NCBI GenBank assembly: GCA_021324935.1
Contig: JAJPIE010000037.1
Location: 1-64,000, forward strand
From: Acidobacteriota bacterium
GTDB lineage: Bacteria; Acidobacteriota; Terriglobia; Acidiferrales; UBA7541
Reading direction: 5' to 3'
Length of the DNA stretch: 64,000 nucleotides
In this document: piece after piece, positions 1-64,000 of the stretch
Layout: each line of letters starts with the position of its first letter
Numbering within the stretch: the first letter of the stretch is position 1
Position numbers and translations under genes: made by a program
Notes under the pieces: model-generated
Seen by the model: the letters and a program-made list of their open reading frames with translations, nothing else
Database searches by the model: none
Told to the model about the DNA's origin: nothing

Positions 1-100
1 CCGCGGCACACTCGGCTTACCCGGTACCGTTGCTCCCTTCCGGGCCTGGCGGGGTTCGCGGGACCTCGTTGCACGAAGCCCGAAGTTCCACGCTTCGACA
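1..100 (-). ncRNA. ffs: Bacterial small signal recognition particle RNA (4.5S/SRP RNA), boundaries approximate
   Basis: Reverse complement contains GAACCCCGCCAGGCCCGGAAGGGAGCAACGGTA, the conserved SRP domain IV tip (CAGG-CCGGAAGG-AGCA), with flanking complementary arms. Confidence 0.88.
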
Positions 101-163
101 CTCGCTCACCGCGAATGCCTTTTCAGTCTAGCACACCCAGCGCCGCGTCCAAACGCGCCAGCA

Positions 164-1930
164 TCAATCGACCTTGAGCGGCGCCGTCACGCTTCCCGTA
201 TTTTCATTCACCCGGTCGATCACCGCGAAGCTCAGTGCATATTCCCCCGGCGGAAGATCCATGGTCCCGGTAAACAGGACTCCTTTCTCCTCCACTTGTT
301 TCTTTTGGGCATCCGTCAATTTCCCTTCGATCAGCTTCGTAAAGCTCCCCGCCATTTTCCCACTGGAGTCGCGTGCCGCGGCGGCGAATTCCAGTTTCAA
401 ATGATTATCTTCTCCCCCATCGACGCGGATTGCTCCTGCGGGAATGGAATAGAGAAAGCGCACGCTTTTCTCACCCGCTTTCGCGCTTTGCGCCTCGCCC
501 TCGATCTTCAGATTCAGCGGCAAGCCCGTATATTCAAACGGGGAGAACAGTGCCATTTCCATCAGCTTGGCCTCTGTTGGCGAGTCGTGCGCCGCCGCGT
601 TCACGTAGTAGCCGCTTCGGGCGCGGATCTGCAAGTCCGGCCGCGGCGTGCGGACGCTCAACTTCCGCCAACCGGGCTTTTCCGTGCCGCTCTTGTCGTA
701 AATTCCCAAAAGATAGTAATCGGAGGAGTCGCTCGCCGCTTCCGCAAAGCACTTTTTCGCGTCCGTGCTGCGGTCGCAGAATTTTCCGCCCGTCATTTCC
801 GCGAGGTTTTCCAGATTGCCTCGATGCGTCCCGATCATGATGTGTTGCGGCCGCAAACCCCCGACGCGCGCCGACACGTATCCCGGATTCAGCAACTCGC
901 TTACGTCCAGCGGGTATACCGCAATGTTGGCTTCCTCCAGGGTTCTCCATGCCTGCTGATAAAGCGGGATCATCCCCTGATCGCCGAGACTCTGCAGCAT
1001 TCCTCCTCTTTCAAACGCCGTCGAGTCGTTAATCAGCAGCGGAAATCCCGCCGTCGCCCAAATCATCGATTTTCGTCCCGGAACGCCTACAAATGCATCG
1101 GCGATTTCCAGCAGCGATAACAGCGTCAGACGGATGCGCTCCCCCGCCCCCAGGTCCGAGAAATTTTCCTGCATCTCCAGCATGCGCAGCCGCGATTCCT
1201 CCATGGTGACGTTAGCCTCCGCGTTGTGCGTATGCCAGCCGTTGACCGTCCGATAAATTTCCTCCTCCGGATTCCCCGCGGGAAGGTCCGCATCCGTCGG
1301 TTGCTGTTTCAGCTTATTCAGCGCCTCGATCAGCACCTTCGGGTCGGTTGTGAATCCGTGAAGCAGCCAGGCTCCTTGCGCGTTCACCGCGACCAGACAA
1401 ACGGGTTCCTGGTCTCCCAAGGCTTTCGACAGGAAATCCAGAATCTGTTTTCGCGCCTCTTTTTGCTCCTCGATATTTGAATTCAGCAGGTCGATCACAA
1501 AAATCGTGATCCGGCTCGGACCTTGCTGCACCGTGTTCGTAAACACCCCTGGCGGTGCTTCTCCGGGCTTTGCCACTTCCGCTTTTGTGGTCACGTGTTC
1601 AAAGAACGCGATTTCCTGCCGCTTGTCGTTTTCGAATACCGCAAAGTCCTCTTTCTTCAGGTCGGTGACGCGATTTCCCTTCTTGTCGGTTACCTGTGTG
1701 GGAATCAACACCATCTCGGTGCGGACTTTGATGACGGAAGGCGTGGTGCCTGCGTTGCCCGCCGGTGCTTGCGCCCAACCACGGGAAGCCACGGCCACTG
1801 ACAACAGCCAGAAAATCAGTGTTTTCAAGAACCTTTCGCGCAACCCGGCCATGGTTTCTCCCAAGACATGCAGTCTTTCTTTTGAAGTAAGCCAAAGTGT
1901 ACTCCGACTCCTTATCATCACAAACTTCAA
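164..1930 (-). CDS. VWFA-related acidobacterial domain protein, secreted (start probably internal, near 1852, MAGLRERFLKTLIFWLL...)
   Basis: ORF; signal peptide after the internal Met; VIKVRTEMVLIPTQVTDKKGNRVTDLKKEDFAVFENDKRQEIAFF and TIFVIDLLNS motifs typical of this family. Confidence 0.85.
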   Translation of the reverse strand: MKFVMIRSRSTLWLTSKERLHVLGETMAGLRERFLKTLIFWLLSVAVASRGWAQAPAGNAGTTPSVIKVRTEMVLIPTQVTDKKGNRVTDLKKEDFAVFENDKRQEIAFFEHVTTKAEVAKPGEAPPGVFTNTVQQGPSRITIFVIDLLNSNIEEQKEARKQILDFLSKALGDQEPVCLVAVNAQGAWLLHGFTTDPKVLIEALNKLKQQPTDADLPAGNPEEEIYRTVNGWHTHNAEANVTMEESRLRMLEMQENFSDLGAGERIRLTLLSLLEIADAFVGVPGRKSMIWATAGFPLLINDSTAFERGGMLQSLGDQGMIPLYQQAWRTLEEANIAVYPLDVSELLNPGYVSARVGGLRPQHIMIGTHRGNLENLAEMTGGKFCDRSTDAKKCFAEAASDSSDYYLLGIYDKSGTEKPGWRKLSVRTPRPDLQIRARSGYYVNAAAHDSPTEAKLMEMALFSPFEYTGLPLNLKIEGEAQSAKAGEKSVRFLYSIPAGAIRVDGGEDNHLKLEFAAAARDSSGKMAGSFTKLIEGKLTDAQKKQVEEKGVLFTGTMDLPPGEYALSFAVIDRVNENTGSVTAPLKVD

Positions 1931-2176
1931 AGGGGGAACGCTCTCCCTCTCCCTCCTCCTTGGGATTACCTTAGCTGCACCATCCCCGCGGATTTGATTG
2001 CATTGTCCTTGAATTCTGCTCTACTCTGACTTCAGGTTGGAGTTCCTCCCCAACCGCCTCGCTTTCGCCCGCAGCGGAAGCAGGGTCCGCGCGCCAGCGC
2101 TTGGCCGCCTTCTTGGCGGCTCTCCCCGCGTTACGGGGACACCACACCTGCACGCACGTGCAGCAGGAGGAGTTTC

Positions 2177-2863
2177 ATGAAAGTCGCCGTATCGTTTCTA
2201 TTGGTTATCGCGCTTGTAATTTCCGCCGCTATTCCCAGCAGCGCGGAACCCCGCCAGATCATCCAGGGCACCGAAGTACATCTCACGCTGCTCACACCCG
2301 TCAGCACCACCATCAGCCGTGAAGGCGATCCTTTTATCGCTGTACTGGCGCAGCCCGTGGCCGTCGATAGCCGCATCGTGCTTCCCGCCGGCACACGGGT
2401 GCATGGCGTCGTCGGCGCCATCCAGCGGCCAAAATCCTTTTCGCTCTTCCGTGGCCAGGCCTACATGAGCCTAGCCTTCAAGAGCATCGAACTCGATAGC
2501 CGCCTCGTCCCCGTCCAGATGAGCCTTATCGCCATCGGCCAGCCGCGCATCGATTCCTACAGCCAGCCCCGCCGCGACGTGAAAATCACCGAAGGCGAAG
2601 TCGTCGAGGAAAAGCACGACATCAAGGGCGACGCCTACGGCATGTTGATTGGCGGAGGCGGTGGTACCCTGATGGGCGTCCTCTTCAGCAACGTCGCTCG
2701 TGGCCTCGGGATCGGCCTTGCCGCTGGTGCCGTCTACGTCGTCGCGCGCAAGGGCAAGGAAATCGACATGCCCGCGCAAACCGGCATGCTCGCGCGTCTC
2801 GACAGCACCGTCACCGTCCCGTACATCTCTGCCTTGAACCAGGAACCCGTGTCCGCTCACTGA
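2177..2863 (+). CDS. Secreted/membrane-associated hypothetical protein with C-terminal glycine-rich hydrophobic segment
   Basis: ORF with signal peptide (MKVAVSFLLVIALVISAAIPSSAE), AGGAGG-like RBS upstream. Confidence 0.7.
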   Translation: MKVAVSFLLVIALVISAAIPSSAEPRQIIQGTEVHLTLLTPVSTTISREGDPFIAVLAQPVAVDSRIVLPAGTRVHGVVGAIQRPKSFSLFRGQAYMSLAFKSIELDSRLVPVQMSLIAIGQPRIDSYSQPRRDVKITEGEVVEEKHDIKGDAYGMLIGGGGGTLMGVLFSNVARGLGIGLAAGAVYVVARKGKEIDMPAQTGMLARLDSTVTVPYISALNQEPVSAH

Positions 2864-2983
2864 GCTGGACCGAAATCTCCATCGACCGCGCTGCGTTCCA
2901 GCGCAACAATGCAGCAGGGAGATCGCACTAGCACCGGGCAATCGCTCCACCTCAAGACATCTGCCGCACTGCGAACATTTTCC

Positions 2984-3007
2984 AAGCCCGCTGCCCCCAG
3001 CGGGCTT
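2984..3007. terminator. Hairpin AAGCCCGCTG-cccc-CAGCGGGCTT downstream of 2177..2863
   Basis: 10-bp perfect stem; no strong T-run, so weak as an intrinsic terminator. Confidence 0.45.
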
Positions 3008-3183
3008 ACTCGTCTTCCGCCTTCAGCAAACCGCTGCAGCCTCAGCGCGCCTGCGTTCGGCTCGCTTCCTCTTTCTGATGACTGAGTTCAGATTTCTGAT
3101 TGCTTCGATCTGGTTGCCATCCTCGCTGGCCAATGCAAAACAAACTAAGGTCAGCAACAGGCCTATGTCCACAGGGAGGAAAG

Positions 3184-3221
3184 GGCGCCGCAAATTATTC
3201 AGGGTAAATTCGCGGCGCCCG
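3184..3221. repeat. Inverted repeat GGGCGCCGC...GCGGCGCCC upstream of glnA
   Basis: 9-bp perfect GC arms plus adjacent AATT/AATT pairing. Confidence 0.65.
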
Positions 3222-3762
3222 TGAGGATTCTGGCGGGCTAATACGAGGTACTTTCTTGGGGTTCGATCTAAGCGCCATCGGGCAATTTGCTGCTCCGCCC
3301 ATTGCGCCGTGGCGCCTACAACCTACTGCTGTCCACTCAAATGCAGGAGCCGTGCCACTCTTGCCAACTCGAACTCCCTTGCAAATACAAGGCTTAGCCA
3401 GTTGCCCCCCATTCTCGTTCTTGCATCAACCCCGCCCTCGTGTCCCAATCCGAAACGCCACTCCCTCCTTCTCTTTGACCTCCTTGTATCTGGAATGAGG
3501 CGGCAGGTTTGGTAAGAATGTCGCTCTGCTCTGACCTCCGCGAACTCTGTGCCAAATCGACTCTTCCACCGTCGCATTTCGACCGCGGAGTCCCCCTCAA
3601 CTTCCATTCACTTTTTGAATCCTTCTTATTCATTATTCCTCTTGTGGAAATTCCTTTTTCCATTTGACGCTGCATTTCCGCTCGCGCTACCTTAACAAGC
3701 GTCAGGGATGTCCACCCCAAAATTGCCAATCTGGCACCATACGCTCCAAATCAAGGAGATTC

Positions 3763-5193
3763 ATGTCCACCGACCTGCGTAATTTTCTGGCTCTCTCATA
3801 CGAAGAACTCGAAGATCTCAACCTTAAGGCCAAGGAACAGCGTAAAAATCGCACCCCGGTTCACAAAATTCAGGAAGAGCGGTTGAAATACCTCACCGGG
3901 GAAAAGCGCATCAAGGCCGTCACCGTCCTTTTCAGCGATCTCGAAGGCCGCCTGCACATGCTCGATTACGACAAGAAATTCCTCCTCAAGAGTTGGGACA
4001 ATCTGACCTTCGACGGCTCTTCCATCCGCGGCTTCACCGCGCAGCGTGAAAGCGATCTCCGCCTTGGCATTGATTGGTGCTCGTTCTATTGGGCGCCGGC
4101 GGACATCTTCGGCAATGGCAAAGTCCTCGTTTTTGGCGAAGTCATCGATAAGGACGGCTCGCCCTACAACGCCGACATTCGCGGCGTGCTGAAGGGCTAC
4201 GCCGAAGCGCTGCACAAAAAGGAAGGCTACACCCTCAACGCGGCCAACGAAATCGAAGGCTTCCTCTTCAAGGGAGCCGAAGCCGAGCGCCACTATCACG
4301 AAACCACCAAGTTCGAGTACGTCAATACCGGCGGCTACTATCACTCGCTCCCTGGCGATCCCCTCCGCACGTTCATCGACACCACAGCCGAAGTCCAGCG
4401 CGCCATGGGTTTCCAAAACGAAAAGGACCACCCCGAAGTGGCGCCTTCGCAGTTCGAAATCAATTACAGCTATTCCGAGGTCGTCAACGCCGCCGACCAG
4501 ATTCAGCTCTACAAACTGATCTGCCGCCAGGTGGCCAACAAGATGGGCCTCACCGCAAGCTTCCTGCCCAAGCCGGTTGTCGGCGTCAACGGCAGCGGCA
4601 TGCATACTAACGTTTCTATCAGCGAAAACGGCAAGAACCTCTTCTGGGATCCAAAGGGAGAGGAAAAGCTCAGCAAACTCGGCTGGTCGTTTATTGACCG
4701 CATCCTCACGCACGGCAACGACATCTGCCTACTGCTCAACGCCAGCGTGAATGCCTATCGCCGCCTCGACCCGCACTTCGAAGCCCCCAACCAGATCAAG
4801 GCTTCGCCCGTGGATCGCGGCTCCATGATCCGCATTCCGATCGGCAATGAAAAGTCCATGCGCGTCGAAGTCCGCTCCGTTTCCCCGGACTCCAACCCTT
4901 ACCTCGTCATGTATTCCATCTTCAAGACGGGCATCGACGGCGAAACCGCCAAGATCAAGAATCTTCGCCAGGCCGAACGCTATCTTCCCGACAACATTTA
5001 CACCGCCATCGACAACTTCCAGAAAGCCGAGTGGACCACGAAGCTGCTCGGCGCCGACGTGAAGGGCCGCTACGCCGAACTGAAAATCGCTTCCGCCGAT
5101 CGCTGCCCGCGCGCACTCGGCACCTTCGTCAAAGCGCCCGAAGTCCAATACCATCACGAGGTCTACAACCAGTTCCTCTGGAACCTTTTCTAG
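3763..5193 (+). CDS. glnA: Glutamine synthetase (start taken at ATG 3763 within the longer ORF from 3664)
   Basis: LTFDGSSIRGF, VAPSQFEI, NGSGMHTNVSI and NRxASVNAYRRLDP-like GS signatures. Confidence 0.93.
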   Translation: MSTDLRNFLALSYEELEDLNLKAKEQRKNRTPVHKIQEERLKYLTGEKRIKAVTVLFSDLEGRLHMLDYDKKFLLKSWDNLTFDGSSIRGFTAQRESDLRLGIDWCSFYWAPADIFGNGKVLVFGEVIDKDGSPYNADIRGVLKGYAEALHKKEGYTLNAANEIEGFLFKGAEAERHYHETTKFEYVNTGGYYHSLPGDPLRTFIDTTAEVQRAMGFQNEKDHPEVAPSQFEINYSYSEVVNAADQIQLYKLICRQVANKMGLTASFLPKPVVGVNGSGMHTNVSISENGKNLFWDPKGEEKLSKLGWSFIDRILTHGNDICLLLNASVNAYRRLDPHFEAPNQIKASPVDRGSMIRIPIGNEKSMRVEVRSVSPDSNPYLVMYSIFKTGIDGETAKIKNLRQAERYLPDNIYTAIDNFQKAEWTTKLLGADVKGRYAELKIASADRCPRALGTFVKAPEVQYHHEVYNQFLWNLF

Positions 5194-5215
5194 TCTCGAA
5201 CTATTTTCGAAACAA

Positions 5216-5250
5216 AAATGGCCGATCCTTGATCGGCCATTTTCTTTTTT
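5216..5250 (+). terminator. Rho-independent terminator of glnA
   Basis: AATGGCCGATC-ctt-GATCGGCCATT followed by TTCTTTTTT. Confidence 0.9.
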
Positions 5251-5342
5251 GATCCACGATCACCTTGAGCAATCCGCACGCGATATTCTCAACGCTCCCG
5301 CGCCTTTGTGGCCCTTTCCGTTCTCTGTGGCAATCCTTTTTC

Positions 5343-6008
5343 CTAGTTTGTCGGGGTGGATTGAAATTCCCGGTTCCGGTCAAACCACCACGCCCACCCC
5401 ACGATAACCATCGTCGCAATCAATCCCGTCTGCGCCACTTCGTGCATATTCTCAGGTGGCGTGCCAAATCGGTCTGCCACATACACCAACAGCAGCATCG
5501 CCACAAACGCCCACGCAATGTACCTGCCGATCCAGTTCTTCGCCCGCGTTGCCGTTAAATAAATCCCCACGCCCGCCGCTAACATCACAATCTCCACCGC
5601 CATCGTTCCCGTGATCGAATTCCATAGCCCCAATCCAAATTTCGGTCCGCCCGGATAGAGCGGCATATCCGCCCGATGCGTCACCCAATCCAGGACCCAG
5701 TGGCTCACCACGCAGCCGCCCACAACCCATGCGCCTGTCGCGGACTTTCGCATCAACCAGTACGCGCCCCCCAGTGCTGTTCCCCACGCCAGCAGCATCA
5801 GCAAACTGTGGGACCACGGATAGTCATACAAATCAAATGGCGTGTATTTCGTATCGCCAGGTGCGATTCTCGCGTGCTCCCAGCCCGCCATCAGGAAAAT
5901 TGTCCACAGAATATCGGCCCATGCCACCGCCGCCATCAGCAGTGCCAGCGGCGCCCGCGGCGCAAGCTTCTTCGTCCCAAATCCGACCGCAAAATGTCCG
6001 ATGAACAT
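5343..6008 (-). CDS. Integral membrane protein, YdjM/DUF457-like putative metal-dependent hydrolase
   Basis: ORF; multi-pass, MFIGHFAVGFGTKKLAP...DILWT...YPWSHSLLM...SHWVLDWVTHR. Confidence 0.65.
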   Translation of the reverse strand: MFIGHFAVGFGTKKLAPRAPLALLMAAVAWADILWTIFLMAGWEHARIAPGDTKYTPFDLYDYPWSHSLLMLLAWGTALGGAYWLMRKSATGAWVVGGCVVSHWVLDWVTHRADMPLYPGGPKFGLGLWNSITGTMAVEIVMLAAGVGIYLTATRAKNWIGRYIAWAFVAMLLLVYVADRFGTPPENMHEVAQTGLIATMVIVGWAWWFDRNREFQSTPTN

Positions 6009-6333
6009 TGCTCACCCCAATCGGCAGATGCAGCTGCATCGAGCGAAGATTCTATCTCGAATTCCGCACTAGGAATTTGCGCTGCGAGGATCAGGTGGGG
6101 GAAGCGCTCCCGACGCGAAAGCCAATCGCGTGACGCTTCTCCGCAACCTCTCTGCTTACCATTCGCTCTGCGGCCATTCCGCTTTCCGCGTGGCACCGCT
6201 GGGCTTTGCGGGCAAGTGGGACAAGGCGCTGCTTTGGGGTATGGCGAATTGCTCAGCTAGAGAACTTCCAGGGCAGGGAACCCGCTCCTAAAACTTCGCT
6301 TGCGTAGCGCGACAACGCTGGGCGATTTTGATG

Positions 6334-6948
6334 CTACCTTCTCCGCCCGTCCAGAAAATACGTGAAGCTCACCACGCCCCGGATGTTCCCCTGCCCCGCC
6401 AGCGCAAAATTCGGATCCCAATAACTGGTGTGCATATAATCCGCCCCAATCCGCAACGCGAACTCGCGTGAAGTGCGGATCTCGAATCCGCCTCCGCCCG
6501 CCCATGCAAATTCATTGGCATACCCGCGGATGTAGCCGCCCTGTCCGTCGGGCGTCGCTCCGGTCACGCGCGCCCCGCCCAGCAGAATCTGCGCATAGGG
6601 CGAAATGCGGCTGGTGCGCACCGGATAAATCACCGGCCCGGCCATGTAGCTCAGTATGTCGCTGGGGTGCCCCGAGCTGAACACATTCCCCGCCCGCGCA
6701 TAAGCCACATCCAGTCGGATGCTCAGGTGTTTTGTCACACCCGATGTCAACCCGCCATTCACGCCATACATGGGCACGCGCGATCCTTGCGATGGCACCT
6801 GCTGCCCGATGTACTCGAACCCCCCGTTCGCTTCGAGCATCGGCCCGGTTGCCGTCACCATTGGAGCCTGCGCCGCCACGCGCGGCGCCGCTCCCAACAT
6901 TCCGCAAACCACCACGCCGCACAGTGCGAATCTCGAAAGATGCTTCAT
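6334..6948 (-). CDS. Outer-membrane beta-barrel family protein (start MKHLSRFALCG within longer ORF to 6987)
   Basis: Signal peptide MKHLSRFALCGVVVCGMLGAAPRVAAQ; alternating amphipathic strands; terminal aromatic region FTYFLDGRRR. Confidence 0.7.
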   Translation of the reverse strand: MKHLSRFALCGVVVCGMLGAAPRVAAQAPMVTATGPMLEANGGFEYIGQQVPSQGSRVPMYGVNGGLTSGVTKHLSIRLDVAYARAGNVFSSGHPSDILSYMAGPVIYPVRTSRISPYAQILLGGARVTGATPDGQGGYIRGYANEFAWAGGGGFEIRTSREFALRIGADYMHTSYWDPNFALAGQGNIRGVVSFTYFLDGRRR

Positions 6949-7292
6949 GGCTTCCCCATTCCACAGCGATTTCCCTGCGGAGCACACCCCTGCGTGCGTT
7001 CCGCGTCCCCTCGTGGGCCCGGTTCCCCTCGCTGTGTTTCCTCTTGATTTCTCGTTGGAGGTGCCTGCCTCGCGACTCGCGCGGTATTCCGCTCAAGCGC
7101 AGGGCAGTCCGAGTGGCGACTCGAGTGGCTGGTGGATGTCCTCCACGCGGAACAGTAAAGTCCTGAATTAGATTTGTCTACGGTACGGAAGGGCAGAGCG
7201 GCCCGCTCCATGGGGATACGTCGAGTACAGTTCGCGACCTGCACCCATGCTCTACGTAATTTTTCCTTGGTTTTCCCCCGGCGTGACCTTCA

Positions 7293-7637
7293 TCAGTCCG
7301 CGGAGTTGGGGTCGAACCCCACCGAAATCTCGATGCTCTCTTCCTTATCTGCCGATGCGAATACCCATTGTTTCACGGCTTTCGCCGCACAGTCCGAGAG
7401 GATCGGGTTTCCTCCCAGAATTTGCGCATCCTTCACCGTGCCGTTCGGATTTACCAGAACGCGCAATTTCACCGTGCCGCCAATCCCTCTTCGCTTCAGC
7501 ACAGACGGATACTGCGCCGCCACCGACTTCACTACCTTGCGGCTCGTAGTCACTTCTTGCGCCGCCCACAGTCCCGCGCCGGCGGCAGCCAACACGGCCC
7601 CCGCCAGGATTCCCCGGAGTTTGATGCTAGGATTCAT
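7293..7637 (-). CDS. TonB C-terminal domain protein (energy transducer TonB-like), start MNPSIKLRG
   Basis: SVAAQYPSVLKRRGIGGTVKLRVLVNPNGTVKDAQILGGNPILSDCAAKAVKQWVF is typical of TonB-C. Confidence 0.75.
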   Translation of the reverse strand: MNPSIKLRGILAGAVLAAAGAGLWAAQEVTTSRKVVKSVAAQYPSVLKRRGIGGTVKLRVLVNPNGTVKDAQILGGNPILSDCAAKAVKQWVFASADKEESIEISVGFDPNSAD

Positions 7638-7909
7638 TGTTGCTGACCTTCCTTGTGTTGCCGGCGTGGGCGTAAGTGCGCGGCATACTTCGATATGCCC
7701 TGGAAATGCAGCAAGCGCTTTTCCACAGTGTTTCCCCTCCCGCAATCCCGTCCGAAAGTCTAAACACCTCCTAACCCTCTGAACACTAACCGTTTAGAGG
7801 CCTTCTTCCTCTTCGCCTTTTCCTTGCCGGCAATTCTCTCCTGGTAAGCCCTCAGAGTCTCGCTTTGCTTGTCTCACTCCTGAGATTCGCGGCCTTCCGC
7901 TGCGAATTT

Positions 7910-7946
7910 CCTCCAAAATAATAAGGAGCGGCCACAGGCCGCTCCT
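7910..7946 (-). terminator. Intrinsic terminator for the minus-strand gene 8037..9587
   Basis: AGGAGCGGCC-aca-GGCCGCTCCT; on the minus strand followed by TTATTATTTT. Confidence 0.75.
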
Positions 7947-8036
7947 CACAGTTTCTGCACCACCCTATGCGTGAGGAGGTCCGGAGTGCGCGAGTCAGCT
8001 AACCCCGTGCCGGCTTTGCTTGCAAGGAGTGCGAGA

Positions 8037-9587
8037 CTAGAGCGACCTCAGAAAATCCAGGATCGCCTGCTTATCCGCTGCCGAAAGTGCATCAAAGTTC
8101 CGGATCACCGTATTTGCCTCCGAAGGTCCGTAACAACCCGTCGCGTTCTCTCGGTCCTCGTGATCGCAGTCCATTCCCGCGGACCGGTGGGCCTCAATCG
8201 CCGCCAGCAGGTCGCTGGTGCGGCCATCGTGCAGGAAAAATCGCCGTTGTCCCACGCCCCAAAGCGGGGTCGTGCGGAACATGTCGCCCGTGGCCTTTCC
8301 CTGGGTGATGTCGTCGGCCAGGCCTTTGCCCATGTGGTGGATCAACAGATCCGAAAACAGGTGCGCTTCGACGTTTTGGAGCGCCTCCGTTTCGCTTTGC
8401 GGAGGCGTCACCATTACCGGCGTGTGGCACGCAAAACACCCAATGCCCGGGTTATGCACATCCGTTCCGAACAGTTGCATGCCGCGTTGCGCGCTCGCGC
8501 TCATCGGCGACGCCTGGGGCGCGTCCAGGAAGCGCATGAAGATTGCGAACATCTGCCAGTCCGGCAGAATGTGAAATGGATTGTAGAAGCTCTGATTCCG
8601 TTCATCGGTCGGATCGTTCCGGAAGATGTCGTTGGGCTCGCTCTTGTTCACCGTGCAGTTCGGAGCTTCGTCGGTGGCCTGCGGAAACAGGTCGTTCGTT
8701 ACGCCCATCTCGACGTTGTACGCCTCGCCGGCGAAAATCATGATCGACTTGTTCTGCGCCTTCCAGCCGAATCGCGTGATTGTTCCGTCATTCGGGCTGC
8801 GGTTCGGCATCCCCTGAATGCCAAGTTCCTGCCGGATCGCTGCGGTTGCTGCAAACCGGTCCAGAATTTCGCGATCCTGAATTCCATCAATGATGCCCAG
8901 TCCGAATAGCTGCAAGGGGATCCGGAACCTTACGTTGCCGCGCTTATACTCGCCATCAAAATCCGTCGGCGGCAGATCGTTTGCCGTGCACGATCCCGGT
9001 TGCCCGTTCGGAAATACGTCGGACCGGCCCACTACTGTGAAGAGTTGGTGCACGCCCCCATCCGGCGTCCCATCCGCCTTCCGCACGAATCGTACTTCGC
9101 GAATCGGCCCGTATTGCTGGATGAACGAGGGCACCTTATTCGCTGCTCCCTTGCGGTGCGCCATCAGGTCGAACATCGGGTTCTCTGGCGCCCGGTATTG
9201 ATTCGGAGGATCCTGCGGATTCGGCACCATGAAGCCACCCGAACCTCCAAAGGCCGGCTGGTTGTGACAAGCCGTGCATTGATCCCCGTTGAATCGCACG
9301 CCCAGCCCCGATGAATTCGTCTGCGTCACCAGGTTGCCCTTCGCTGGATCCGTGTACGACCCCAGCGTGATGTCGCTGCACCCATCGCACACCGCTTCCA
9401 ATTGCAGCGCGCGATTCAGTCCTTCGTTGAACATCGATAGTTCGATCGGCGTCAGCCCCTTCAGCGGCGCCCCTGCCCCCGGCGATCCTTGCCGGAGCCC
9501 CGGATCTTTTTGCGCCCAGCAAACGCCCTGGCCTGCCCCCAATACCCACAAACAACAGAACACACTGACCCCAACGCGCAAGCGCAT
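8037..9587 (-). CDS. Di-heme oxidoreductase family protein (DUF1111 / putative di-heme peroxidase)
   Basis: Two CxxCH motifs (CTACHNQPAFGGSGG, CFACHTP); C-terminal TPLWGVGQRRFFLHDGRTSDLLAAI motif typical of the family; signal peptide MRLRVGVSVFCCLW. Confidence 0.87.
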   Translation of the reverse strand: MRLRVGVSVFCCLWVLGAGQGVCWAQKDPGLRQGSPGAGAPLKGLTPIELSMFNEGLNRALQLEAVCDGCSDITLGSYTDPAKGNLVTQTNSSGLGVRFNGDQCTACHNQPAFGGSGGFMVPNPQDPPNQYRAPENPMFDLMAHRKGAANKVPSFIQQYGPIREVRFVRKADGTPDGGVHQLFTVVGRSDVFPNGQPGSCTANDLPPTDFDGEYKRGNVRFRIPLQLFGLGIIDGIQDREILDRFAATAAIRQELGIQGMPNRSPNDGTITRFGWKAQNKSIMIFAGEAYNVEMGVTNDLFPQATDEAPNCTVNKSEPNDIFRNDPTDERNQSFYNPFHILPDWQMFAIFMRFLDAPQASPMSASAQRGMQLFGTDVHNPGIGCFACHTPVMVTPPQSETEALQNVEAHLFSDLLIHHMGKGLADDITQGKATGDMFRTTPLWGVGQRRFFLHDGRTSDLLAAIEAHRSAGMDCDHEDRENATGCYGPSEANTVIRNFDALSAADKQAILDFLRSL

Positions 9588-9754
9588 GGCTTTTCTCTCC
9601 TTTAGTTTTTCGCGATACCTGATCGGGCGCGGCCGCCCGCAATTTCTCCCCGCCTCGCGGGGATGCGGCGGCAATTCCGCGCACTCTACGGGCAGCCCCT
9701 TCGCCCAATCAATGGATCGTCGATTCGCTTCACCTTCCTTTCTTCTTCCCAGCT

Positions 9755-12016
9755 ATGCATTTAAGGACACGGGAATTAGCCGGACTACCTGCCCGCAGAC
9801 TCCTTATCCTGTGCTTTTCCTTTCTCAAACTTCACCCGCTCACGCTACAATCTGGCCACTCGTTTTTCCGGACGGAGATCGCCCCTTTGCCCAAGTCCAC
9901 GCTCCTGTTCCGCTTCGACCCTTTCGAGGTGGACGCCACCGCCGGCCAGCTCCGCAAGCATGGCCTCAAGCTCCGTCTTTCCGGGCAGCCCCTTGAGATC
10001 CTGATCATGCTCCTCGAGCATCCTGGTGCGGTCGTTACCCGCGAGGAAATTCGCCAGCGCTTGTGGTCCTCCGAGACCTTTGTGGATTTTGAAAACAGCC
10101 TGAACAAAGCCATCAACAAGCTTCGCCAGGCTCTTTCCGACTCATCCGACAAGCCCACCTACATTGAGACCCTGCCTCGCCGTGGTTACCGCTTTCTCCA
10201 GCCCGTCCAACGCATCGAATCGCAGACTGTATCCGTGCAACCCGAGCCCTTCGCCCCTGCGACTTTCTCTTCCGCTCCCATCGCAACTCCCAATAAACCG
10301 CCAAAGGCCCGCGCACTTCGGCTTACTCTTTTCGTTGCCGCTGCTCTGATCTTTCTGGGTTTCTCATGGCTCTTCTTCCGTCCGCTGCCGGCCCCTCGCA
10401 TTTTGAAAATCACACCTCTCACCACTTCCGGCCGTGCTGACATGTTCGGCCGCCTGCAAACCGATGGCGTCCGCCTGTTCTTTCTCGAGCGCCGAGGCCA
10501 TCGCTGGCAACTCTCCCAGATGCCCGCTTCCGGCGGAGCCGTCGAGCCGTTTCCCACTTCGCTCTCCAATGCAAAAATTCTCTCCGTCTCGCCCGACGCC
10601 TCCGAACTCCTGCTCGCCTCCTTCACCGAGCGCGGCCGCCTGCTCGCACTCTGGCTCATGCCTTCCGTCGGCGGCACGCCCCGCCGTCTCGGCGACCTCA
10701 TGGCCACAGACGCGGTCTTCACTCCGGACGGCGCCCGGATCACCTACGCCAACGACGACGGAATTTTCGAAGTTGCCCGCGACACTCTCAATCCTCGTAA
10801 GCTCCTCGGCGCCAAAGGCCCTAAGCAGAGTCTCTCCTGGTCGCCCGACGGCAGGGAACTCCGCTTCGAGTGGATCACCGCCCCGCAAGACGGAGCCACT
10901 CTCTGGTCTGTTTCTTCCGATTCACGCAAGCTCCACCAGCTTTTTCCGGATTGGAGGGAAGCTCCCGCTCAGTGCTGTGGCCGCTTCTCCCCCGATGGCC
11001 GCTACTTTTTTTTCGTGGGTTTTTCGCCAGATGGCTCTCGCGCTGTTTACGCGCTCCGCGAGCCGCGCGGCTTTCTATTTCGCCGTTCTCTTCCACAGCG
11101 TTTGGACACCAGCCCTTTCTTCCTCGACGAGCCCGTACCCGGGCTCGATGGCCGCCATCTTTATTCGCTGGTCATCGATGCGCGTAGCGAGTACGTGCGC
11201 TTTGATCCATCCACTCACGATCTCCATCCGTTGCTTGGTGGCGCCAGCGCTTCCTGGCTGAACATCGCTCCCTCATTGGATCGGGGCGTCTTTCGCGGCG
11301 AGGGCAGCGCTCTTTTCATTAGCAAACTCAACGGCAGCGAGCGCGGCGAACTTGTTCCCGCGTCCCTCCATCCCGAAATCCCTGCCCTCAGCCCCGACGG
11401 CAAGCAAATACTTTTTTGCGCAAAACCTTCAGGCTCGCCGTTCTTCAAAATCTCCGCCGTTTCCCCCGATGGCGGCCCGGTGCACGACCTCGTCTCCGAA
11501 TCCTTTTCCGTTTACGCGCCCTCCTGGTCCCCTGACAGTGGCAAATTTCTCTATGCCGCGGATCCCGACGATTCCACCCATACCGGCGTGTTTGTGTACG
11601 ACTGCAATACCAAACACTCCCGCAAAATCCCCGGCTCCGAGGGCTTGTGGAAGTCCCGCTACTCTCCCGACGGAAAGTTCGTCGTCAGCGTCTCCGGCGA
11701 CAACAAATCCGTTCATCTCTTCGACGTTTCGTCGCAAAAATGGACCGTCATTGCCCAAGGCAAGGTCTTAAGTCCCGTCGCCTGGTCCGCCGACTCCAAA
11801 TTCCTCTTCTTTCAGGATGTCCTTGAGGACGACGAGCCCGTTCATCGCTACGACCTGCAAACCCGCAAAACGGACCTCGCCATGGAATGCCGGCCCCTCC
11901 TCGAAGGCGGGGTTCTCCGCTGTGGCTTTGAAGACGTGCTTCCCGACGGCTCGCTCCTGCTTCACCTTACCCGCGGCGACCACAACGTCTACTCGCTCGC
12001 GCTTGATCTCCCCTGA
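9755..12016 (+). CDS. CadC-like winged-helix regulator with TM segment and TolB/PD40 beta-propeller (true start probably near 9887)
   Basis: LRKHGLKLRLSGQPLEILIMLLEHPGAVVTREEIRQRLW...INKLRQALSDSSDKPTYIETLPRRGYRF OmpR-type wHTH; repeated SPDG/SWSPD propeller blades. Confidence 0.88.
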   Translation: MHLRTRELAGLPARRLLILCFSFLKLHPLTLQSGHSFFRTEIAPLPKSTLLFRFDPFEVDATAGQLRKHGLKLRLSGQPLEILIMLLEHPGAVVTREEIRQRLWSSETFVDFENSLNKAINKLRQALSDSSDKPTYIETLPRRGYRFLQPVQRIESQTVSVQPEPFAPATFSSAPIATPNKPPKARALRLTLFVAAALIFLGFSWLFFRPLPAPRILKITPLTTSGRADMFGRLQTDGVRLFFLERRGHRWQLSQMPASGGAVEPFPTSLSNAKILSVSPDASELLLASFTERGRLLALWLMPSVGGTPRRLGDLMATDAVFTPDGARITYANDDGIFEVARDTLNPRKLLGAKGPKQSLSWSPDGRELRFEWITAPQDGATLWSVSSDSRKLHQLFPDWREAPAQCCGRFSPDGRYFFFVGFSPDGSRAVYALREPRGFLFRRSLPQRLDTSPFFLDEPVPGLDGRHLYSLVIDARSEYVRFDPSTHDLHPLLGGASASWLNIAPSLDRGVFRGEGSALFISKLNGSERGELVPASLHPEIPALSPDGKQILFCAKPSGSPFFKISAVSPDGGPVHDLVSESFSVYAPSWSPDSGKFLYAADPDDSTHTGVFVYDCNTKHSRKIPGSEGLWKSRYSPDGKFVVSVSGDNKSVHLFDVSSQKWTVIAQGKVLSPVAWSADSKFLFFQDVLEDDEPVHRYDLQTRKTDLAMECRPLLEGGVLRCGFEDVLPDGSLLLHLTRGDHNVYSLALDLP

Positions 12017-12082
12017 CCCCCGGACTTTTCTTCTCCCCTCTCCCCGCGTACACTTCCTGTGTCTGCGCTTTGGGGGATGGTC

Positions 12083-14425
12083 ATGATTTTGGATTTCTAC
12101 GGCTTGCGGGAGCAGCCGTTCGGCGTCACGCCGGACCCTGCCTACCTCTACGCCAGCCGGACCCACTGCGCCGCGCTGGACTCCCTCTCCGATGCCATCC
12201 TCTCCGACCGCGGCTTCCTCGCCCTCATCGCCGACCCCGGCATGGGCAAGACGACGCTCCTTCATCAGGTCCTCGACTCGGTCGGCGCCACCGCCCGCGC
12301 CGTCTTTCTTTTCCAGACGCAGTGCGACTCCCGCGAATTTTTCCAGTACCTGATGAGCGAGCTTGGTGTCGATTTCACCGGCATGGGCCTCGTCGCCATG
12401 CACAACAAGTTGAACGAAATCCTCTTCAACGAAATGCTCGCCGGCCGCCGCTTCGTCCTCATCGTCGACGAAGCCCAAAACCTTGACGACAACGTCCTCG
12501 AGACCATCCGCATGCTCTCCAACTTCGAAACCACGCATGCCAAGCTCATGCAGATCATCCTCGCCGGCCAGCCCCAGCTCGGCGAAAAGCTCCAACAGAA
12601 ACATCTTGCCCAGCTTCTTCAGCGCCTCACCGTTGTGCAATACCTCGAACCGTTCACTCCCGAAGAGACCGCCGGCTACATCCACCACCGCCTCAAGGTC
12701 GCCGGCTATCAGGGTCTGCCTCTCTTCGATTCTTCCGCTCTCGCCTTGATCGCCGAAGAAAGTCGCGGCATTCCCCGCGACATCAACAAAATTTGTTTTC
12801 GCGCCCTCCTCGAAGGCTACGCCGCTGACGCCCGCCTGATCGGCTCCGACCTCGTCGAAAAAGCCATTCGCCGCCACAAACTCCAAGCCCCGCCTCGCCC
12901 CCAACCGGCTTCTTCATCCGCTCCTGCTTTAATTCCTGTTCCTCCCCCGCCGCAGGCCGCTCTTCAGCCTGCCCCGCAGCCTAAAGCCGTTGCGGCGGCC
13001 GCTGGTGCGGGCGCTGTCGCTGGGGCGAATCTCACTTACCCCGCAACGAAAAATTCGCGTTGGAATCCCTGGAAACTCCGCACAATTTCTTCCGTCGTCC
13101 TGCTTCTTTTCGGCAGCCTGCTGCTTCCGCATGACGCCATTCCTCGCGTCGCGAAAACCCTTCAGCAAAAGCTGACCGCCACTCGAGATCTTGTGCAGCG
13201 CCAGGCCGCGGAACTTGCCCGCTCATCGCCCGTCCCGCGCGTATCCCCCGGCGCCGGCTCCTCGCTTATTTCCAACGCCGGCTTTGCCTCCTTGCCCAAC
13301 GTCACCTCCGTCGAGGCCTTCACCACCGCTTCCGACGCTCAGGTCGTCGTCAATGTCGATACTGCTGTTCAATACGACTCCGCGCGCCTCGATTCCCCCG
13401 ATCGCGTCTATTTCGATCTTCGAGGCGCGCGTCTCGCTCCTTCCGTTGACGCAAAAATCTCTCCGGCGCAGCCCGGCCTGCTCCAGGCTGTCCGCGTCGC
13501 GCAAAACGCAGACGGCGGCGTCCGGCTTGTGCTCGATGCCGGCGGCCCCACCGATTTTTCCGCGAAGCTGCTTCCCGATCCCTACCGCTTGGTCATCGAT
13601 GTCCGCGCAAAGACTTCCCCCGCCGGCGACGCCCCGCAGGAATCGCTCGCCCGCGAGCTCGGCCTCAAGGTCAATCGGATCGCCATCGATCCCGGCCACG
13701 GCGGCTACGACACCGGCACCATCGGCCCGCATGGCCTCATGGAAAAGGATCTTTGCCTTGACGTTGCCATGCGTCTCGGCCAGCTCCTCAAGGAAAATCT
13801 TCCGGGCGCCGAAATTATCTATACGCGCACCGATGATCGCCACGTCTCCCTCGAGGAACGCACCGCCATCGCCAACGACGCCGGCGCTGACCTCTTCATC
13901 TCCGTCCACGCCAATTCCAGCCGCATCCGTGATATTCGCGGCGCCGAAACTTTCTATTTCAGCCTCGCTGATTCCCGCGAAGCCCGCGACCTCGCCTCCC
14001 GCGAAAACGCGCTCTCTGAATCCTCCCTCCACGAGCTTCCCGACCTCCTTCGCAAAATCACCCGCAATGAAAAAGTAGCCGAGTCGCGCCAGCTCGCCGC
14101 CGACATTCAGCAGTCCCTCTCCGCGCAGCTTCAGGCCGTCAGCCGCCAGGAAACCAACCGCGGCGTCAAGCACGCGCCCTTCCTCGTCCTCACCGGCGCC
14201 AACATGCCCGCCGTCCTCTCCGAAATCTCCTTCGTCAGCAATGCCGCTGACGAGTCCCTACTGCTGGAATCCGCTCAGCGCCAGCGCATCGCCGAAGCCC
14301 TCTTTCGCGGCGTCTCCTCCTACCTCAACCGCCTCTCCGCCACCCCAGCTCCGAATCTGGCCCCGCAACGCCAAGGCACTGCCCAAGCGGTAACCAAAAC
14401 CTCAGCAAAAAATACCGGCCTCTAG
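12083..14425 (+). CDS. ExeA/GspA-like AAA ATPase - TM helix - AMIN - N-acetylmuramoyl-L-alanine amidase (amidase_3) fusion
   Basis: FYGLREQPFGVTPDPAYLY, ADPGMGKTTLLHQ Walker A, FVLIVDEAQNL Walker B; TM ISSVVLLLFGSLLLP; IAIDPGHGGYDTGTIGPHGLMEKD and ADLFISVHANSS amidase_3 motifs. Confidence 0.9.
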   Translation: MILDFYGLREQPFGVTPDPAYLYASRTHCAALDSLSDAILSDRGFLALIADPGMGKTTLLHQVLDSVGATARAVFLFQTQCDSREFFQYLMSELGVDFTGMGLVAMHNKLNEILFNEMLAGRRFVLIVDEAQNLDDNVLETIRMLSNFETTHAKLMQIILAGQPQLGEKLQQKHLAQLLQRLTVVQYLEPFTPEETAGYIHHRLKVAGYQGLPLFDSSALALIAEESRGIPRDINKICFRALLEGYAADARLIGSDLVEKAIRRHKLQAPPRPQPASSSAPALIPVPPPPQAALQPAPQPKAVAAAAGAGAVAGANLTYPATKNSRWNPWKLRTISSVVLLLFGSLLLPHDAIPRVAKTLQQKLTATRDLVQRQAAELARSSPVPRVSPGAGSSLISNAGFASLPNVTSVEAFTTASDAQVVVNVDTAVQYDSARLDSPDRVYFDLRGARLAPSVDAKISPAQPGLLQAVRVAQNADGGVRLVLDAGGPTDFSAKLLPDPYRLVIDVRAKTSPAGDAPQESLARELGLKVNRIAIDPGHGGYDTGTIGPHGLMEKDLCLDVAMRLGQLLKENLPGAEIIYTRTDDRHVSLEERTAIANDAGADLFISVHANSSRIRDIRGAETFYFSLADSREARDLASRENALSESSLHELPDLLRKITRNEKVAESRQLAADIQQSLSAQLQAVSRQETNRGVKHAPFLVLTGANMPAVLSEISFVSNAADESLLLESAQRQRIAEALFRGVSSYLNRLSATPAPNLAPQRQGTAQAVTKTSAKNTGL

Positions 14426-14466
14426 CGGCCAACCCTCCCTGTAGTGGCCAACCCTATTTCCTTTGT

Positions 14467-14491
14467 AGTGGCCGAACTTTAGATCGGCCAC
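14467..14491 (+). terminator. Hairpin GTGGCCGA-actttaga-TCGGCCAC followed by CTTTCTT
   Basis: 8-bp perfect stem, T-rich tail; preceded by repeats of the GTAGTGGCC unit. Confidence 0.6.
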
Positions 14492-14653
14492 CTTTCTTCC
14501 GTAGCGTAAGGCCCGGTTTTCAGGGGGGCGGCGCATTTATCCGGGCTGGCCTACCCTTTCGGTTTGGTGTTCAGTCCCATGACGTGTTTTGCAGGCTGCC
14601 CCTAGACATTCTTTACACATCGGCGCGCGCGGTAGGCGCGCTGGGGTGTCACT

Positions 14654-14965
14654 ATGGCATGGAAGACTGTGGATATTCACGAGCAACATGTTCGATTCGT
14701 GATAGAAGCTGCCGCGGGTTTACGACCATTCCGTTCTCTGTGCACTGAGTTCGGGAATTCTCTTCCAACGGGGTACTTGTGGCTGCGACGGTATAGGGAA
14801 TTGGGCCTGCGTGGTATTGCCGAGCGGAGCCGCCGGTCCCCGCGGCGTGTGGCCCAGGTTGCCATACCAGATTTCACAGCCAATCGCTGTGATGTAGGTT
14901 CTCACATTGGAACTGGTACAAAACCTCGGGCTGGTCAGCAGCATTCACGGCTTGAGCGACAGTAG
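14654..14965 (+). pseudogene. Truncated IS481-like transposase N-terminus (HTH region only)
   Basis: MAWKTVDIHEQHVRFVIEAAAGLRPFRSLCTEFGNSLPTGYLWLRRYRELGLRGIAERSRRSPRR resembles IS481 HTH_29/leucine-zipper start; no DDE domain follows. Confidence 0.7.
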
Positions 14966-15083
14966 CCGGCGTCCCTGCCCCTGTGCCCACCAACTGCCCT
15001 TTCAGGTCATGAACTTTATACTGAACGTGAAGCACGAGCATCCCAAGCGGGAACGAAGTTGGCGCGAATTCTAGGCCGTAACT

Positions 15084-17042
15084 CTAGTTTGGTCCGCTTT
15101 TTCGGATCAATTCCTGGAATCTTCTCTCTGTTCGCAGCGAGTCGAATCGGGGTTCAACTCGGATAGGTGGCAGGTCGTGCATCCGATAGCTGCGTTCCAG
15201 CCAGTCCAGTGCCGAGTCTGTTTCACCGAGTGCTGTGTAGATGACGGCAAGGAAGTATGGCGAAACATAATGGTTGCGAGTCGCAGCCAGCAGATCGGAG
15301 AGTATCGTGCGGGCCTCCGTAGTGCTTCCCGAAAGGGCGTAGGCGTGCGCAAGCTGGGTCTTCATTTCGTCGCTTCCACCAGAGAGGTCACACGCTCTGC
15401 GAAACACCACAATCGCGTCAACGAACTTTCCTTTCTGTTCGTAGGCCCAACCTAGACGTTCTAGGGCGGGAAGAAAGTCAGGCTCTATCTCGAGAACGCG
15501 CTTTGCCTCTTGAATGGCGTGGTCATAGTCACGCGCGAAGTAGAAGGTTTCTGCCACGATTGCACCCACGATCGGAGACCGCGGTTCGATTTCTTGCGCC
15601 CGTTTTGCTTCCGAAATTGCCTCCTTGTGCCGGCCCAAATGCGAAAGATAATCCTCCGCATACCACAAATGCGCGGTCGCGTAGCTAGGATCCCACCGGA
15701 TTGCTTCCAAAAAGTACTTCGCGCCTGCTTGCCAGTCGAAGTCGTACTTGATTTCCAAATCTGCAAGCGCCGTGTAAGCCTCGGCCAACGTTCCGTCGAG
15801 TTGAAGAGCTTTCTCGGCGTATGCCTTCGCCTTCGGATAGGCATCTTCTGGTGCCGCAAAGCCATACTCGCCAAGCAGATTGTATGCGTCGGCGAGACCC
15901 GCACAAGCCGGAGCATAGTCAGGCTGCTTTTGCAGAGCCTCTTCAAAGTAAGCTATGGCAGCGCGAAAGCCCTCTCCGCTTCGCTTGTTCCACTCGTAAC
16001 GGCCTCGCAGATAGGCATCGTGTGCTTCAGCCGAGATAGCGGAAGCAGATGCCAGCTTGTGTTCCTGCTCGGCAGTAAGCTGAATCCTGATATGGTCAGC
16101 AACCGCTGTCGCGATTTCTCGCTGCAGGCCGAGAGTGTCACCCAAGTCGCGGTCGTATTCCTCGGCCCAGATATGCGTCTGGGTCGCCACGTCAATGAGT
16201 TGGACCGTGGCTCGAACACGGTTGTACTCCCGCCGGATGCTGCCCTCCAGGACGTAGTTGGCTGCAACCTCTTTCCCAATTTGCGCAATGTCTTTGCCAC
16301 TGTGCTTGTAGCTCATTGCCGTTAACCGGCCGATCACCCCCAATCGATTCGGGTCGAGGAGGGCCAGTTGGGTCGTGATTTCTTCGGTGATGCCGTCGCT
16401 AAAGTACTCTTGCTGAGGGTCGCCGCTCAAATTGTCAAGGGGTATGACGATGAGTGTAACTCTTTCGCTCGCGAACGGATGCCGTGACAACATCTTGCGC
16501 TTGAACAGGAAGCTAAACGGGGCAGCAATACAGAGCGCCAGAATAACCACCGCGATGATCGGCCATCTCCGAGCCCCATGACGCGCTCCCAGAACCAAAC
16601 TCGACGAATTTCCGTTGCTCGTAGCACTCGGGGCAATCTCTGGGCTCAAGTCGGATGGTGATGCTTTCCTGGTTTCGGCAGCTTCGCTCTGGTGAACAGA
16701 GACCTGCGTTGTAACTGGGGCAAGAAAGCGGTAACCCCGCCGAGGGATGGTTTCGATGAAGCGCGGGTTGTCGGTGGAATCATTGAGTGCCGCGCGCAGC
16801 TTCTTGATAGCAGTGTTGAGCCCATCGTCAAATTCGACGAAGGTGTCGGAAGGCCAGAGCCGTTGGCGAATCTCTTCCCGCGTGACCACTTCACCTGGAC
16901 GGTCCACTAGCATTGCCAGGACCTGGAAGGGCTGGTCCTGAAGCTTGATCCGCAGTCCCCCTTTGGTCAGGATGAACTGCTCGAAATCGGCCTCGAACAA
17001 ACCAAAACGCGCCACTTTGGGCTTGCGCGGGAGATGGTGCAT
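15084..17042 (-). CDS. Winged-helix regulator with TM, TolB_N-like domain and TPR repeats (CadC-like)
   Basis: OmpR-type wHTH (GEVVTREEIRQRLWPSDTFVEFDDGLNTAIKKLRAAL), LVIPLDNLSGDPQQEYFSDGITEEI, multiple TPRs. Confidence 0.9.
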   Translation of the reverse strand: MHHLPRKPKVARFGLFEADFEQFILTKGGLRIKLQDQPFQVLAMLVDRPGEVVTREEIRQRLWPSDTFVEFDDGLNTAIKKLRAALNDSTDNPRFIETIPRRGYRFLAPVTTQVSVHQSEAAETRKASPSDLSPEIAPSATSNGNSSSLVLGARHGARRWPIIAVVILALCIAAPFSFLFKRKMLSRHPFASERVTLIVIPLDNLSGDPQQEYFSDGITEEITTQLALLDPNRLGVIGRLTAMSYKHSGKDIAQIGKEVAANYVLEGSIRREYNRVRATVQLIDVATQTHIWAEEYDRDLGDTLGLQREIATAVADHIRIQLTAEQEHKLASASAISAEAHDAYLRGRYEWNKRSGEGFRAAIAYFEEALQKQPDYAPACAGLADAYNLLGEYGFAAPEDAYPKAKAYAEKALQLDGTLAEAYTALADLEIKYDFDWQAGAKYFLEAIRWDPSYATAHLWYAEDYLSHLGRHKEAISEAKRAQEIEPRSPIVGAIVAETFYFARDYDHAIQEAKRVLEIEPDFLPALERLGWAYEQKGKFVDAIVVFRRACDLSGGSDEMKTQLAHAYALSGSTTEARTILSDLLAATRNHYVSPYFLAVIYTALGETDSALDWLERSYRMHDLPPIRVEPRFDSLRTERRFQELIRKSGPN

Positions 17043-17088
17043 AACTGCTATCTCTTAGACGGTTAGCTAATTTATCCCAGATTGTAGT

Positions 17089-17120
17089 ACAGGAGTTCAG
17101 GAATTTTCCTAAACTCCTGT
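17089..17120. repeat. Long inverted repeat ACAGGAGTT-c-AGGAA-tt-TTCCT-a-AACTCCTGT between divergent genes
   Basis: 14 paired bases with one mismatch around a 2-nt loop. Confidence 0.7.
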
Positions 17121-17237
17121 CTTTGCATGGAATTAGTTGTTCAGATTCCGTCTCGAAATTGATCCTTTGACCCGCTTCAAGGTTGCCCCTAAAAGTTCAC
17201 TGACGAGAGCTTGATATCGCGGGCAGGTGAGGCTGAC

Positions 17238-19853
17238 ATGATTTCGAACTATTCGCTGGTGACAAAGGACCTGGAACAAGCGAAGGGGAGACTGTCCTCT
17301 TTGGTGCTTGCATTGGCTTGTTTACTTCCGCCATTTCTAGCTGCTTGCAACAATAGCAGTAGCAATGGAGGCCACGCGGGCACGCCAGCCCTGACGGCCA
17401 CGGTGACGACACAAGGCAATTTCAGCAGCGGCCAACGGAACGCAACTTACACGATCCAGGTTACCAACAGCGGAACTGCCGCGACGAGCGGCACAGTTTC
17501 GGTCGTGGACCCTCCCGTGGGTTTCACCGTCACAGCCATCTCTGGAACAAACTGGACGTGTACGTTAGCGACTACGACCTGCACTTACGCTAACTCCGTG
17601 GCTGCCGGACAGGCCTTCCCGCCAATCACCGTAACGGGAAATGTCACCTCCGCAAACGGCACCCCGGTAAGCATTGCGCTGAGCCTCTCGGGTGGAGGAA
17701 CGTCGGCACCCGTGAACAGCACTCCCATGGTCACCGTGGCAGCCCCCAGTCTGAGCATAGCCAAAACGCACACTGGCAACTTCAGCTTGGGCCAGCAAGG
17801 GGCTACTTACTCGGTTATGGTAAGCAACGGGGCTTCCGCGGGAGCAACTAACGCGAAGGTAACGATAACGGAAACAGTACCGTCGGGCGAGAACTTGGTT
17901 TCTATGTCGGGCACTGGCTGGACATGCCCCGGGGCAGGAGGGTTGAACACCTGTGACCGCACCGATACACTGGCTACCGGCGCGAGCTATCCTGCGCTCA
18001 CTGTGACAGTAAATGTGTCTGCAACGGCGACGTCGCCACAGGTGAACCAAGTTAGCGTGTCGGGCGGGGGTATGGCCGGTTCGGTTTTGGCCAGCGACTC
18101 GACAACGCTCAATGCTCCAACAATTGCGTCAATCTCGGTTTCGCCGTCATCCCCTTCCATTGGGATGGGCGGTACTCAGCAGTTCACGGCAACCGCCCAA
18201 GACAGCGGCGGCAACGTGATCAGCGGTGTGACCTTCACATGGGCCAGCAGCGCCACGAATGTCGTCATAATCGACAGCAACGGCCTCGCCACCGGCGTGA
18301 GCCCAGGCACATCCCAGATTACTGCTTCTGCAGACGGTATCACAAGCGCGCAAGATACGCTCACGGTCACCTCGTCGATCGCCTGCGGCTCAAGCGGCAG
18401 CGAATCGCTGCTGAACGGGTCATATGCGTTTTTGCTGAAGGGGTTCGACAGCTCGAATAATCCAGTTCTCATCGGCGGCGTGCTTACTTTCAATGGTGCT
18501 GATAACAATGGATCGATCACTGCAGGCGCCATCGATATGAATCTGAATTCCGGAGTGCAGTCGAATCTCGCCGTGACTTCTGGTTCCTACGGAATCGGTT
18601 CGGATCAGCGCGGGTGCATGACGATTACCACGGCGGCGGGAACGCAGAACTATCGCTTCGCTCTCGGCAATATTGCCGGCGGTGTGGCCTCGACAGGACA
18701 TGTGATTGGCTTCGATCAAGGGGGACCGTTCACCGCAGGCATCCTGCGCAAACAGACGACCTCGGCCTTCTCCACTTCACAGGTCACTGGCAGCTACGTC
18801 TTTGGCGTATCCTCCATCCTGAATGTGGCTCAAGGCGGCGGCAAATTCGCTGCCGTCGGCCTGCTCAACTTCTCTTCTGGCACCGTCACCGGCGGTGAGG
18901 TTGATCTCAACACCAACGGCACGTTGGACGCCAACCCCGCTAACACAACGTGGCCGGCGAGTCCGCTCACCTATAGTGGTGGCACCTATTCCATCTCAAG
19001 CACCAATGGCCGTGGCGCGCTGTCCATCACTCTGAATGTCCCAGGCGCGTCTCCAATCAACACGATCATTTACGTAGTTTCTTCGACCGAGGTGCTCATC
19101 CTGAGCAGCGATTTTCAAACCAATGCCACGGGTAACAATATCTTTGCTGGCGTGGCGCTGCAGCAATCCGGAACACCCTTCGCTGCCAACCCTCTTTTCG
19201 GCAGCTACATCGGATACGACTCAGGATTGGGCAACACGGGCACCGGCAGGGCCGAGATCACTCTCTTAGGTCCGGCGACCTCTGGAAACAACACGGTCAA
19301 CGTCAACCTGTTGAGGAACGACGGCGGCACTTTCTCCCCCGGTTCCTTTTCCGGAACTTATAGCGTTTCATCGACAGGACGGATGATCCTGTCCGGAGGT
19401 GGCCATGCGCCAGTACTCTACCTTGCAAATGACAACCAGGCATTCTTTCTGAGGAGTAATCCCAGTGTTGATTCAGGCTTTTTTGAGTCCCAAAGCGGCA
19501 GCCCCTTCTCCAATTCCTCGGCGAGCGGAACTTACGCTTACGGCCCTATCGATCCCGAAAACCTCAACGGCAATTACGGGTCGGGCGTGGCCATATTCGA
19601 CCCGGCCACTGGGAGCATAAGCGAGACTGACGACGGCAACCAAAGTGGCGGCACTCCCGGGCTCGGTCATACGGGGAGTCTCACCTACTCCATTGATTCC
19701 ACAGGTTTGGGCTTGAGCCCGTCCGGTTGCTCCATCTCCATCACACCGGCAACGTGTCAAACGATTTTCTATTTCATTTCGCCGACGAAGGCGGTCCTCA
19801 TCAATAACAATCCACAGTCCACCACCCCGAAGGTGTATCTCTTAGATCAGTGA
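17238..19853 (+). CDS. Surface lipoprotein with two DUF11-like repeats and a BIG_2 Ig-like domain
   Basis: Lipobox LAAC; repeated FSxGQxxATYxxxVxN...; IASISVSPSSPSIGMGGTQQFTATAQDSGGNVISGVTFTWASS. Confidence 0.8.
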   Translation: MISNYSLVTKDLEQAKGRLSSLVLALACLLPPFLAACNNSSSNGGHAGTPALTATVTTQGNFSSGQRNATYTIQVTNSGTAATSGTVSVVDPPVGFTVTAISGTNWTCTLATTTCTYANSVAAGQAFPPITVTGNVTSANGTPVSIALSLSGGGTSAPVNSTPMVTVAAPSLSIAKTHTGNFSLGQQGATYSVMVSNGASAGATNAKVTITETVPSGENLVSMSGTGWTCPGAGGLNTCDRTDTLATGASYPALTVTVNVSATATSPQVNQVSVSGGGMAGSVLASDSTTLNAPTIASISVSPSSPSIGMGGTQQFTATAQDSGGNVISGVTFTWASSATNVVIIDSNGLATGVSPGTSQITASADGITSAQDTLTVTSSIACGSSGSESLLNGSYAFLLKGFDSSNNPVLIGGVLTFNGADNNGSITAGAIDMNLNSGVQSNLAVTSGSYGIGSDQRGCMTITTAAGTQNYRFALGNIAGGVASTGHVIGFDQGGPFTAGILRKQTTSAFSTSQVTGSYVFGVSSILNVAQGGGKFAAVGLLNFSSGTVTGGEVDLNTNGTLDANPANTTWPASPLTYSGGTYSISSTNGRGALSITLNVPGASPINTIIYVVSSTEVLILSSDFQTNATGNNIFAGVALQQSGTPFAANPLFGSYIGYDSGLGNTGTGRAEITLLGPATSGNNTVNVNLLRNDGGTFSPGSFSGTYSVSSTGRMILSGGGHAPVLYLANDNQAFFLRSNPSVDSGFFESQSGSPFSNSSASGTYAYGPIDPENLNGNYGSGVAIFDPATGSISETDDGNQSGGTPGLGHTGSLTYSIDSTGLGLSPSGCSISITPATCQTIFYFISPTKAVLINNNPQSTTPKVYLLDQ

Positions 19854-20103
19854 GGCGTGTCTGGCTGATGTGCTTTGGCGAAAAATTGTCTTGGTTCGAA
19901 GCCGAGACTGGCCGGAAATCCGGAAATTGTCCCGAGCATAGTTTGCGACTGGGACTGGCGAGTGTGGCGGGCGAGCAGGACAGACGGAACGTTTCCCGGA
20001 GTATGTCCTACTCCAACTAGCGACCAAAGGGCTCCGCATCCCGCCACACGCCCATTCGAAACTTATCGCGCTAAATAGTTAGTGACTTAGTATATCTTTC
20101 CGC

Positions 20104-20124
20104 GCTATCACACGTTGTGATAGC
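20104..20124. repeat. Inverted repeat GCTATCACA-cgt-TGTGATAGC
   Basis: 9-bp perfect arms, 3-nt loop, intergenic. Confidence 0.7.
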
Positions 20125-20680
20125 CGCGTACCATCTCGCCCTGGCTCGTACTGCCGCTCCCGACTTCCTTCGCTGCCTTGTCCCCGCCGTATTACTTTCC
20201 AATTTGCAGCCCCAATCTTCGCGTAATTTTCGCGTTACATTCCGCAACTCCTTTCCTTCTCGCTCTCACAACCATTTCCGCCCATTTCTTCCGCTAAGTC
20301 CTTTCGCTGCCACTCTTAGGCGAACTCCCAGGGCTACCCCTTGCCAATACCCACCGATCACCGGCCTACAGAAGCCTCTATTCTCCCACGCAGATGCCTC
20401 CGTCCTGGCCTACCGTTTTCCATTTTCCAATTTAGATTTTCCCACTTCTCCTGGCCACCGCTTATGGCTAACGGCTTACGGCTCCAGCACCTCTTTGCCT
20501 CGCGGCTCTCGGGTCGCAGCTTACGTCCCCTCCGCCCATCACCAATCCCGTCCGCCTCAGAAGGCGGCCGCCACAAGCTTCAAGCCTTCTTCTCTTGCTC
20601 GCCACTCGTCACTTCGTACCAACATCCACCCAGCCCGCATCCTACAGATCGCCGTCCATTCCATCCGAGGTGATCTCGAC

Positions 20681-21211
20681 ATGAATTCCATCACGCCCGA
20701 GCAGGCCGCGTTTCTCCTGCAATACAATCTTCCCGCGGTGAAGAACGAGCATCGCACCACCGCCGCCGTCATCGCTGCCATCCCCTCCGCCAACGCCGAC
20801 TATCGCCCCGACCCGCAATCCAAAACCGCCGCCGAGCTTGCCTGGCACATCGCTGCCGCCGAGCATCGTTTTTATGGCGGCGTCGTCGCCGGCGCCTTCG
20901 ACTTCAACGCCATCCCTCGCCCCGAGGGCGGCATCACTCCCGAAAACATCTCCAAGTGGTACGAAGCCACCTTCGCCAAAAATTTTGAAGCGCTCACGCA
21001 CCTCTCGGGCGAACAAGCCGCCAAAATTCTCGACTTCCGCGGCGCCTTCCAGTTTCCCGCCGTCGCCTTCGTCGATTTCAGCCTGCGCCACTCGATCCAC
21101 CATCGCGGACAACTCTCCGCCTATTTGCGCGCCATGGGCGGCAAAGTCCCCGCGATCTACGGCGAAAGCTATGATTCCGAGCTGGCCAAGAAAGCCGCGC
21201 AAGCCGGCTGA
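20681..21211 (+). CDS. DinB superfamily protein (start within longer ORF 20117..21211)
   Basis: Three-His pattern: ELAWHIAAAEH...FVDFSLRHSIHHRGQLSAYLRAMGGKVPAIYG. Confidence 0.87.
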   Translation: MNSITPEQAAFLLQYNLPAVKNEHRTTAAVIAAIPSANADYRPDPQSKTAAELAWHIAAAEHRFYGGVVAGAFDFNAIPRPEGGITPENISKWYEATFAKNFEALTHLSGEQAAKILDFRGAFQFPAVAFVDFSLRHSIHHRGQLSAYLRAMGGKVPAIYGESYDSELAKKAAQAG

Positions 21212-21319
21212 AGGCAACAGAAGGGAGCGCTTACTTTTTTACAAGCGAGCTTCGCCCGTGCATGGTCCTTGGGGAGCGCAGCTTTAGCTCCGACGTAGAG
21301 ACTAGGCTACCAAGCGGCT

Positions 21320-22390
21320 TCAGCCCCTGAGGGCCGCTCTTATGCGTGCGCCCGCGCTCCCAAACATGACGCCACAGCGGAACATCTGGAACTCCGGCAC
21401 TTCGCGAATGTTCACCACCCGCGCCGGCACAAAAATCGCCGGGGCGTTCGGCGATTCCGGCGAAAATGGCACGGCGATCTGCACCTCTGTCGAGATGACG
21501 TACGGATTTTTGGTGCGAAAGCCCAGGCCGCCGCGCGACATGTCGATGCACGTCACCACGTCGTCGCCGAACGCTGCGCTGCGCACGCACGCAAAATAGT
21601 TCACCTTCGCCCGCACGCGATTCCTCCGGTCCTCGAGCGCCGCGCTCGCAGCCCGCGATTCGTTCCAATGTTTGGTTTCCGCGGATGCCCGTGCCTCGCG
21701 GACGCCCGCGTTTTCACGTGCTTCGTGCGGCCGCGCGCTCGCTCGCCGATCCATCGTTGGCGGCAGGCATTCCGCCAGCGGCTGCAAATCCCACTCGTGT
21801 TCCTCGATCACGCCCTCGCTCGCAAGCGGGCGCACGCTTTCCCGCCGCTGAACTTCTACACACTTTGGAGCCGCTTGCTTCGGCTTGGCGCGTGGTTCCA
21901 CCCCTGCTTCCGGGCGTTTCCACACCGTCGCGAAGCCGCATTCGCCGCAATACTTCACCAATCCGCCGTGAATCGCCACCACGTCGAACTCGAAGTCGCC
22001 GTTTAACACCGTCTCCGGCGAGCCGCAAGCCGAACACTCGAGCAAAAATTCCAGCGGGCGCTCTTCGAGCGAAGGCGGTGGCGGAAAATCCACTTGCCAG
22101 AAGTCCATGGAGTCGTCCAGAAACGCCACGCCGTAGGTGTGCTTGTCGCCTTGTTCGCCGATTTCGCCGACTACGCGAACTTCCGCTTCGCGATTGGTCA
22201 CCATCGAACGCAAGACGAGTTCCTGCTCCGCGAGCAGCTTGTGGGAAGAAACCACACCCGCGCCGTGCAGGCTCAGCACCACGGTGTGGGTCACTTCCGA
22301 AAACACGCGGCCTTCGGTGTCGCTGCCGATGAGAAGAATGGGAACGGACTTCGAGATGCGCCCGCTGCGGCGCAGTTTTTTGTACGTCAT
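21320..22390 (-). CDS. Dual PilZ-domain protein with central CxxC...CxxC zinc-ribbon-like segment
   Basis: RRNRVR...CIDMSRGGLGF PilZ signature; first copy RRSGR...LSLHGAGV; CSACGS...CGECGF between them. Confidence 0.8.
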   Translation of the reverse strand: MTYKKLRRSGRISKSVPILLIGSDTEGRVFSEVTHTVVLSLHGAGVVSSHKLLAEQELVLRSMVTNREAEVRVVGEIGEQGDKHTYGVAFLDDSMDFWQVDFPPPPSLEERPLEFLLECSACGSPETVLNGDFEFDVVAIHGGLVKYCGECGFATVWKRPEAGVEPRAKPKQAAPKCVEVQRRESVRPLASEGVIEEHEWDLQPLAECLPPTMDRRASARPHEARENAGVREARASAETKHWNESRAASAALEDRRNRVRAKVNYFACVRSAAFGDDVVTCIDMSRGGLGFRTKNPYVISTEVQIAVPFSPESPNAPAIFVPARVVNIREVPEFQMFRCGVMFGSAGARIRAALRG

Positions 22391-22541
22391 CCTGGCTACC
22401 TGGGGAAGGGGCCAAGAATTCTTCCCGCTCAGGATACAGGAAAAAGCCGCTGGCAGAGCGGTTTTTCGAGCGAGATGGGCCAGCCAATATTGAGTTTTGT
22501 CCCGAAGATAACTGTTTCAGAAAGGAACAGAGGCGGAAGAT

Positions 22542-23480
22542 TCAGCGAGGCAGGCCGGCACTGGCTGAGCAGCCGCACAGATGCCAAGCGATCAGCCGGC
22601 GGTGTACGGCGAATTTTTCGCGCCAGCGCTGGGATTGCCCCAGTGTCAACGCGGTGAACAAACCGCTGAACAGTGCGTCGATGACCAGCCGAAGCAGCAA
22701 ACCGACACGCAGCACAAAGCGAGCGGCCAGACCGCGATGTTTGGCGAAATAAGCGTAACGCGAGCGCCAATATTCAATGCGGGCGGCGGCGAGGTTTTGT
22801 CTCGCGGTTTGTCCCTGCCCATGCCAAACGCGGACCTGGGGAAGATGCGTGGTGGAAAATCCAGCCTGGCGTGCGCGCAAGCAGAAATCCGTCTCTTCGA
22901 GGAAAAAGAAGAAGCGCTCATCCAGGCCGCCGAGCAGATCCCAAACGGACCGGCGAACCAGGAAAAACGCGCCGATGACGGAATCGACCTCGAGCGGTTC
23001 GCGGAATTCCTGCTCTTTGCCCGGAAATTCCTTCGGCCAGAAGGTGCGCAGCAGAAATTTGTTTAAAAGCTCCGTAGCCAGGGAAGGGAAGTTGGCGATG
23101 GAGTTCTGTTTGCGCCCGTTCGGATGATAAAGCTGGCCGCCGACAATGCCGCAGCAGGGATGCCCGCGCATCCAGTCGACTGCGATTTGCAGAGCATCCG
23201 GCGCGATCCGCGCATCGGAATTCAGGAGCAACAGAAACTCGCCGCGAGCTTCGCGGGAGGCGAAATTCACGCCGCGCGCAAAGCCGAGATTCCGCTCCAT
23301 GTAAAAATAATGAATTTGCGGAAAAGCTTTCGGCAAAACTTCCCGTGTCTCGTCCGTGGAGCCGTTGTCCACGACGTGAATCTCTTTGGAAAGCGCGTCG
23401 GTGGATGCGAGCACGGACTCAATAGCTTCGCGGGTCTGGTGGCAGGTGTTGCGCGTGAGCAGAATGACGGAAACGTCCAA
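22542..23480 (-). CDS. Glycosyltransferase family 2
   Basis: DVSVILLTRNTCHQTREAIESVLAS...EIHVVDNGSTDET...FLLLLNSDARI; WqaN/rhamnosyltransferase-like layout. Confidence 0.9.
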   Translation of the reverse strand: MDVSVILLTRNTCHQTREAIESVLASTDALSKEIHVVDNGSTDETREVLPKAFPQIHYFYMERNLGFARGVNFASREARGEFLLLLNSDARIAPDALQIAVDWMRGHPCCGIVGGQLYHPNGRKQNSIANFPSLATELLNKFLLRTFWPKEFPGKEQEFREPLEVDSVIGAFFLVRRSVWDLLGGLDERFFFFLEETDFCLRARQAGFSTTHLPQVRVWHGQGQTARQNLAAARIEYWRSRYAYFAKHRGLAARFVLRVGLLLRLVIDALFSGLFTALTLGQSQRWREKFAVHRRLIAWHLCGCSASAGLPR

Positions 23481-23790
23481 ACAGAGCGCTCCTCGGTTGA
23501 AACGCCATCGGCCGCGCCTGGCGTGGCCTGCTTGAGTTTAGCAAGAGAGGAGCGAGCGGCAACAGAATAAGGCGAAGTGATGCAGGTAAATGGCGCAAGG
23601 GAAGATGCTCTGTTCCAGACGAAATGCGCCATCGTGTGGCGAACTCAGCCAGGCAGGCAGCGTTAGAGCACATTTCCCCGCGCAGTTCGGCACATAATTT
23701 TGCGAGCGAGGCCCATGAAACGAGGACCCACTCACTGCCTGTAGCTGCCCCACGGCTGGCCCGTGAGGTGCCAAGTGCCACCGGGTGGCC

Positions 23791-25215
<1,425 letters not shown>

Positions 25216-25461
25216 GTCCCACAAGAAGGCAACCCCTGTGCCAAACAGGATGTATGTTTCAGGGAGACCGCAAGCCGGGAGCCTCCTGAGAGTTGCGCGG
25301 CAGGGAAGTGCCAATAAGTGGAACGCCATCAAACAGGTGGGACAATTCAGAGAAGAGCACGAGTTGTGAAGCGTGGAGAAGGGGAGGGATGAGTAGAGTT
25401 TAAGAAGCTCAGAAAGCTGTTTCCAAATCGGGCCATTGTCCCGAATTGGATGGGAAGCCAT

Positions 25462-25815
25462 CTAATTTACGAAGAAACTTTCCTTGCTGTGGCGCGGTTG
25501 CACGCCATTCAGACGAAACTGGTGATGCCCTTCCGGACTGCACCCAACAAATTCCGCCTCGTAGGGAATGGGATTTGCGCGGTGCGCCGCCGTTGGGAGG
25601 ATCGGGCGCACGAAAATGATGGAGCCTTCCGAGAGCATGCGGCTGAGGGTCACATGCTTTCCGGCGAATTCGTCCCAGCCGAGCTCGGAGCGCTCGACAA
25701 AAAAGATCTCGTCTTCATCCCAGCCCGAAACTTCCACCAGACCGCTCTGCTGGAGGGAAAAAGATTCCGTGGATTTCATAAGCCGCTTCCTCCGCTCCTG
25801 AAAAGAGCAGTTCAT
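25462..25815 (-). CDS. Hypothetical small protein
   Basis: ORF with Met at MKSTESFSLQQ; adjacent and co-oriented with neighbours; no family recognised. Confidence 0.45.
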   Translation of the reverse strand: MNCSFQERRKRLMKSTESFSLQQSGLVEVSGWDEDEIFFVERSELGWDEFAGKHVTLSRMLSEGSIIFVRPILPTAAHRANPIPYEAEFVGCSPEGHHQFRLNGVQPRHSKESFFVN

Positions 25816-25978
25816 CGGCCATCACCAGGAAGGGAGGCTGGCGCAGGGAAAGCACTTAGAGGAGCGCGCACCGGCCGTCTGTACAGGGTCGAGACAATCG
25901 CCGGAATCCTGGTTCAAAGTGGCAATCCATTAAGGAATCTTGAGAGGCCCGATGGAGTATTTCCGCAGAGAGTCTAAA

Positions 25979-26644
25979 TCAGAAAAAGAGACGCATGGCA
26001 ACGGCCTCGACATAGGGATACACGCTGCGGAAAACGTACAGCGCGACCAATATTCCCGCGAGCGCATAATTGCTGCCGCGAATCTTGTCGAGATAGCTTT
26101 GCGCGGTGCGTTCGCTCATCAGCACCATGATACCGGCGCTGCCGTCGAGTGGAGGCACGGGGAGCAGATTGAATGTGCCTAGAAGAAGATTCAGCGAGAA
26201 AACGATGCTCAGCGCGATTCCCAGGAAGCTGGGCGCGCCGGTGACGGGTTCGCGATGGAAAAGATGCAGATAACGGCCGGCGCGAAGAGCAAGCACGGCG
26301 AGGAACATCAGCGTGAAGTTGGCAGCGGGACCCGCGAGGGCCATCCAGCCGGCGCGGCGCGGATGGCGGCGTTCCCATACTGGGTCGTAAGGCGCGCTCG
26401 CCCATCCGATCATGCCTCCGCCGGAAAGGAAGAAGCTCAGAAGCGGGAAAACCACCATTCCAAACGGAGAGCGCCGGATGTGGGGAATCGGATTCAAGCT
26501 GACCTGGCCGCCGAGAGCCGCGGTGGTGTCTCCCCCCAACTGAGCGACAAGCGCGTGGGAAGCTTCGTGGCAGGTGGTGGAAAAGAGAAAGACCATGTAG
26601 GAAATGAACCCGATCATCAGCATTTCGGGGGAAAGAGCGTTCAT
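25979..26644 (-). CDS. Site-2 protease family (M50-like) membrane metalloprotease
   Basis: TTCHEASHALVAQ (HExxH-type) and NLLPVPPLDGS motif in multi-pass protein. Confidence 0.85.
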   Translation of the reverse strand: MNALSPEMLMIGFISYMVFLFSTTCHEASHALVAQLGGDTTAALGGQVSLNPIPHIRRSPFGMVVFPLLSFFLSGGGMIGWASAPYDPVWERRHPRRAGWMALAGPAANFTLMFLAVLALRAGRYLHLFHREPVTGAPSFLGIALSIVFSLNLLLGTFNLLPVPPLDGSAGIMVLMSERTAQSYLDKIRGSNYALAGILVALYVFRSVYPYVEAVAMRLFF

Positions 26645-26851
26645 GATTGCTTCCGCTTTTGATCGCGCATGAGAAAACCGAAGACCTCAGGCGGGACTGG
26701 GCGTTGCGCCCTCCTTTGATTCAAATTTGATTCAGAATAACGCGGCGCTTTGGGCAGAGCGCGGAAATTCAAAACACGCGGCGAGTATCACATGCAGGAC
26801 CCGGAGCACGTCTCGCCCCCGTCAGACTAGCGCAAACCGCTTCCAACCTCA

Positions 26852-26872
26852 AAATATCGACTTACGATATTT
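26852..26872. promoter_or_regulatory. 21-bp palindrome AAATATCG-acttA-CGATATTT, operator-like
   Basis: 8-bp perfect inverted repeat, 5-nt spacer, about 110 bp upstream of the alcohol dehydrogenase gene. Confidence 0.5.
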
Positions 26873-26982
26873 GCGGGGCTGCGCCTTCCCTTCAGCTATA
26901 GTTTTGTGTATCGTTATTGCAACACGTGTGTTGGCCGCCTTCCTTTGTGATGTGCGGAGGAAATCCGAACTGAGGGCTTGCG

Positions 26983-27984
26983 ATGAAAGCCTGTTTCCTG
27001 CGCACACCTGCCGCAATTGAAACAAATCCCCTCGAGTATGGCGAATTTCCGAAGCCGGTGCCGGCGGCCGGCGAGGCTCTGATTCGCGTGGAGGTGTGCG
27101 GCGTTTGCCGCACGGACCTGCACGTGATTGAGGGAGAACTCACGGCCAAGAGATCGCCAGTGATTCCCGGGCACCAGGTGGTGGGCCACGTCGCTGCGCG
27201 CGGCACCGGAGCGGAGCGGTTGCTCCTCGGAGCGCGGGTTGGGGTGGCGTGGCTGCACAGGACGGACCAGAGTTGCGAATACTGCAAGCGCGGCGAAGAA
27301 AATCTTTGCGATCATCCGGAGTTCACGGGTTACACGGTGAACGGAGGCTACGCGGAATACCTGGTGGCGCCGGAGAATTTTGTGTATCCATTGCCGGAGA
27401 AGCTCTCCGCGGAACTCGCCGCGCCGTTACTCTGCGCGGGGATCATCGGCTACCGATGCCTGCGATTGAGCGGAGTGAAAGCGGGGGCAAAACTTGGTCT
27501 CTACGGATTTGGCGCCGCAGGTCACGTGGCCATACAGGTGGCGCGCTATTGGGGAGTGGAAGTGTATGCCTCCACGCGGGATGCGCGGCATCGAAAGTTG
27601 GCAAGCGAGTTAGGCGCGATCTGGACCGGCGGCACACTGGAGGCACCCCCGGAGAAACTCGATGCGGCAATCGTGTTCGCTCCGGCCGGGGAGATTGTGC
27701 CGGCTGCACTCGCCGCCTTGCGCAAGGGAGGTAGGCTGATTCTGGGCGGCATCCACATGAGCGATATCCCCCGCTTTCCGTATTCCCTGCTTTATCAGGA
27801 GCGGATGATACGAACTGTGGCCAACAACACGCGCCAGGACGGAGAGGAATTTCTTCGCCTGGCGGCGGAGATTCCGGTACATACGCACGTGCAGATGTTT
27901 CCGCTGGCGGACGCGAATCGCGCGCTGAACGCGCTGAAGAATGATGCGATTCCGGGCGCAGCGGTACTGCGCGTCCACGATTGA
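26983..27984 (+). CDS. Zinc-dependent alcohol dehydrogenase family protein
   Basis: [65 protein letters not shown]. Confidence 0.92.
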
Positions 27985-28032
27985 AGGCTCGCCTGCGCCG
28001 AACGGAAGGAAGCGGTTCCATCGGGAAATGCG

Positions 28033-29763
28033 ATGAGAATGATCCGCGAAGTGCGATTCATGTTTTTTTGTGGATTGCTTACCACAGCGGGTTGTTCGGC
28101 AAGCGCTCCGCATGCGCAGAGGGGGCAGGCATCACAGGCGGTGTCCGCAGCGGCGGCTCCCCCGGAAACGCTTTCGCCGGCGGGCAAGGCAAAGCTCGAG
28201 GCATTGCTCAGCAAAGGACGTCTGGAAGATTTGCAGTGGCCGAATTTTTCGGAATATGCCGCGCAAGTGCGGGAATTTTATGAGAGAGACGGCACTGCCC
28301 TGGAATGGACGCGGGAGGGGAAGCCGACGCAGCAGGCGCTCCAGTTGATTGGGGAATTGGAGCAGGCCGATCGCAAAGGTCTCGATTCGCGTGATTATGA
28401 TGCGGGGCGTTGGGCGGGCCGTCTGCAGGGGCTGAACGCCTCCGGACATCCGGCGGAAACCACGCTGGTGGAGTTTGATCTGGCGTTGACGGTAAGCGGG
28501 ATGCGCTACGCCTCCGATCTGCATCTCGGGAAGATCGATCCGCGTAAGTTGCACAAATCGTTTGAACCGGATCGCACCGAATATGATCTAGCCGATTTTC
28601 TACGGAAGCGGATTGCCGTTGCGCCGGACGTGGGCGAGGCATTCAAAAAGATTGAGCCGCCATACCTCGAATACTGGCGAGCGCTGGACGCACTGCAAAA
28701 ATATCTGAAGCTGGCCCGGGACGAGCAGCGCGTTCTTCTGCCGACGGTGGCCAAGCCGGTCGCCCCTGGCAAGCCGTACGCTGCAGTGCCGCAACTCGTG
28801 GAGCGGCTGAAATTTCTCGGCGATTTGCCTGTGGATACACCGAGCGCTGCGGAAAACGGGTTGTACGAAGGCTCCGTAGTCGAGGGCGTAAAACACTTTC
28901 AGATGCGACATGGCCTGGATGCGGCGGGAACTCTGGGAGCGCAGACGATTGCGGAACTGAACCGGCCAATGAGCGACCGAGTGAAGCAATTGCAGCTCGC
29001 GCTGGAACGCTGGCGATGGGTGCCGCACAATTTCGAGCAGCCCCCGATCGTGGTGAATATCCCGGAATTTGTCTTGCGCGCATACGACGAGGAGCGCCAA
29101 GTGCGATTGACCATGCGGGTGGTTGTGGGCCGCGCCCTGCACACACAAACTCCGGTGATGGAAGAGGACATGAAGTACGTCATCTTCTGGCCTTACTGGA
29201 ATGTGCCTACAAGCATCATGCGCCACGAAATGCTCCCGAAGATTGTAAAGAATCGCGCGTACCTGCAAAAAAATGGCTACGAAGTGACCTCATATTCCGG
29301 GCAGGTGGTGACGGAGGGAGTGGTCGACGACGACGTACTGGCCAAATTGCGCGCTGCCAAGCTGATGATCCGACAGAAACCCGGACCGAAAAACGCGCTC
29401 GGGCTGATCAAATTTATTTTCCCTAATGACAAAAACGTATATCTGCACGCGACGCCGGCGCAGAGTCTGTTTTCACAGAGCCGCCGGGATTTCAGCCACG
29501 GCTGCATTCGCGTGGAGAAACCCGCCGCACTGGCGGAATGGGTGCTGCGGAATAATCCCGGCTGGACGACAGAGCGCATCGATACCGCGCTTGCCGAGCA
29601 GAAGCAGATGCAGGTGAACCTGGCGAAAACGATTCCGGTCCTGATCGTTTATGGGACGGCGGTAGTGGCGGAAGACGGCACCGTCTATTTCTTCGACGAC
29701 ATCTATGGCCTGGACAAAGAGCTCGACAACCTGTGCTGCCAGGCGTATACCGCGGACAAGTAG
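28033..29763 (+). CDS. L,D-transpeptidase family lipoprotein, YcbB/LdtD-like
   Basis: PG-binding-like region VEGVKHFQMRHGLDAAGTLGAQTIAELN and catalytic SRRDFSHGCIRVEKPAALAEWVL; lipobox-like TTAGC. Confidence 0.92.
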   Translation: MRMIREVRFMFFCGLLTTAGCSASAPHAQRGQASQAVSAAAAPPETLSPAGKAKLEALLSKGRLEDLQWPNFSEYAAQVREFYERDGTALEWTREGKPTQQALQLIGELEQADRKGLDSRDYDAGRWAGRLQGLNASGHPAETTLVEFDLALTVSGMRYASDLHLGKIDPRKLHKSFEPDRTEYDLADFLRKRIAVAPDVGEAFKKIEPPYLEYWRALDALQKYLKLARDEQRVLLPTVAKPVAPGKPYAAVPQLVERLKFLGDLPVDTPSAAENGLYEGSVVEGVKHFQMRHGLDAAGTLGAQTIAELNRPMSDRVKQLQLALERWRWVPHNFEQPPIVVNIPEFVLRAYDEERQVRLTMRVVVGRALHTQTPVMEEDMKYVIFWPYWNVPTSIMRHEMLPKIVKNRAYLQKNGYEVTSYSGQVVTEGVVDDDVLAKLRAAKLMIRQKPGPKNALGLIKFIFPNDKNVYLHATPAQSLFSQSRRDFSHGCIRVEKPAALAEWVLRNNPGWTTERIDTALAEQKQMQVNLAKTIPVLIVYGTAVVAEDGTVYFFDDIYGLDKELDNLCCQAYTADK

Positions 29764-29796
29764 TTTCGCGCTGGAAAATCAGAAAAAGCCGGCGGA

Positions 29797-30483
29797 TCAA
29801 TCGCGGGGTGTATTCGCGGCTGTGCAGCCATAGCACCAAGTGCGGACGCGACCGGTGTCCACGTGGACGAAGCCCGACCGGGGATAATAGCCCACTCCAC
29901 CCTCGTGCAGCGCTAGCGCCGCGTTGCGCAGCGTCAAGGTGCTGATGCCGGGAATGCGAATGTCGATGGCGTGCGCCCGCATGTGCAGGCTGTTTTTGGC
30001 GACGCCGGCAGAGCGCGAGCGAAGGAATTCATTACTCCACGAGGAGCGGTAACCGCAGATGATGTCGATCTCGGCGTTAGGACGCCCGACGGCGGCGGTG
30101 AGCTGCGACAGGATGTCAAACAGGCGCGGATCGTAGTGCTTTACATCGCCGGTGCGATGGTCGCGCAGGAAGTGGTCAAGCTGAGCTTCGGCTTCGGGGA
30201 GAAATGTGTCGCCGTGGCGATAGACGATATCGATGTGTTCGCCGGTGTGCGTGTGAAAAAGACGCAGATGTTGATCGAGTGTGTGGTCAGGCTCGACGGC
30301 GAAGCTGGTTGAGTTGAATGCGATTGCGTATACAAGGCAGAACGCGAAAACAAAAACAAAGGCCACCACAGAAATGCGCAAGCAGCACCCTCCACTTTTT
30401 ATTTGGATGGCTCGCGGTCCCGGCGTGGTTTGCTGGGAGATGCGGGCGAAATTGAGATAGGAACGCAACCAAATGGGCGGCAA
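29797..30483 (-). CDS. DUF882/YcbK (MepK-like) zinc peptidase, M15 superfamily
   Basis: ICGYRSSWSNEFLRSRSAGVAKNSLHMRAHAIDIRIPG...SGFVHVDTGRVRTW. Confidence 0.88.
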   Translation of the reverse strand: MPPIWLRSYLNFARISQQTTPGPRAIQIKSGGCCLRISVVAFVFVFAFCLVYAIAFNSTSFAVEPDHTLDQHLRLFHTHTGEHIDIVYRHGDTFLPEAEAQLDHFLRDHRTGDVKHYDPRLFDILSQLTAAVGRPNAEIDIICGYRSSWSNEFLRSRSAGVAKNSLHMRAHAIDIRIPGISTLTLRNAALALHEGGVGYYPRSGFVHVDTGRVRTWCYGCTAANTPRD

Positions 30484-30512
30484 AGAGCGTTGAATTTTTC
30501 ATCGGAAATTTG

Positions 30513-30529
30513 TGTGATTTTCCATCACA
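30513..30529. promoter_or_regulatory. Palindrome TGTGAT-TTTCC-ATCACA, candidate upstream activator site
   Basis: 6-bp perfect arms; matches 34203..34219 in arms, spacer length and position relative to the promoter. Confidence 0.6.
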
Positions 30530-30663
30530 TTTGGGGTAAATCACGCAGAATTCAGGAAGGAGGGTGGGGTAAACTTGCGCATTGAGCCCGGTTTGGCTTG
30601 CAGTAAGGCTTGTATATTGAAAAGGTTGCAGGTGACTTGAGAAGGGCTCAGAGGCTGCCTCAG

Positions 30664-30681
30664 TTCGGCACAGCAGGTGCA
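30664..30681 (+). promoter_or_regulatory. Candidate sigma-54 (-24/-12) promoter TTCGGCACAGCAGGTGCA
   Basis: GG-N10-GC spacing with GGCAC and TGCA elements; 15/18 identical to 34351..34368. Confidence 0.6.
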
Positions 30682-30802
30682 AACAGAGACAGTGCGTTTT
30701 GGTACTCCAGAATCCGACAACGGCGAAAGGTTCGGCCTGTGCCCCTATGAAAAGCGGAGTCGGATTCAGAAAGCCGCTAGGCGGCGCTAGTCCGCAGCGA
30801 GA

Positions 30803-31003
30803 ATGGGTATGACGGTGAAATCATCGAATCGCTCCCACCGAATTCTTTACATGATTATGTTGCTTGGATTCGCCGTGGCACTGACCACTGCGCTGGTGCT
30901 GGCGGTCGAGCGGAGCCCCGAAGAAATGAAGTCGAGTACCCTACAGTCAAACACCGTCCCCGCGTTGCGTTCCGTTTGCCTGTGGGGGAACCGCAATGCG
31001 TAG
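30803..31003 (+). CDS. Small single-TM protein, leader gene of cytochrome operon
   Basis: 66 aa ORF, one hydrophobic helix YMIMLLGFAVALTTALVLAV; stop overlaps the downstream start by 8 bp. Confidence 0.5.
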   Translation: MGMTVKSSNRSHRILYMIMLLGFAVALTTALVLAVERSPEEMKSSTLQSNTVPALRSVCLWGNRNA

Positions 31004-32441
31004 GACCGTAAATCCCTCCGGAAAATTTGGCGAAATCGCTCTGGGAATTCCGGCGCTCGTCCTGATGCTGGTGCTGCCGGTGCGCGCGGACATCCATCCG
31101 GTTCCCCTGGACAAAAACACCGATGCGGCAAAGTGCCTGGAATGCCACGGCGACAAGGCACAGGGAAAACACGTGCACACGGCGATTTCGACAGGCTGCC
31201 TGAGCTGCCACGAGATCCGCGTGAATCGCGATGTGACGCGCGTGAAGCTGATCACCACTTCACCCGCCTCACTCTGCTTCACTTGCCATGCGGACAAGAA
31301 CCCCGCGGACATCAAAGGCGTGGTGCATGCTCCGGCGCGGCGCGATTGCCTGAAGTGCCACGATCCGCACGAGTCCGACAACGAATTTCAATTGCTGAAG
31401 GCGCCGGAAGGGGATCAGAAGACAAACCTGTGCCTGGAATGCCATAACATCGGCGTGAATGTGCCGGAAAAGGGCAGCCGGCACGCGGCGCTGGATATGG
31501 GTTGCGAGACCTGCCACAAGACCCATAAGACGGGCGAAAAGGAGAACCAGGAGTTTGATTATCACCTGACGAAGCCGACGCCCGCGCTGTGCATCGATTG
31601 CCACGATCCGAAGGACGAAGCTTTACAGAAGGCACACCAGAACCAGCCCTTCGGCACGGCGAATTGCATCGAGTGCCACGATCCGCACCAATCGGCACTG
31701 CCGAAGCTGATGGCGAAATACGTTCACCCGCCGTTTGCGGACAAGCAGTGCGAAGTATGCCACGAGCCGGCGAAAGACGGAAAAGTGGTGTTGACGCAGC
31801 CCGACGCGAAATCGCTCTGCGTGATGTGCCACGACGAAAAAGCAAAAGCGATCGAGAGCGCCAAGGTGCAGCATCCGGGCGCGGCCGGGGATTGCACGGA
31901 TTGCCACACTCCGCATGCCAGCAAGTACATCGCGCTGCCAAAGACCAATCCAGTGGACATCTGTCTGGGCTGCCACGCGGATATCGCCGACCTGGCGAAG
32001 AAGCCGGTGCATCACCAGCCAGCCTTCCAACAGGGCTGCGGCACGTGCCATGAACCGCACGGCGGGGAACGCGAAAAGCTGCTGCGCGCCGACGGAAACA
32101 ATCTTTGCCTGGACTGCCATGGTCCGGATTCCACGCCGCAGCAGGACAAAACCACCGGGCTCTACAAGATATTCAACGGCAAGGTCAGTCTGCCCGACGA
32201 CTACTTCACGAAGAACAAGGTGCCCATTCTGCCGCTGCGCTATGGGAAAGGTCACCCGGTGATGGGTCATCCGGTTTCGGACGTTCCCGATCCGACCGAC
32301 CCCTCCAAGGTCTTCGCCAAAATCAGCTGCCTGACGTGCCACCAGCCGCACAGTTCGGCGTATCCCAATCTGATTGCCAAAGATCAGCAGAACAATACGC
32401 AGTTTTGCGCCACGTGCCACAAGGACCTGACCAAGCGATAG
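30996..32441 (+). CDS. Multiheme c-type cytochrome, 16 CxxCH motifs
   Basis: Signal peptide; 16 CxxCH counted by eye (CLECH, CLSCH, CFTCH ... CLTCH, CATCH). Confidence 0.95.
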   Translation: MRRTVNPSGKFGEIALGIPALVLMLVLPVRADIHPVPLDKNTDAAKCLECHGDKAQGKHVHTAISTGCLSCHEIRVNRDVTRVKLITTSPASLCFTCHADKNPADIKGVVHAPARRDCLKCHDPHESDNEFQLLKAPEGDQKTNLCLECHNIGVNVPEKGSRHAALDMGCETCHKTHKTGEKENQEFDYHLTKPTPALCIDCHDPKDEALQKAHQNQPFGTANCIECHDPHQSALPKLMAKYVHPPFADKQCEVCHEPAKDGKVVLTQPDAKSLCVMCHDEKAKAIESAKVQHPGAAGDCTDCHTPHASKYIALPKTNPVDICLGCHADIADLAKKPVHHQPAFQQGCGTCHEPHGGEREKLLRADGNNLCLDCHGPDSTPQQDKTTGLYKIFNGKVSLPDDYFTKNKVPILPLRYGKGHPVMGHPVSDVPDPTDPSKVFAKISCLTCHQPHSSAYPNLIAKDQQNNTQFCATCHKDLTKR

Positions 32442-32467
32442 AGTGAATTTTCCGGGGAGAGACCGCC

Positions 32468-33745
32468 ATGTGCAAAATCGTTATAAGCCGAGATTTTTCG
32501 AAGCGGGCAGCGAGCTTGCTTGCCGTCCTTGCCCTGCTGGCGTCGCTGGTTCCCGGGGCGCTCGAAGCGAACGACAAGAAGAAAAAAAAGAGCAAGGAAG
32601 AAGAGCAGGCTGAGATTGCCGCGAAAATCAAGGCAATCGATTACTCTTTTATTGTGTGGCCCAACCCGCCAGCCGTCGCGCGCATCCGGTACACGAACTG
32701 GTACTCCTCCGATAAGGAAAAGCGAAATGTCCAGGGAAAGGTCCAGAAGAAGAATTCCTGGATGGACCGGCTCGCTGGGACGCAAACCGGCGACGAAGTC
32801 TTCAGCATGCCGTTCCAACTGGTCCAGCCTTATGGGATCGCCGTCGATTCGAAGGGCAACGCCTATGTGGCGGACTCCAAGGTGGGAGCCATCTTCATCT
32901 TCAATACGGATACGCGCGAGGTGCAACTGATCAAGAACGGGTCCGACGCGCATTTCGTGCGTATCATCGGCTTGGCCATGGACGATGACGACCGGTTGTT
33001 CGTGTCCGATCCCGGCCTGCGCCACGTGCTGGTCTTCAATAAGGACCACAAGGCACAGGACGTGATCACCGAAGGAATGGCGGAGCCAGGAGACCTGGCG
33101 ATTGACACGCAAAACAGGCTGCTCTACGTGTCCGACGTGACGCTCGATCAGGTATTGGTTTACGACGCGGATACCCTGAAGCCGGTGCGGAAAATCGGCA
33201 CGACGGGGCATAAGCACTCGCTAACAAGCCCTGGCGATTTCGCGCGCCCGAGCGGACTGGCAGTGGACCGCGAGGGAAATCTTTACGTGGCGGATACCCT
33301 GAACAATCGCATCGAGATCTTCGATCCCGACGGCAATTTCATCAGTGCGTTCGGAAAGAGCGGAGACGGTCCTGGTTACTTTTCGAGGCCCAAGGGCGTG
33401 GCCATCGACAGCGACGGCCACCTCTGGGTCGCCGACGGAATGCAAGACCGCGTGCAGGTATTTTCGAAAGACGGCAGTCAGTTGATGATTTCATTTGGCG
33501 GGCACGGGTTGCTGCCGGGTCAGTTCCAGGGGCTGGTGAATATTGTGATCGATAAGCAGGACCGTGTGTTCACCACGGAGATTTATCCCGGGCGCTTGCA
33601 GCAGATGCAGTACGTCACGGATGCGCAGGCAGAAAAGGAACGCGAGCGGCGCGAGAAAGAGCGTGCGAAGCAAACCGCGGAGCGCCACGCCCCTGCGTCA
33701 CAGCCGGAAGCCGCGCCCGCAGCGGTGCCAAACGCCAAGCCATAG
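32468..33745 (+). CDS. NHL-repeat beta-propeller protein, secreted
   Basis: Repeats PYGIAVDSKGNAYVADS, PSGLAVDREGNLYVADTLNNRIEIFDPDGNFI, PKGVAIDSDGHLWVADGMQDRVQVF. Confidence 0.9.
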   Translation: MCKIVISRDFSKRAASLLAVLALLASLVPGALEANDKKKKKSKEEEQAEIAAKIKAIDYSFIVWPNPPAVARIRYTNWYSSDKEKRNVQGKVQKKNSWMDRLAGTQTGDEVFSMPFQLVQPYGIAVDSKGNAYVADSKVGAIFIFNTDTREVQLIKNGSDAHFVRIIGLAMDDDDRLFVSDPGLRHVLVFNKDHKAQDVITEGMAEPGDLAIDTQNRLLYVSDVTLDQVLVYDADTLKPVRKIGTTGHKHSLTSPGDFARPSGLAVDREGNLYVADTLNNRIEIFDPDGNFISAFGKSGDGPGYFSRPKGVAIDSDGHLWVADGMQDRVQVFSKDGSQLMISFGGHGLLPGQFQGLVNIVIDKQDRVFTTEIYPGRLQQMQYVTDAQAEKERERREKERAKQTAERHAPASQPEAAPAAVPNAKP

Positions 33746-33842
33746 CGGCAATGGGCCTTTGGCCAAGCCGGCAGCCAGAACTTGGCTGGCGGCGAGAGCA
33801 GCAACGAGAAGAGCAGAGAAGAGCCAAGAGTAAAACAGGAAG

Positions 33843-33877
33843 AGAGCGCTGGTTTGCGGCCAGCGCTCTTGTTTTTG
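33843..33877 (+). terminator. Rho-independent terminator closing the 16-heme/NHL transcript
   Basis: AGAGCGCTGG-tttgcgg-CCAGCGCTCT followed by TGTTTTT. Confidence 0.88.
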
Positions 33878-34202
33878 CGGCGAAGCTTTCCTTTCCGGCT
33901 GTCCCCGTTATTGAACGAAGACATCAAACAATGCCGTGGCGCTGAGACTCTCGCGCCCGCAGGAGGGCGGATCTCCGTACGGCAAAGGAAAACAAGACGA
34001 GTGCATGCATGGATTCGCAGAGGGAATCGGTGCGAAGTCGAGGGACATCGTGCATGTCTCGCCGTCAAAAAAATTTGCGGGCAGCAAAGAAATGCTGCGG
34101 TGAATCGCAGCAATGCCGCGGCATCGTGCGCGCGGATGTGTGCGTGAACGTGTGGCTGTGATGTGCAACACACAAAAGGGTTTATCCGTTCAACACAAAC
34201 TG

Positions 34203-34219
34203 TGTGATTGCTCATCACA
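34203..34219. promoter_or_regulatory. Palindrome TGTGAT-TGCTC-ATCACA, candidate upstream activator site
   Basis: Same arms and spacer length as 30513..30529; extended 40-bp alignment about 28/40 identical. Confidence 0.6.
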
Positions 34220-34350
34220 ACTGAGCCATATCGCGCAAACGAGCCGAGGTGGGGCAATTTTGGCAGCCCTTGCCGAAGGGGACTAGTACCGCAACGGATA
34301 GAAAATTAAACACTTACGGCAAGTCTTAGGAAACGCCGATTTTGTGCCGG

Positions 34351-34368
34351 TTCGGCATAACAGATGCA
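34351..34368 (+). promoter_or_regulatory. Candidate sigma-54 (-24/-12) promoter TTCGGCATAACAGATGCA
   Basis: GG-N10-GC spacing; 15/18 identical to 30664..30681. Confidence 0.6.
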
Positions 34369-34466
34369 CTTTGGGACAACGCAGGCCGGCCCGCTCCAGG
34401 CTCTGGCCATTTACGAAGTGGAAACTTAAGTTCCGTCTCGCAACACACATGGAGGTTTCACAAGTT

Positions 34467-35384
34467 ATGAAAAAGGCGATCTTAGTAGCGCTTTTTGGAC
34501 TGGCCAGCGCCGGATTGGCATTCGGCCAGAACGCGACATCCACGGTCGACGTCCTCGGAGCTCACAATAACCAGGGCCGCGGCTGCGCGGGATGCCACTC
34601 ACCGCACAGCGGCTCGTTCGGTTCGGGCCATGGCGGCGCGGCGGATGCCGGCTCCTATGCATTGTGGGGCCAGGATGCCAGCCCACTCTACGGCAAGACC
34701 CTCGCATTCGGCGACGGCGGCTCGTACGTAGAAGTTCTGCCCAGCACCATCGCCACGGGTTCGCAGGAAGTTGGCGGCATTCTCCTCTGCCTCAGCTGCC
34801 ATGACGGCAACGTGACCCCGACCAACATGATGACCAAGCAGTCCTACGAACAAAAGATCGGTTTGTTGACGAACGTAGCGTATGGCAGCCAGCCGATTCC
34901 GACGCTGCTCGGCAACGACGGCACGACCACCGGCAATTACACCAACGACCACCCGGTGGGCCAGAATGCAACGATTCGCGCGGGCAACGGCCTGGTGTGG
35001 GCCAACAATACCTTTACCGTGACCGCAGGCTCGCCCTATGCCCAGTTCGTAGCCAACTACGGCTGGCCCGCATTGGCTCCTGGAAAGTGGAGCAGCCCCT
35101 ACGCCGTCAATGGCGCCGGACAGGCCTATGTCCTCTGCACCACCTGCCACAACCAGCACGTTATGACCGTGTACACCTCCTCCGCGAATAGCCCGATCGC
35201 GGGCGACGGCGGCGGAAAGTATTACAACACGTTCTTCTTCGTGAACGGCCCGTACAACCCGAACATCACGCCCGACCCGACCGGCAAGACGGCTCCTTCG
35301 ACCACCCAGTTCTGCCGCCAGTGCCACTTCGGCGAAGCGAACGAAGCCAACAACACCAACACCATCACGACGCAATTCCAGTAG
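34467..35384 (+). CDS. Tetraheme cytochrome (cytochrome c3 family; OmcE-like candidate)
   Basis: Start MKKAILVALFGLASAGLAFG with GGAGG RBS; four CxxCH: CAGCHSPHSG, CLSCHDG, CTTCHNQH, CRQCHFG; NDHPVG motif. Confidence 0.88.
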   Translation: MKKAILVALFGLASAGLAFGQNATSTVDVLGAHNNQGRGCAGCHSPHSGSFGSGHGGAADAGSYALWGQDASPLYGKTLAFGDGGSYVEVLPSTIATGSQEVGGILLCLSCHDGNVTPTNMMTKQSYEQKIGLLTNVAYGSQPIPTLLGNDGTTTGNYTNDHPVGQNATIRAGNGLVWANNTFTVTAGSPYAQFVANYGWPALAPGKWSSPYAVNGAGQAYVLCTTCHNQHVMTVYTSSANSPIAGDGGGKYYNTFFFVNGPYNPNITPDPTGKTAPSTTQFCRQCHFGEANEANNTNTITTQFQ

Positions 35385-35399
35385 AACGTCCAGCGGTTC

Positions 35400-35433
35400 G
35401 GGGGAGAGAAGGTCTTCTCTCCCCCTTTTTTTT
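35400..35433 (+). terminator. Strong intrinsic terminator between tetraheme cytochrome and PPIase genes
   Basis: GGGGGAGAGAAG-gt-CTTCTCTCCCCC followed by TTTTTTTT. Confidence 0.93.
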
Positions 35434-35457
35434 AGAAAGGAACGGAGGCATTCCATC

Positions 35458-36477
35458 ATGAGGTACCTGGTAGTTTTCGCTCTACTACTAGCGGCGGCGA
35501 CCAACGCAAGTTCTCAAGTTTCCTCCCACGCACCGACGGCTCTTGCAACGGCCAATACTCCTTCCAGCTCGGCCTTCAACGTCAGCGACAAACCGGTAGC
35601 CAAAGTGAACGGGGCGATTCTGACCGACCGCGACTTGCTGCGCGAAATGCTGCAGATTTTTCCTTACGCCAGCCAGCACAACGGATTTCCGAAAGAGCAA
35701 GAGGCATCCATCCGGCAGGGCGCCCTGCAGATGATTATCTTCGAGGAACTGGTGTACCAAGAGGCGATGCGGCGCAAGCTGACGGTCTCGCCGCAAGCGT
35801 TGAAGCAGTCCGAGCTCGAGTTCAAGAAGCAATTTCATTCCGCTCAGGAATACCAGCAGTATCTGGTGACCGAGATGGGCGGCTCGGAACAGAACGTTAT
35901 CGGCAAGATCAAGAGGTCGCTGCTGATCGAAAAGGTATTGAAAAGCGATGTGCAGGACAAGTCCGAGGTAACGCCGGCCGAAGTGCGGGCCTACTACGAC
36001 AAGAATCCGGGCAAGTTTCGCGTTGCGGAATCCTATAGCTTTCAATCGATTTCCATTCTGCCGCCGCTGCATCCGACGCCGGACCAGCAGAAAGAAGCGG
36101 CCAAGCGAGCGAACGACTACCTGAAACAGGCGCAAGCGGCCAAGACGTACCAGGATTTCGGATTGTTGGCGGAAAAGATTTCCGAGGACGATTTCCGCGT
36201 GAACATGGGCGATCACCATTCGGTGAGCAAGGAGCAGCTCCCGCCGCAGGTGGGGAAAGCGCTTTCGAGCATGAAGCCCGGCACGATCAGCGGGCTGATC
36301 CCGATCGAATCGGCGTACACCATCGTGCGGTTGAACGCGCACACGCCGGCCGGAAAACAGAGCTTTGAATCCGTCAAGGCTGGCCTGCGGACGCAATTGC
36401 AGCAGGCCAAATACGAAAGCCTTCGCGCGGGACTCGACAAGGCCCTCAGGGCCAAAGCCCAGGTCCAGATCCTGTAG
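35458..36477 (+). CDS. Periplasmic peptidyl-prolyl cis-trans isomerase (SurA/PrsA/parvulin type)
   Basis: SurA_N-like VAKVNGAILTDRDLLREM and parvulin-like region SYSFQSISILPP...PPQVGKALSSMKPGTISGLIPIESAYTIVRL; signal peptide. Confidence 0.85.
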   Translation: MRYLVVFALLLAAATNASSQVSSHAPTALATANTPSSSAFNVSDKPVAKVNGAILTDRDLLREMLQIFPYASQHNGFPKEQEASIRQGALQMIIFEELVYQEAMRRKLTVSPQALKQSELEFKKQFHSAQEYQQYLVTEMGGSEQNVIGKIKRSLLIEKVLKSDVQDKSEVTPAEVRAYYDKNPGKFRVAESYSFQSISILPPLHPTPDQQKEAAKRANDYLKQAQAAKTYQDFGLLAEKISEDDFRVNMGDHHSVSKEQLPPQVGKALSSMKPGTISGLIPIESAYTIVRLNAHTPAGKQSFESVKAGLRTQLQQAKYESLRAGLDKALRAKAQVQIL

Positions 36478-36499
36478 GGGAAGCAGGAAAGAGGTTGGG

Positions 36500-38341
36500 G
36501 TGAAACGAATTCTCCAATGCGGCGGCCTCCTGATGGTTCTGCTGGCGGCGGCAAGCGCGCGCGCGCAGTTGCAGGTCGGAGACACGACCATGCGCATGAA
36601 CGGCACGCTCACCGGCGGCTATTCGGCCGGCTACGGAGATCAGATCCCCTCGAATCACAGCGTGAACTTTGGCGCGGACGCGCAACTCAGCGGCGATTAC
36701 TACAACCCGAATTTTCTAAACTTCGATATCACCCCGTATTACAACCGTTCCACGTCCGATTCGACGTTTCAATCCTTGACCGATGCCTCGGGACTGAACG
36801 CGAATGTGAACCTGTTTACGGGCAGCAGAACCCCGGGTTACGTAAGCTTCAACTACACGCGGAACTCGACCGGAAATTTCGGATTGATCGGGACGCCGAA
36901 TTTCACCACGATCGGCAACGGATACGGTTTTGGCATCGGATGGAGCCTGTTGCTTCCGGACAAGCCGACCCTCTCTTTCAGCTATTCGCAGGGTTCGGGA
37001 GGCGGGAACGTTTATGGGACGAATGAGGAGTCGCATTCCGCCCTGAAAACGTTCAACCTGCGTTCCAGCTATATGCTTGCGGGCTGGAACCTGAACGCCT
37101 ACTATCAGCGCCTCAGCAACGATTCTCAGTTGCCGACGTTTCTTTCCGGAGAGACGAATCTGAGCTACAGCTCGACGACCGGCAATGTCCTGGGAGTGAA
37201 CGGGTCGCATGCCCTTCCGTGGAACGGCAGCGTATCGATGTACTACACTTACTCGACCTATTCGGGCCATTTCAACGATACCTCGCAACCCTACGACAAC
37301 TTCACGGACTTTTCGACCAACACCGAGGCGGCGAATGTGGTCTTCCATCCGACGAAGAAGTGGAGCTTGTACGGCAGCGAAAATTACACCGACAATTTGA
37401 ATGGCTATTTGTACCAGAATATCGCCAACAACGGCCAGGGCGTTCCGATCAACCAGCAGAATTCGACCTCCAATTCGTTCACCACCAGCGCCGGCGTGGG
37501 GTACAACATTCTCCCCAACCTTTTTGCCCAGGGCCAGATTACCTACTTTCAGCAATCGTACTTCGGGCAAACTTACACGGGAAGCTACATGTCGGGTTTG
37601 CTGGGCTATGGCAAGCGGATCTTCGGCATCTTCAGTCTGTCCGCGAGCGTGATCGACAGCACCAATCAGTTTTCGAACAACAATCTGGGATTCATCGCCA
37701 ACATCGACGGCTTCAAGCGCATCGGAGAGTGGGAAGTTTCCGGGAATCTGAGCTACGCGCAGAATGTGCAGACCCTGCTGGTGACCTACACAACCTCCTA
37801 TTACAATTACGGCGGCAACTTGCATCATCGCCTGGGCAGAGGGAAGCAGGTCACCTTTGCTTACAATGGGTCGCACAGCGGTCTGAACCAGGGCCAGGGA
37901 TCCTACGATTACAGCAACAGTTTTTCGACCACGCTGGCGATGCGCCGCGTCACACTTGGCGCAACGTATATCAAATCCAAGGGACTTTCGATCCTCACCA
38001 GCACGGGTATCCAGCCCATTACGCCGACGCCCGGATTGCCGCCCCTTGGGCAGATTGTTTACAATGGCACCAGCTACGGCGGAAACGTCGGGTTTACCCC
38101 GGTGGCAAGGCTAACCTTAAGCGCATCCTACTCCCACGCCGTGAGCGATACCCTCGCGAACGACATTTCTTCCCAGAATCGCACCGAGATTTTCTACACG
38201 CAGTTGCAATACCGGCTGCGCCGCGTCAACGTTTTCGCGGGCTACACGAAATTTTCCCAGGGGATCAGCGCGGCAGGCACTCCGCCGGGTAACACGTATT
38301 CGTATTTCATCGGAGTGTCGAGATGGCTCAGCTTCTTTTAG
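36500..38341 (+). CDS. Outer-membrane beta-barrel porin-like protein (GTG start)
   Basis: GTG with RBS; signal peptide VKRILQCGGLLMVLLAAASARAQ; long run of alternating amphipathic strands; aromatic end YFIGVSRWLSFF. Confidence 0.82.
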   Translation: MKRILQCGGLLMVLLAAASARAQLQVGDTTMRMNGTLTGGYSAGYGDQIPSNHSVNFGADAQLSGDYYNPNFLNFDITPYYNRSTSDSTFQSLTDASGLNANVNLFTGSRTPGYVSFNYTRNSTGNFGLIGTPNFTTIGNGYGFGIGWSLLLPDKPTLSFSYSQGSGGGNVYGTNEESHSALKTFNLRSSYMLAGWNLNAYYQRLSNDSQLPTFLSGETNLSYSSTTGNVLGVNGSHALPWNGSVSMYYTYSTYSGHFNDTSQPYDNFTDFSTNTEAANVVFHPTKKWSLYGSENYTDNLNGYLYQNIANNGQGVPINQQNSTSNSFTTSAGVGYNILPNLFAQGQITYFQQSYFGQTYTGSYMSGLLGYGKRIFGIFSLSASVIDSTNQFSNNNLGFIANIDGFKRIGEWEVSGNLSYAQNVQTLLVTYTTSYYNYGGNLHHRLGRGKQVTFAYNGSHSGLNQGQGSYDYSNSFSTTLAMRRVTLGATYIKSKGLSILTSTGIQPITPTPGLPPLGQIVYNGTSYGGNVGFTPVARLTLSASYSHAVSDTLANDISSQNRTEIFYTQLQYRLRRVNVFAGYTKFSQGISAAGTPPGNTYSYFIGVSRWLSFF

Positions 38342-39435
38342 AAAAGAGGTCGCTCCTGAGCTTGCAAGGAAAAATGCTGGCGGCGTGCCTGGCCGGGACG
38401 TTGTGCCTGACTCCGGCGGGATTTGCCACGGACAAAAAGAAAAACGAGCCGGTGCGGATCGACATTCCCGAACTGCTTCTGGATGGGGGCCGGAAGCTGC
38501 GCTTCGAGCGGATGTTCAGCACGGAGCAGGAAGTGAAGCCCAAGAAGGGGTTCTGGACGAAGGTCGTGGACGTGGTGATCGGGGCGCCGGACTATCACAC
38601 CATGGTCAGGCCCTACAGCATCACCACCGATTCGAAGGGGCGGATCATCGTCACCGATCCGGGCGCGCATGGCGTGCACATCTTCGACTTCAACAAGGAA
38701 AAATACAAATTTTTGTCGCGCCAGGACACCGATCACAACCCGTTGGTCGAGCCGCAGTGCGTGGCCGTGGACGCCGAAGACCGCATCTACGTGACCGATT
38801 CGGACGCCGGGAAGATTTTCGTCTTCAATCCGAGCGGGAAGCTGGAGCGCGTGATCGGCGCGCTGAAATACGGCGAGGGGTTTTTCAAGCGGCCGACGGG
38901 CATCGCCATCGATTCGGCGGCGCAACGGATTTACGTGAGCGACACTCTGCGCGACCAGATTTTCGAGATGGACATGCAGGGAAGCGTGCTGCGGAAGATC
39001 GGCAAGCGCGGAACGGGCGACGGGGAATTCAACTATCCCACCGAATTGCGGTTGCATGGCGATTCGCTGGCGGTGGTGGAAGCGATGAATTTCCGCGTGC
39101 AGGTGCTGGACAAGAACGGCGAGTACCAATACTCAATCGGGAAGATCGGCGACCATGTGGGGTCGATGTTCCGGCCAAAGGGTGTGGGCTTCGATTCCGA
39201 GGGGCACCTTTATGTGGTCGACGGGATGTGGAGTGTCGTGCAGGTGTTCGATCGGGAAGGACAATTGCTTTATTACTTCGGGAAGCTCGGCACGGCGCCG
39301 GGCGATTTCCAGTTGCCCACGGGCTTGCGCATCGACGACCAGGACCGGATTTATGTGGTGGATTCGTTCAACAAGCGCGTGCAGGTGTATCACTATTTCG
39401 GCGCGGCGAGCGCCACGGGCGGGGTGAAGCCGTGA
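38323..39435 (+). CDS. NHL-repeat beta-propeller protein
   Basis: PYSITTDSKGRIIVTDPGAHGVHIFD and PTGIAIDSAAQRIYVSDTLRDQIFEMD repeats; paralogous to 32468..33745; overlaps end of porin gene. Confidence 0.9.
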   Translation: MAQLLLEKRSLLSLQGKMLAACLAGTLCLTPAGFATDKKKNEPVRIDIPELLLDGGRKLRFERMFSTEQEVKPKKGFWTKVVDVVIGAPDYHTMVRPYSITTDSKGRIIVTDPGAHGVHIFDFNKEKYKFLSRQDTDHNPLVEPQCVAVDAEDRIYVTDSDAGKIFVFNPSGKLERVIGALKYGEGFFKRPTGIAIDSAAQRIYVSDTLRDQIFEMDMQGSVLRKIGKRGTGDGEFNYPTELRLHGDSLAVVEAMNFRVQVLDKNGEYQYSIGKIGDHVGSMFRPKGVGFDSEGHLYVVDGMWSVVQVFDREGQLLYYFGKLGTAPGDFQLPTGLRIDDQDRIYVVDSFNKRVQVYHYFGAASATGGVKP

Positions 39436-41378
39436 AGCAGAAACTTCTCATCGCCGCGCTGGTGTTGCTGGTCACGATGGCCTGCCGATTGGCATTTGCG
39501 CAGACCACGCCTCCGCCACCGACGGGGGACGCGCTGGGCATGCACAACATGTCGGCGGGGAGCGGTTCGTCGGTGACCGCGCCGGGAAGCCTCGGCTGCA
39601 CGTTTTGCCACGCGCCGCACAGCGGATTGGGCGGCGTGACACCGTTGTGGAACCAGCAGTTGTCTCAGCAGACTTACACGCCGTATACGAGCACGACGTA
39701 CAAGCAGAAGGGAAATACGCAGCCGACGCTGGGCGTGACCAGCAGCCTGTGCTTGAGTTGCCACGACGGCACGGTGGCCGTGGGACAGACCGCAGTGTTC
39801 GGAAAAATTCCCGTGAGCGGCGCCTTGAACAACATCGACGTTTTGACCACCAACCTGAGCGGATCCCACCCCTTCAGCCTGGTGTTGCCGATCAAGGATT
39901 CGCCGGACCTGGCCGCATCGCTGGCGGCGCAGGGCGTGACCGCCGATCCGACGGGAGCGGTCAAGCTGGTAAACGGAAATATTGAGTGCACGAGCTGCCA
40001 CAATCCGCACGTGCAAGGCATCGATACCGTGGCGCAGAACTTCCTGGTGCGCGACAGTTCTAACGGGCAGATGTGCCTGGCGTGCCATGATCCGGCGCGC
40101 ACGCTGACCGGGCAGGTAAATCCGCTGACCGGATGGACCGGGAGCATTCACCAGACGGCGACGAATCAGGTGGCGAACACGGCGAATGTGGGTGTGTACC
40201 CGACCGTTGCGGTGAACGCGTGCACTTCGTGCCACATGGAGCACAACGCCGGGGGGCCTTCGCGGCTGATGCGGCCGGCGACGCCCGCGGCGCCGGGTGT
40301 GGACGCGGCTACGCAGGATTGCATTTCGTGCCACGGCGGAACGAACGCGAACATCTCGCCCCTGCCGCTGAACGTTTATGGTGAGTTTTCGAAGATCTCG
40401 CACTTATTGCCGGCGGGCAGCAATCTGCACGACGCGGCCGAGCCGGCGGTTTTGAACAACAATCGCCATGCGACGTGCGTGGACTGCCACGATCCGCACT
40501 CGGGAAATCGGCTTACGGTGTTTGCGCAGCCGCCCGCGATCCGGCCGCCGCAGAGCGGCGTGGAAGGCGTCAGCGCCGCGGACGGCAGTACGGTGCTTGC
40601 ACCGGCGGTGAATCAATACGAAAGCTGTTTCCGCTGCCATGGCACCAGCGTTGGCAAACAGGTGCTGATCAAGTACGGCTACTTGCCGACCCGGCTGGTG
40701 TTTTCGGGCGATCCTCTCAATCTGATCCCGCAGTTCAGCCCAAGTTCCACGTCGAGTCACCCGGTGGTGCATCCCCGGAGCAGCCCATTGCCGCAACCCA
40801 GCTTGCTGACGAACATGCTCAATCAGAACGGCACGGCTTCGAGCCGCCTGGTGGGCTCGCAGATTTTCTGCACCGATTGCCACGCCAGCGACGACAATCG
40901 CGAATTTGGCGGGGCCGGCCCGAACGGACCACACGGCTCGATCTATCCACATATCCTGGAGCGCAACTATCAGTTTTCACAGGCGGGCGTGCCGGGCGGG
41001 CCGGTCACGAACACGTTCCCGACGCCAGACCTGAGCCCGCTGGGACCTTACGCCATGTGCGCGAAGTGCCACGACCTGAACAACGTTATTTCCAACGCGA
41101 GTTGGGCGCAGCACGGGCGGCACATTTCCAACGACGGATTCTCCTGCTCGGTGTGCCACACGGCGCACGGTATGGGATCGGTGAACCCCAGCGTAACCGG
41201 CGAACGGTTGATTAATTTCGATGTGAACGTAGTCGGCCAGAATAACGGCGCGCCCATTTCGTATAACCATGCCACAAACACTTGCACGTTGACCTGCCAC
41301 AATGCCGCGCACAACCCGGATGGCAGCGTCTCCGTGAATGGAACGGTCTTGCCCCAGGTGATGGGAATCAAGCACTGA
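39432..41378 (+). CDS. Multiheme c-type cytochrome, 11 CxxCH plus one CX3CH (GTG start)
   Basis: GTGA overlap with NHL gene; signal peptide VKQKLLIAALVLLVTMACRLAFA; 11 CxxCH counted plus CTLTCH. Confidence 0.92.
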   Translation: MKQKLLIAALVLLVTMACRLAFAQTTPPPPTGDALGMHNMSAGSGSSVTAPGSLGCTFCHAPHSGLGGVTPLWNQQLSQQTYTPYTSTTYKQKGNTQPTLGVTSSLCLSCHDGTVAVGQTAVFGKIPVSGALNNIDVLTTNLSGSHPFSLVLPIKDSPDLAASLAAQGVTADPTGAVKLVNGNIECTSCHNPHVQGIDTVAQNFLVRDSSNGQMCLACHDPARTLTGQVNPLTGWTGSIHQTATNQVANTANVGVYPTVAVNACTSCHMEHNAGGPSRLMRPATPAAPGVDAATQDCISCHGGTNANISPLPLNVYGEFSKISHLLPAGSNLHDAAEPAVLNNNRHATCVDCHDPHSGNRLTVFAQPPAIRPPQSGVEGVSAADGSTVLAPAVNQYESCFRCHGTSVGKQVLIKYGYLPTRLVFSGDPLNLIPQFSPSSTSSHPVVHPRSSPLPQPSLLTNMLNQNGTASSRLVGSQIFCTDCHASDDNREFGGAGPNGPHGSIYPHILERNYQFSQAGVPGGPVTNTFPTPDLSPLGPYAMCAKCHDLNNVISNASWAQHGRHISNDGFSCSVCHTAHGMGSVNPSVTGERLINFDVNVVGQNNGAPISYNHATNTCTLTCHNAAHNPDGSVSVNGTVLPQVMGIKH

Positions 41379-41430
41379 GCCCCGGGCAGCCCGCGCGGAC
41401 GAGGTTCTCCGGGCAATCCCGAAATTGTTT

Positions 41431-42933
41431 ATGAACACTGCAGATTCCGCTCGTGAAACTCGCGGTTCGTCCACCGACAGCCTATTGGGATTTGCCGGGG
41501 TGTTTTTGTTGCTTGGCCTTGCCGCGGGATTGGAGTGCGTGAAACTCGCTTCGCTCCGCGAACCGGGGATTTGGGGACATCTTCGGGCGGGCGCGTGGAT
41601 TCTGCAAAACAAAGCGTGGCCGCACACGGGAATATTTTCCCAGGCGCAAAACTTGAGCTGGCAGGACTTTTCGTGGGGCTACGATGCCCTCGCGGCGGTA
41701 TTGTATCGCTTGGCCGGTCTGCGAGCAGTGCCCCTGCTTTTACTGGTGTCGCGATTCGCGCTTGCGCTGATCTCATTTTTGCTGGCGGGGGGGTGGCGAA
41801 ATCTTTGGCCCGCGGTGATCTTGTCGGCGACCGCGCAATACGTGCTTTTCTCGATGGGACCAAGCTCCGCGATTGTTTCGGTGGTTTTTGGGGGAATCGA
41901 GCTGCTGGTTTTGTTCGGCGCACGCGAGTCAGGCTCCCTGCGCATGCTGCGGTGGCTGCCGGCGCTGTTCGTGTGCTGGGCAAATCTCGATGGCGGGTTT
42001 GTTTACGGAATCGCGCTGTACGGCATTTTTGTCGCGGCATCACTCCTGGAGCACTGGCAGATCAGGAGCAAATTGCATTGGCTGGATCAACCAGCAGGGC
42101 AAGCACCCCTGAAATCCTGGCTACTGTATGGCGGAGCGTGCGTCCTGGCCAGCTTGCTGAATCCTTACACGATTCACGCCTATGGCTCCTTTCTGACGAA
42201 CGAATTCAGCCCGGTGAACCAGCACCTGCCCTTCTACACCGCCATGAGTTTTCGCCAGCCACAGGATTACGTGCTGATGCTGCTAGGGATGGTTGCTTAT
42301 CTTGGCCTGGGGCTGCGCCGCTCGCGGAATGCGTTTTCGATTGGCGTGCTCGTGGGCAGCATGGCGCTGGCGTTTCACGCGCAACGCGAGGCATGGGTGC
42401 TCGCGCTGGCGTCGGCAGCGGTGATTGGCCACTGCATCCTTCGAAGTGCGGAGGCAGGCGCCGCTTCCGGTTTGCGCGATTGGAACGCGCCGCGGCTCGG
42501 AGTGGCGGCCGCGGCCCTTTCCGTTGCGTTGGTCCTTTTCTTTGCGCATGTGCCGAAACGGCAAGACGTATTGCTTGCCAAAGTAGCCGAGCACTTTCCG
42601 GTGCGTGCCGCGGATTTCCTTCGCACGCATCCGCAGCCGGCTCCTTTCTTCAATGTCTATCAATGGGGTGCATTTCTCACCTGGTACCTGCCGGAATATC
42701 CCGTGGCGATTGACGGACGCCGCGGCCTTTATCCCGAAGAGACCGAACTCGGCTACTTCAAAGCGATGAACGCGGATATTCCTTATCGCCAGTTTCCGCC
42801 CATGAATCGGGCGCGCACCTTTCTGATGGACAAGGCGGGAATTATGGGAGAGGCGCTGCGCGGCGTGAAGGGTTTTCAGGCGATTTATGAAGACAATCTC
42901 TCGATTGTGTATTCCCACGAGACCCAGGAGTAA
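41431..42933 (+). CDS. Multi-pass membrane protein, glycosyltransferase-like
   Basis: ORF; many TM helices; similar layout to 51229..52689 (GIWGHLRAGAWILQNKAWPHTGIFS). Confidence 0.75.
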   Translation: MNTADSARETRGSSTDSLLGFAGVFLLLGLAAGLECVKLASLREPGIWGHLRAGAWILQNKAWPHTGIFSQAQNLSWQDFSWGYDALAAVLYRLAGLRAVPLLLLVSRFALALISFLLAGGWRNLWPAVILSATAQYVLFSMGPSSAIVSVVFGGIELLVLFGARESGSLRMLRWLPALFVCWANLDGGFVYGIALYGIFVAASLLEHWQIRSKLHWLDQPAGQAPLKSWLLYGGACVLASLLNPYTIHAYGSFLTNEFSPVNQHLPFYTAMSFRQPQDYVLMLLGMVAYLGLGLRRSRNAFSIGVLVGSMALAFHAQREAWVLALASAAVIGHCILRSAEAGAASGLRDWNAPRLGVAAAALSVALVLFFAHVPKRQDVLLAKVAEHFPVRAADFLRTHPQPAPFFNVYQWGAFLTWYLPEYPVAIDGRRGLYPEETELGYFKAMNADIPYRQFPPMNRARTFLMDKAGIMGEALRGVKGFQAIYEDNLSIVYSHETQE

Positions 42934-42945
42934 AGCGGGGAACTG

Positions 42946-44517
42946 ATGGCCAGCGCGGCACAGATCGAATCGCTACCGGCGGTGAAGGCGCGTGAGTTGT
43001 GGAAGTTGGGGGACGCGGCGGTTGTGCTGGTCTATTCGAGCGTGGTTCTCTGGACGCTGCAATACCACGAAAAATGGGCGGACGAAGCGCAGGCGTGGCT
43101 GATTGCGCGCGATCTGGATTTGAAGACCATCTGGTTTCACGAGTTGCGTTACGAAGGTACGCCGGGGCTTTGGCACACGATATTGTGGATCGCGCAGCAC
43201 GTTTTTCATGCGAAGTACGGAGCGCTCGGTTACATCGGCGCGGTGTTCGCGATCGCGGGCGCGGCAGCGCTGCTCTTCCTCGCGCCGTTTCCGCGTTACA
43301 TCCGCTGGCCGCTCGCTTTCACCTACGTGATGGTCTACCAATACGCCCTGATCTCCCGGCCATATACACTTTTTCCTTTGCTGGCATTCCTGGCGGCTTA
43401 CTTTTACAAGGACGTGGCCAAGCCCGAACGTATAAGCCTTGTATTGGCGATTCTCGCCTTGCTTACCCTGCACGGCACGATCCTCGCGGGTTGTCTTGGA
43501 TTGACCTATTTAATTCAGGGATTGCAAATGTGGCCGGTCCTGGACGTTACGGTCAAGCGTCGCTACTTCGTGTGTATTGCGGGGCTCACGCTGCTATTTC
43601 TGTTCATTGTGCTGATCATGAAGCCAACACCGGATGTCGCGGAGTTTGCCATGAAGGAAAAGGTGAATCAGCTTGGCCATGTTTTTCAGCAAGCACAGCC
43701 AACTACACTTCGCAAAACGGGTGCGGTGATTTCGGGCGCATTCCTTGACTACACCGTACCGTCCGCGGCATTTATCTTGCTCGCCTTTGCGTGGTGCGCC
43801 TATCGGCGGAAACCGCTGGAGTTTGCGCTACCGGTTTCGTCCCTGGTTGTTTTCTACGCGCTTATCCATGGCTACCCGCATCACCATGGAACCGTGTTTG
43901 TCGCGGCGATTACCGCGATCTGGATTGCCTGGCCGACAAACGACCCGCCTTTGGCACGCATAGTCGGGGAAAATTGGCCCCATATCGGTATAACTGCTCT
44001 GCTGCTGGTTCTTTGCACGGTCAATCTCTTTGACGCTGCCGTGGTCATTCATCGAGAGTATCTATACCCCTATAGTGGTTCTGAAGATGCAGCCAAGTTC
44101 CTGAAAAATGTGGGCGCGGACCGACAGCCGCTCTTCGGGCTGCTCTACGGGGTCGCGGCGATTCAAGCCTATTTTGACCACAACATCCTGACAAATCTGC
44201 ACACCGCATATTTTCATCACGGATTGCCTGATGAAGAGGCGGGCACAACCTTGAATCTGTCCGAGTTGCACCGGGTCGACCCGGAATACATTGTTGTCTA
44301 TTCAGACGAACCAGAATTGATGATGCAGTTGGGAGCACCCTACCTCTTCAACGAGGGCTACAGAATCGTCCACTTTTCGGATGGATACTACCTGTATAAG
44401 CGAGCAGTCTACCAGCGCGATACATACTTCATTTTTCAGAAACCTCGCGCTGGCCAGGGTTCGGACACGGGTTTTATGCCCTTACCAGAGCCGGCAGGAA
44501 ACGAGGAAGCACCATAG
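42946..44517 (+). CDS. Multi-pass membrane protein, PMT/GT39-like
   Basis: First periplasmic loop YHEKWADEAQAWLIARDL (DE motif), many TM helices. Confidence 0.7.
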   Translation: MASAAQIESLPAVKARELWKLGDAAVVLVYSSVVLWTLQYHEKWADEAQAWLIARDLDLKTIWFHELRYEGTPGLWHTILWIAQHVFHAKYGALGYIGAVFAIAGAAALLFLAPFPRYIRWPLAFTYVMVYQYALISRPYTLFPLLAFLAAYFYKDVAKPERISLVLAILALLTLHGTILAGCLGLTYLIQGLQMWPVLDVTVKRRYFVCIAGLTLLFLFIVLIMKPTPDVAEFAMKEKVNQLGHVFQQAQPTTLRKTGAVISGAFLDYTVPSAAFILLAFAWCAYRRKPLEFALPVSSLVVFYALIHGYPHHHGTVFVAAITAIWIAWPTNDPPLARIVGENWPHIGITALLLVLCTVNLFDAAVVIHREYLYPYSGSEDAAKFLKNVGADRQPLFGLLYGVAAIQAYFDHNILTNLHTAYFHHGLPDEEAGTTLNLSELHRVDPEYIVVYSDEPELMMQLGAPYLFNEGYRIVHFSDGYYLYKRAVYQRDTYFIFQKPRAGQGSDTGFMPLPEPAGNEEAP

Positions 44518-44566
44518 GCATAGATGCAGCAATTCGGGCCGAAGAAAACGTTCGAAAGGAAATGTG

Positions 44567-44779
44567 ATGAGCAGGCAAGAAAAGCCTCCGGAAACAACCA
44601 TTCCGAAAGATTCGTTTATGGATCTCATGTGGAGGCACCGGCTGTGGTGGATGCTGCCACTCGGGGTTTTGCTGCTGTTGCTAGGGGCCATTTACGCGCT
44701 GGAGCACCTTTCAAAGACGGACTCGGAGATGTATCCGACGTCGTCAAGCACCCGCGTGGAATTGCCATATTCGGGTTGA
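44567..44779 (+). CDS. Small single-TM protein, DUF5989-like
   Basis: FMDLMWRHRLWWMLPLGVLLLLLGAIYALEHLS; 3 bp before SGNH gene. Confidence 0.65.
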   Translation: MSRQEKPPETTIPKDSFMDLMWRHRLWWMLPLGVLLLLLGAIYALEHLSKTDSEMYPTSSSTRVELPYSG

Positions 44780-44782
44780 TAC

Positions 44783-46006
44783 ATGTCGCCGGCCAAAAGA
44801 GAATTAATCCTTGCCGCGCTTGTCTTTTTCGCGCTTCCGGTCCTGGCGGAGCTTGTCCTGCGCGCGGCACGTGTTCCCTTTGATGCGCAACTCTACGGCC
44901 CGGATTGCGCACTGGGTTGGCGGCTGCGGCCCGGCGCCAGTGGCCGGGTGTCCACCGAAACACCGCAGTGGGTTCGCATCAACAGCCGCGGATTTCGCGA
45001 TCGCGAGCGAACTTTCGAAAAGCCGGCGGACACATTTCGCATCGCCGTGCTGGGGAATTCCTGGACGGAAGCGCTACAAGTCCCCCAAGAGAAAACGTAC
45101 ACGGCAGTCCTGGAACAGCAACTCAACGATAGAAAGTGCTTTGCGGGAAAGCGCGTGGAAGTGCTGAATTTCGGGGTGGCCGGCTATTCCACCGCGCAGG
45201 AGCTCCTCCTGCTGCGGCAGAAAGTCTGGAACTATCATCCCGACCTGATTCTGCTGGCCATCTACCCCGCGCGAGACATAGCGAACAACATTCGTGAACT
45301 GAACAACGCGGTGACGCCGGAACGCTCGCCATACTTCGTTTTTCGCGGGGAACAGCTTGCTTTGGACGATTCTTTCCGTTCGCTCCCGGCCCTCCAACCG
45401 TGGCAAATCCGGCTGCAATCGACGGAGTTCTGGTTCGACGACCATTTCCGAACGCTGGAAGCCATCAACACGGTCCAACGATACGGGAAAATCCGTGTGG
45501 CCATGGCCGCGGCGAGAGAACGCGCCGAGCAATCCGGCATGGACAATCTGGAATACGCCATTTATGCGCCGCCATCCACGCCGGCGATGCAACAGGCCTG
45601 GAAGGTTACGGAAGCCTTACTGCTGGCGATGAACAGGGAGGTGCGCGAGCGTGGCGCGGAGTTTCGGTTGGTCACCCTGGCCACACGGCCACAAGTCATT
45701 CCCGATCCGGCGAAAAAAGAGGACTTGTTGCGAAAACTCGGCGTCCAGGACTTTTCGTATGCGGATGAGCGGATCAACAAGCTGGCGGTAGCAAACGGGA
45801 TCGCGGTCACCCAACTGGCGCCTGCGCTCGCGGCATATGCGGAGGCGCACAACGTTTATCTGAATGGGTTCAATGCCTCGAATTATGGTGCCGGCCATTG
45901 GAATGAGACTGGCCACCGGCTGGCTGCGGAGACCATTGGCGAGGATTTGTGCCGCGCGCCGCAAGATGCGGCCGTCCATATTTCGACGACGCGCGCCAGG
46001 GAGTGA
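44783..46006 (+). CDS. SGNH/GDSL hydrolase-like protein, membrane anchored
   Basis: N-terminal TM; FRIAVLGNSWTEALQVP, VEVLNFGVAGYSTAQELLLL, DLILLAIYPARDI. Confidence 0.82.
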   Translation: MSPAKRELILAALVFFALPVLAELVLRAARVPFDAQLYGPDCALGWRLRPGASGRVSTETPQWVRINSRGFRDRERTFEKPADTFRIAVLGNSWTEALQVPQEKTYTAVLEQQLNDRKCFAGKRVEVLNFGVAGYSTAQELLLLRQKVWNYHPDLILLAIYPARDIANNIRELNNAVTPERSPYFVFRGEQLALDDSFRSLPALQPWQIRLQSTEFWFDDHFRTLEAINTVQRYGKIRVAMAAARERAEQSGMDNLEYAIYAPPSTPAMQQAWKVTEALLLAMNREVRERGAEFRLVTLATRPQVIPDPAKKEDLLRKLGVQDFSYADERINKLAVANGIAVTQLAPALAAYAEAHNVYLNGFNASNYGAGHWNETGHRLAAETIGEDLCRAPQDAAVHISTTRARE

Positions 46007-46013
46007 GCCGCGA

Positions 46014-47723
46014 GTGACCACCCACTTCGAATTTTGCAGACAACTTCGCCAGCGCTTAAGCGCACACGAGGACCGGGTACTCTTGCGCGTGGTGGTTTCG
46101 CCGGACTTTGAGCAACCTCGAGAGTTCACGGGCAAAGCGATTCTCGAACGCGCCGAGCAGTTAGCGGCACCGTTCAGTTTGCCTGGCCCACGATGCGTTG
46201 TTTTGCTGCTGCTGCCGCATTCGCCGGAACTTTTCCTGCTGCAACTTGGACTGGTGCTTGGCGGTCACATCCCTGCGATTCTGGCGTGGCCCACCAGCCG
46301 TATCGATGCGGAAAAGTATCAGCGCAACTTGGTGCATCAACTAAGCCATCTGCCGGCGGACCGGCTAGTCACGCTGCCGCGGTTGGCAGAAAATCTTCAG
46401 GGCAGCCTTCCGTATCCTGTGTGCGGCGTTCCGGTCGAAAATGCCGGGGCATTTGAAAAGGTGTTTCCCGCGGCGCCGGTGACACAGCGCCTGGAAAGCG
46501 GCAAATTTGAGCCCCGAAAATTCCGCACCGATCCGGATACGCTGTTCCTGCAATTTTCCGGTGGCACCACCGGGGCGCAGAAGGCCATCGTCGTCACGGC
46601 GGAGATGCTGCGCGCGCAATTCCGCCAGTTGACCGAGGCGCTGGATTTTTCCTCCGTGGATTCCGTGGCATCTTGGTTGCCGCTTTATCACGATATGGGT
46701 TTGATTGCATGCTACTGGATGCCGTTGTGGCATGGCGCGGCGTCGTTGCAGATGGCGGCGAACGATTGGGTGCTGAATCCGGAGCTTCTTCTCAAATATA
46801 CTGCCCGCTATCGCGTGAGCTTCTGCTGGCTGCCGAATTTTGCGTTTTCCTACATGAGCCAACGGAGAGAACAGATGTCCCGGCACGATCTTTCGAGCGT
46901 GCGCGCGTGGATCAACTGTTCCGAACCGGTGCGGCTTAAATCCGTCATGGAGTTCGCGAGTGCGTTCGCGGATTGCGGGGTGCGCAAAGAAAGCCTGCAG
47001 GCGTCGTACGCCATGGCAGAAACGGTGTTTGCAATTACGCAGTCGCAATTGGGAAAGGAACTTGCCGTCGTGCCGCGGCAGCGGGTGCAGCAAGGGAAGC
47101 ACAGCTATTCCGAACTGGCGTTTGATCTGATCGACGACGTATACGTTTCCTCCGGAAAGCCCTTGAGCGGCACGGAAATTAAAACGGTGGCGGCGGATGG
47201 TTCACGCTGCCCGGACAACATGCCGGGGGAGATTTGGGTCCGCACGCCTTCGCTGTTTTCCGGCTACTGGAGCGCGGAAGGGTTTCAAACGCATTCCTTG
47301 AATGACGGATGGCACGCGACTGGCGATTTTGGATTTGTGAGGGACGGAGAACTCTATGTGATTGGGCGCTTCAAGGACATTGTGATCGTCGGCGGCAACA
47401 ATATTTTTCCGGAAGACGTGGAAGCGGTGGTGAATTCGATCGAGCGCGTTTATCCGGGGCGCGTGGTGGCCTTCGGGGTGGAGGACGAGGAGTTCGGCAC
47501 GCAGAGCCTGGCCGTGGTTGCAGAGATGAAGGGCGAGTTCAACGAAGAAGCCGCTTCCCAGCTCGAAGCGGCAATCCGCAAGCTGGTGATGACCGCGATT
47601 GGCACGGCCGCGCGCTACGTGGCCGTGGTTCCACAGCGCTGGATCGTGAAGAGCACCGCGGGGAAGATTTCCCGGCGCGAAACGCGCGAGCGATTTGTAC
47701 GCGAGCGCCTGAACAGCGTCTGA
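46014..47723 (+). CDS. AMP-dependent acyl ligase, fatty-acyl-AMP ligase-like (GTG start)
   Basis: FLQFSGGTTGAQKAIVVT, SWLPLYHDMGLIACYWMPLWHGA, YVIGRFKDIVIVGGNNIFPEDVE. Confidence 0.88.
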   Translation: MTTHFEFCRQLRQRLSAHEDRVLLRVVVSPDFEQPREFTGKAILERAEQLAAPFSLPGPRCVVLLLLPHSPELFLLQLGLVLGGHIPAILAWPTSRIDAEKYQRNLVHQLSHLPADRLVTLPRLAENLQGSLPYPVCGVPVENAGAFEKVFPAAPVTQRLESGKFEPRKFRTDPDTLFLQFSGGTTGAQKAIVVTAEMLRAQFRQLTEALDFSSVDSVASWLPLYHDMGLIACYWMPLWHGAASLQMAANDWVLNPELLLKYTARYRVSFCWLPNFAFSYMSQRREQMSRHDLSSVRAWINCSEPVRLKSVMEFASAFADCGVRKESLQASYAMAETVFAITQSQLGKELAVVPRQRVQQGKHSYSELAFDLIDDVYVSSGKPLSGTEIKTVAADGSRCPDNMPGEIWVRTPSLFSGYWSAEGFQTHSLNDGWHATGDFGFVRDGELYVIGRFKDIVIVGGNNIFPEDVEAVVNSIERVYPGRVVAFGVEDEEFGTQSLAVVAEMKGEFNEEAASQLEAAIRKLVMTAIGTAARYVAVVPQRWIVKSTAGKISRRETRERFVRERLNSV

Positions 47724-47732
47724 TCGGAGGAA

Positions 47733-47993
47733 ATGCCAGTGATTCCCGATAGCCAAACGATTCGCACCGCCGCCACCGAGGCGGCCTCACAACTGATCGG
47801 CAGACCGCTGCGGCCGGGGCAGCGCCTGGTCACCTCCGGGCTGATCGATTCGCTCTCGGTGTTGAAGTTGATCGGCCTGCTGGAGAAAAAGCTGCGCGTC
47901 GTCATTCCTCCCGAAACACTGCAACCGGAGGATTTCGACGACGTCGACTTGATTGTCGAGACCGTGGAGCGCGTGGCGAAACCAGCGGCGTGA
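47733..47993 (+). CDS. Acyl carrier protein
   Basis: VTSGLIDSLSVLKLIGLLEKKL phosphopantetheine site (DSL), 86 aa. Confidence 0.88.
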   Translation: MPVIPDSQTIRTAATEAASQLIGRPLRPGQRLVTSGLIDSLSVLKLIGLLEKKLRVVIPPETLQPEDFDDVDLIVETVERVAKPAA

Positions 47994-48026
47994 ACGCGAG
48001 GACGCCGGAGATTCGGATCAAGGCAC

Positions 48027-49460
48027 ATGGCGTTTAACTCAGTTCTCTATCTTGGATTGCTCGGGGTCGTGGCGGCGGTGTTCTGGCTGCTGCCTGCGCG
48101 TTGGCGCCGAGGTTTTGCTTTGCTCAGCAGCGTGGCGTTTTATGCATCGTGGGGCCTGGCGTTTGTTTGGCTGCCGCTGCTGGTGGCTGGCATCGTGCAC
48201 ATCGCTGGAGAAAGGATCACGGCGGAATCCACGGGCAAGAAGCGTTGGTCGCGATTGGGCATGGCCGGCGTGCTGGCGCTGCTGATTGTATTCAAGTATC
48301 GGGGTTTTATTGCCGACAATCTCCACGCGCTTGGTTTTTCTTTCGGCGCCCACCCTCATCTGATGTTTGCCGCGATTGCGTTTCCGATAGGCATTTCGTT
48401 CTACAGCTTCGAAGCGATCGCGTACCTGGTGGATTTGCGCCAGGGCCGCGTGACGATGCAGCGCTTTGCCGACCTGTGCCTGTTCTTTTACTTCTGGCCA
48501 AACATTCTTTCCGGGCCGATTGTTCGCGCGCGCGAGCTGATGCCGCAGCTTTCCTTTCAGAAGCGATTCGAGCCACGATTCGTGTTCGAAGGGATGGACC
48601 GGATCGTTTGGGGGCTCGTGCAGAAGAATGTGATCGCGAACATGCTTGGGATTTGGGTTGACCGCGGGTTTGACGCAAATGGACCAATCACTCTGCCTAC
48701 ACGGGATGCCTGGCTGCTGGCGATTGGATTTGCGTTGCAAATTTATTTCGATTTTTCCGCGTATACAAATATGGCCATCGGCGCCGCGCGGCTGCTGGGC
48801 GTGACACTGCCCGAAAATTTCCGCCAGCCGTATCACGCCGCCACGCCGCCGGAATTCTGGGCGCGCTGGCACATGACGCTCTCGCGTTGGGTCCGCGACT
48901 ATTTGTTCTTCCCGATCAACGCGAAGCATGCGGGCGCGCCACTGCCTTTGTATCTGAGCCTGCTGGGTGTGATGGCTTTGGTGGGGCTTTGGCACGGCGC
49001 GGGCTGGGGATTCCTGGTGTGGGGCGCGCTGCATGGCGCGTACCTGGTGCTGTATCGCGCGTATGAAAGCTGGAAGGATGCGGAGGGCGCGGCTCACGAG
49101 CAGAGAATCGCAGGATGGTTCTGGAGAATTCTGACGTTGACTGCCGCGACTGCGGCCTGGGTGCCGTTCCGTGCGACATCGCTCGGCAAAGCGTGGACGA
49201 TCTGGGGCTCGATGTTTTGGCGGTGGAGCGGCAGAGGCAGCCTCGGAGCGGGATTTTGCGCTTTCGTTGCCGTGGTTGCGGGGTTTTGTGCGATTGAGCC
49301 GTGGTTGGTGCGGAAACTGAGCGACATCGAAGAAAATGCGGGAACGCAGGGGCCTTCGGTGTTTCGAGTGCTGGTGCGGCCCATCGCGTATTCGATTGGG
49401 TTGCTGCTGTTTCTGCTTTGTGACGAGCACAACACGCAATTTATTTACTCGCAGTTCTGA
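48027..49460 (+). CDS. MBOAT family O-acyltransferase (AlgI/DltB-like)
   Basis: FPIGISFYSFEAIAYLVDLRQG, FWARWHMTLSRWVRDYLFFPI, LVGLWHGAGWGFLVWGALHGAYL. Confidence 0.94.
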   Translation: MAFNSVLYLGLLGVVAAVFWLLPARWRRGFALLSSVAFYASWGLAFVWLPLLVAGIVHIAGERITAESTGKKRWSRLGMAGVLALLIVFKYRGFIADNLHALGFSFGAHPHLMFAAIAFPIGISFYSFEAIAYLVDLRQGRVTMQRFADLCLFFYFWPNILSGPIVRARELMPQLSFQKRFEPRFVFEGMDRIVWGLVQKNVIANMLGIWVDRGFDANGPITLPTRDAWLLAIGFALQIYFDFSAYTNMAIGAARLLGVTLPENFRQPYHAATPPEFWARWHMTLSRWVRDYLFFPINAKHAGAPLPLYLSLLGVMALVGLWHGAGWGFLVWGALHGAYLVLYRAYESWKDAEGAAHEQRIAGWFWRILTLTAATAAWVPFRATSLGKAWTIWGSMFWRWSGRGSLGAGFCAFVAVVAGFCAIEPWLVRKLSDIEENAGTQGPSVFRVLVRPIAYSIGLLLFLLCDEHNTQFIYSQF

Positions 49461-49517
49461 TGATGTTGCCTCTGGAATTGCTGCGATGCCCGCGCCCTGC
49501 TGGGTTTTGCGCAAGCC

Positions 49518-51200
49518 TCATTGGATGCGGGTGCCGTCAGGGAGAAAAACCGGGAAGTTGTCGTTTGGGCGGGCGAGGACGAGTTGTTGCGCGGCGGCCA
49601 TGCGGTCGTAATCGAATAAAAATAATCCGAATTTATAGTGCAGGGCGAGATCATTGGGAGCCTGCGCGATGGCCCACTGATACTCGGCGACGACGTCCTG
49701 GAAGCTTTCCGCCGGCGCAGAGGCGCGCAGCAGGAGGCTTTGCAACATTTCAACGTGATTCAACTGCGTGGTGAAGGGCGGGCGTTGCACGCGATCCACC
49801 ATCTCGGCGGCGACGCGGGCGCGGTCCTGCGCAGTGAAAGCCAACAGGCGTTCGCATTCGCCCTCGGTGAGGGGCTCGGTGGTTGAAGCCGATTTCTGAA
49901 TTGCGGGTGGAAGAGTCTTCACCACCTGCTCGAAGACTTCGCGGGCAAACAGATAGTTGCCGAGGGGAGTGAAGTGCACATGGTCGTAAAGCATCTCGCC
50001 GCCGACGGTTGCGTCGCGACTCTGGCTCGCCAGCATTGCCTCCGTATCGAGCAGCGCGGCTGAGCCTGCGGAGTTTTCTGCCGTTGAGCGGATGATGTCG
50101 TTGATGCGGGAATCGGCGCGAAAACGCAGCGTGTCCAGGTCGCGTGCGCGGGAATAATATTCTTTCGCGGCCTGAAAATTCCCGATCCGCGTGTAGCAGC
50201 GCGCGATGCGAAATTCCAGCTCGGCAAATTGATCGTCGATCTGGCGGGCGGAAGCGTAATACTTCAGAGCGTCGTCGTACGATTGGGTTACTTCTGCGGC
50301 CGCACCTTGCTGGACCAGCGTGTTCCAGGAATCGAGCGCCCGCGGAGCGAGGTCCGCGCGATGCAGCGAACCGAAAGGGGCCGAATCGCGCAGATTCGTG
50401 GCCACTGTGGAAAGCAACAAGTGTGCACCGGTTTCGCGGCCCAATTGCACGAGATCTCGCAGGTTGCCGGCAAAATTCCGGTAGGCCGGCTGCATGCGGG
50501 GGGAATCGGCACGCACCTGTTTGTCCAAAAACATTTCCATTCCGCGCCATTCCTGCTTTGGCTGGCCGCCTTCCTCCAGCAACTGACCCAGGCGCGAAGA
50601 TCGCACGAAAATGCTGGCGCGAATCACAGGCAGGCTCATCGAGCCGGTGGTCAGTACCGTCCCCGGGCCGTACGGCCCGACAACCTCGTTGCTGCCGATG
50701 TACGCGACGTAAAAATCCGGCTGATATTTTGCAAGGCCGCGTGCCATCGCCAGGCTGACGTGCGAATTGATCGCCACCATGCCTGTATTGACCACTTCGA
50801 AGTTCACTCCCGGAAAACGCGTGCGCAGCATGACTTCGAGATACCGGCTGAATCCATAGGCAAAATCCGGATCGCCCATGGCCGCGGATTCGCCCAATAC
50901 GAAAATCCGGTACGTGTTCTTCGGCTTCACCGGATCGATGGAAAAAAACTGCGGCGTCTTGATCATGCCGGGCGGGAAATAAGGCGCGGCGAAGAACAGG
51001 TTGTAACAGTCAGCGGGCCGGCCGTGAATGGTGCAGGGTTCCATGAGGCTGGTGGAATAGCCGACGTTGAAAGCGCGCAGCGCGATTTCGGTCAGGACCA
51101 GCAGTAAAACGGGAGCTGCAACGGCAAAAGCAATGCGGGGCATCCAAAACGTCCAGCCGCGCCGGGTGCTTTCTGTTTTCTCTGTGCTGACCTGGGCCAT
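49518..51200 (-). CDS. SGNH/GDSL hydrolase-like protein with TPR-like region
   Basis: YRIFVLGESAAMGDPDFAYGFSRYLE, FEVVNTGMVAINSHVSLAMA, YIGSNEVVGPYG; YDHVHFTPLGNYLFA. Confidence 0.85.
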   Translation of the reverse strand: MAQVSTEKTESTRRGWTFWMPRIAFAVAAPVLLLVLTEIALRAFNVGYSTSLMEPCTIHGRPADCYNLFFAAPYFPPGMIKTPQFFSIDPVKPKNTYRIFVLGESAAMGDPDFAYGFSRYLEVMLRTRFPGVNFEVVNTGMVAINSHVSLAMARGLAKYQPDFYVAYIGSNEVVGPYGPGTVLTTGSMSLPVIRASIFVRSSRLGQLLEEGGQPKQEWRGMEMFLDKQVRADSPRMQPAYRNFAGNLRDLVQLGRETGAHLLLSTVATNLRDSAPFGSLHRADLAPRALDSWNTLVQQGAAAEVTQSYDDALKYYASARQIDDQFAELEFRIARCYTRIGNFQAAKEYYSRARDLDTLRFRADSRINDIIRSTAENSAGSAALLDTEAMLASQSRDATVGGEMLYDHVHFTPLGNYLFAREVFEQVVKTLPPAIQKSASTTEPLTEGECERLLAFTAQDRARVAAEMVDRVQRPPFTTQLNHVEMLQSLLLRASAPAESFQDVVAEYQWAIAQAPNDLALHYKFGLFLFDYDRMAAAQQLVLARPNDNFPVFLPDGTRIQ

Positions 51201-51228
51201 GGCGGTTGTTCTCAAACTCCCTTGTGTT

Positions 51229-52689
51229 TCATCGACGCGTGAACACCGTCGCAATGTCGTCGTGATAGACCATCTGAAAGCGATTATCGACGGTGAGAAG
51301 TTTTGCCAGAGGAAGCGTGGAATCGAGAATCACCAGGTGAGACTCATCCAGGTATGGATCGGTGGTATAGGAGGGGAACGCCGACTGGGATTCATAGAAA
51401 ACCTTGTCCATGGCGTCGCCATAAAGATCGTTGCGGCCGTCCACGGCGACGGGCAATTCTGGCAGATACCACATCAGGAAGCCGCCCCAATTCAGATTGT
51501 TATAAAGCGGCCCGGAATAGCCCTGGCGGCGGAGAAAATTCACTGCGTTTACCGGGTAGTCCGCGCTGATAGCGCGATCGATTCCGCGCGCATCGAAATC
51601 TACCAGCGGTGCCGCCACCACCAAGGCCGCGGCCACCGCGGCGCCGGCCACCGCCAGTTCCATCCAGGATTCCAGGCGTGAGCGTTTTTCCTGCGCAACG
51701 GGAAAATCCGCGAGGCAAGCAATTGCGGAAAAACAGAGAAACCAACCGTCACGCGTGGTGCGAAAGGCAACGGCGCTGGCCACCACCAGCAGGAGCAGCT
51801 TGAAGGGCTCGATTTTTCGCTGCCATCCCACGGCGTAAAAGCCGGCGGCGCCCAGAAACAGTTCCGTGAAGTTGCTCAAGCCACGAAAGCTCAGCGGCTG
51901 CAACTCCATGATGATGTTGTAGGCGAACTTGGATTTCGTATAGACGAGCACGGCTACATAGGGGCGGTAGAGATTCGGGCCTGCCAAAGTAGCCAGAAAG
52001 CAGAGACCCAGAATGACGAGCAAGCGCTCGGCCGGGAAGGAGGCGGGCTTCAGAAAGCTCGGGGTCCAGCCGGCCGCGTCAAGCCACTGCTGCAGCACGT
52101 TCACGCCCACGAACAGGCAGACGGCGAATAAGCCGTAAATGAACTGAATGTGCAGATTCGCCCACAGTAGCAGCAACGGCGGCAGCCAGTAGAGCAGTTC
52201 GATCCGTTCGCGGCGCTGCGCCTCCAGCAATATAGCCAGTGTGAGGCAGTAAAGCATTTGAGAAAAAAACACTGGTCGCGGCATGCCATTGAAGAGATAG
52301 GCGGAACACCCCAGCGCTGCAAGAATCACCGCCAGCCAGAAATTCCCAGAAATGCGGCGCGCCATCCAATATGCGGAATAAGCCACGCCGATAGTTAGCA
52401 AAGTGCCGAAAACGCCCATCCCGGCAAGTCCAAACCATGCATAGAAGCGCGATAGAAGCACTTCATAGCCCCAACTGTAAGCGACCCAAGGATGGTCCGC
52501 GGCGGTTCGCGAGAGAATGCCGGTGTGCGGCACGGCGGAGTGCTCGACGATCCAATCGCCGACCTTGAGGTGCCACCACAAATCATAATCGATGACGCAA
52601 TATTTCAGTCGCAGCGCATTGACGCCGATGAAGGCAAGAAAGCCTGAAAGGACAGAAAGTTGCACCCAGCGATTGCGAAGAAAACTCAT
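51229..52689 (-). CDS. Multi-pass membrane protein, glycosyltransferase-like
   Basis: [31 protein letters not shown], many TM helices; paralog of 41431..42933. Confidence 0.75.
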
Positions 52690-54188
52690 GTGCTTGGAGC
52701 GGCGGCGGGGACTCGACTCGCCGGAGCGGCAAATTGCTCGCCGGCCCGGCCAGATTCGTGATATTCGCCATCTTCGTTGACGGCCCAAATGTCGTACTTT
52801 TCCTCGCCGGCCAGAATATTTCGCGCCGCCAGCATGGCGGTCATCATGGCGTGGTCCTGATTGTTATATTTGTGCATGCCATTGCGACCCACGAGATGAA
52901 GATTCGGGGAATGCGCGGCCAAAGCTTTACGGATGACGTCGACGTTACGACGATAGTCGTCGTCGTACACCGGATACGCCTTGGCCTGGCGAATCACGCA
53001 GCCGTCTACCACGTCGGCTGCCGCGCCAAGCCCCACTTGTTCGATTTCCTTTTTGGCCATGGCGATCAATTCCTCATCCGGTGTGGCCCACAGGCCATCG
53101 CTTTCGAAGCAGAAATACTCCAAGCCGTAGCAGCAGTAGTTGGGATCGGGAACCATTTCTGGCGACCACGATTTGTAGTTCTGGACGCGGCCGACCTTCA
53201 CATTCGGGTCGTGAATGTAAATCCAATTGTCATTGAAGCGATTTTGTTCGCGAAGGATCAAACCGATTGTGATGAAGTCGCGGTAGCGCAGGGACCTTGC
53301 GGAATGCTGTGCATTCTCGGGCAGGCGTGGCTCGATTTGCGAAACCAATTGGCGCATGGGCATGGAGGAAACCAGATGCTCGGCGCGATATTCTTCCAAT
53401 GTTCCGTCCGAGTTTCTGGCCGTGACCGTCCAGCGATTTGCAACCGCATCCCAGCAGCAACCGGTCACGCTGCGCCCGAGCAGGACTTCGCTGCCCATTT
53501 TGCGAACCTTATCCGCGCACGTTTCCCACATCATGCCCGGCCCCAGCCGCGGATAGCGGAAGGTGTCGATCAGCGTCTTGACGACCTGCTTGCGATCTTT
53601 CGTCATCCGCTTGGGCAGAATCGCATTCTTGATCGCCGTGGCCAGCGAAAGTCCCTTGATGCGTTGCGCGGCCCAATCCGCCGAAATTTCCTTGCAGCTC
53701 ATGCCCCAGACTTTTTCCGTGTAGGTTTTGAAGAAAATGCGGAACAGCCGTTCGCCAAACTGGTTCACCACCCAGTCTTCAAACGATCTCGGATGCTGCG
53801 TGGGATGCAATTTCGCCTGGAGAAAAGAAAAAACGCAGAACATGGATTCCAGGAAACCCAGCTTGGAAAGCGCTTCGAAGGGCTTCAGGGGATATGCGTA
53901 AAACTCGCCGCGGTAATAAATTTTCGATGAGCGCGGGCGCTCCAGCATGTCCGCGCCGAGGATCTCCGTCCAAAGATCCTCGACCTCGCGCGATTTGGAG
54001 AAGAAGCGGTGGCCGCCGATGTCGAAGCGATAACCGTGATAGGCGACGGTTCTCGAAATGCCGCCCACATATCGGGGGTCGCTCTCCAGCACCAGCACGC
54101 GCTGCCCGTGCTTGCTCAGTTCGTAGGCGGCGGTAAGGCCGGCGGGTCCTGCGCCGACGATGATGGCCTTGTATTCGGGATTGCTCAT
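52686..54188 (-). CDS. FAD-dependent amine oxidase / UDP-galactopyranose mutase-like oxidoreductase
   Basis: [41 protein letters not shown]...[12 protein letters not shown]. Confidence 0.9.
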
Positions 54189-54252
54189 GGGCAGTATTCC
54201 TAAGCGGCGAACTCCTAACGCTGCATCCTCGAGTTAGCGTCCCTCTCAGCTA

Positions 54253-54900
54253 TCATTGCTGCGCCTGTGCGATCAATTGCTGCACGGCATCCTTATTGGG
54301 ATACGCAGGGTTGGTCGCCAGCAATTTCTGCCAGGCGGCGATTGCCCCCGGCCCATCTTTTTTCCCCTGCCACTTTACGACGCCAAGATTGAAAAGGGTA
54401 TCGGCCTTGTTTGGGTCGTAGGTCAGGGCTTTTTCGAACTGTGCGATCGCGGCATCCGCATCGCCGGTATACCAATACGCAGTGCCAAGATCCGTGCGCA
54501 CGGAAGTATCCGCCGGTTGATTTTTCAGGGCGTGCTCATACAATTCGATGGCCTTGGGATATTGTCTGGAGTCGTAATAGATGTTGCCGGCGCTGACGAG
54601 CAAGGCGGTATTGTTGGGCTCCGCTTTCAACTTTTCCAGAACGGGCGCGACCTGCGAATCGGCCGCATCCTTCAATTGCTGAGCCGAAGGCGTCACATTG
54701 TCCAAGCCGAAATTTGGAGGAGGGGGCGCGCTGGCCACTGGCGCGGATTCGGACGTTGCTGGCGGCGCCGCGGGCCTCGCGGTGGACTTCCGAATCAGCC
54801 AACCACCGGCGGTGCCAGCGAGAAAACAGACCAGCACGAGGGCCGCAGTCTGCGCGCGGCTCCAGGAATCGCTAGACGTTGTCTTCAATGTTTCCGCCAC
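54253..54900 (-). CDS. TM-anchored TPR protein (CcmH/NrfG-like)
   Basis: N-terminal TM, tandem TPRs; paralogous to 54931..55596. Confidence 0.82.
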   Translation of the reverse strand: MAETLKTTSSDSWSRAQTAALVLVCFLAGTAGGWLIRKSTARPAAPPATSESAPVASAPPPPNFGLDNVTPSAQQLKDAADSQVAPVLEKLKAEPNNTALLVSAGNIYYDSRQYPKAIELYEHALKNQPADTSVRTDLGTAYWYTGDADAAIAQFEKALTYDPNKADTLFNLGVVKWQGKKDGPGAIAAWQKLLATNPAYPNKDAVQQLIAQAQQ

Positions 54901-54930
54901 GAATTGGCTCCTTCCGGCAAGATGCCGGTT

Positions 54931-55596
54931 TTACTTCTTCGAGGCCGCCTTTTGTTGCGCCTCGGCGATCATTTGCTCCACGATCGGCTTGCGATCCAGA
55001 TCGGGATGCGATTTCAATAGCTGCTGCCAGGTGGCGACAGCGCGGGCGGGATCGTCCTTGCCCTGATATTCAATCATCCCCAGATTAAAGAGCGCGTTGA
55101 CATCGTTGGGCTTGTCTTTCAAGGCTTGCTGCAATTGATGGAGTGCGCCATCCACATCGCCGGAGTAATAGAGGCTGGAGGCAAGTTCCGTGCGCGTGGT
55201 GACATTCTTGGGATCCGCTTCCAGCGACTTCGTGTAGTAGCTCGCGGCGTCTTTGAATTGATGGGTGCTTTGATAAAGCGCCGCCACATGCGCGAGCAGC
55301 TTGGGATCTTTGGGCTTGGTTTTTAGCGCTTCCAGAAGCGGCGCGGCTTTTACGTCCGCCATCGCTTTCATCTGCTCCATGGTTGGCTTGGGATGTCCTC
55401 CGGGGGGCATTCCCATGCTACCGGCAGCCCCCGCCGCGCGCGCCGGTGCTGCTGGCGGCTCGGCCTTGGGGCCAAGCAAGAAATACCCGAGAATGAGCCC
55501 GAATAGCAGAGCGGCCCCTGCGAGTGGATAGACCTGCGCATTTGGCAGGCCCGTTGCAGCGGATGGAACCGCTCCTGTTGAGGAATCGCTCACCAT
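54931..55596 (-). CDS. TM-anchored TPR protein (CcmH/NrfG-like)
   Basis: N-terminal TM, tandem TPRs (VTTRTELASSLYYSGDVDGALHQLQQALKDKPNDVNALFNLG). Confidence 0.82.
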   Translation of the reverse strand: MVSDSSTGAVPSAATGLPNAQVYPLAGAALLFGLILGYFLLGPKAEPPAAPARAAGAAGSMGMPPGGHPKPTMEQMKAMADVKAAPLLEALKTKPKDPKLLAHVAALYQSTHQFKDAASYYTKSLEADPKNVTTRTELASSLYYSGDVDGALHQLQQALKDKPNDVNALFNLGMIEYQGKDDPARAVATWQQLLKSHPDLDRKPIVEQMIAEAQQKAASKK

Positions 55597-55821
55597 GGAT
55601 GGATGGCTCCTTTATGCCGTGCGCGGAGCAAGCCTATCTTCTTCCCCCGAGCCGGCAAAGCCCACCTCGCGGCACTTCTAAGCCCCTGTAAGACTAGAAT
55701 AACAAAGGCGTTATCGGATATCTCGGGGGCATGGACGGTGGCTGGCGGAAAGCCTTCCCCGGACGTCCCCCGTACATTTTATAAAATATCGGTTCGGGCT
55801 CACGTTGGTCCGCGTCGTTTG

Positions 55822-55848
55822 TCACAGCGTTTTGTGACCTTCGTCACA
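55822..55848. promoter_or_regulatory. Three phased TCACA/TGTGA half-sites including TGTGA-CCTTCG-TCACA (CRP/FNR-type palindrome)
   Basis: Half-sites start at 55822, 55833 and 55844, i.e. 11-bp phasing; lies between divergent genes. Confidence 0.6.
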
Positions 55849-55944
55849 GGGACGTTAGCGGGCCAATTCTGTGTTGCGAACACAAATTGCGCAATCCTAC
55901 GTTTGCCAATCCCCCCGCCTGTTGCGATAGACTGTTCCGGCTTC

Positions 55945-56616
55945 ATGACGACGACTCGCTGGATTCTACGCCTCCTTCCGATCGCCATCGCGATTTTGTG
56001 CTTGACTACCTTTCTGGTTCTGCTTCCCGCAGTTCATCTGGATGTGGACCGGCCTGCGGCGCGTTTGGTACGAAGCGCGTTGGAGCAAGGTTCAACTCAT
56101 TTTGCGATTGCCGATTTTGACGGGGATCAGCGACCGGACCTGGCAATGATTCGCGTGTCGCGCGACGGCGTGCCCGATACGGAATATTCCCTCCAATTGA
56201 AATTCAGTTCCGGTGCGCGGGCGCCAATTGGACTAATTGGACCCGCCGGCGGGCTGGAGGTATCGCCGCAGGACGTAAATGGAGATCAGATTGCCGACCT
56301 GGTGATAACCTCCGTTGTGGACTCGAATTTCGTCGCCATCCTTCTCAACGACGGCAAGGGAAATTTCACAAAAGTGGATCGAGCGGAGTATCCCGGCGTG
56401 GGGAGGCCTGCGAGTTCGCACCTGCTGGCGCCGTTGGATTCCGGCTCACACCATCTCGCAGTCGGCCAATGTCAGAACTTATATGGGGATGAGATTCGCT
56501 CGGCCAAATGGGAAGGCGTCCCGCAAACTTCTTCTCCCCTGTCTTCCGATTGCCCCGAATCCGCGTCGGATTCGTTGCAGCTCCTTCCGGCGGGCAGGGC
56601 TCCTCCGCTCGTTTAA
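55945..56616 (+). CDS. FG-GAP/VCBS-repeat secreted protein
   Basis: FAIADFDGDQRPDLAMIRV, VSPQDVNGDQIADLVITSV, ILLNDGKGNFTKVD; signal/TM N-terminus. Confidence 0.8.
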   Translation: MTTTRWILRLLPIAIAILCLTTFLVLLPAVHLDVDRPAARLVRSALEQGSTHFAIADFDGDQRPDLAMIRVSRDGVPDTEYSLQLKFSSGARAPIGLIGPAGGLEVSPQDVNGDQIADLVITSVVDSNFVAILLNDGKGNFTKVDRAEYPGVGRPASSHLLAPLDSGSHHLAVGQCQNLYGDEIRSAKWEGVPQTSSPLSSDCPESASDSLQLLPAGRAPPLV

Positions 56617-56795
56617 CTGGCAGGCATCACTCTTTAACGCCATCGTAACAACTTCCCAATGTGAGTCTCGTTACCGTGGAAGCTCTTGCGCTACCTGTCT
56701 AGGCCAAGGTGCATACAAAGGTTAAGGGGCGAGCATCAAGTTCCATCCAAATAAGGATAAAAGTAGCTGAATTACGACCACGCGAGGATCGAATT

Positions 56796-58073
56796 ATGCA
56801 GTCCATCATAAGGGCCGTGTTTCTGGCCACCGCGTTTCTTGCAGGAATTGCCGGGCCGGCAAGTGCGCAAAAAGCGCTGACGTGGGATGAGGTGCGTGCG
56901 CGCTTTGAAGCCAACAATCCGGTGTTGCGAGCCGGGCAGATCGGCATCGACGAATCCAAAGCCGGGGAAATCACCGCGTTTCTCCGGCCGAATCCGCAAG
57001 CCTCGCTCGGCGTGGATCAGGTCGGCCCCACCGGCAAAGGACCTTTCAACGAAGCGGTGCTTACCGCCAACCTCAGCTATCTGCACGAACGGCAGCACAA
57101 GAGGGAACTCCGCCTGGAAAGCGCACAAAAGGCCACGGCTATTGCCGTCTCGGCGCAAGCCGACCTGGAGCGTAACCTGATCTTTAATTTGCGCAGCGCG
57201 TTTGTCGGGATTCTTCAGGGGCAGGCGGTTCTCCACCTGGCGCAGGATAATCTTAAGTATTGGGATGACCTCCTGCGCATCAGCCGCGACCGGTTTGCCG
57301 CCGGCGACATCGCGCAGATTGACCTGGACCGCCTGGAACTCCAGCGCGTTCAATTCGAATCGGATCTGCAGGCCGCCGCAGTGAACCTCCGCACCGCGAA
57401 GATTCAAATGCTGATGTTGCTGAACGAGCGCACTCCAGTGGAACAGTTCAATGTGATGGGACTTTACGATTACACGGACCAACTCGCTCCACTCGATGAT
57501 TTTCGCCAGACGGCTGTCGACAATCGGCCGGACTTGCGCGAAGCGTTGCAAGCGGCGGACAAGGCTCGCACCGATCACAAGCTTGCGGTCTCGAATGGTT
57601 CCACCGATCCGACGTTCACGGTTGATGCCGTGTTCCCGGGTGTTTCTAAGGACTACGGCAACTTCACCCCCTTCCTGCGCGAATATATGGGAGTTGGCGT
57701 CAGCATTCCACTGCGAGTCTTCGATCGCAACCAAGGTGAAAAGCTCCGCACGCAGCTCGATATTGACCGCAACCAAAAACTTCTCGACGCGCTACGCGCC
57801 CAGGTTTTCAGCGACGTGGATTCCGCCTATGCCCTGGTGGATAGCAACCTCATCCTGCTGCGCCCCTATAAAGCCAGGTATCTCGCTCAGGCTACCCGCG
57901 TGCGCGAAACGGTGCGCTTTTCTTATGAGCATGGCGCGGCTTCGCTGCTCGACTTTCTCAACGCAGAAAGTGATTACCGAAGCGTGCAACTGAACTACAT
58001 CAACCTGGTCGGCGCCTACCTGCTGGCCGCCGGGCAGCTCAATCTGGCCGTTGGCAAAGAGGTGATTCCATGA
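56796..58073 (+). CDS. TolC/CzcC-like outer-membrane efflux protein
   Basis: Signal peptide; LTWDEVRARFEANNPVLRAGQIGIDESKAGEITAFLRPNPQ; C-terminal SLLDFLNAESDYRSVQLNYINLVGAYLLAAGQLNLAVG. Confidence 0.9.
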   Translation: MQSIIRAVFLATAFLAGIAGPASAQKALTWDEVRARFEANNPVLRAGQIGIDESKAGEITAFLRPNPQASLGVDQVGPTGKGPFNEAVLTANLSYLHERQHKRELRLESAQKATAIAVSAQADLERNLIFNLRSAFVGILQGQAVLHLAQDNLKYWDDLLRISRDRFAAGDIAQIDLDRLELQRVQFESDLQAAAVNLRTAKIQMLMLLNERTPVEQFNVMGLYDYTDQLAPLDDFRQTAVDNRPDLREALQAADKARTDHKLAVSNGSTDPTFTVDAVFPGVSKDYGNFTPFLREYMGVGVSIPLRVFDRNQGEKLRTQLDIDRNQKLLDALRAQVFSDVDSAYALVDSNLILLRPYKARYLAQATRVRETVRFSYEHGAASLLDFLNAESDYRSVQLNYINLVGAYLLAAGQLNLAVGKEVIP

Positions 58074-59215
58074 GCAGCCTGACGCGCTTGCTGACTTCCA
58101 TCGGGGCGGGATGCCTGCCACTCGGGTTGTGGTTGGCGGGGTGTGGCGACGGCAAGGCGAATCTAGAGGCACAAGCGCCACCACCCGCGAAAGTAGAGGT
58201 GCAAACAGACGTCAGCGTGGTTCAAGTGGATCACCCCGAGCAATTCCCGGTCGCCAAAGCCTCGGAGTCGCTGCAGGCTCCATCTTTGAGCGTTACCGGC
58301 GTTGTGAATCCGGACGTCAGCCGGACCGTCCCTGTGATTTCGCTGGTCACCGGCCGCGTGGTGGAAATCCGTGCCCGCCTCGGGGATACCGTTCAAAAAG
58401 GTCAAGTGCTCCTGCGCGTGCAGAGCCCGGACATCGCTTCCGCGTTTTCAGATTACCGGAAAGCGGTCGCCGATGAAACGCTGACCGGGAAGCAGTTCGA
58501 ACGCGCTCAGATCTTGTATGACAAAGGCGCCATCTCGATGAATGATCTCCAGGTTGCGCAGGATGCCGAGGAAAAAGCAAAGGTGGATACGGAAACCACG
58601 CTGGAGCACCTGCGCGTTCTGGGCGTCGACAAGGATCATCCTTCAGGAGTGGTCGACATCAAAGCTCCCATCAGCGGCGTGATTACCGATCAGCAGGTGA
58701 CGACTGCGGCGGGCGTGCAAGGTCTTTCGGGCAGCAATCCCTTCACGATTTCGGACCTCAGCCACGTTTGGGTGCTCTGCGACGTCTACGAAAACGATCT
58801 CTCCAATGTGCGTGTGGGCGAAACCGCCGAAATACGGCTGGTGGCCTATCCGGACAAAGTTCTTACCGGCAGGATCAGCAATATTGGGCCGATCCTTGAC
58901 CCCGCGATTCGCACCGCAAAAGTGCGCGTGGAGGTGGCCAATCCGGGTGAATTGCTGCGCGTGGGCATGTTCGTCACCGCGACGTTTCACGGGCAACAGA
59001 AGGTGCGTGTGGCCAGTGTTCCGGCTTCAGCGATCCTTCATCTGCATGACCGCGATTGGGTTTACGTTCCCGCGGGAGGCAAGAAGTTCCGCCGCGTCGA
59101 AGTCAAGGCCGGCAAGACCTTTCCTGACAAAACACAGTTGATCCTCTCCGGCGTAGAGCCCGGACAGGAAGTGGTCACAAATGCACTCATGCTGCAAAGC
59201 ACCGTGGAACAGTAG
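58070..59215 (+). CDS. RND efflux periplasmic adaptor (CzcB/CusB-like), lipoprotein
   Basis: Lipobox LAGC; GRVVEIRARLGDTVQKGQVLLRVQSPDIASA; ATG overlaps previous stop. Confidence 0.92.
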   Translation: MSSLTRLLTSIGAGCLPLGLWLAGCGDGKANLEAQAPPPAKVEVQTDVSVVQVDHPEQFPVAKASESLQAPSLSVTGVVNPDVSRTVPVISLVTGRVVEIRARLGDTVQKGQVLLRVQSPDIASAFSDYRKAVADETLTGKQFERAQILYDKGAISMNDLQVAQDAEEKAKVDTETTLEHLRVLGVDKDHPSGVVDIKAPISGVITDQQVTTAAGVQGLSGSNPFTISDLSHVWVLCDVYENDLSNVRVGETAEIRLVAYPDKVLTGRISNIGPILDPAIRTAKVRVEVANPGELLRVGMFVTATFHGQQKVRVASVPASAILHLHDRDWVYVPAGGKKFRRVEVKAGKTFPDKTQLILSGVEPGQEVVTNALMLQSTVEQ

Positions 59216-59254
59216 GCGCACCATGCACCGCCAGCACTTTCTGGAGACCTGCCG

Positions 59255-62200
59255 ATGATCCGAGCCATCGTCGACTTTGCGCTGGACAATCGTTTCATTG
59301 TTCTGGCGATCGCCGTTCTCTTGCTGATCTGGGGGGCCGTATCCTTTCACAATTTGCCCGTGGAGGCGTATCCGGACGTCGCGAATAACTACGTGCAGAT
59401 CATCACTCAGTGGCCGGGGCACGCCGCCGAGGAAATCGAGCAGCAGTTGACAATTCCGATTGAAATCCAGATGAACGGCCTGCCGCATCTGGCGCACCTG
59501 CGTTCCGTTTCGCTGTTCGGGCTTTCCAGCGTGATGCTGATTTTCGACGATTCTTCGATCAACGACTGGAATCGCCAGAAGGTCCTCGAGCGGCTTTCCC
59601 AAGTAACGCTGCCCAACAATCTGGCACCGGCGATTGGAACGGATTGGAGTCCGGTCGGGCAAATCTATTGGTATTCGCTGAAAAGCACGAATCCCAAGTA
59701 TGACCTGATGGAGTTGAAAGCGCTGGAGGATTGGGTTCTGGAAAAGCAGTTCAAGTCCGTTCCCAATGTTGTCGATGTATCGAGTTTTGGGGGCACGACA
59801 CGGGAGTACCAGGTGCGCGTGGATCCCGCCAAGTTGATTTCCTATGGCCTAAGCATCAGCCAGGTGGAACAGCAACTCGCCAATAACAACGTCAATGCCG
59901 GCGGGAGCTTCATCGAATCCGGTGCACAGCAGATCAATGTTCGTGCGATCGGTCTTTATACCAGTGTTCAGGACATCGAGGAGACCGTACTGAAGACGCA
60001 AAACGGTACGCCCTTGCTGGTAAAAGACATCGCCGTGGTCACGCAGGGGCCAAAGATCCGGCTTGGCCGGATTGGCCAGGCCATTCACAGGGAAGACGGC
60101 ACCGTGCTCGACGACGATGATGTTGTCGAAGGCATCGTGCTTCTCCAAAAGGGTGCGGACTCCGACAGTACCCTGGAAGGCATCCACGCCAAAGTGAAGG
60201 AACTTAACGACCACATCCTTCCGCCGGGAGTGAAAGTGGTGCCGTTTCTGGACCGCAGCGATCTGGTCCACTACACCACGCACACCGTCTTGCACAATCT
60301 TACCGAAGGCGTGCTCCTGGTATCCGTCATACTGTTCTTCTTTCTGGGCAATGTTCGTGGCGCCTTGATTGTGGCCATGACCATTCCGTTTTCGCTGCTC
60401 TTCGCTTCCATTTGCCTGGATTTGAATCGCATTCCGGCGAACCTGCTCTCCCTGGGCGCGCTGGACTTCGGCATGGTCGTGGATGGTGCGGTAGTGGTAA
60501 TCGAAAATATCGTGCGCCACTTTAACTTGCCCACCGGAGCCGGCAAGACACCGCTGGAAAAAATCCGCGACGCCGCCCACGAAGTGCAACGTCCGGTTTT
60601 TTATGCGATTGCCATCATCATTACGGCCTACATGCCCATCTATACGCTGCAAAGCGTGGAGGGGAAGCTCTTCCGGCCCATGGCCTGGACGGTGGCTTTC
60701 GCGTTGCTTGGCGCGCTGATTTTTTCCATGACGATTGCGCCGGTGCTGGCCTGGTTTCTGTTCCGCGGCGGGGTTCGCGAATGGCACAACCCCGTGATGA
60801 CCTTTCTTCGCGAGCGTTATCGCCACTCTCTCCGATGGGCCATCGAGCACAAGCCCCTTACTCTGATGTTGGGAGCTTGCGCGCCAATCCTCAGCTTCGT
60901 TTTGCTCTATAGCAATGTGATCGGCTCTGAATTCCTTCCTCATTTGGATGAAGGTGCCATTTGGGCACGAGGCACATTGGCCCCCAGTGCGGGTCCCACG
61001 GAAGGCACGCGGGTCATGAATCAAGCGCGCCTTGTGTTTGCCTCCTTTCCGGAAGTGAAGCAGGTTGTTTCCCAGGTGGGGCGACCCGACGACGGCACCG
61101 ATACCACCGGATTTTTCAACACCGAATACTTTGTGGACCTGAAACCCAAGGAACAATGGAGACCCGTGTTCCATGAGGACAAAGACGCTCTGATTGACGC
61201 CATGGACCGGGAAGTCGGCAAAATTCCCGGAGTGCTCTGGAATTTTTCGCAGCCGATATCCGATAACGTTGAAGAGGCCGTCAGCGGCGTAAAAGGAGAG
61301 TTGGCAGTAAAAATGTATGGCGACGATCTCCGGACACTCGAAGCGAAGGCAGAAGAAGTGGTCAACGTGATGAAGGGTGTGCGAGGAATTGAAGACCTGG
61401 GGCTGTTCCGCGTACTCGGGCAACCCAATCTGAATCTATCTGTGAACCGGGAAAGGGCGGCAAGGTATGGACTCAATGTGTCGGACATCCAGGATGCCAT
61501 CGAGACGGCGGTGGGCGGCAAGAGCGTAACGCAGGTGCTGCAGGGTGAACGTCGCTTTGACGTGGTAGTCCGGTACCAGGAATCCTATCGCGATACAAAA
61601 GAAGCGATCGAAAATATCCGGCTGCTTGCACCGACGGGCGAACGCGTTTCCCTTGCCCAGGTGACGAATGTGGATACTCTGGACGGCGCTTCGGAAATCT
61701 ATCGTGAGGCCAACTCGCGCTACGTTGCCATCAAGTATAGCGTGCGCGGTCGCGATCTTGGCAGCACCGTCGAAGAAGCCATGGCTAAGGTGCAGAGCCA
61801 GGTGAAACTCCCGGAAGGATTTCGGCTAGACTGGGCAGGTGAATACGAGAGCCAGAAGCGCTCAGAACGCCGCTTGCTGTTCGTCTTGCCCATCACACTG
61901 TTAATGATTTATGTGATTCTTTACTCGATGTTCGGATCTCCGAAATGGGCTTTACTCGTTCTAGGCAACGTGGCCATGGCGCCACTCGGCGGCCTCCTGG
62001 CTTTGCTGATTACCGGCGAGCACTTGAGCGTGTCCTCCGGCGTGGGCTTCCTGGCGCTATTCGGAGTTTCCGTGCAAACCGGCGTGATCATGGTGGAGTA
62101 CATCAACCATTTGCGAGGGTCGGGCTATACGATTGAAGACGCGGCCGTGGAAGGGGCGATACTCCGCTTGCGCCCGATCATGATGACCATGCTGGTGGCC

Positions 62201-62398
62201 ATTCTCGGGTTGTTGCCGGCGGCGTTATCGCGGGGCATTGGTTCGGACTCCCAACGACCCTTTGCGATTGTCATCGTGGGAGGATTGCTCGCCGCGCTGC
62301 TGCTGAGCATCTACCTGCTGCCCGCGCTGTATGTAACCTTCGCGCGCGACACAGATAAGTTGCCGCCGGCCAGCGCGGAGTGGCAGGAAATCACCTGA
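59255..62398 (+). CDS. Heavy-metal efflux RND permease (CzcA/CusA family)
   Basis: 1047 aa; LGALDFGMVVDGAVVVIENIVRH HME-RND motif; VEAYPDVANNYVQIITQWPGHAAEEIEQQLTIPIE. Confidence 0.95.
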   Translation: MIRAIVDFALDNRFIVLAIAVLLLIWGAVSFHNLPVEAYPDVANNYVQIITQWPGHAAEEIEQQLTIPIEIQMNGLPHLAHLRSVSLFGLSSVMLIFDDSSINDWNRQKVLERLSQVTLPNNLAPAIGTDWSPVGQIYWYSLKSTNPKYDLMELKALEDWVLEKQFKSVPNVVDVSSFGGTTREYQVRVDPAKLISYGLSISQVEQQLANNNVNAGGSFIESGAQQINVRAIGLYTSVQDIEETVLKTQNGTPLLVKDIAVVTQGPKIRLGRIGQAIHREDGTVLDDDDVVEGIVLLQKGADSDSTLEGIHAKVKELNDHILPPGVKVVPFLDRSDLVHYTTHTVLHNLTEGVLLVSVILFFFLGNVRGALIVAMTIPFSLLFASICLDLNRIPANLLSLGALDFGMVVDGAVVVIENIVRHFNLPTGAGKTPLEKIRDAAHEVQRPVFYAIAIIITAYMPIYTLQSVEGKLFRPMAWTVAFALLGALIFSMTIAPVLAWFLFRGGVREWHNPVMTFLRERYRHSLRWAIEHKPLTLMLGACAPILSFVLLYSNVIGSEFLPHLDEGAIWARGTLAPSAGPTEGTRVMNQARLVFASFPEVKQVVSQVGRPDDGTDTTGFFNTEYFVDLKPKEQWRPVFHEDKDALIDAMDREVGKIPGVLWNFSQPISDNVEEAVSGVKGELAVKMYGDDLRTLEAKAEEVVNVMKGVRGIEDLGLFRVLGQPNLNLSVNRERAARYGLNVSDIQDAIETAVGGKSVTQVLQGERRFDVVVRYQESYRDTKEAIENIRLLAPTGERVSLAQVTNVDTLDGASEIYREANSRYVAIKYSVRGRDLGSTVEEAMAKVQSQVKLPEGFRLDWAGEYESQKRSERRLLFVLPITLLMIYVILYSMFGSPKWALLVLGNVAMAPLGGLLALLITGEHLSVSSGVGFLALFGVSVQTGVIMVEYINHLRGSGYTIEDAAVEGAILRLRPIMMTMLVAILGLLPAALSRGIGSDSQRPFAIVIVGGLLAALLLSIYLLPALYVTFARDTDKLPPASAEWQEIT

Positions 62399-62415
62399 CA
62401 AAACTGCGCAGCGGC

Positions 62416-62431
62416 TGTGATATTGGTCACA
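62416..62431. promoter_or_regulatory. CRP/FNR-type palindrome TGTGATATTGGTCACA upstream of nifJ
   Basis: TGTGA-N6-TCACA perfect arms, about 100 bp before the start codon. Confidence 0.6.
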
Positions 62432-62533
62432 CAGCGGACGGCAGGTTTCTTTTGTTTCGCGAGATGCATACTTGCCATTGCAATCGACTTTATCCCGGCC
62501 TAGGATTTTTCTAGTCGCTCCCGGGAGTTTTCC

Positions 62534-64000
62534 ATGAAACATTCCATGTCTATCCTCGACGGCAATGAAGCGGCCGCCTCGGTCGCCTACCGCTTGAATG
62601 AGGTCATTGCCATTTATCCGATCACGCCCTCCTCGCCGATGGGCGAATGGTCGGATCAGTGGAACTCCGAGAAAAAGAAGAATATTTACGGCGCGATTCC
62701 CGATGTGATCGAAATGCAGAGCGAAGGCGGCGCGGCGGGCGCGCTGCACGGCGCATTGCAAGCGGGAGCCCTGGGAACGACGTTCACCGCATCGCAGGGC
62801 CTGCTGCTGATGATCCCGAATATGTACAAGATCGCCGGTGAGCTTACTTCCGCGGTGATTCATGTGGCCGCGCGGACTCTGGCCACGCATGCGCTCTCGA
62901 TTTTCGGGGATCACAGCGACGTGATGTCCACGCGCGCCACGGGATTTGCGCTGCTTTCTTCGAATTCCGTGCAGGAAGCCCACGATCTCGCGTGCATCGC
63001 GCAGGCGGCAACGCTCGAATCGCGAATTCCGTTTTTGCACTTCTTCGACGGGTTTCGCACTTCGCATGAAGTGGGGATGATCGATGCGCTGAGCGACGAT
63101 GATTTGCGCGCGATTGTGGACGAAAAATTCGTGCGCCAGCATCGCGAGCGCGCCATGTCTCCCGACCGTCCGGTGCTGCGCGGGACGGCGCAAAATCCGG
63201 ACGTGTTCTTCCAGGCGCGCGAAGCTTGCAACCCCTTCTATCGCGCCTGCCCCACGATTGTTCAGGAAGTGATGGATCGCTTCGCCAAACGCATCGGCAG
63301 GTGCTATCACCTTTTTGATTATTACGGCGCGCCTGATGCCGAGCGCTTGATCATTCTGATGGGCTCCGGCGCCGGAGCCGCCGAAGAAGCCGTCGACGCG
63401 TTGCAAAAATCTGGCGAAAAGGTGGGCATGCTGAAAGTGCGCTTGTTCCGGCCCTTCTCTGCGGACGCGTTTTTGGGGGCAATCCCGAACAGCGTGAAGT
63501 CCATCGCTGTGCTCGACCGCACGAAAGAACCCGGCAGCCTGGGCGAGCCGCTCTATCAGGATGTGCTGAGCGTCTATATGGAGCGTTACGCCGCGAACCC
63601 GTCGGCAGGAATTCCGCGAGTAATTGGCGGACGCTACGGGCTCTCTTCCAAGGAATTTACCCCGGCAATGGCGAAATCGGTCTTCGATGAGTTGAAGAAG
63701 GCCGAGCCGAAGAATCATTTCACGGTCGGCATCCACGACGACGTGACGCACACCAGTCTCAGCTACGACCCGGAGTTTTCAACCGAAGACCCGCGGGTCG
63801 TGCGCGCTCTCTTCTACGGTCTCGGCTCCGATGGGACCGTTGGTGCGAACAAAAACTCGATCAAGATCATCGGCAAGGGCACGAATTATTTCGCGCAGGC
63901 GTACTTTGTGTATGACTCGAAAAAAGCCGGCGCGATCACCGTGTCTCATCTGCGCTTTGGCCCGGACCCGATCCGTTCTACGTACCTGATCAGCCGGGCG
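62534..64000 (+). CDS. nifJ: Pyruvate:ferredoxin (flavodoxin) oxidoreductase, N-terminal part; truncated by window edge
   Basis: Open frame MKHSMSILDGNEAAASVAYRLNEVIAIYPITPSSPMGEWSDQW...; FGDHSDVMSTRATGFALL; not in ORF track because no stop is reached. Confidence 0.95.
   Translation, partial: MKHSMSILDGNEAAASVAYRLNEVIAIYPITPSSPMGEWSDQWNSEKKKNIYGAIPDVIEMQSEGGAAGALHGALQAGALGTTFTASQGLLLMIPNMYKIAGELTSAVIHVAARTLATHALSIFGDHSDVMSTRATGFALLSSNSVQEAHDLACIAQAATLESRIPFLHFFDGFRTSHEVGMIDALSDDDLRAIVDEKFVRQHRERAMSPDRPVLRGTAQNPDVFFQAREACNPFYRACPTIVQEVMDRFAKRIGRCYHLFDYYGAPDAERLIILMGSGAGAAEEAVDALQKSGEKVGMLKVRLFRPFSADAFLGAIPNSVKSIAVLDRTKEPGSLGEPLYQDVLSVYMERYAANPSAGIPRVIGGRYGLSSKEFTPAMAKSVFDELKKAEPKNHFTVGIHDDVTHTSLSYDPEFSTEDPRVVRALFYGLGSDGTVGANKNSIKIIGKGTNYFAQAYFVYDSKKAGAITVSHLRFGPDPIRSTYLISRA

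Follow-up and report, generated by a model that had tools for sequence, protein, structure and literature searches.

NtrC enhancer sites are 17-bp palindromes with a 6-5-6 layout. In Geobacter sulfurreducens, RpoN controls pili and cytochromes of Fe(III) reduction, and the published sigma-54 consensus has a T at position -26 (PMC2725144); IHF affects extracellular electron transfer in the same organism, and its consensus is quoted as WATCARNNNNTTR (PMC7962754). The locus considered here lies in a stretch of 64,000 nucleotides (the window) from a soil Acidobacteriota genome of the class Terriglobia, apparently a metagenome assembly, in which two neighboring operons encode a 16-heme and a tetraheme c-type cytochrome. 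A limited literature search found no paper on the regulation of such multiheme cytochromes in Acidobacteriota. Dozens of related genomes carry, at near-fixed spacing, a three-part switch made up of an enhancer, a DNA-bending site, and a sigma-54-type promoter.

The first-pass annotation had proposed that the two cytochrome transcripts share a duplicated sigma-54-type control module, and each of its elements was found where it had been placed (Table 1). The palindrome TGTGAT-N5-ATCACA stands upstream of both operons, its center 146 bp (16-heme) and 143 bp (tetraheme) from the GG of a -24/-12-like 18-mer whose two copies agree at 15 of 18 positions. A GGTGGGG(T/C)AA element (GGTGGGGYAANNTTG) recurs as well, against an expectation of 0.14 matches across the window, and has no clear counterpart at the corresponding position in relatives. 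Genome-wide statistics are from pattern searches. Perfect matches to the palindrome number two in the 4.5-Mb genome, one per cytochrome operon; three matches with one mismatch fall at unrelated loci without cytochrome genes. The 18-mer has no further copy in the genome at up to one mismatch, and the likeness of its two copies is by itself only modestly unlikely, 15/18 being reached in 13 of 500 shuffles. The weight of the case is on the palindrome and on conservation in relatives, not on this likeness.

Table 1. Features of the two cytochrome operons, their upstream regions, and the neighboring activator gene (window coordinates).
Feature	Sequence	Position	Strand	Remarks
Response-regulator-type sigma-54 activator (EBP)		23791..25461	-	Degenerate receiver domain; Pfam Response_reg, Sigma54_activat, HTH_8
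Enhancer site A, 16-heme operon	TGTGTGATTTTCCATCACA	30511..30529	+	17-bp palindrome TGTGATTTTCCATCACA, 30513-30529; ATTT core from 30517
Enhancer site B-like, 16-heme operon	TGGGGTAAATCACGCA	30532..30547	+	ATTT+15; weak match (~9/16), by inspection
Recurring element	GGTGGGGTAAACTTG	30563..30577	+	Common only to the two window copies
IHF-like site	ATTGAAAAGGTTG	30616..30628	+	7/9 consensus positions; 51 bp before GG
-24/-12 element	TTCGGCACAGCAGGTGCA	30664..30681	+	GG 30667-30668, GC 30679-30680; predicted start near 30692
Small ORF, 64 aa		30809..31003	+	Membrane-type N terminus; first gene of operon; overlaps start of 16-heme cytochrome
16-heme c-type cytochrome, 481 aa		30996..32441	+	Pfam Paired_CXXCH; 16 CXXCH
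NHL-repeat beta-propeller protein		32468..33745	+	Pfam NHL
Intrinsic terminator		33842..33870	+	13-pair stem and T-run; splits 16-heme from tetraheme transcript
CRP/FNR-type 16-bp site	TGTGATGTGCAACACA	34157..34172	+	One mismatch
Enhancer site A, tetraheme operon	TGTGTGATTGCTCATCACA	34201..34219	+	17-bp palindrome TGTGATTGCTCATCACA, 34203-34219; ATT core from 34207
Enhancer site B-like, tetraheme operon	TGAGCCATATCGCGCA	34222..34237	+	ATTT+15; weak, by inspection
Recurring element	GGTGGGGCAATTTTG	34248..34262	+	
IHF-like site	AATTAAACACTTA	34304..34316	+	8/9 consensus positions; 50 bp before GG
-24/-12 element	TTCGGCATAACAGATGCA	34351..34368	+	GG 34354-34355, GC 34366-34367; predicted start near 34379
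Tetraheme c-type cytochrome, 305 aa		34467..35384	+	4 CXXCH
SurA/PpiC-type peptidyl-prolyl isomerase		35458..36477	+	

Two observations concern the encoded proteins. The small ORF that precedes the 16-heme gene is present in G034 and G035 and absent from the other loci. A search of solved structures gave no match for the tetraheme protein, and we therefore make no nanowire-type claim for it.

Both window copies of the promoter element have GG and GC separated by 10 bases and also keep the consensus GGCA and TGCA. Upstream of the tetraheme gene, relatives have TTTCGGACAGCCAGTTGCATTA in the position of this element. Across 49 upstream regions from relatives, GG-N10-GC was found 144 to 154 bp after the enhancer core in 38, where shuffled sequence predicts 3.3; other spacings from N4 to N15 gave 0 to 9 regions each, and N16 gave 16. 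The first-pass annotation had cautioned that base -26 is C in both copies, as it is; in 40 relatives this base is C (28), A (11), or G (1), and never T, a point against a sigma-54 promoter. The wider consensus TGGCACG-N4-TTGC, which includes a T at -26 that is typical but not invariant, was found neither in the window copies nor in the relatives. Elsewhere in the window genome, a pilin-like gene is preceded by a sigma-54-like promoter whose -26 base is T. RpoN is present in all 61 genomes searched, including that of the window, where the PF04552 match has an E value of 7e-59. The -24/-12 copy that matches best in G034 and G035 lies 125 bp from the palindrome center, not at about 146 bp; as a promoter, the element AGGCTTTCTTGATGCA there is a weak alternative to CGGCACAGGGGGTGCA.

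Orthologous loci have a conserved enhancer-like motif, TGnGKnATTTCACCR, upstream of both the 16-heme and the tetraheme gene. From motif to GG the distance is mostly 146 to 153 bp for both genes, and the window modules measure 150 bp from the ATTT core (16-heme) and 147 bp from the ATT core (tetraheme). A conserved site 80 to 200 bp upstream of the promoter, the placing looked for in an EBP enhancer, is thus present in the window and in most relatives. The linkers between the elements are unrelated, with an identity of 0.28 that equals the random level, while the -24/-12 stretch reaches 0.54, a figure raised by the pattern used for anchoring. A second site, TGTGGGAGAARGCCCA, follows in the relatives at ATTT+15 or +16, and in the close relative G035 it can be read as TGAGGGAAAACACTCA at ATTT+16. 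Coding sequence was considered as an explanation of the motif and rejected, because the spacing between sites A and B differs by one base (15 or 16) among relatives. When 399 genomes were searched blind for the enhancer pattern, only three matched, each upstream of this 16-heme gene; GG-N10-TGCA follows in two of them, at +149 and +150, and GG-N10-GCT in the other. At a number of orthologous loci a recognizable module is missing.

Between enhancer and promoter, matches to the IHF consensus occur in both window copies (7/9 and 8/9) and in relatives, 20 of 40 of which have a match of at least 8/9 where 2.5 would be expected; most start 49 to 53 bp before the GG. The window genome encodes three HU/IHF-family proteins, and two of these score best against IHF models, with scores below the model cut-offs. 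With its elements conserved in related genomes, the test set in advance for refuting it, the proposal of a sigma-54-type module common to both cytochrome transcripts is supported. The word "duplicated" does not hold if it is meant as a local event of recent date: in ten relatives, too, both operons have the module, and so both promoters are old.

The palindrome has a narrower distribution than the enhancer. Outside the window genome it is present in just two close relatives, with a mismatch in one of them; matches to the 17-bp pattern in relatives other than G034 and G035 resemble chance hits, and most lie inside genes. The left half of site A in the window fits the relatives' consensus TGnGKnATTT; conservation does not extend to its right half or to most of site B. 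The left arm of the palindrome (TGTGTGATTT) is the ancestral, conserved enhancer half-site, and ATCACA, the right arm, is a change peculiar to the window lineage. There the enhancer retained its left half and acquired a second half-site on the right, which formed the palindrome; a change in the activator, or in how it binds, is therefore probable in this lineage.

Given a half-site, TGTGA/TCACA, that resembles that of CRP, the palindrome might be taken for an operator of the CRP/FNR superfamily at an ordinary sigma-70 promoter, with the GG/GC element incidental. Sites of that class do occur at these loci. A true 16-bp TGTGAT-N4-ATCACA lies upstream of the 16-heme gene in relatives (44 matches at up to two mismatches against 1.8 in shuffled sequence, with a spacer of 4 only), a near-match to it stands at 34157 in the window, and the TGTGA-N6-TCACA sites annotated earlier at 55833 and 62416 are present. 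Both window palindromes, however, have a spacer of 5, hence N7 between TGTGA and TCACA, and stand in the enhancer position, whereas the 16-bp sites of relatives lie about 180 to 220 bp from the GG and, in several genomes, upstream of an opposite-strand ResB-like (cytochrome c biogenesis) gene whose operon they may serve. A search of the plus strand from 30300 to 34600 found no sigma-70-like promoter, and the conserved GG-N10-GC and the IHF site would be left unexplained. We regard an operator of this kind as improbable. The idea that the palindrome is a one-base-longer version of the relatives' 16-bp sites was dropped because it occupies the enhancer position and not the 180- to 220-bp one. 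The palindrome is distinct from a CRP/FNR site by position, then; spacer length, on which the first-pass annotation had based the distinction, does not serve as the argument. It is more improbable still that a structured 5' RNA, and not a sigma-54 promoter, accounts for the conserved blocks: after the tetraheme promoter, relatives show another conserved stretch with the potential to fold, and short inverted repeats overlap the element, but Rfam gave no match at curated thresholds in the window and five relatives, the predicted leaders fold no better than shuffled ones (z = -0.13 and 0.74), and a constant 146 to 153 bp across unrelated linkers, with exact N10 spacing, is not expected of an RNA.

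The activator itself might be sought in the neighboring EBP, which is NtrC-type with a Fis-type helix-turn-helix (HTH), lies about 5.5 kb from the operon in an order (EBP, M50, ADH, cytochrome cluster) also found in G034 and G035, and would suit a palindrome with the 6-5-6 geometry of known NtrC sites. Close orthologs of it (75 to 87%) nevertheless occur in many members of the genus that have no 16-heme gene or palindrome, and their HTH is almost unchanged, so its dedicated site is expected to be there. Conversely, 24 relatives with the cluster or its enhancer lack a close ortholog and have only paralogs at 46 to 50%, and related, cluster-bearing genomes hold 12 to 37 EBP matches each. That this EBP binds the palindrome is unlikely, and the protein, annotated earlier as 23791..25215 and suggested for footprinting, is a poor choice for that experiment.

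The elements, their conservation, and their spacing are observed, as are genes for RpoN, EBPs, and HU/IHF-family proteins. We infer from them the binding, the looping, the start sites, and a shared activator: sigma-54-type promoters would drive both operons from the predicted starts; an EBP would bind an enhancer pair centered about 150 bp upstream of the GG; IHF or an HU/IHF-family protein would bend the DNA about 51 bp before the GG; and the looped activator would remodel RpoN polymerase on GG-N10-GC. Because the same enhancer stands at both operons, one activator could turn on the 16-heme/NHL and tetraheme/isomerase transcripts together despite the terminator. We consider this account of both operons, taken as a whole, to be well founded and probably correct. 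It names a sigma factor, promoter base pairs, an enhancer, and a bending site, which makes control of the cytochromes testable, and it joins two operons into one regulon; the enhancer pattern also serves as a search tool, having led, in the blind search, to this gene in three additional genomes. In the window lineage, one enhancer half-site changed in parallel at two promoters. We lean, by a small degree, toward the wider view that this is a previously undescribed sigma-54 regulon for one extracellular-electron-transfer-type cytochrome cluster of Terriglobia, with an enhancer motif particular to it, promoters of a subclass that lacks T at -26, and a fixed distance from enhancer to promoter, in which a half-site became a palindrome in one lineage, at two operons that terminate separately, marking that the activator or its specificity had changed.

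Compared with known systems, the module most resembles sigma-54 promoters with an enhancer and an IHF site (nif, ntr, and pilA-type), sharing with them GG and GC 10 bases apart, an enhancer about 150 bp upstream, an IHF consensus in between, and genes for RpoN and EBPs; it differs in that -26 is never T in 40 relatives, the enhancer distance is unusually fixed, and the enhancer motif is its own. NtrC sites have the half-site length and spacing of the window palindrome but a different half-site, TGCACC instead of TGTGAT, and the identity of the activator with NtrC is not implied. CRP/FNR operators, TGTGA-N6-TCACA, share their half-site sequence with the window palindrome, which departs from them by one extra spacer base and by its position relative to the promoter. 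As in G. sulfurreducens, sigma-54 and IHF are tied to the expression of multiheme cytochromes, here from sequence conservation alone and in another phylum, with another cytochrome cluster and another enhancer.

The palindromes, 18-mers and GGTGGGGYAA repeats that the first-pass annotation had placed upstream of the two cytochrome operons, together with the distances between them, were all confirmed. A whole-genome scan for TGTGATN5ATCACA gave only two perfect matches in 4.5 Mb, both at these operons; the three places with one mismatch are all at unrelated loci. The small ORF of the table below is followed by genes for the 16-heme cytochrome and an NHL-repeat protein, a terminator, and genes for the tetraheme cytochrome and a SurA/PpiC-type isomerase, downstream of which lie further genes, including a second NHL protein and a multiheme stretch. 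Because of the terminator the tetraheme gene is a separate transcript, and a second promoter is therefore needed. The similarity of the two 18-mers by itself was reached in 13 of 500 shuffles and is only mildly unusual, so related genomes were needed to settle the question.

Features of the window and its genome, with window positions unless a contig is named
Feature	Position	Strand	Remarks
Small SRP RNA, bacterial	1-85	-	Cut by window edge
Neighbouring sigma-54 activator (EBP) gene	23791-25461	-	
TGTGTGATTT	30511-30520		Matches invariant left half of relatives' enhancer
Palindrome, 16-heme operon	30513-30529		
18-mer, 16-heme operon	30664-30681		
Small ORF, 64 aa	30809-31003	+	Overlaps 16-heme start; conserved only in window lineage
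Strong terminator	33842-33870	+	Between NHL-repeat gene and tetraheme gene
TGTGTGATT	34201-34209		Matches invariant left half of relatives' enhancer
Palindrome, tetraheme operon	34203-34219		
18-mer, tetraheme operon	34351-34368		
TGGCAGGCCCGTTGCA, sigma-54-like	55543-55558		Just upstream of FG-GAP protein ORF at 55603
TGGCATCTTACTTGCT, sigma-54-like promoter	481-496, contig C78 (locus L179)		Upstream of pilin-like gene

The closest relatives, G034 and G035 of the same genus, share the window's gene order (PilZ, EBP, M50 protease, ADH, 16-heme, NHL, tetraheme, isomerase, NHL2). Upstream of their 16-heme gene the palindrome is perfect in G035 and has one mismatch in G034 (AGTGAT), which breaks the palindrome and keeps the enhancer's TG-n-G; the same promoter-like element, GTTCGGCACAGGGGGTGCA, lies 125 bp from the palindrome centre. 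A joint pattern search of 399 genomes of the class returned these loci and 11 scattered matches, none with heme genes nearby.

With the NHL protein as query we obtained 47 loci, in most of which the 16-heme and tetraheme genes adjoin the NHL gene. The palindrome is absent from these loci; the promoter element is present before the tetraheme gene (for example TTTCGGACAGCCAGTTGCATTA, GG-N10-GC with TTGCA). Both cytochrome genes are preceded by an upstream motif, TGnGKnATTTCACCR, usually followed after 15-16 bases by TGTGGGAGAARGCCCA before the 16-heme gene, with mostly 146-153 bp from its ATTT to the GG. GG-N10-GC occurred 144-154 bp from the motif in 38 of 49 regions, versus 3.3 in shuffles; in the same test the other spacings from N4 to N15 gave 0 to 9, and N16 gave 16. 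An IHF consensus site (at least 8 of 9 bases) was found in 20 of 40 regions, versus 2.5 expected, starting mostly 49-53 bp before the GG, between motif and promoter. These sequences share ancestry, and the region counts are not independent events; mean pairwise identity, however, was 0.28 (near random) in the linker versus 0.54 in the promoter (partly inflated by the anchoring pattern), and the linker value shows that the conserved blocks are not accounted for by shared descent alone. The elements of the proposed sigma-54-type module, an enhancer-like motif, an IHF consensus site and GG-N10-GC at near-fixed distance, are conserved in the relatives.

The window fits this template, with 150 bp (16-heme operon) and 147 bp (tetraheme operon) from enhancer core to GG, and IHF-like sites ATTGAAAAGGTTG (7/9 consensus, 51 bp before the GG) and AATTAAACACTTA (8/9, 50 bp), respectively. 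The right half of the enhancer differs: relatives have CACC straight after ATTT, whereas in the window lineage the palindrome is completed by ATCACA, which stands further along. In the window site B, the second enhancer site, is recognisable but weak. The enhancer pair alone, searched without the promoter part, matched 3 of 399 genomes, each time upstream of this 16-heme gene; GG-N10-TGCA followed at +149 and +150 bp in two, and by inspection the third has GGCGAGGTTCGTGCT at the corresponding place.

Relatives also carry 16-bp CRP/FNR-type sites (TGTGAT-N4-ATCACA) upstream of the 16-heme gene (44 matches versus 1.8), roughly 180-220 bp before the GG. These are distinct from the enhancer. At six loci (L057, L061, L063, L069, L086 and L087) they lie upstream of both the 16-heme gene and, on the opposite strand, a ResB-like cytochrome c biogenesis gene, a family call made from sequence rather than by profile search; they may act on the ResB-like operon, or provide an additional layer of redox or carbon control.

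Between the tetraheme promoter and gene, several relatives (L058, L061, L065, L099 and others) have a conserved GC-rich leader, GAGGGGCGGCTGCG...GTGCCCAGGCAC...CGCAGCCC...GGCCTAAGCCTCTG, which looks foldable and has no Rfam match; in the window it is missing or altered.

RpoN is encoded by the window's genome and by each of the 60 relatives tested, and the promoter-like pattern TGGCAN6TTGCW is enriched in the former (21, versus 4 in reversed controls), one of its occurrences being the site upstream of the pilin-like gene. Three HU/IHF-family proteins are present, two of them closest to IHF models with scores below the cut-offs. The neighbouring EBP, put forward earlier for footprinting, combines a receiver, an AAA and a Fis-type HTH domain. 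Its receiver lacks the usual phospho-acceptor aspartate, at the position judged from alignment, in the window's genome, G020, G034 and G035, and most genus orthologues keep it; classical phosphorylation of the protein is therefore unlikely, and it may be an activator that has left phosphorylation control. Close orthologues occur throughout the genus, mostly without cytochrome genes; in 24 genomes that hold the cluster or its enhancer, the search gave nothing closer than paralogues of 46-50% identity, or no match at threshold. It would thus be at most a lineage-specific activator. Sigma-54 control in general gains support from three relatives (L076, L084 and L085) in which other EBPs are encoded no more than about 3 kb from the 16-heme gene.

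We conclude, inferring all function from sequence, that both cytochrome operons are very probably controlled by a conserved module of sigma-54 promoter, IHF site and enhancer. In Geobacter sulfurreducens the regulator RpoN is essential and has been linked to pili and cytochromes (PMC2725144), and IHF is described as bending the DNA that separates an activator from its RpoN promoter, usually over 100-140 bp (PMC7962754). Promoters of this type are well known; what is new here is the enhancer motif, the palindrome confined to one lineage, and a -26 position that never carries T.

Follow-up and report, generated by a model that had tools for sequence, protein, structure and literature searches.

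A gene cluster of a soil-type acidobacterium appears to encode a porin-cytochrome conduit coupled to a wire of the OmcE type, which together would form an electron outlet in the outer membrane. We assign this reading a probability of roughly two in three, and a role in extracellular electron transfer of some kind is considered very probable. The backing is comparative, consisting of homology of the parts, the prediction of a barrel and inheritance as a block, and it is from these that we infer topology, polymerisation, the direction of electron flow and the partners. In the proposed mechanism, electrons from the quinol pool would be passed by inner-membrane multiheme cytochromes and periplasmic carriers to a 16-heme protein, which would run through the barrel to a 12-heme protein at the surface. 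Tetraheme subunits would polymerise head to tail, each contributing one His as ligand to a heme in the following subunit, as happens in OmcE, and electrons would leave along the resulting wire for minerals, humic matter or other cells. Wire and conduit would probably be joined at the OmcE module of the 12-heme protein, and a peptidyl-prolyl isomerase (PPIase) and two NHL propellers may aid export or assembly of the cytochromes, in a scaffold or chaperone capacity.

Layout, regulation and inheritance of the locus

The window, i.e. the whole stretch of 64,000 nucleotides that was analysed (GCA_021324935.1, JAJPIE010000037.1:1-64000), carries the locus on its plus strand (Table 1). The gene list and gene order of the initial annotation hold throughout, all genes being well formed and found where they had been placed, and several adjacent genes share a few bases at their ends, as is usual in operons. 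Pfam and NCBIfam back every domain call, namely paired-CxxCH/c7/c3 cytochromes, NHL repeats and a parvulin-type PPIase with a SurA-like N-terminal domain, save for the barrel and the small transmembrane (TM) protein, neither of which gave a match in these two libraries. Homologues of the small TM protein do however sit upstream of the 16-heme gene in two further loci (L013 and L014).

Table 1. Features of the cytochrome locus and its surroundings, numbered from the first nucleotide of the window
Feature	Position	Strand	Basis or remark
Palindrome TGTGAT-N5-ATCACA, candidate CRP/FNR-type operator	30513..30529		upstream of first transcription unit
Small single-TM protein, 66 aa	30803-31003	+	sequence; overlaps start of 16-heme gene
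16-heme cytochrome, putatively periplasmic, MtrA-like	30996-32441	+	16 CxxCH; profile match to MtrA
Exported NHL beta-propeller 1	32468-33745	+	PF01436, E=1.6e-26; conserved slot
Gap of 720 bp	between NHL propeller 1 and tetraheme gene
Palindrome TGTGAT-N5-ATCACA, second copy	34203..34219		upstream of second transcription unit
Tetraheme cytochrome, OmcE family, candidate filament subunit	34467-35384	+	ATG start, 305 aa, 4 CxxCH
Exported parvulin-type PPIase, SurA-like N-terminus	35458-36477	+	PF13145, E=3.1e-18; PF13624, E=9.4e-11
Large outer-membrane beta-barrel, predicted; proposed conduit sleeve	36500-38341	+	GTG start; AlphaFold2, 28 strands
Exported NHL beta-propeller 2	38323-39435	+	PF01436, E=3.7e-25
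12-heme cytochrome	39432-41378	+	11 CxxCH and 1 CxxxCH (CTLTCH)

The order of the seven larger genes is 16-heme cytochrome, NHL, tetraheme cytochrome, PPIase, barrel, NHL and 12-heme cytochrome, and a search of relatives with the tetraheme protein returned ten further full or partial loci with these same seven consecutive genes. From a scan of 84,980 genomes 79 loci were gathered, and among the 45 acidobacterial ones, which correspond to about 41 distinct loci since four contigs are counted twice, the full seven-gene order is found in 22. Another five of the 45 have two blocks, 16-heme-NHL and tetraheme-PPIase-barrel-NHL-12-heme, intact but rearranged, and the remainder are mostly broken by contig ends. 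Such recurrence of a gene order is far beyond chance, and the gene set is inherited as a block. Since the two blocks are kept intact even though they are rearranged, the 720-bp gap is taken as the boundary between two transcription units, each of which moves as a module. A second tetraheme gene is present in some loci, on the opposite strand in most of the rearranged ones. The distribution is patchy, with 10 of 101 relatives positive, and when 297 genomes sampled across the phylum were searched, matches better than 1e-35 were confined to the same class. Among isolates, Occallatibacter savannae AB23 has the second block (L062), but its 16-heme gene contains a single in-frame TGA in the assembly.

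The two transcription units are probably co-regulated, as suggested by the palindrome that precedes each of them, the exact form of which occurs in just these two copies in the 4.5-Mb genome (95 contigs). The same palindrome, allowing up to two mismatches, was sought in relatives and not found there; in relatives only the broader CRP/FNR-like pattern TGTGA-N6/7-TCACA shows an enrichment, which is about 23-fold for the 500 bp preceding locus genes (10 sites per 37.5 kb, among them the two of the window, against 8 in 690 kb).

The proposed conduit: 16-heme protein and barrel

Judged by its sequence, the 16-heme protein is an extended relative of MtrA, since the profile of its family (A4) matches MtrA of the Mtr complex with E=7.9e-29 (chain 6r2q_A, which carries a different depositor label). 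In the 27-row alignment of the family all 16 CxxCH motifs are conserved, and so are many His residues outside the motifs.

The barrel, whose absence at its position had been named beforehand as an observation that would speak against the reading of the locus, is predicted by AlphaFold2 from a 35-sequence alignment with 28 long strands and a mean pLDDT of 78.2. When this model was submitted to Foldseek, MtrB (6r2q_B) came second by E-value and had the highest TM-scores among the matches listed (0.52/0.50), making it the best whole-barrel neighbour, and VIA-align gave a Z of 14.0 over 422 residues for the pair, a value level with that for other barrels. The profile of the barrel matched no PDB sequence, however, and searches with Pfam, NCBIfam and PDB sequences do not place the protein in the MtrB/PioB family PF11854. 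A barrel fold without a sequence match indicates a protein of MtrB size and type that belongs to a sequence family of its own. Homology to the porins of Desulfuromonadales is not claimed, the profile-profile probability being 8.5%. With an MtrA-like 16-heme protein and a predicted 28-strand barrel in the locus, the porin-cytochrome conduit proposed in the initial annotation stands as a candidate.

Elsewhere in the genome a decaheme protein of the DmsE/MtrA type (TIGR03508, E=2.5e-74) has as its neighbour a porin of the MtrB/PioB type (PF11854, E=9e-74). A NapC/NirT-type cytochrome is likewise found beside a 13-heme protein whose membrane domain is of the b561 type. The latter architecture is known from CbcL-like quinol oxidoreductases. 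The decaheme/porin pair and the inner-membrane multiheme proteins thus make the rest of an extracellular electron transfer chain, including partners upstream of the locus, plausible.

OmcE modules, standalone and fused

A search of the PDB with the single sequence of the window tetraheme protein (phmmer) retrieved neither OmcE nor any other solved structure, and a family profile was therefore built. The profile matched PDB entry 9YUQ, chain 9yuq_N (E=6.5e-14 with 10 rows, 6.2e-13 with 43 rows) and OmcE in 7TFS, chain 7tfs_A (5.1e-8 and 2.8e-7, respectively) ahead of all other cytochromes in the PDB. Entry 9YUQ is named 'Putative multiheme cytochrome c' and contains 16 chains; a literature search for it found no paper. 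Furthermore, sister genomes with the same synteny fill the tetraheme slot with a 218-aa form, and one such short orthologue (L021) matches OmcE directly with E=2.9e-17 in an alignment that reaches its last heme motif. The kinship to OmcE, which the initial annotation had suggested and for which it had proposed a family search, is therefore correct in substance, and so is its observation of CxxCH-PH, CLSCHDG and NDHP motifs in the tetraheme protein, which are present and conserved.

Since the search with a single sequence came back empty and since scores are pushed up for sequences rich in CxxCH, one might argue that the similarity reflects just the general pattern of multiheme cytochromes and no special kinship with OmcE. 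This seems highly improbable, as the profile search of the whole PDB puts 9YUQ and OmcE first, with cytochromes c3 and reaction-centre cytochromes ranking far lower, and as the alignment is collinear along the chain and includes an N-terminal His and the LW, CHDG and DHP landmarks outside the CxxCH motifs.

In an alignment of 43 OmcE-like modules that includes OmcE and 9YUQ, all four CxxCH motifs are kept in every row. The same applies to two non-motif His of distal type, H162 and H231 in the numbering of the window protein, while H33 and H47 are each kept in 42 of 43 modules, and landmarks with DG, HP and W are conserved as well. These positions indicate that the tetraheme family has four non-motif His for four hemes, as does 9YUQ. 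With OmcE and 9YUQ the window protein has in common the four heme motifs, the four distal-type His positions, the landmarks CHxPH, LW, CHDG, DHP and CHxxH, and export. It differs from them in its divergent loops, in its length of 305 aa, about 75 residues more than the 232 aa of OmcE, and in its place in a tree of OmcE-like modules. There it falls in a long acidobacterial branch of 15 rows apart from OmcE, the acidobacterial standalone forms being grouped as one (70/92), whereas 9YUQ, the Desulfuromonadales forms, the acidobacterial fused modules and the short acidobacterial forms of L019 and L021 lie on the OmcE side. By sequence comparison, the window tetraheme is a divergent OmcE homologue in the right slot, and in view of its divergent branch we call it a homologue and positional counterpart and not an orthologue. 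An AlphaFold2 monomer built from the 10-row alignment had a pLDDT of 33.5 and was unusable as a model.

In OmcE one of the hemes receives a His ligand from the adjacent subunit (PMC9473688, PMC12307469), but the number of His residues does not by itself tell whether this happens in the family of the window protein; if it does, H33 might be the His concerned. The locus may alternatively encode a conduit only, in which case the tetraheme protein would act as a monomer, either as a shuttle or as a reductase at the surface, and no wire would be formed. The divergence from OmcE and the long loops would agree with this, and by count the four non-motif His suffice for ligating the four hemes within one chain. 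The count is however the same in 9YUQ, and the positions are also shared by OmcE, which nevertheless ligates across subunits (PMC9473688). In addition, the tetraheme slot is occupied by orthologues of OmcE length in sister genomes, and we consider a conduit without a wire unlikely, although it is the foremost of the alternatives to a conduit coupled to an OmcE-type wire.

The 12-heme protein turned out to contain an OmcE module as well. Residues 1-212 of its profile (A5) match full-length OmcE with E=2.3e-27 and 9YUQ with E=4.2e-20, and the match of this N-terminus to OmcE is far stronger than that of the standalone tetraheme protein. The alignment indicates that the protein consists of an OmcE module (about residues 1-227) followed by eight hemes, the last of which has a CxxxCH motif (C618/C622/H623) that is invariant in 26 of 26 homologues. 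By its signal peptide the protein is exported, and the cell surface is its candidate location. The N-terminal module is absent from the initial annotation.

Nothing in the locus is more telling than the pairing of a fused with a standalone OmcE homologue, and its recurrence hints at contact between the fused protein and the wire. We tentatively propose that the 12-heme protein forms the base of the wire, or else its cap, in which case its OmcE-like N-terminal module would join the tetraheme filament through a cross-subunit His bond and its eight other hemes would connect to the barrel conduit; this more specific arrangement is held to be possible but somewhat doubtful.

Relation to known systems and implications

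The locus resembles MtrCAB (6R2Q) in having an MtrA-like multiheme protein, a large barrel whose nearest whole-barrel neighbour is MtrB and another large multiheme protein with a proposed surface location. It departs from MtrCAB in that MtrA has 10 hemes and the locus cytochrome 16, in that the barrel lacks a sequence match to MtrB/PioB, and in that the putative surface protein is an OmcE module with eight hemes and not MtrC; a wire gene, a PPIase and two NHL proteins are furthermore added to the plan. A 16-heme/26-heme/PPIase/beta-propeller operon has been described in other Deltaproteobacteria (Skennerton 2017, PMC5539420), and the Oet conduit (PMC5539420; Murali 2023, PMC10553843) likewise has large cytochromes, a PPIase, a six-bladed propeller, a porin and a wire cytochrome clustered together. 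The acidobacterial locus is however without a 26-heme protein, its largest companion having 12 hemes, and its wire gene is OmcE-like, whereas that of Oet is OmcS-like.

The nearest architecture is found in four loci of Desulfuromonadales (L126 from a Geobacter sp., L104, L106 and L090, the last cut at its start), which contain an MtrA-like protein, NHL, a porin, NHL, a fused cytochrome and a standalone OmcE homologue. The fused protein has 9 or 10 hemes there with the OmcE module first (31-33% identity to OmcE, E down to 3e-27), and one or two standalone OmcE homologues follow directly after its gene. These loci differ from that of the window by an extra 5-heme cytochrome, by the lack of a PPIase in the stretch seen and by a porin that is not detectably related in sequence. 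The resemblance to OmcE-type loci noted in the initial annotation is borne out for the gene order, but not for the PPIase, which is missing from all four in the stretches covered. The idea that they represent the OmcE locus of G. sulfurreducens was dropped, GSU0612 being ppcA, GSU0613-0614 being biogenesis genes and omcE being predicted to be monocistronic (PMC2700814, PMC1829397).

The direction of electron flow is not fixed by sequence, and conduits of the MtrA/MtrB type also serve Fe(II) oxidisers (PMC3669403). The apparatus may accordingly work inward and draw electrons into the cell, with Fe(II), a mineral or a partner as the donor, in a manner similar to PioAB or MtoAB. We regard this as rather improbable, since the Desulfuromonadales loci that are the nearest architectural relatives are of the metal-reducer type and since the genome has quinol-side multiheme proteins of the NapC and b561 types, although these are themselves reversible. 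An outlet made of a conduit and an OmcE-type wire remains the preferred reading.

For the phylum Acidobacteriota, a porin-cytochrome report was found for a Holophaga genome (PMC7399161), and the present analysis indicates that Terriglobia, the dominant acidobacteria of soil and peat, hold a cluster of an OmcE homologue and a putative conduit. The barrel apparently represents a family missing from current profile libraries, and surveys carried out with MtrB, OmbB or Ext models would consequently overlook such loci. A review from 2025 lists the anchoring of nanowires to the cell and the point of electron entry as unresolved (PMC12307469), and a conserved neighbouring gene product that combines a wire-subunit module with eight hemes is a concrete and testable candidate for the joint between wire and cell. 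Should the wire indeed have the 12-heme protein as its base or cap, the pair of fused and standalone OmcE homologues, kept in two phyla, would show how nanowires are attached to the cell and how electrons enter them.

Palindromes and genes upstream

Each transcription unit of the cytochrome locus, that of the 16-heme and NHL genes and that running from the tetraheme to the 12-heme gene, is preceded by one copy of TGTGAT-N5-ATCACA, and the whole 4.5-Mb genome holds exactly these two copies. In relatives, CRP/FNR-like sites are likewise enriched upstream of the same genes. The cell-wall enzyme genes directly before the locus (L,D-transpeptidase and M15 peptidase) are apparently unrelated to it. 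The zinc alcohol dehydrogenase-like gene is also found just upstream of the block in L013 and L014, loci of two same-genus genomes (~79% identity to the window's copy).

Features in the window and elsewhere in its genome
Feature	Position	Strand
Di-haem oxidoreductase/putative peroxidase (PF06537)	8040-9674	-
Zinc alcohol dehydrogenase-like gene	26983-27984	
L,D-transpeptidase (YkuD); M15 peptidase (DUF882)	28033-30483	+; -
Palindromes	30513-30529; 34203-34219	
12-heme protein	39432-41378	
Second porin-cytochrome pair (decaheme, barrel)	L142 (G000:C75:9000-27943): 6960-10580	-
13-CxxCH/b561 protein, NapC/NirT-type neighbour	L144 (G000:C46:267000-286000): 6609-10283	-

Variation and constancy among relatives

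The cultured strain Occallatibacter savannae AB23 (L146) has its 16-heme gene at a large distance from the remaining block, and in the assembly one in-frame TGA interrupts this gene. Six rearranged loci (L062, L064, L066, L068, L074, L081) carry an additional standalone tetraheme gene after the 12-heme gene, on the opposite strand. The twelfth heme motif of the 12-heme protein (residues 618-623) is CxxxCH instead of CxxCH; all 26 aligned homologues share it without variation.

Other cytochromes of the genome

Besides the locus, the only further CxxCH gene seen in the window is the PF06537 gene. Elsewhere, L142 encodes a DmsE/MtrA-type decaheme cytochrome followed by an MtrB/PioB-family barrel of 846 aa, and L144 a 719-aa protein uniting a b561-type membrane domain with 13 CxxCH motifs, a CbcL-like architecture, adjoined by a NapC/NirT-type pentaheme protein (491 aa). 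The L144 pair is likely the quinol side of an extracellular electron transfer chain.

Follow-up and report, generated by a model that had tools for sequence, protein, structure and literature searches.

A putative ligase- and carrier-fed MBOAT–SGNH acylation system with a fused acyl-shuttle motif in an Acidobacteriota genome

Organization of the locus

The window, a stretch of 64,000 nucleotides, contains five intact open reading frames on the plus strand at 44567-49460, separated by gaps of 3, 7, 9, and 33 bp (Table 1). A first-pass annotation, made from the sequence without database searches, had described five consecutive and nearly gapless genes, and both the gene positions and the gaps were reproduced exactly. 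The host is a soil-type Acidobacteriota with a 4.5 Mb genome that is 91% complete, in which P0005 was the sole MBOAT found.

Table 1. Features of the acylation locus and its surroundings, in order of position in the window
Feature	Positions	Strand	Evidence
Conserved surroundings: multihaem cytochromes, NHL-repeat proteins, putative beta-barrel	30996..41378	+	Paired_CXXCH and NHL matches
Polytopic membrane protein, 502 aa, conserved locus	41425..42933	+	34% identical to L241 protein beside cytochrome; no significant Pfam match
Polytopic membrane protein, 523 aa, directly upstream of the run (49 bp gap)	42946..44517	+	No Pfam match
P0001, one-TM protein, 70 aa, divergent DUF5989 relative	44567..44779	+	Pfam DUF5989 24.5 bits
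P0002, membrane-anchored SGNH protein, candidate periplasmic acyltransferase	44783..46006	+	Lipase_GDSL_2/ALGX-like; SGNH fold
FAAL-like acyl-AMP ligase, GTG start	46014..47723	+	AMP-binding 140 bits
P0004, acyl carrier protein, phosphopantetheine site Ser40 in DSL	47733..47993	+	PP-binding 19.9 bits
P0005, MBOAT acyltransferase, His323/His336, two extra C-terminal TM helices	48027..49460	+	Pfam MBOAT 63 bits
Acyl-shuttle hexapeptide FIYSQF (Tyr474), C-terminus of P0005	49440..49457	+	Invariant Tyr474/Phe477
SGNH-TPR protein, second candidate transferase	49518..51254	-	TPR clear, GDSL weak
Polytopic membrane protein, 519 aa, conserved locus	51229..52788	-	52% identical in L038, 51% in L241; no Pfam match

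The MBOAT carries a fused shuttle motif

In the Dlt system, the MBOAT hands the acyl group to a tyrosine in the C-terminal FXYXXF of the microprotein DltX, whereas the MBOATs of PatA-type systems carry this hexapeptide at their own C-terminus, on two extra TM helices that are absent from DltB (PMC12148441). P0005 has the C-terminus of the PatA/AlgI type, with FXYXXF on extra TM helices; it ends in FIYSQF, a feature absent from the first-pass annotation. In its AlphaFold model (pLDDT 86), the extra helices span residues 408-437 and 442-465 and the motif follows them, the shuttle tail being modeled with low confidence (residues 473-477 at pLDDT < 50). Alignment with 28 relatives showed that His323 is invariant and His336 nearly so, in agreement with the earlier observation that the MBOAT histidines (WHG...HG) are kept, and that Tyr474 and Phe477 are invariant across the 28 aligned MBOATs. 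A fold search returned DltB entries as the nearest solved folds, and the DltB equivalog model TIGR04091 scored 157.8 bits, below its cut-off of 375.

The fetched loci contain 6,075 distinct open reading frames of 100 aa or more; of these, 56 terminate in F.Y..F, comprising 44 MBOATs, 11 frames that end in DUF5989 sequence, and one unrelated frame. The motif was present on 42 of the 52 MBOAT-like proteins examined, and every relative in the window's own MBOAT clade (clade A) carries it on the MBOAT C-terminus, as in the window. At two loci with the same ligase type (L039 and L087), the MBOAT is short and lacks the motif, which is found on a neighboring protein of 50 or 55 aa (RFIYTGF in L039, MFLYGRF in L087) that matched no Pfam family. 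Thus, fused and split versions of the shuttle both exist, and the window holds the fused one. The split versions lie at L039:5953-7296 and L087:9146-10543 (Chloroflexi and Magnetococcales MAG), each with a FAAL-like ligase alongside.

The ligase and the carrier protein

The ligase had been proposed to be fatty-acyl rather than D-alanyl specific, and its best matches point the same way, being FAAL-like and not DltA-like. Its best NCBIfam matches were PRK07768 and the fatty acyl-AMP ligase PRK09192, both below their cut-offs (246 bits against 600 for PRK09192); no curated FAAL model passed, and no DltA model occurred among the best 25 NCBIfam matches. The best PDB matches were solved FAALs (3KXW and 3PBK). 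The FAAL-specific helix and the conserved Pro226 of EcFAAL have been described as FAAL features that block the CoA pocket (PMC8460268); the helix (EcFAAL R251-P259) has an ungapped match in the segment AANDWVLNP of the ligase, and Pro226 is likewise matched without gaps (SWLP). Because the curated models score below cut-off, we infer the FAAL-like status from these resemblances. By best matches, the ligase would fall in the same subfamily as FadD28/FadD32, EcFAAL (3PBK), and the Legionella enzyme (3KXW), with the helix length and the proline present, but its partner here is an MBOAT–SGNH pair and not a PKS or NRPS. MBOATs are unmentioned in a 2025 review of FAALs (PMC11837247), and homologous ligases at large mostly lack an MBOAT linkage (13 of 80 loci linked).

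The carrier protein scored just below the PP-binding cut-off (19.9 against 20.8 bits) and well short of the DltC carrier equivalog NF003464 (23.1 against 68 bits), and it is 46-51% identical to the carriers of six orthologous cassettes. The serine of the DSL motif, previously noted as kept, is Ser40.

The identity of the acid is less constrained. The ligase could load a small or a hydroxy/amino acid instead of a fatty acid, in which case the module would make a Dlt-like small ester; the scores below the FAAL cut-offs leave room for this, as FAAL-like sequence is no proof of chain length, and DltB, the nearest fold to the MBOAT, handles D-alanine. Nevertheless, the best structural relatives of the ligase are fatty-acyl-AMP ligases, and a sister locus (G089) has a ketosynthase and a second carrier protein beside its cassette, so that we regard the small-acid outcome as possible but doubtful and favor a fatty acid as substrate.

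Conservation of the cassette in relatives

The MBOAT clade of the window, supported at 100/100 in the tree, spans several families of the class, and each of its seven members has a ligase, a carrier, and an SGNH gene next to the MBOAT. In the six further cassettes (L031, L032, L099, L150, L229, and L230), ligase, carrier, SGNH, and MBOAT genes are consecutive; the ligases share 53-59% identity with that of the window, and the MBOATs 48-53%. The SGNH-type gene of these relatives lies between the carrier and the MBOAT; the window lacks it there and has P0001 and P0002 upstream instead. The view of the run as a single acylation module is borne out by the retention of ligase, carrier, and MBOAT together, and for these three genes it also passed the test of co-occurrence in relatives by which the first-pass annotation had proposed that it be judged. 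An order-level survey yielded mostly AlgI-like paralogues of 32-39% identity and one true orthologue. A literature search in an open library for MBOAT, SGNH, and acyl carrier protein in combination found nothing.

Polysaccharide genes surround several of the sister cassettes, with a sugar-phosphate transferase and glycosyltransferases at G089, L031, and L099 (the neighbors in L031 and L099 being named by eye from their sequences), and a carbamoyltransferase lies near the cassette in L032. Wherever neighboring genes were read, the six sister cassettes lie in exopolysaccharide loci with their own SGNH proteins, so the acceptor in the window need not be the same and may differ. At L150:9968-13409 (G089), a second carrier protein, a ketosynthase, and a second AMP ligase lie directly 3' of the cassette; the acyl group may be purpose-made there.

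Two SGNH candidates

The P0002 model has an SGNH fold (pLDDT 90), and its fold search returned generic SGNH esterases, with CgnD at the top (Z 22.5); AlgX, PatB, and DltD were not among the matches listed, which excludes nothing. Ser93 and His372 are invariant in 18 aligned relatives. GNS in P0002 replaces the GDS shared by all 24 aligned relatives, a departure from its subfamily, and the partner SGNH proteins of clade A also carry GNS; the change may mark either a transferase or a weakened enzyme. The block III Asn, kept in nearly all aligned relatives, is lost in P0002, and the usual Asp before the catalytic His is missing throughout its close subfamily. Degeneration of P0002 for want of the Asp before His372 was considered and not upheld, since the whole close subfamily lacks this residue; taking the lost Asn and the Asp-less subfamily together, P0002 may still not be an active transferase. 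P0002 as an orthologue of the clade-A SGNH was also rejected, with no phmmer match at E 1e-3 in L031, L032, L099, and G089.

The SGNH partner expected nearby in PatA/AlgI-type systems is represented twice, by P0002 in the operon and by the adjoining SGNH-TPR protein. The SGNH partner is less secure than the earlier proposal assumed: P0002 belongs to a different subfamily from the partner in relatives, and a second SGNH gene is conserved next door. The SGNH-TPR protein is 49% and 54% identical to SGNH-TPR proteins adjoining ligase–carrier–MBOAT sets in L038 and L241. With the 519-aa membrane protein encoded beside it, it corresponds to a gene pair that adjoins such a set in L038 and G619. Strong matches to it came from 1 of 95 genomes in the order and 4 of 299 in the class, and the two weaker ones (G634 and G663) lie away from such sets.

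Synteny with G619 covers 30996-55600 of the window, with identities of 34-62% for the cytochromes, the NHL-repeat proteins, the beta-barrel, and the TPR proteins. The ligase and MBOAT at the G619 locus are 34-37% identical to those of the window and constitute a different set; between L038 and G619, the MBOATs and ligases share 60-63% identity. L038 and G619 thus hold a different (type-B) ligase–carrier–MBOAT set in the same position, with the same SGNH-TPR gene adjoining, while the cytochrome/NHL/beta-barrel cluster, probably a porin–cytochrome conduit, is kept with G619 and partly with L038. The unit is larger than five genes, and on the simplest account its acylation set was exchanged in place. 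Exchange within a syntenic locus argues that the locus needs such a set, and exchange beside the same SGNH-TPR gene makes this protein a second candidate transferase.

Carried further, the SGNH-TPR protein could be the working transferase, with P0001 and P0002 derived from another pathway and inserted into the operon. Its position beside the type-B sets of L038 and G619 fits this, as do the absence of P0001 and P0002 from type-B sets and from clade A and the occurrence of DUF5989 and P0002-like SGNH genes near each other elsewhere. The SGNH-TPR gene is, however, on the opposite strand, while almost no gap separates the genes for P0001, P0002, and the ligase, and the GNS of P0002, which departs from the GDS of its 24 aligned relatives, matches the clade-A partners. 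We consider this reading possible but doubtful, with a lower probability than the mechanism proposed below.

Proposed mechanism and relation to known systems

Taken as a whole, the locus fairly probably encodes a ligase- and carrier-fed MBOAT–SGNH system that acylates an extracytoplasmic acceptor. The FAAL-like ligase would activate a free acid, for which a fatty acid is the likeliest candidate, to acyl-AMP and load it onto the phosphopantetheine of Ser40 of the carrier. At the cytoplasmic face, the carrier would hand the acyl group to the MBOAT, which would pass it, via His323/His336, to its own Tyr474 in the periplasmic FIYSQF. The acyl-Tyr tail would then swing across to an SGNH protein and meet its active serine; P0002 (Ser93), the SGNH-TPR protein, or both would fill this role and esterify a glycan or glycosylated surface structure connected to the neighboring locus of cytochrome, beta-barrel, and membrane-protein genes. 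We count the previously suggested order of chemistry, from ligase to carrier to MBOAT to SGNH, as supported, while the acyl flow itself is what we infer.

Such a system would resemble Dlt in its donor half and PatA at the membrane, but as these systems are defined it belongs to neither. With Dlt (DltABCDX) it has in common an AMP-forming ligase, a dedicated carrier, an MBOAT for which DltB is the nearest solved fold, and an SGNH protein; it differs in the FAAL-like ligase, the shuttle motif on the MBOAT, the other SGNH, and the Gram-negative host. The original label "Dlt-like" accordingly holds for the ligase and carrier of the donor side and fails for the shuttle, which is of the PatA type and fused to the MBOAT. 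With PatA/PatB peptidoglycan O-acetylation and its AlgI, cellulose, and secondary-polymer relatives it shares FXYXXF on two extra MBOAT helices and an SGNH partner. Those fused-shuttle systems are said in a 2025 paper to use acyl-CoA without a carrier protein (PMC12148441), whereas a dedicated ligase and carrier accompany the MBOAT here and throughout the clade. The cassette would break this stated rule. Ordinary AlgI/PatA-type acetylation with acetyl-CoA, the ligase and carrier serving an unrelated product, is improbable, for although most such MBOATs in relatives (about 35% identical) carry the fused motif, all seven clade members and the type-B sets have a ligase and a carrier next to the MBOAT.

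Through a dedicated ligase, longer or unusual acyl groups could reach the cell surface. Furthermore, surface acylation would be tied to a conserved multihaem-cytochrome/beta-barrel locus in Acidobacteriota.

P0001 and the DUF5989 family

The small TM protein had been likened to DltX, an assignment that was not supported: P0001 ends in VELPYSG with no C-terminal FXYXXF, DltX (PF12459) had no match in the genome searched, and none of the six sister cassettes has a P0001-like protein. P0001 is probably not a DltX equivalent, and this was discarded as the main reading. It scored 24.5 bits against Pfam PF19451 (DUF5989; cut-off 27), covering profile positions 7-37 of 49. Its Tyr56 (44732-44734) lies 25 residues from the conserved Pro, the distance seen in most members of DUF5989; in a protein with three tyrosines, this spacing is weak evidence for a shuttle. 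Around Tyr56 the sequence is EMYPTS, with both motif Phe residues lost and 11 residues of tail following.

A split Dlt-like system, in which Tyr56 of P0001 is the working shuttle and the MBOAT tail a relic or second site, would account for the relationship to a family whose members end in the shuttle motif, for the spacing of Tyr56 from the TM proline, and for a P0001 gene that directly precedes the SGNH gene. We judge it improbable: Tyr56 has lost both Phe and is not C-terminal, an intact motif is present on the MBOAT, and the sister cassettes dispense with P0001. In the fused-shuttle reading that we prefer, P0001 would have no acyl-shuttle role; it may keep P0002 positioned at the MBOAT, or it may be a relic.

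The uncharacterized family DUF5989, on which our search of an open library found nothing, occurs in 88 of 297 Acidobacteriota genomes. P0001 shares with it the N-terminal part, the TM helix, and the Tyr spacing but, unlike its members, lacks the terminal motif and has no carbamoyltransferase beside it. Nearly all DUF5989 proteins found here terminate in FIYTLF or a sequence close to it, a DltX-type shuttle motif (L154-L191, L201-L212, and L245, including the host's own genome at G000:C87, L184:7231-7380). Genes for SxtJ-family proteins and carbamoyltransferases accompany them, an SGNH gene often lies close by, and no MBOAT was noticed in the stretches of these carbamoyltransferase loci that were read. 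Speculatively, DUF5989 could be a second widespread family of acyl-shuttle microproteins that moves carbamoyl or acyl groups across the membrane independently of MBOATs, with P0001 a motif-less member captured by a fused-shuttle MBOAT cassette. The shuttle motif makes a membrane-crossing role of the family directly testable.

A Planctomyces plasmid has the same arrangement of DUF5989, SxtJ, and carbamoyltransferase genes. The frame that ends in the motif is longer in L197 and L198 and may represent a fusion with an SxtJ-like protein. At L213, a motif-bearing MBOAT adjoins a DUF5989-like protein that itself has FVYDIF.
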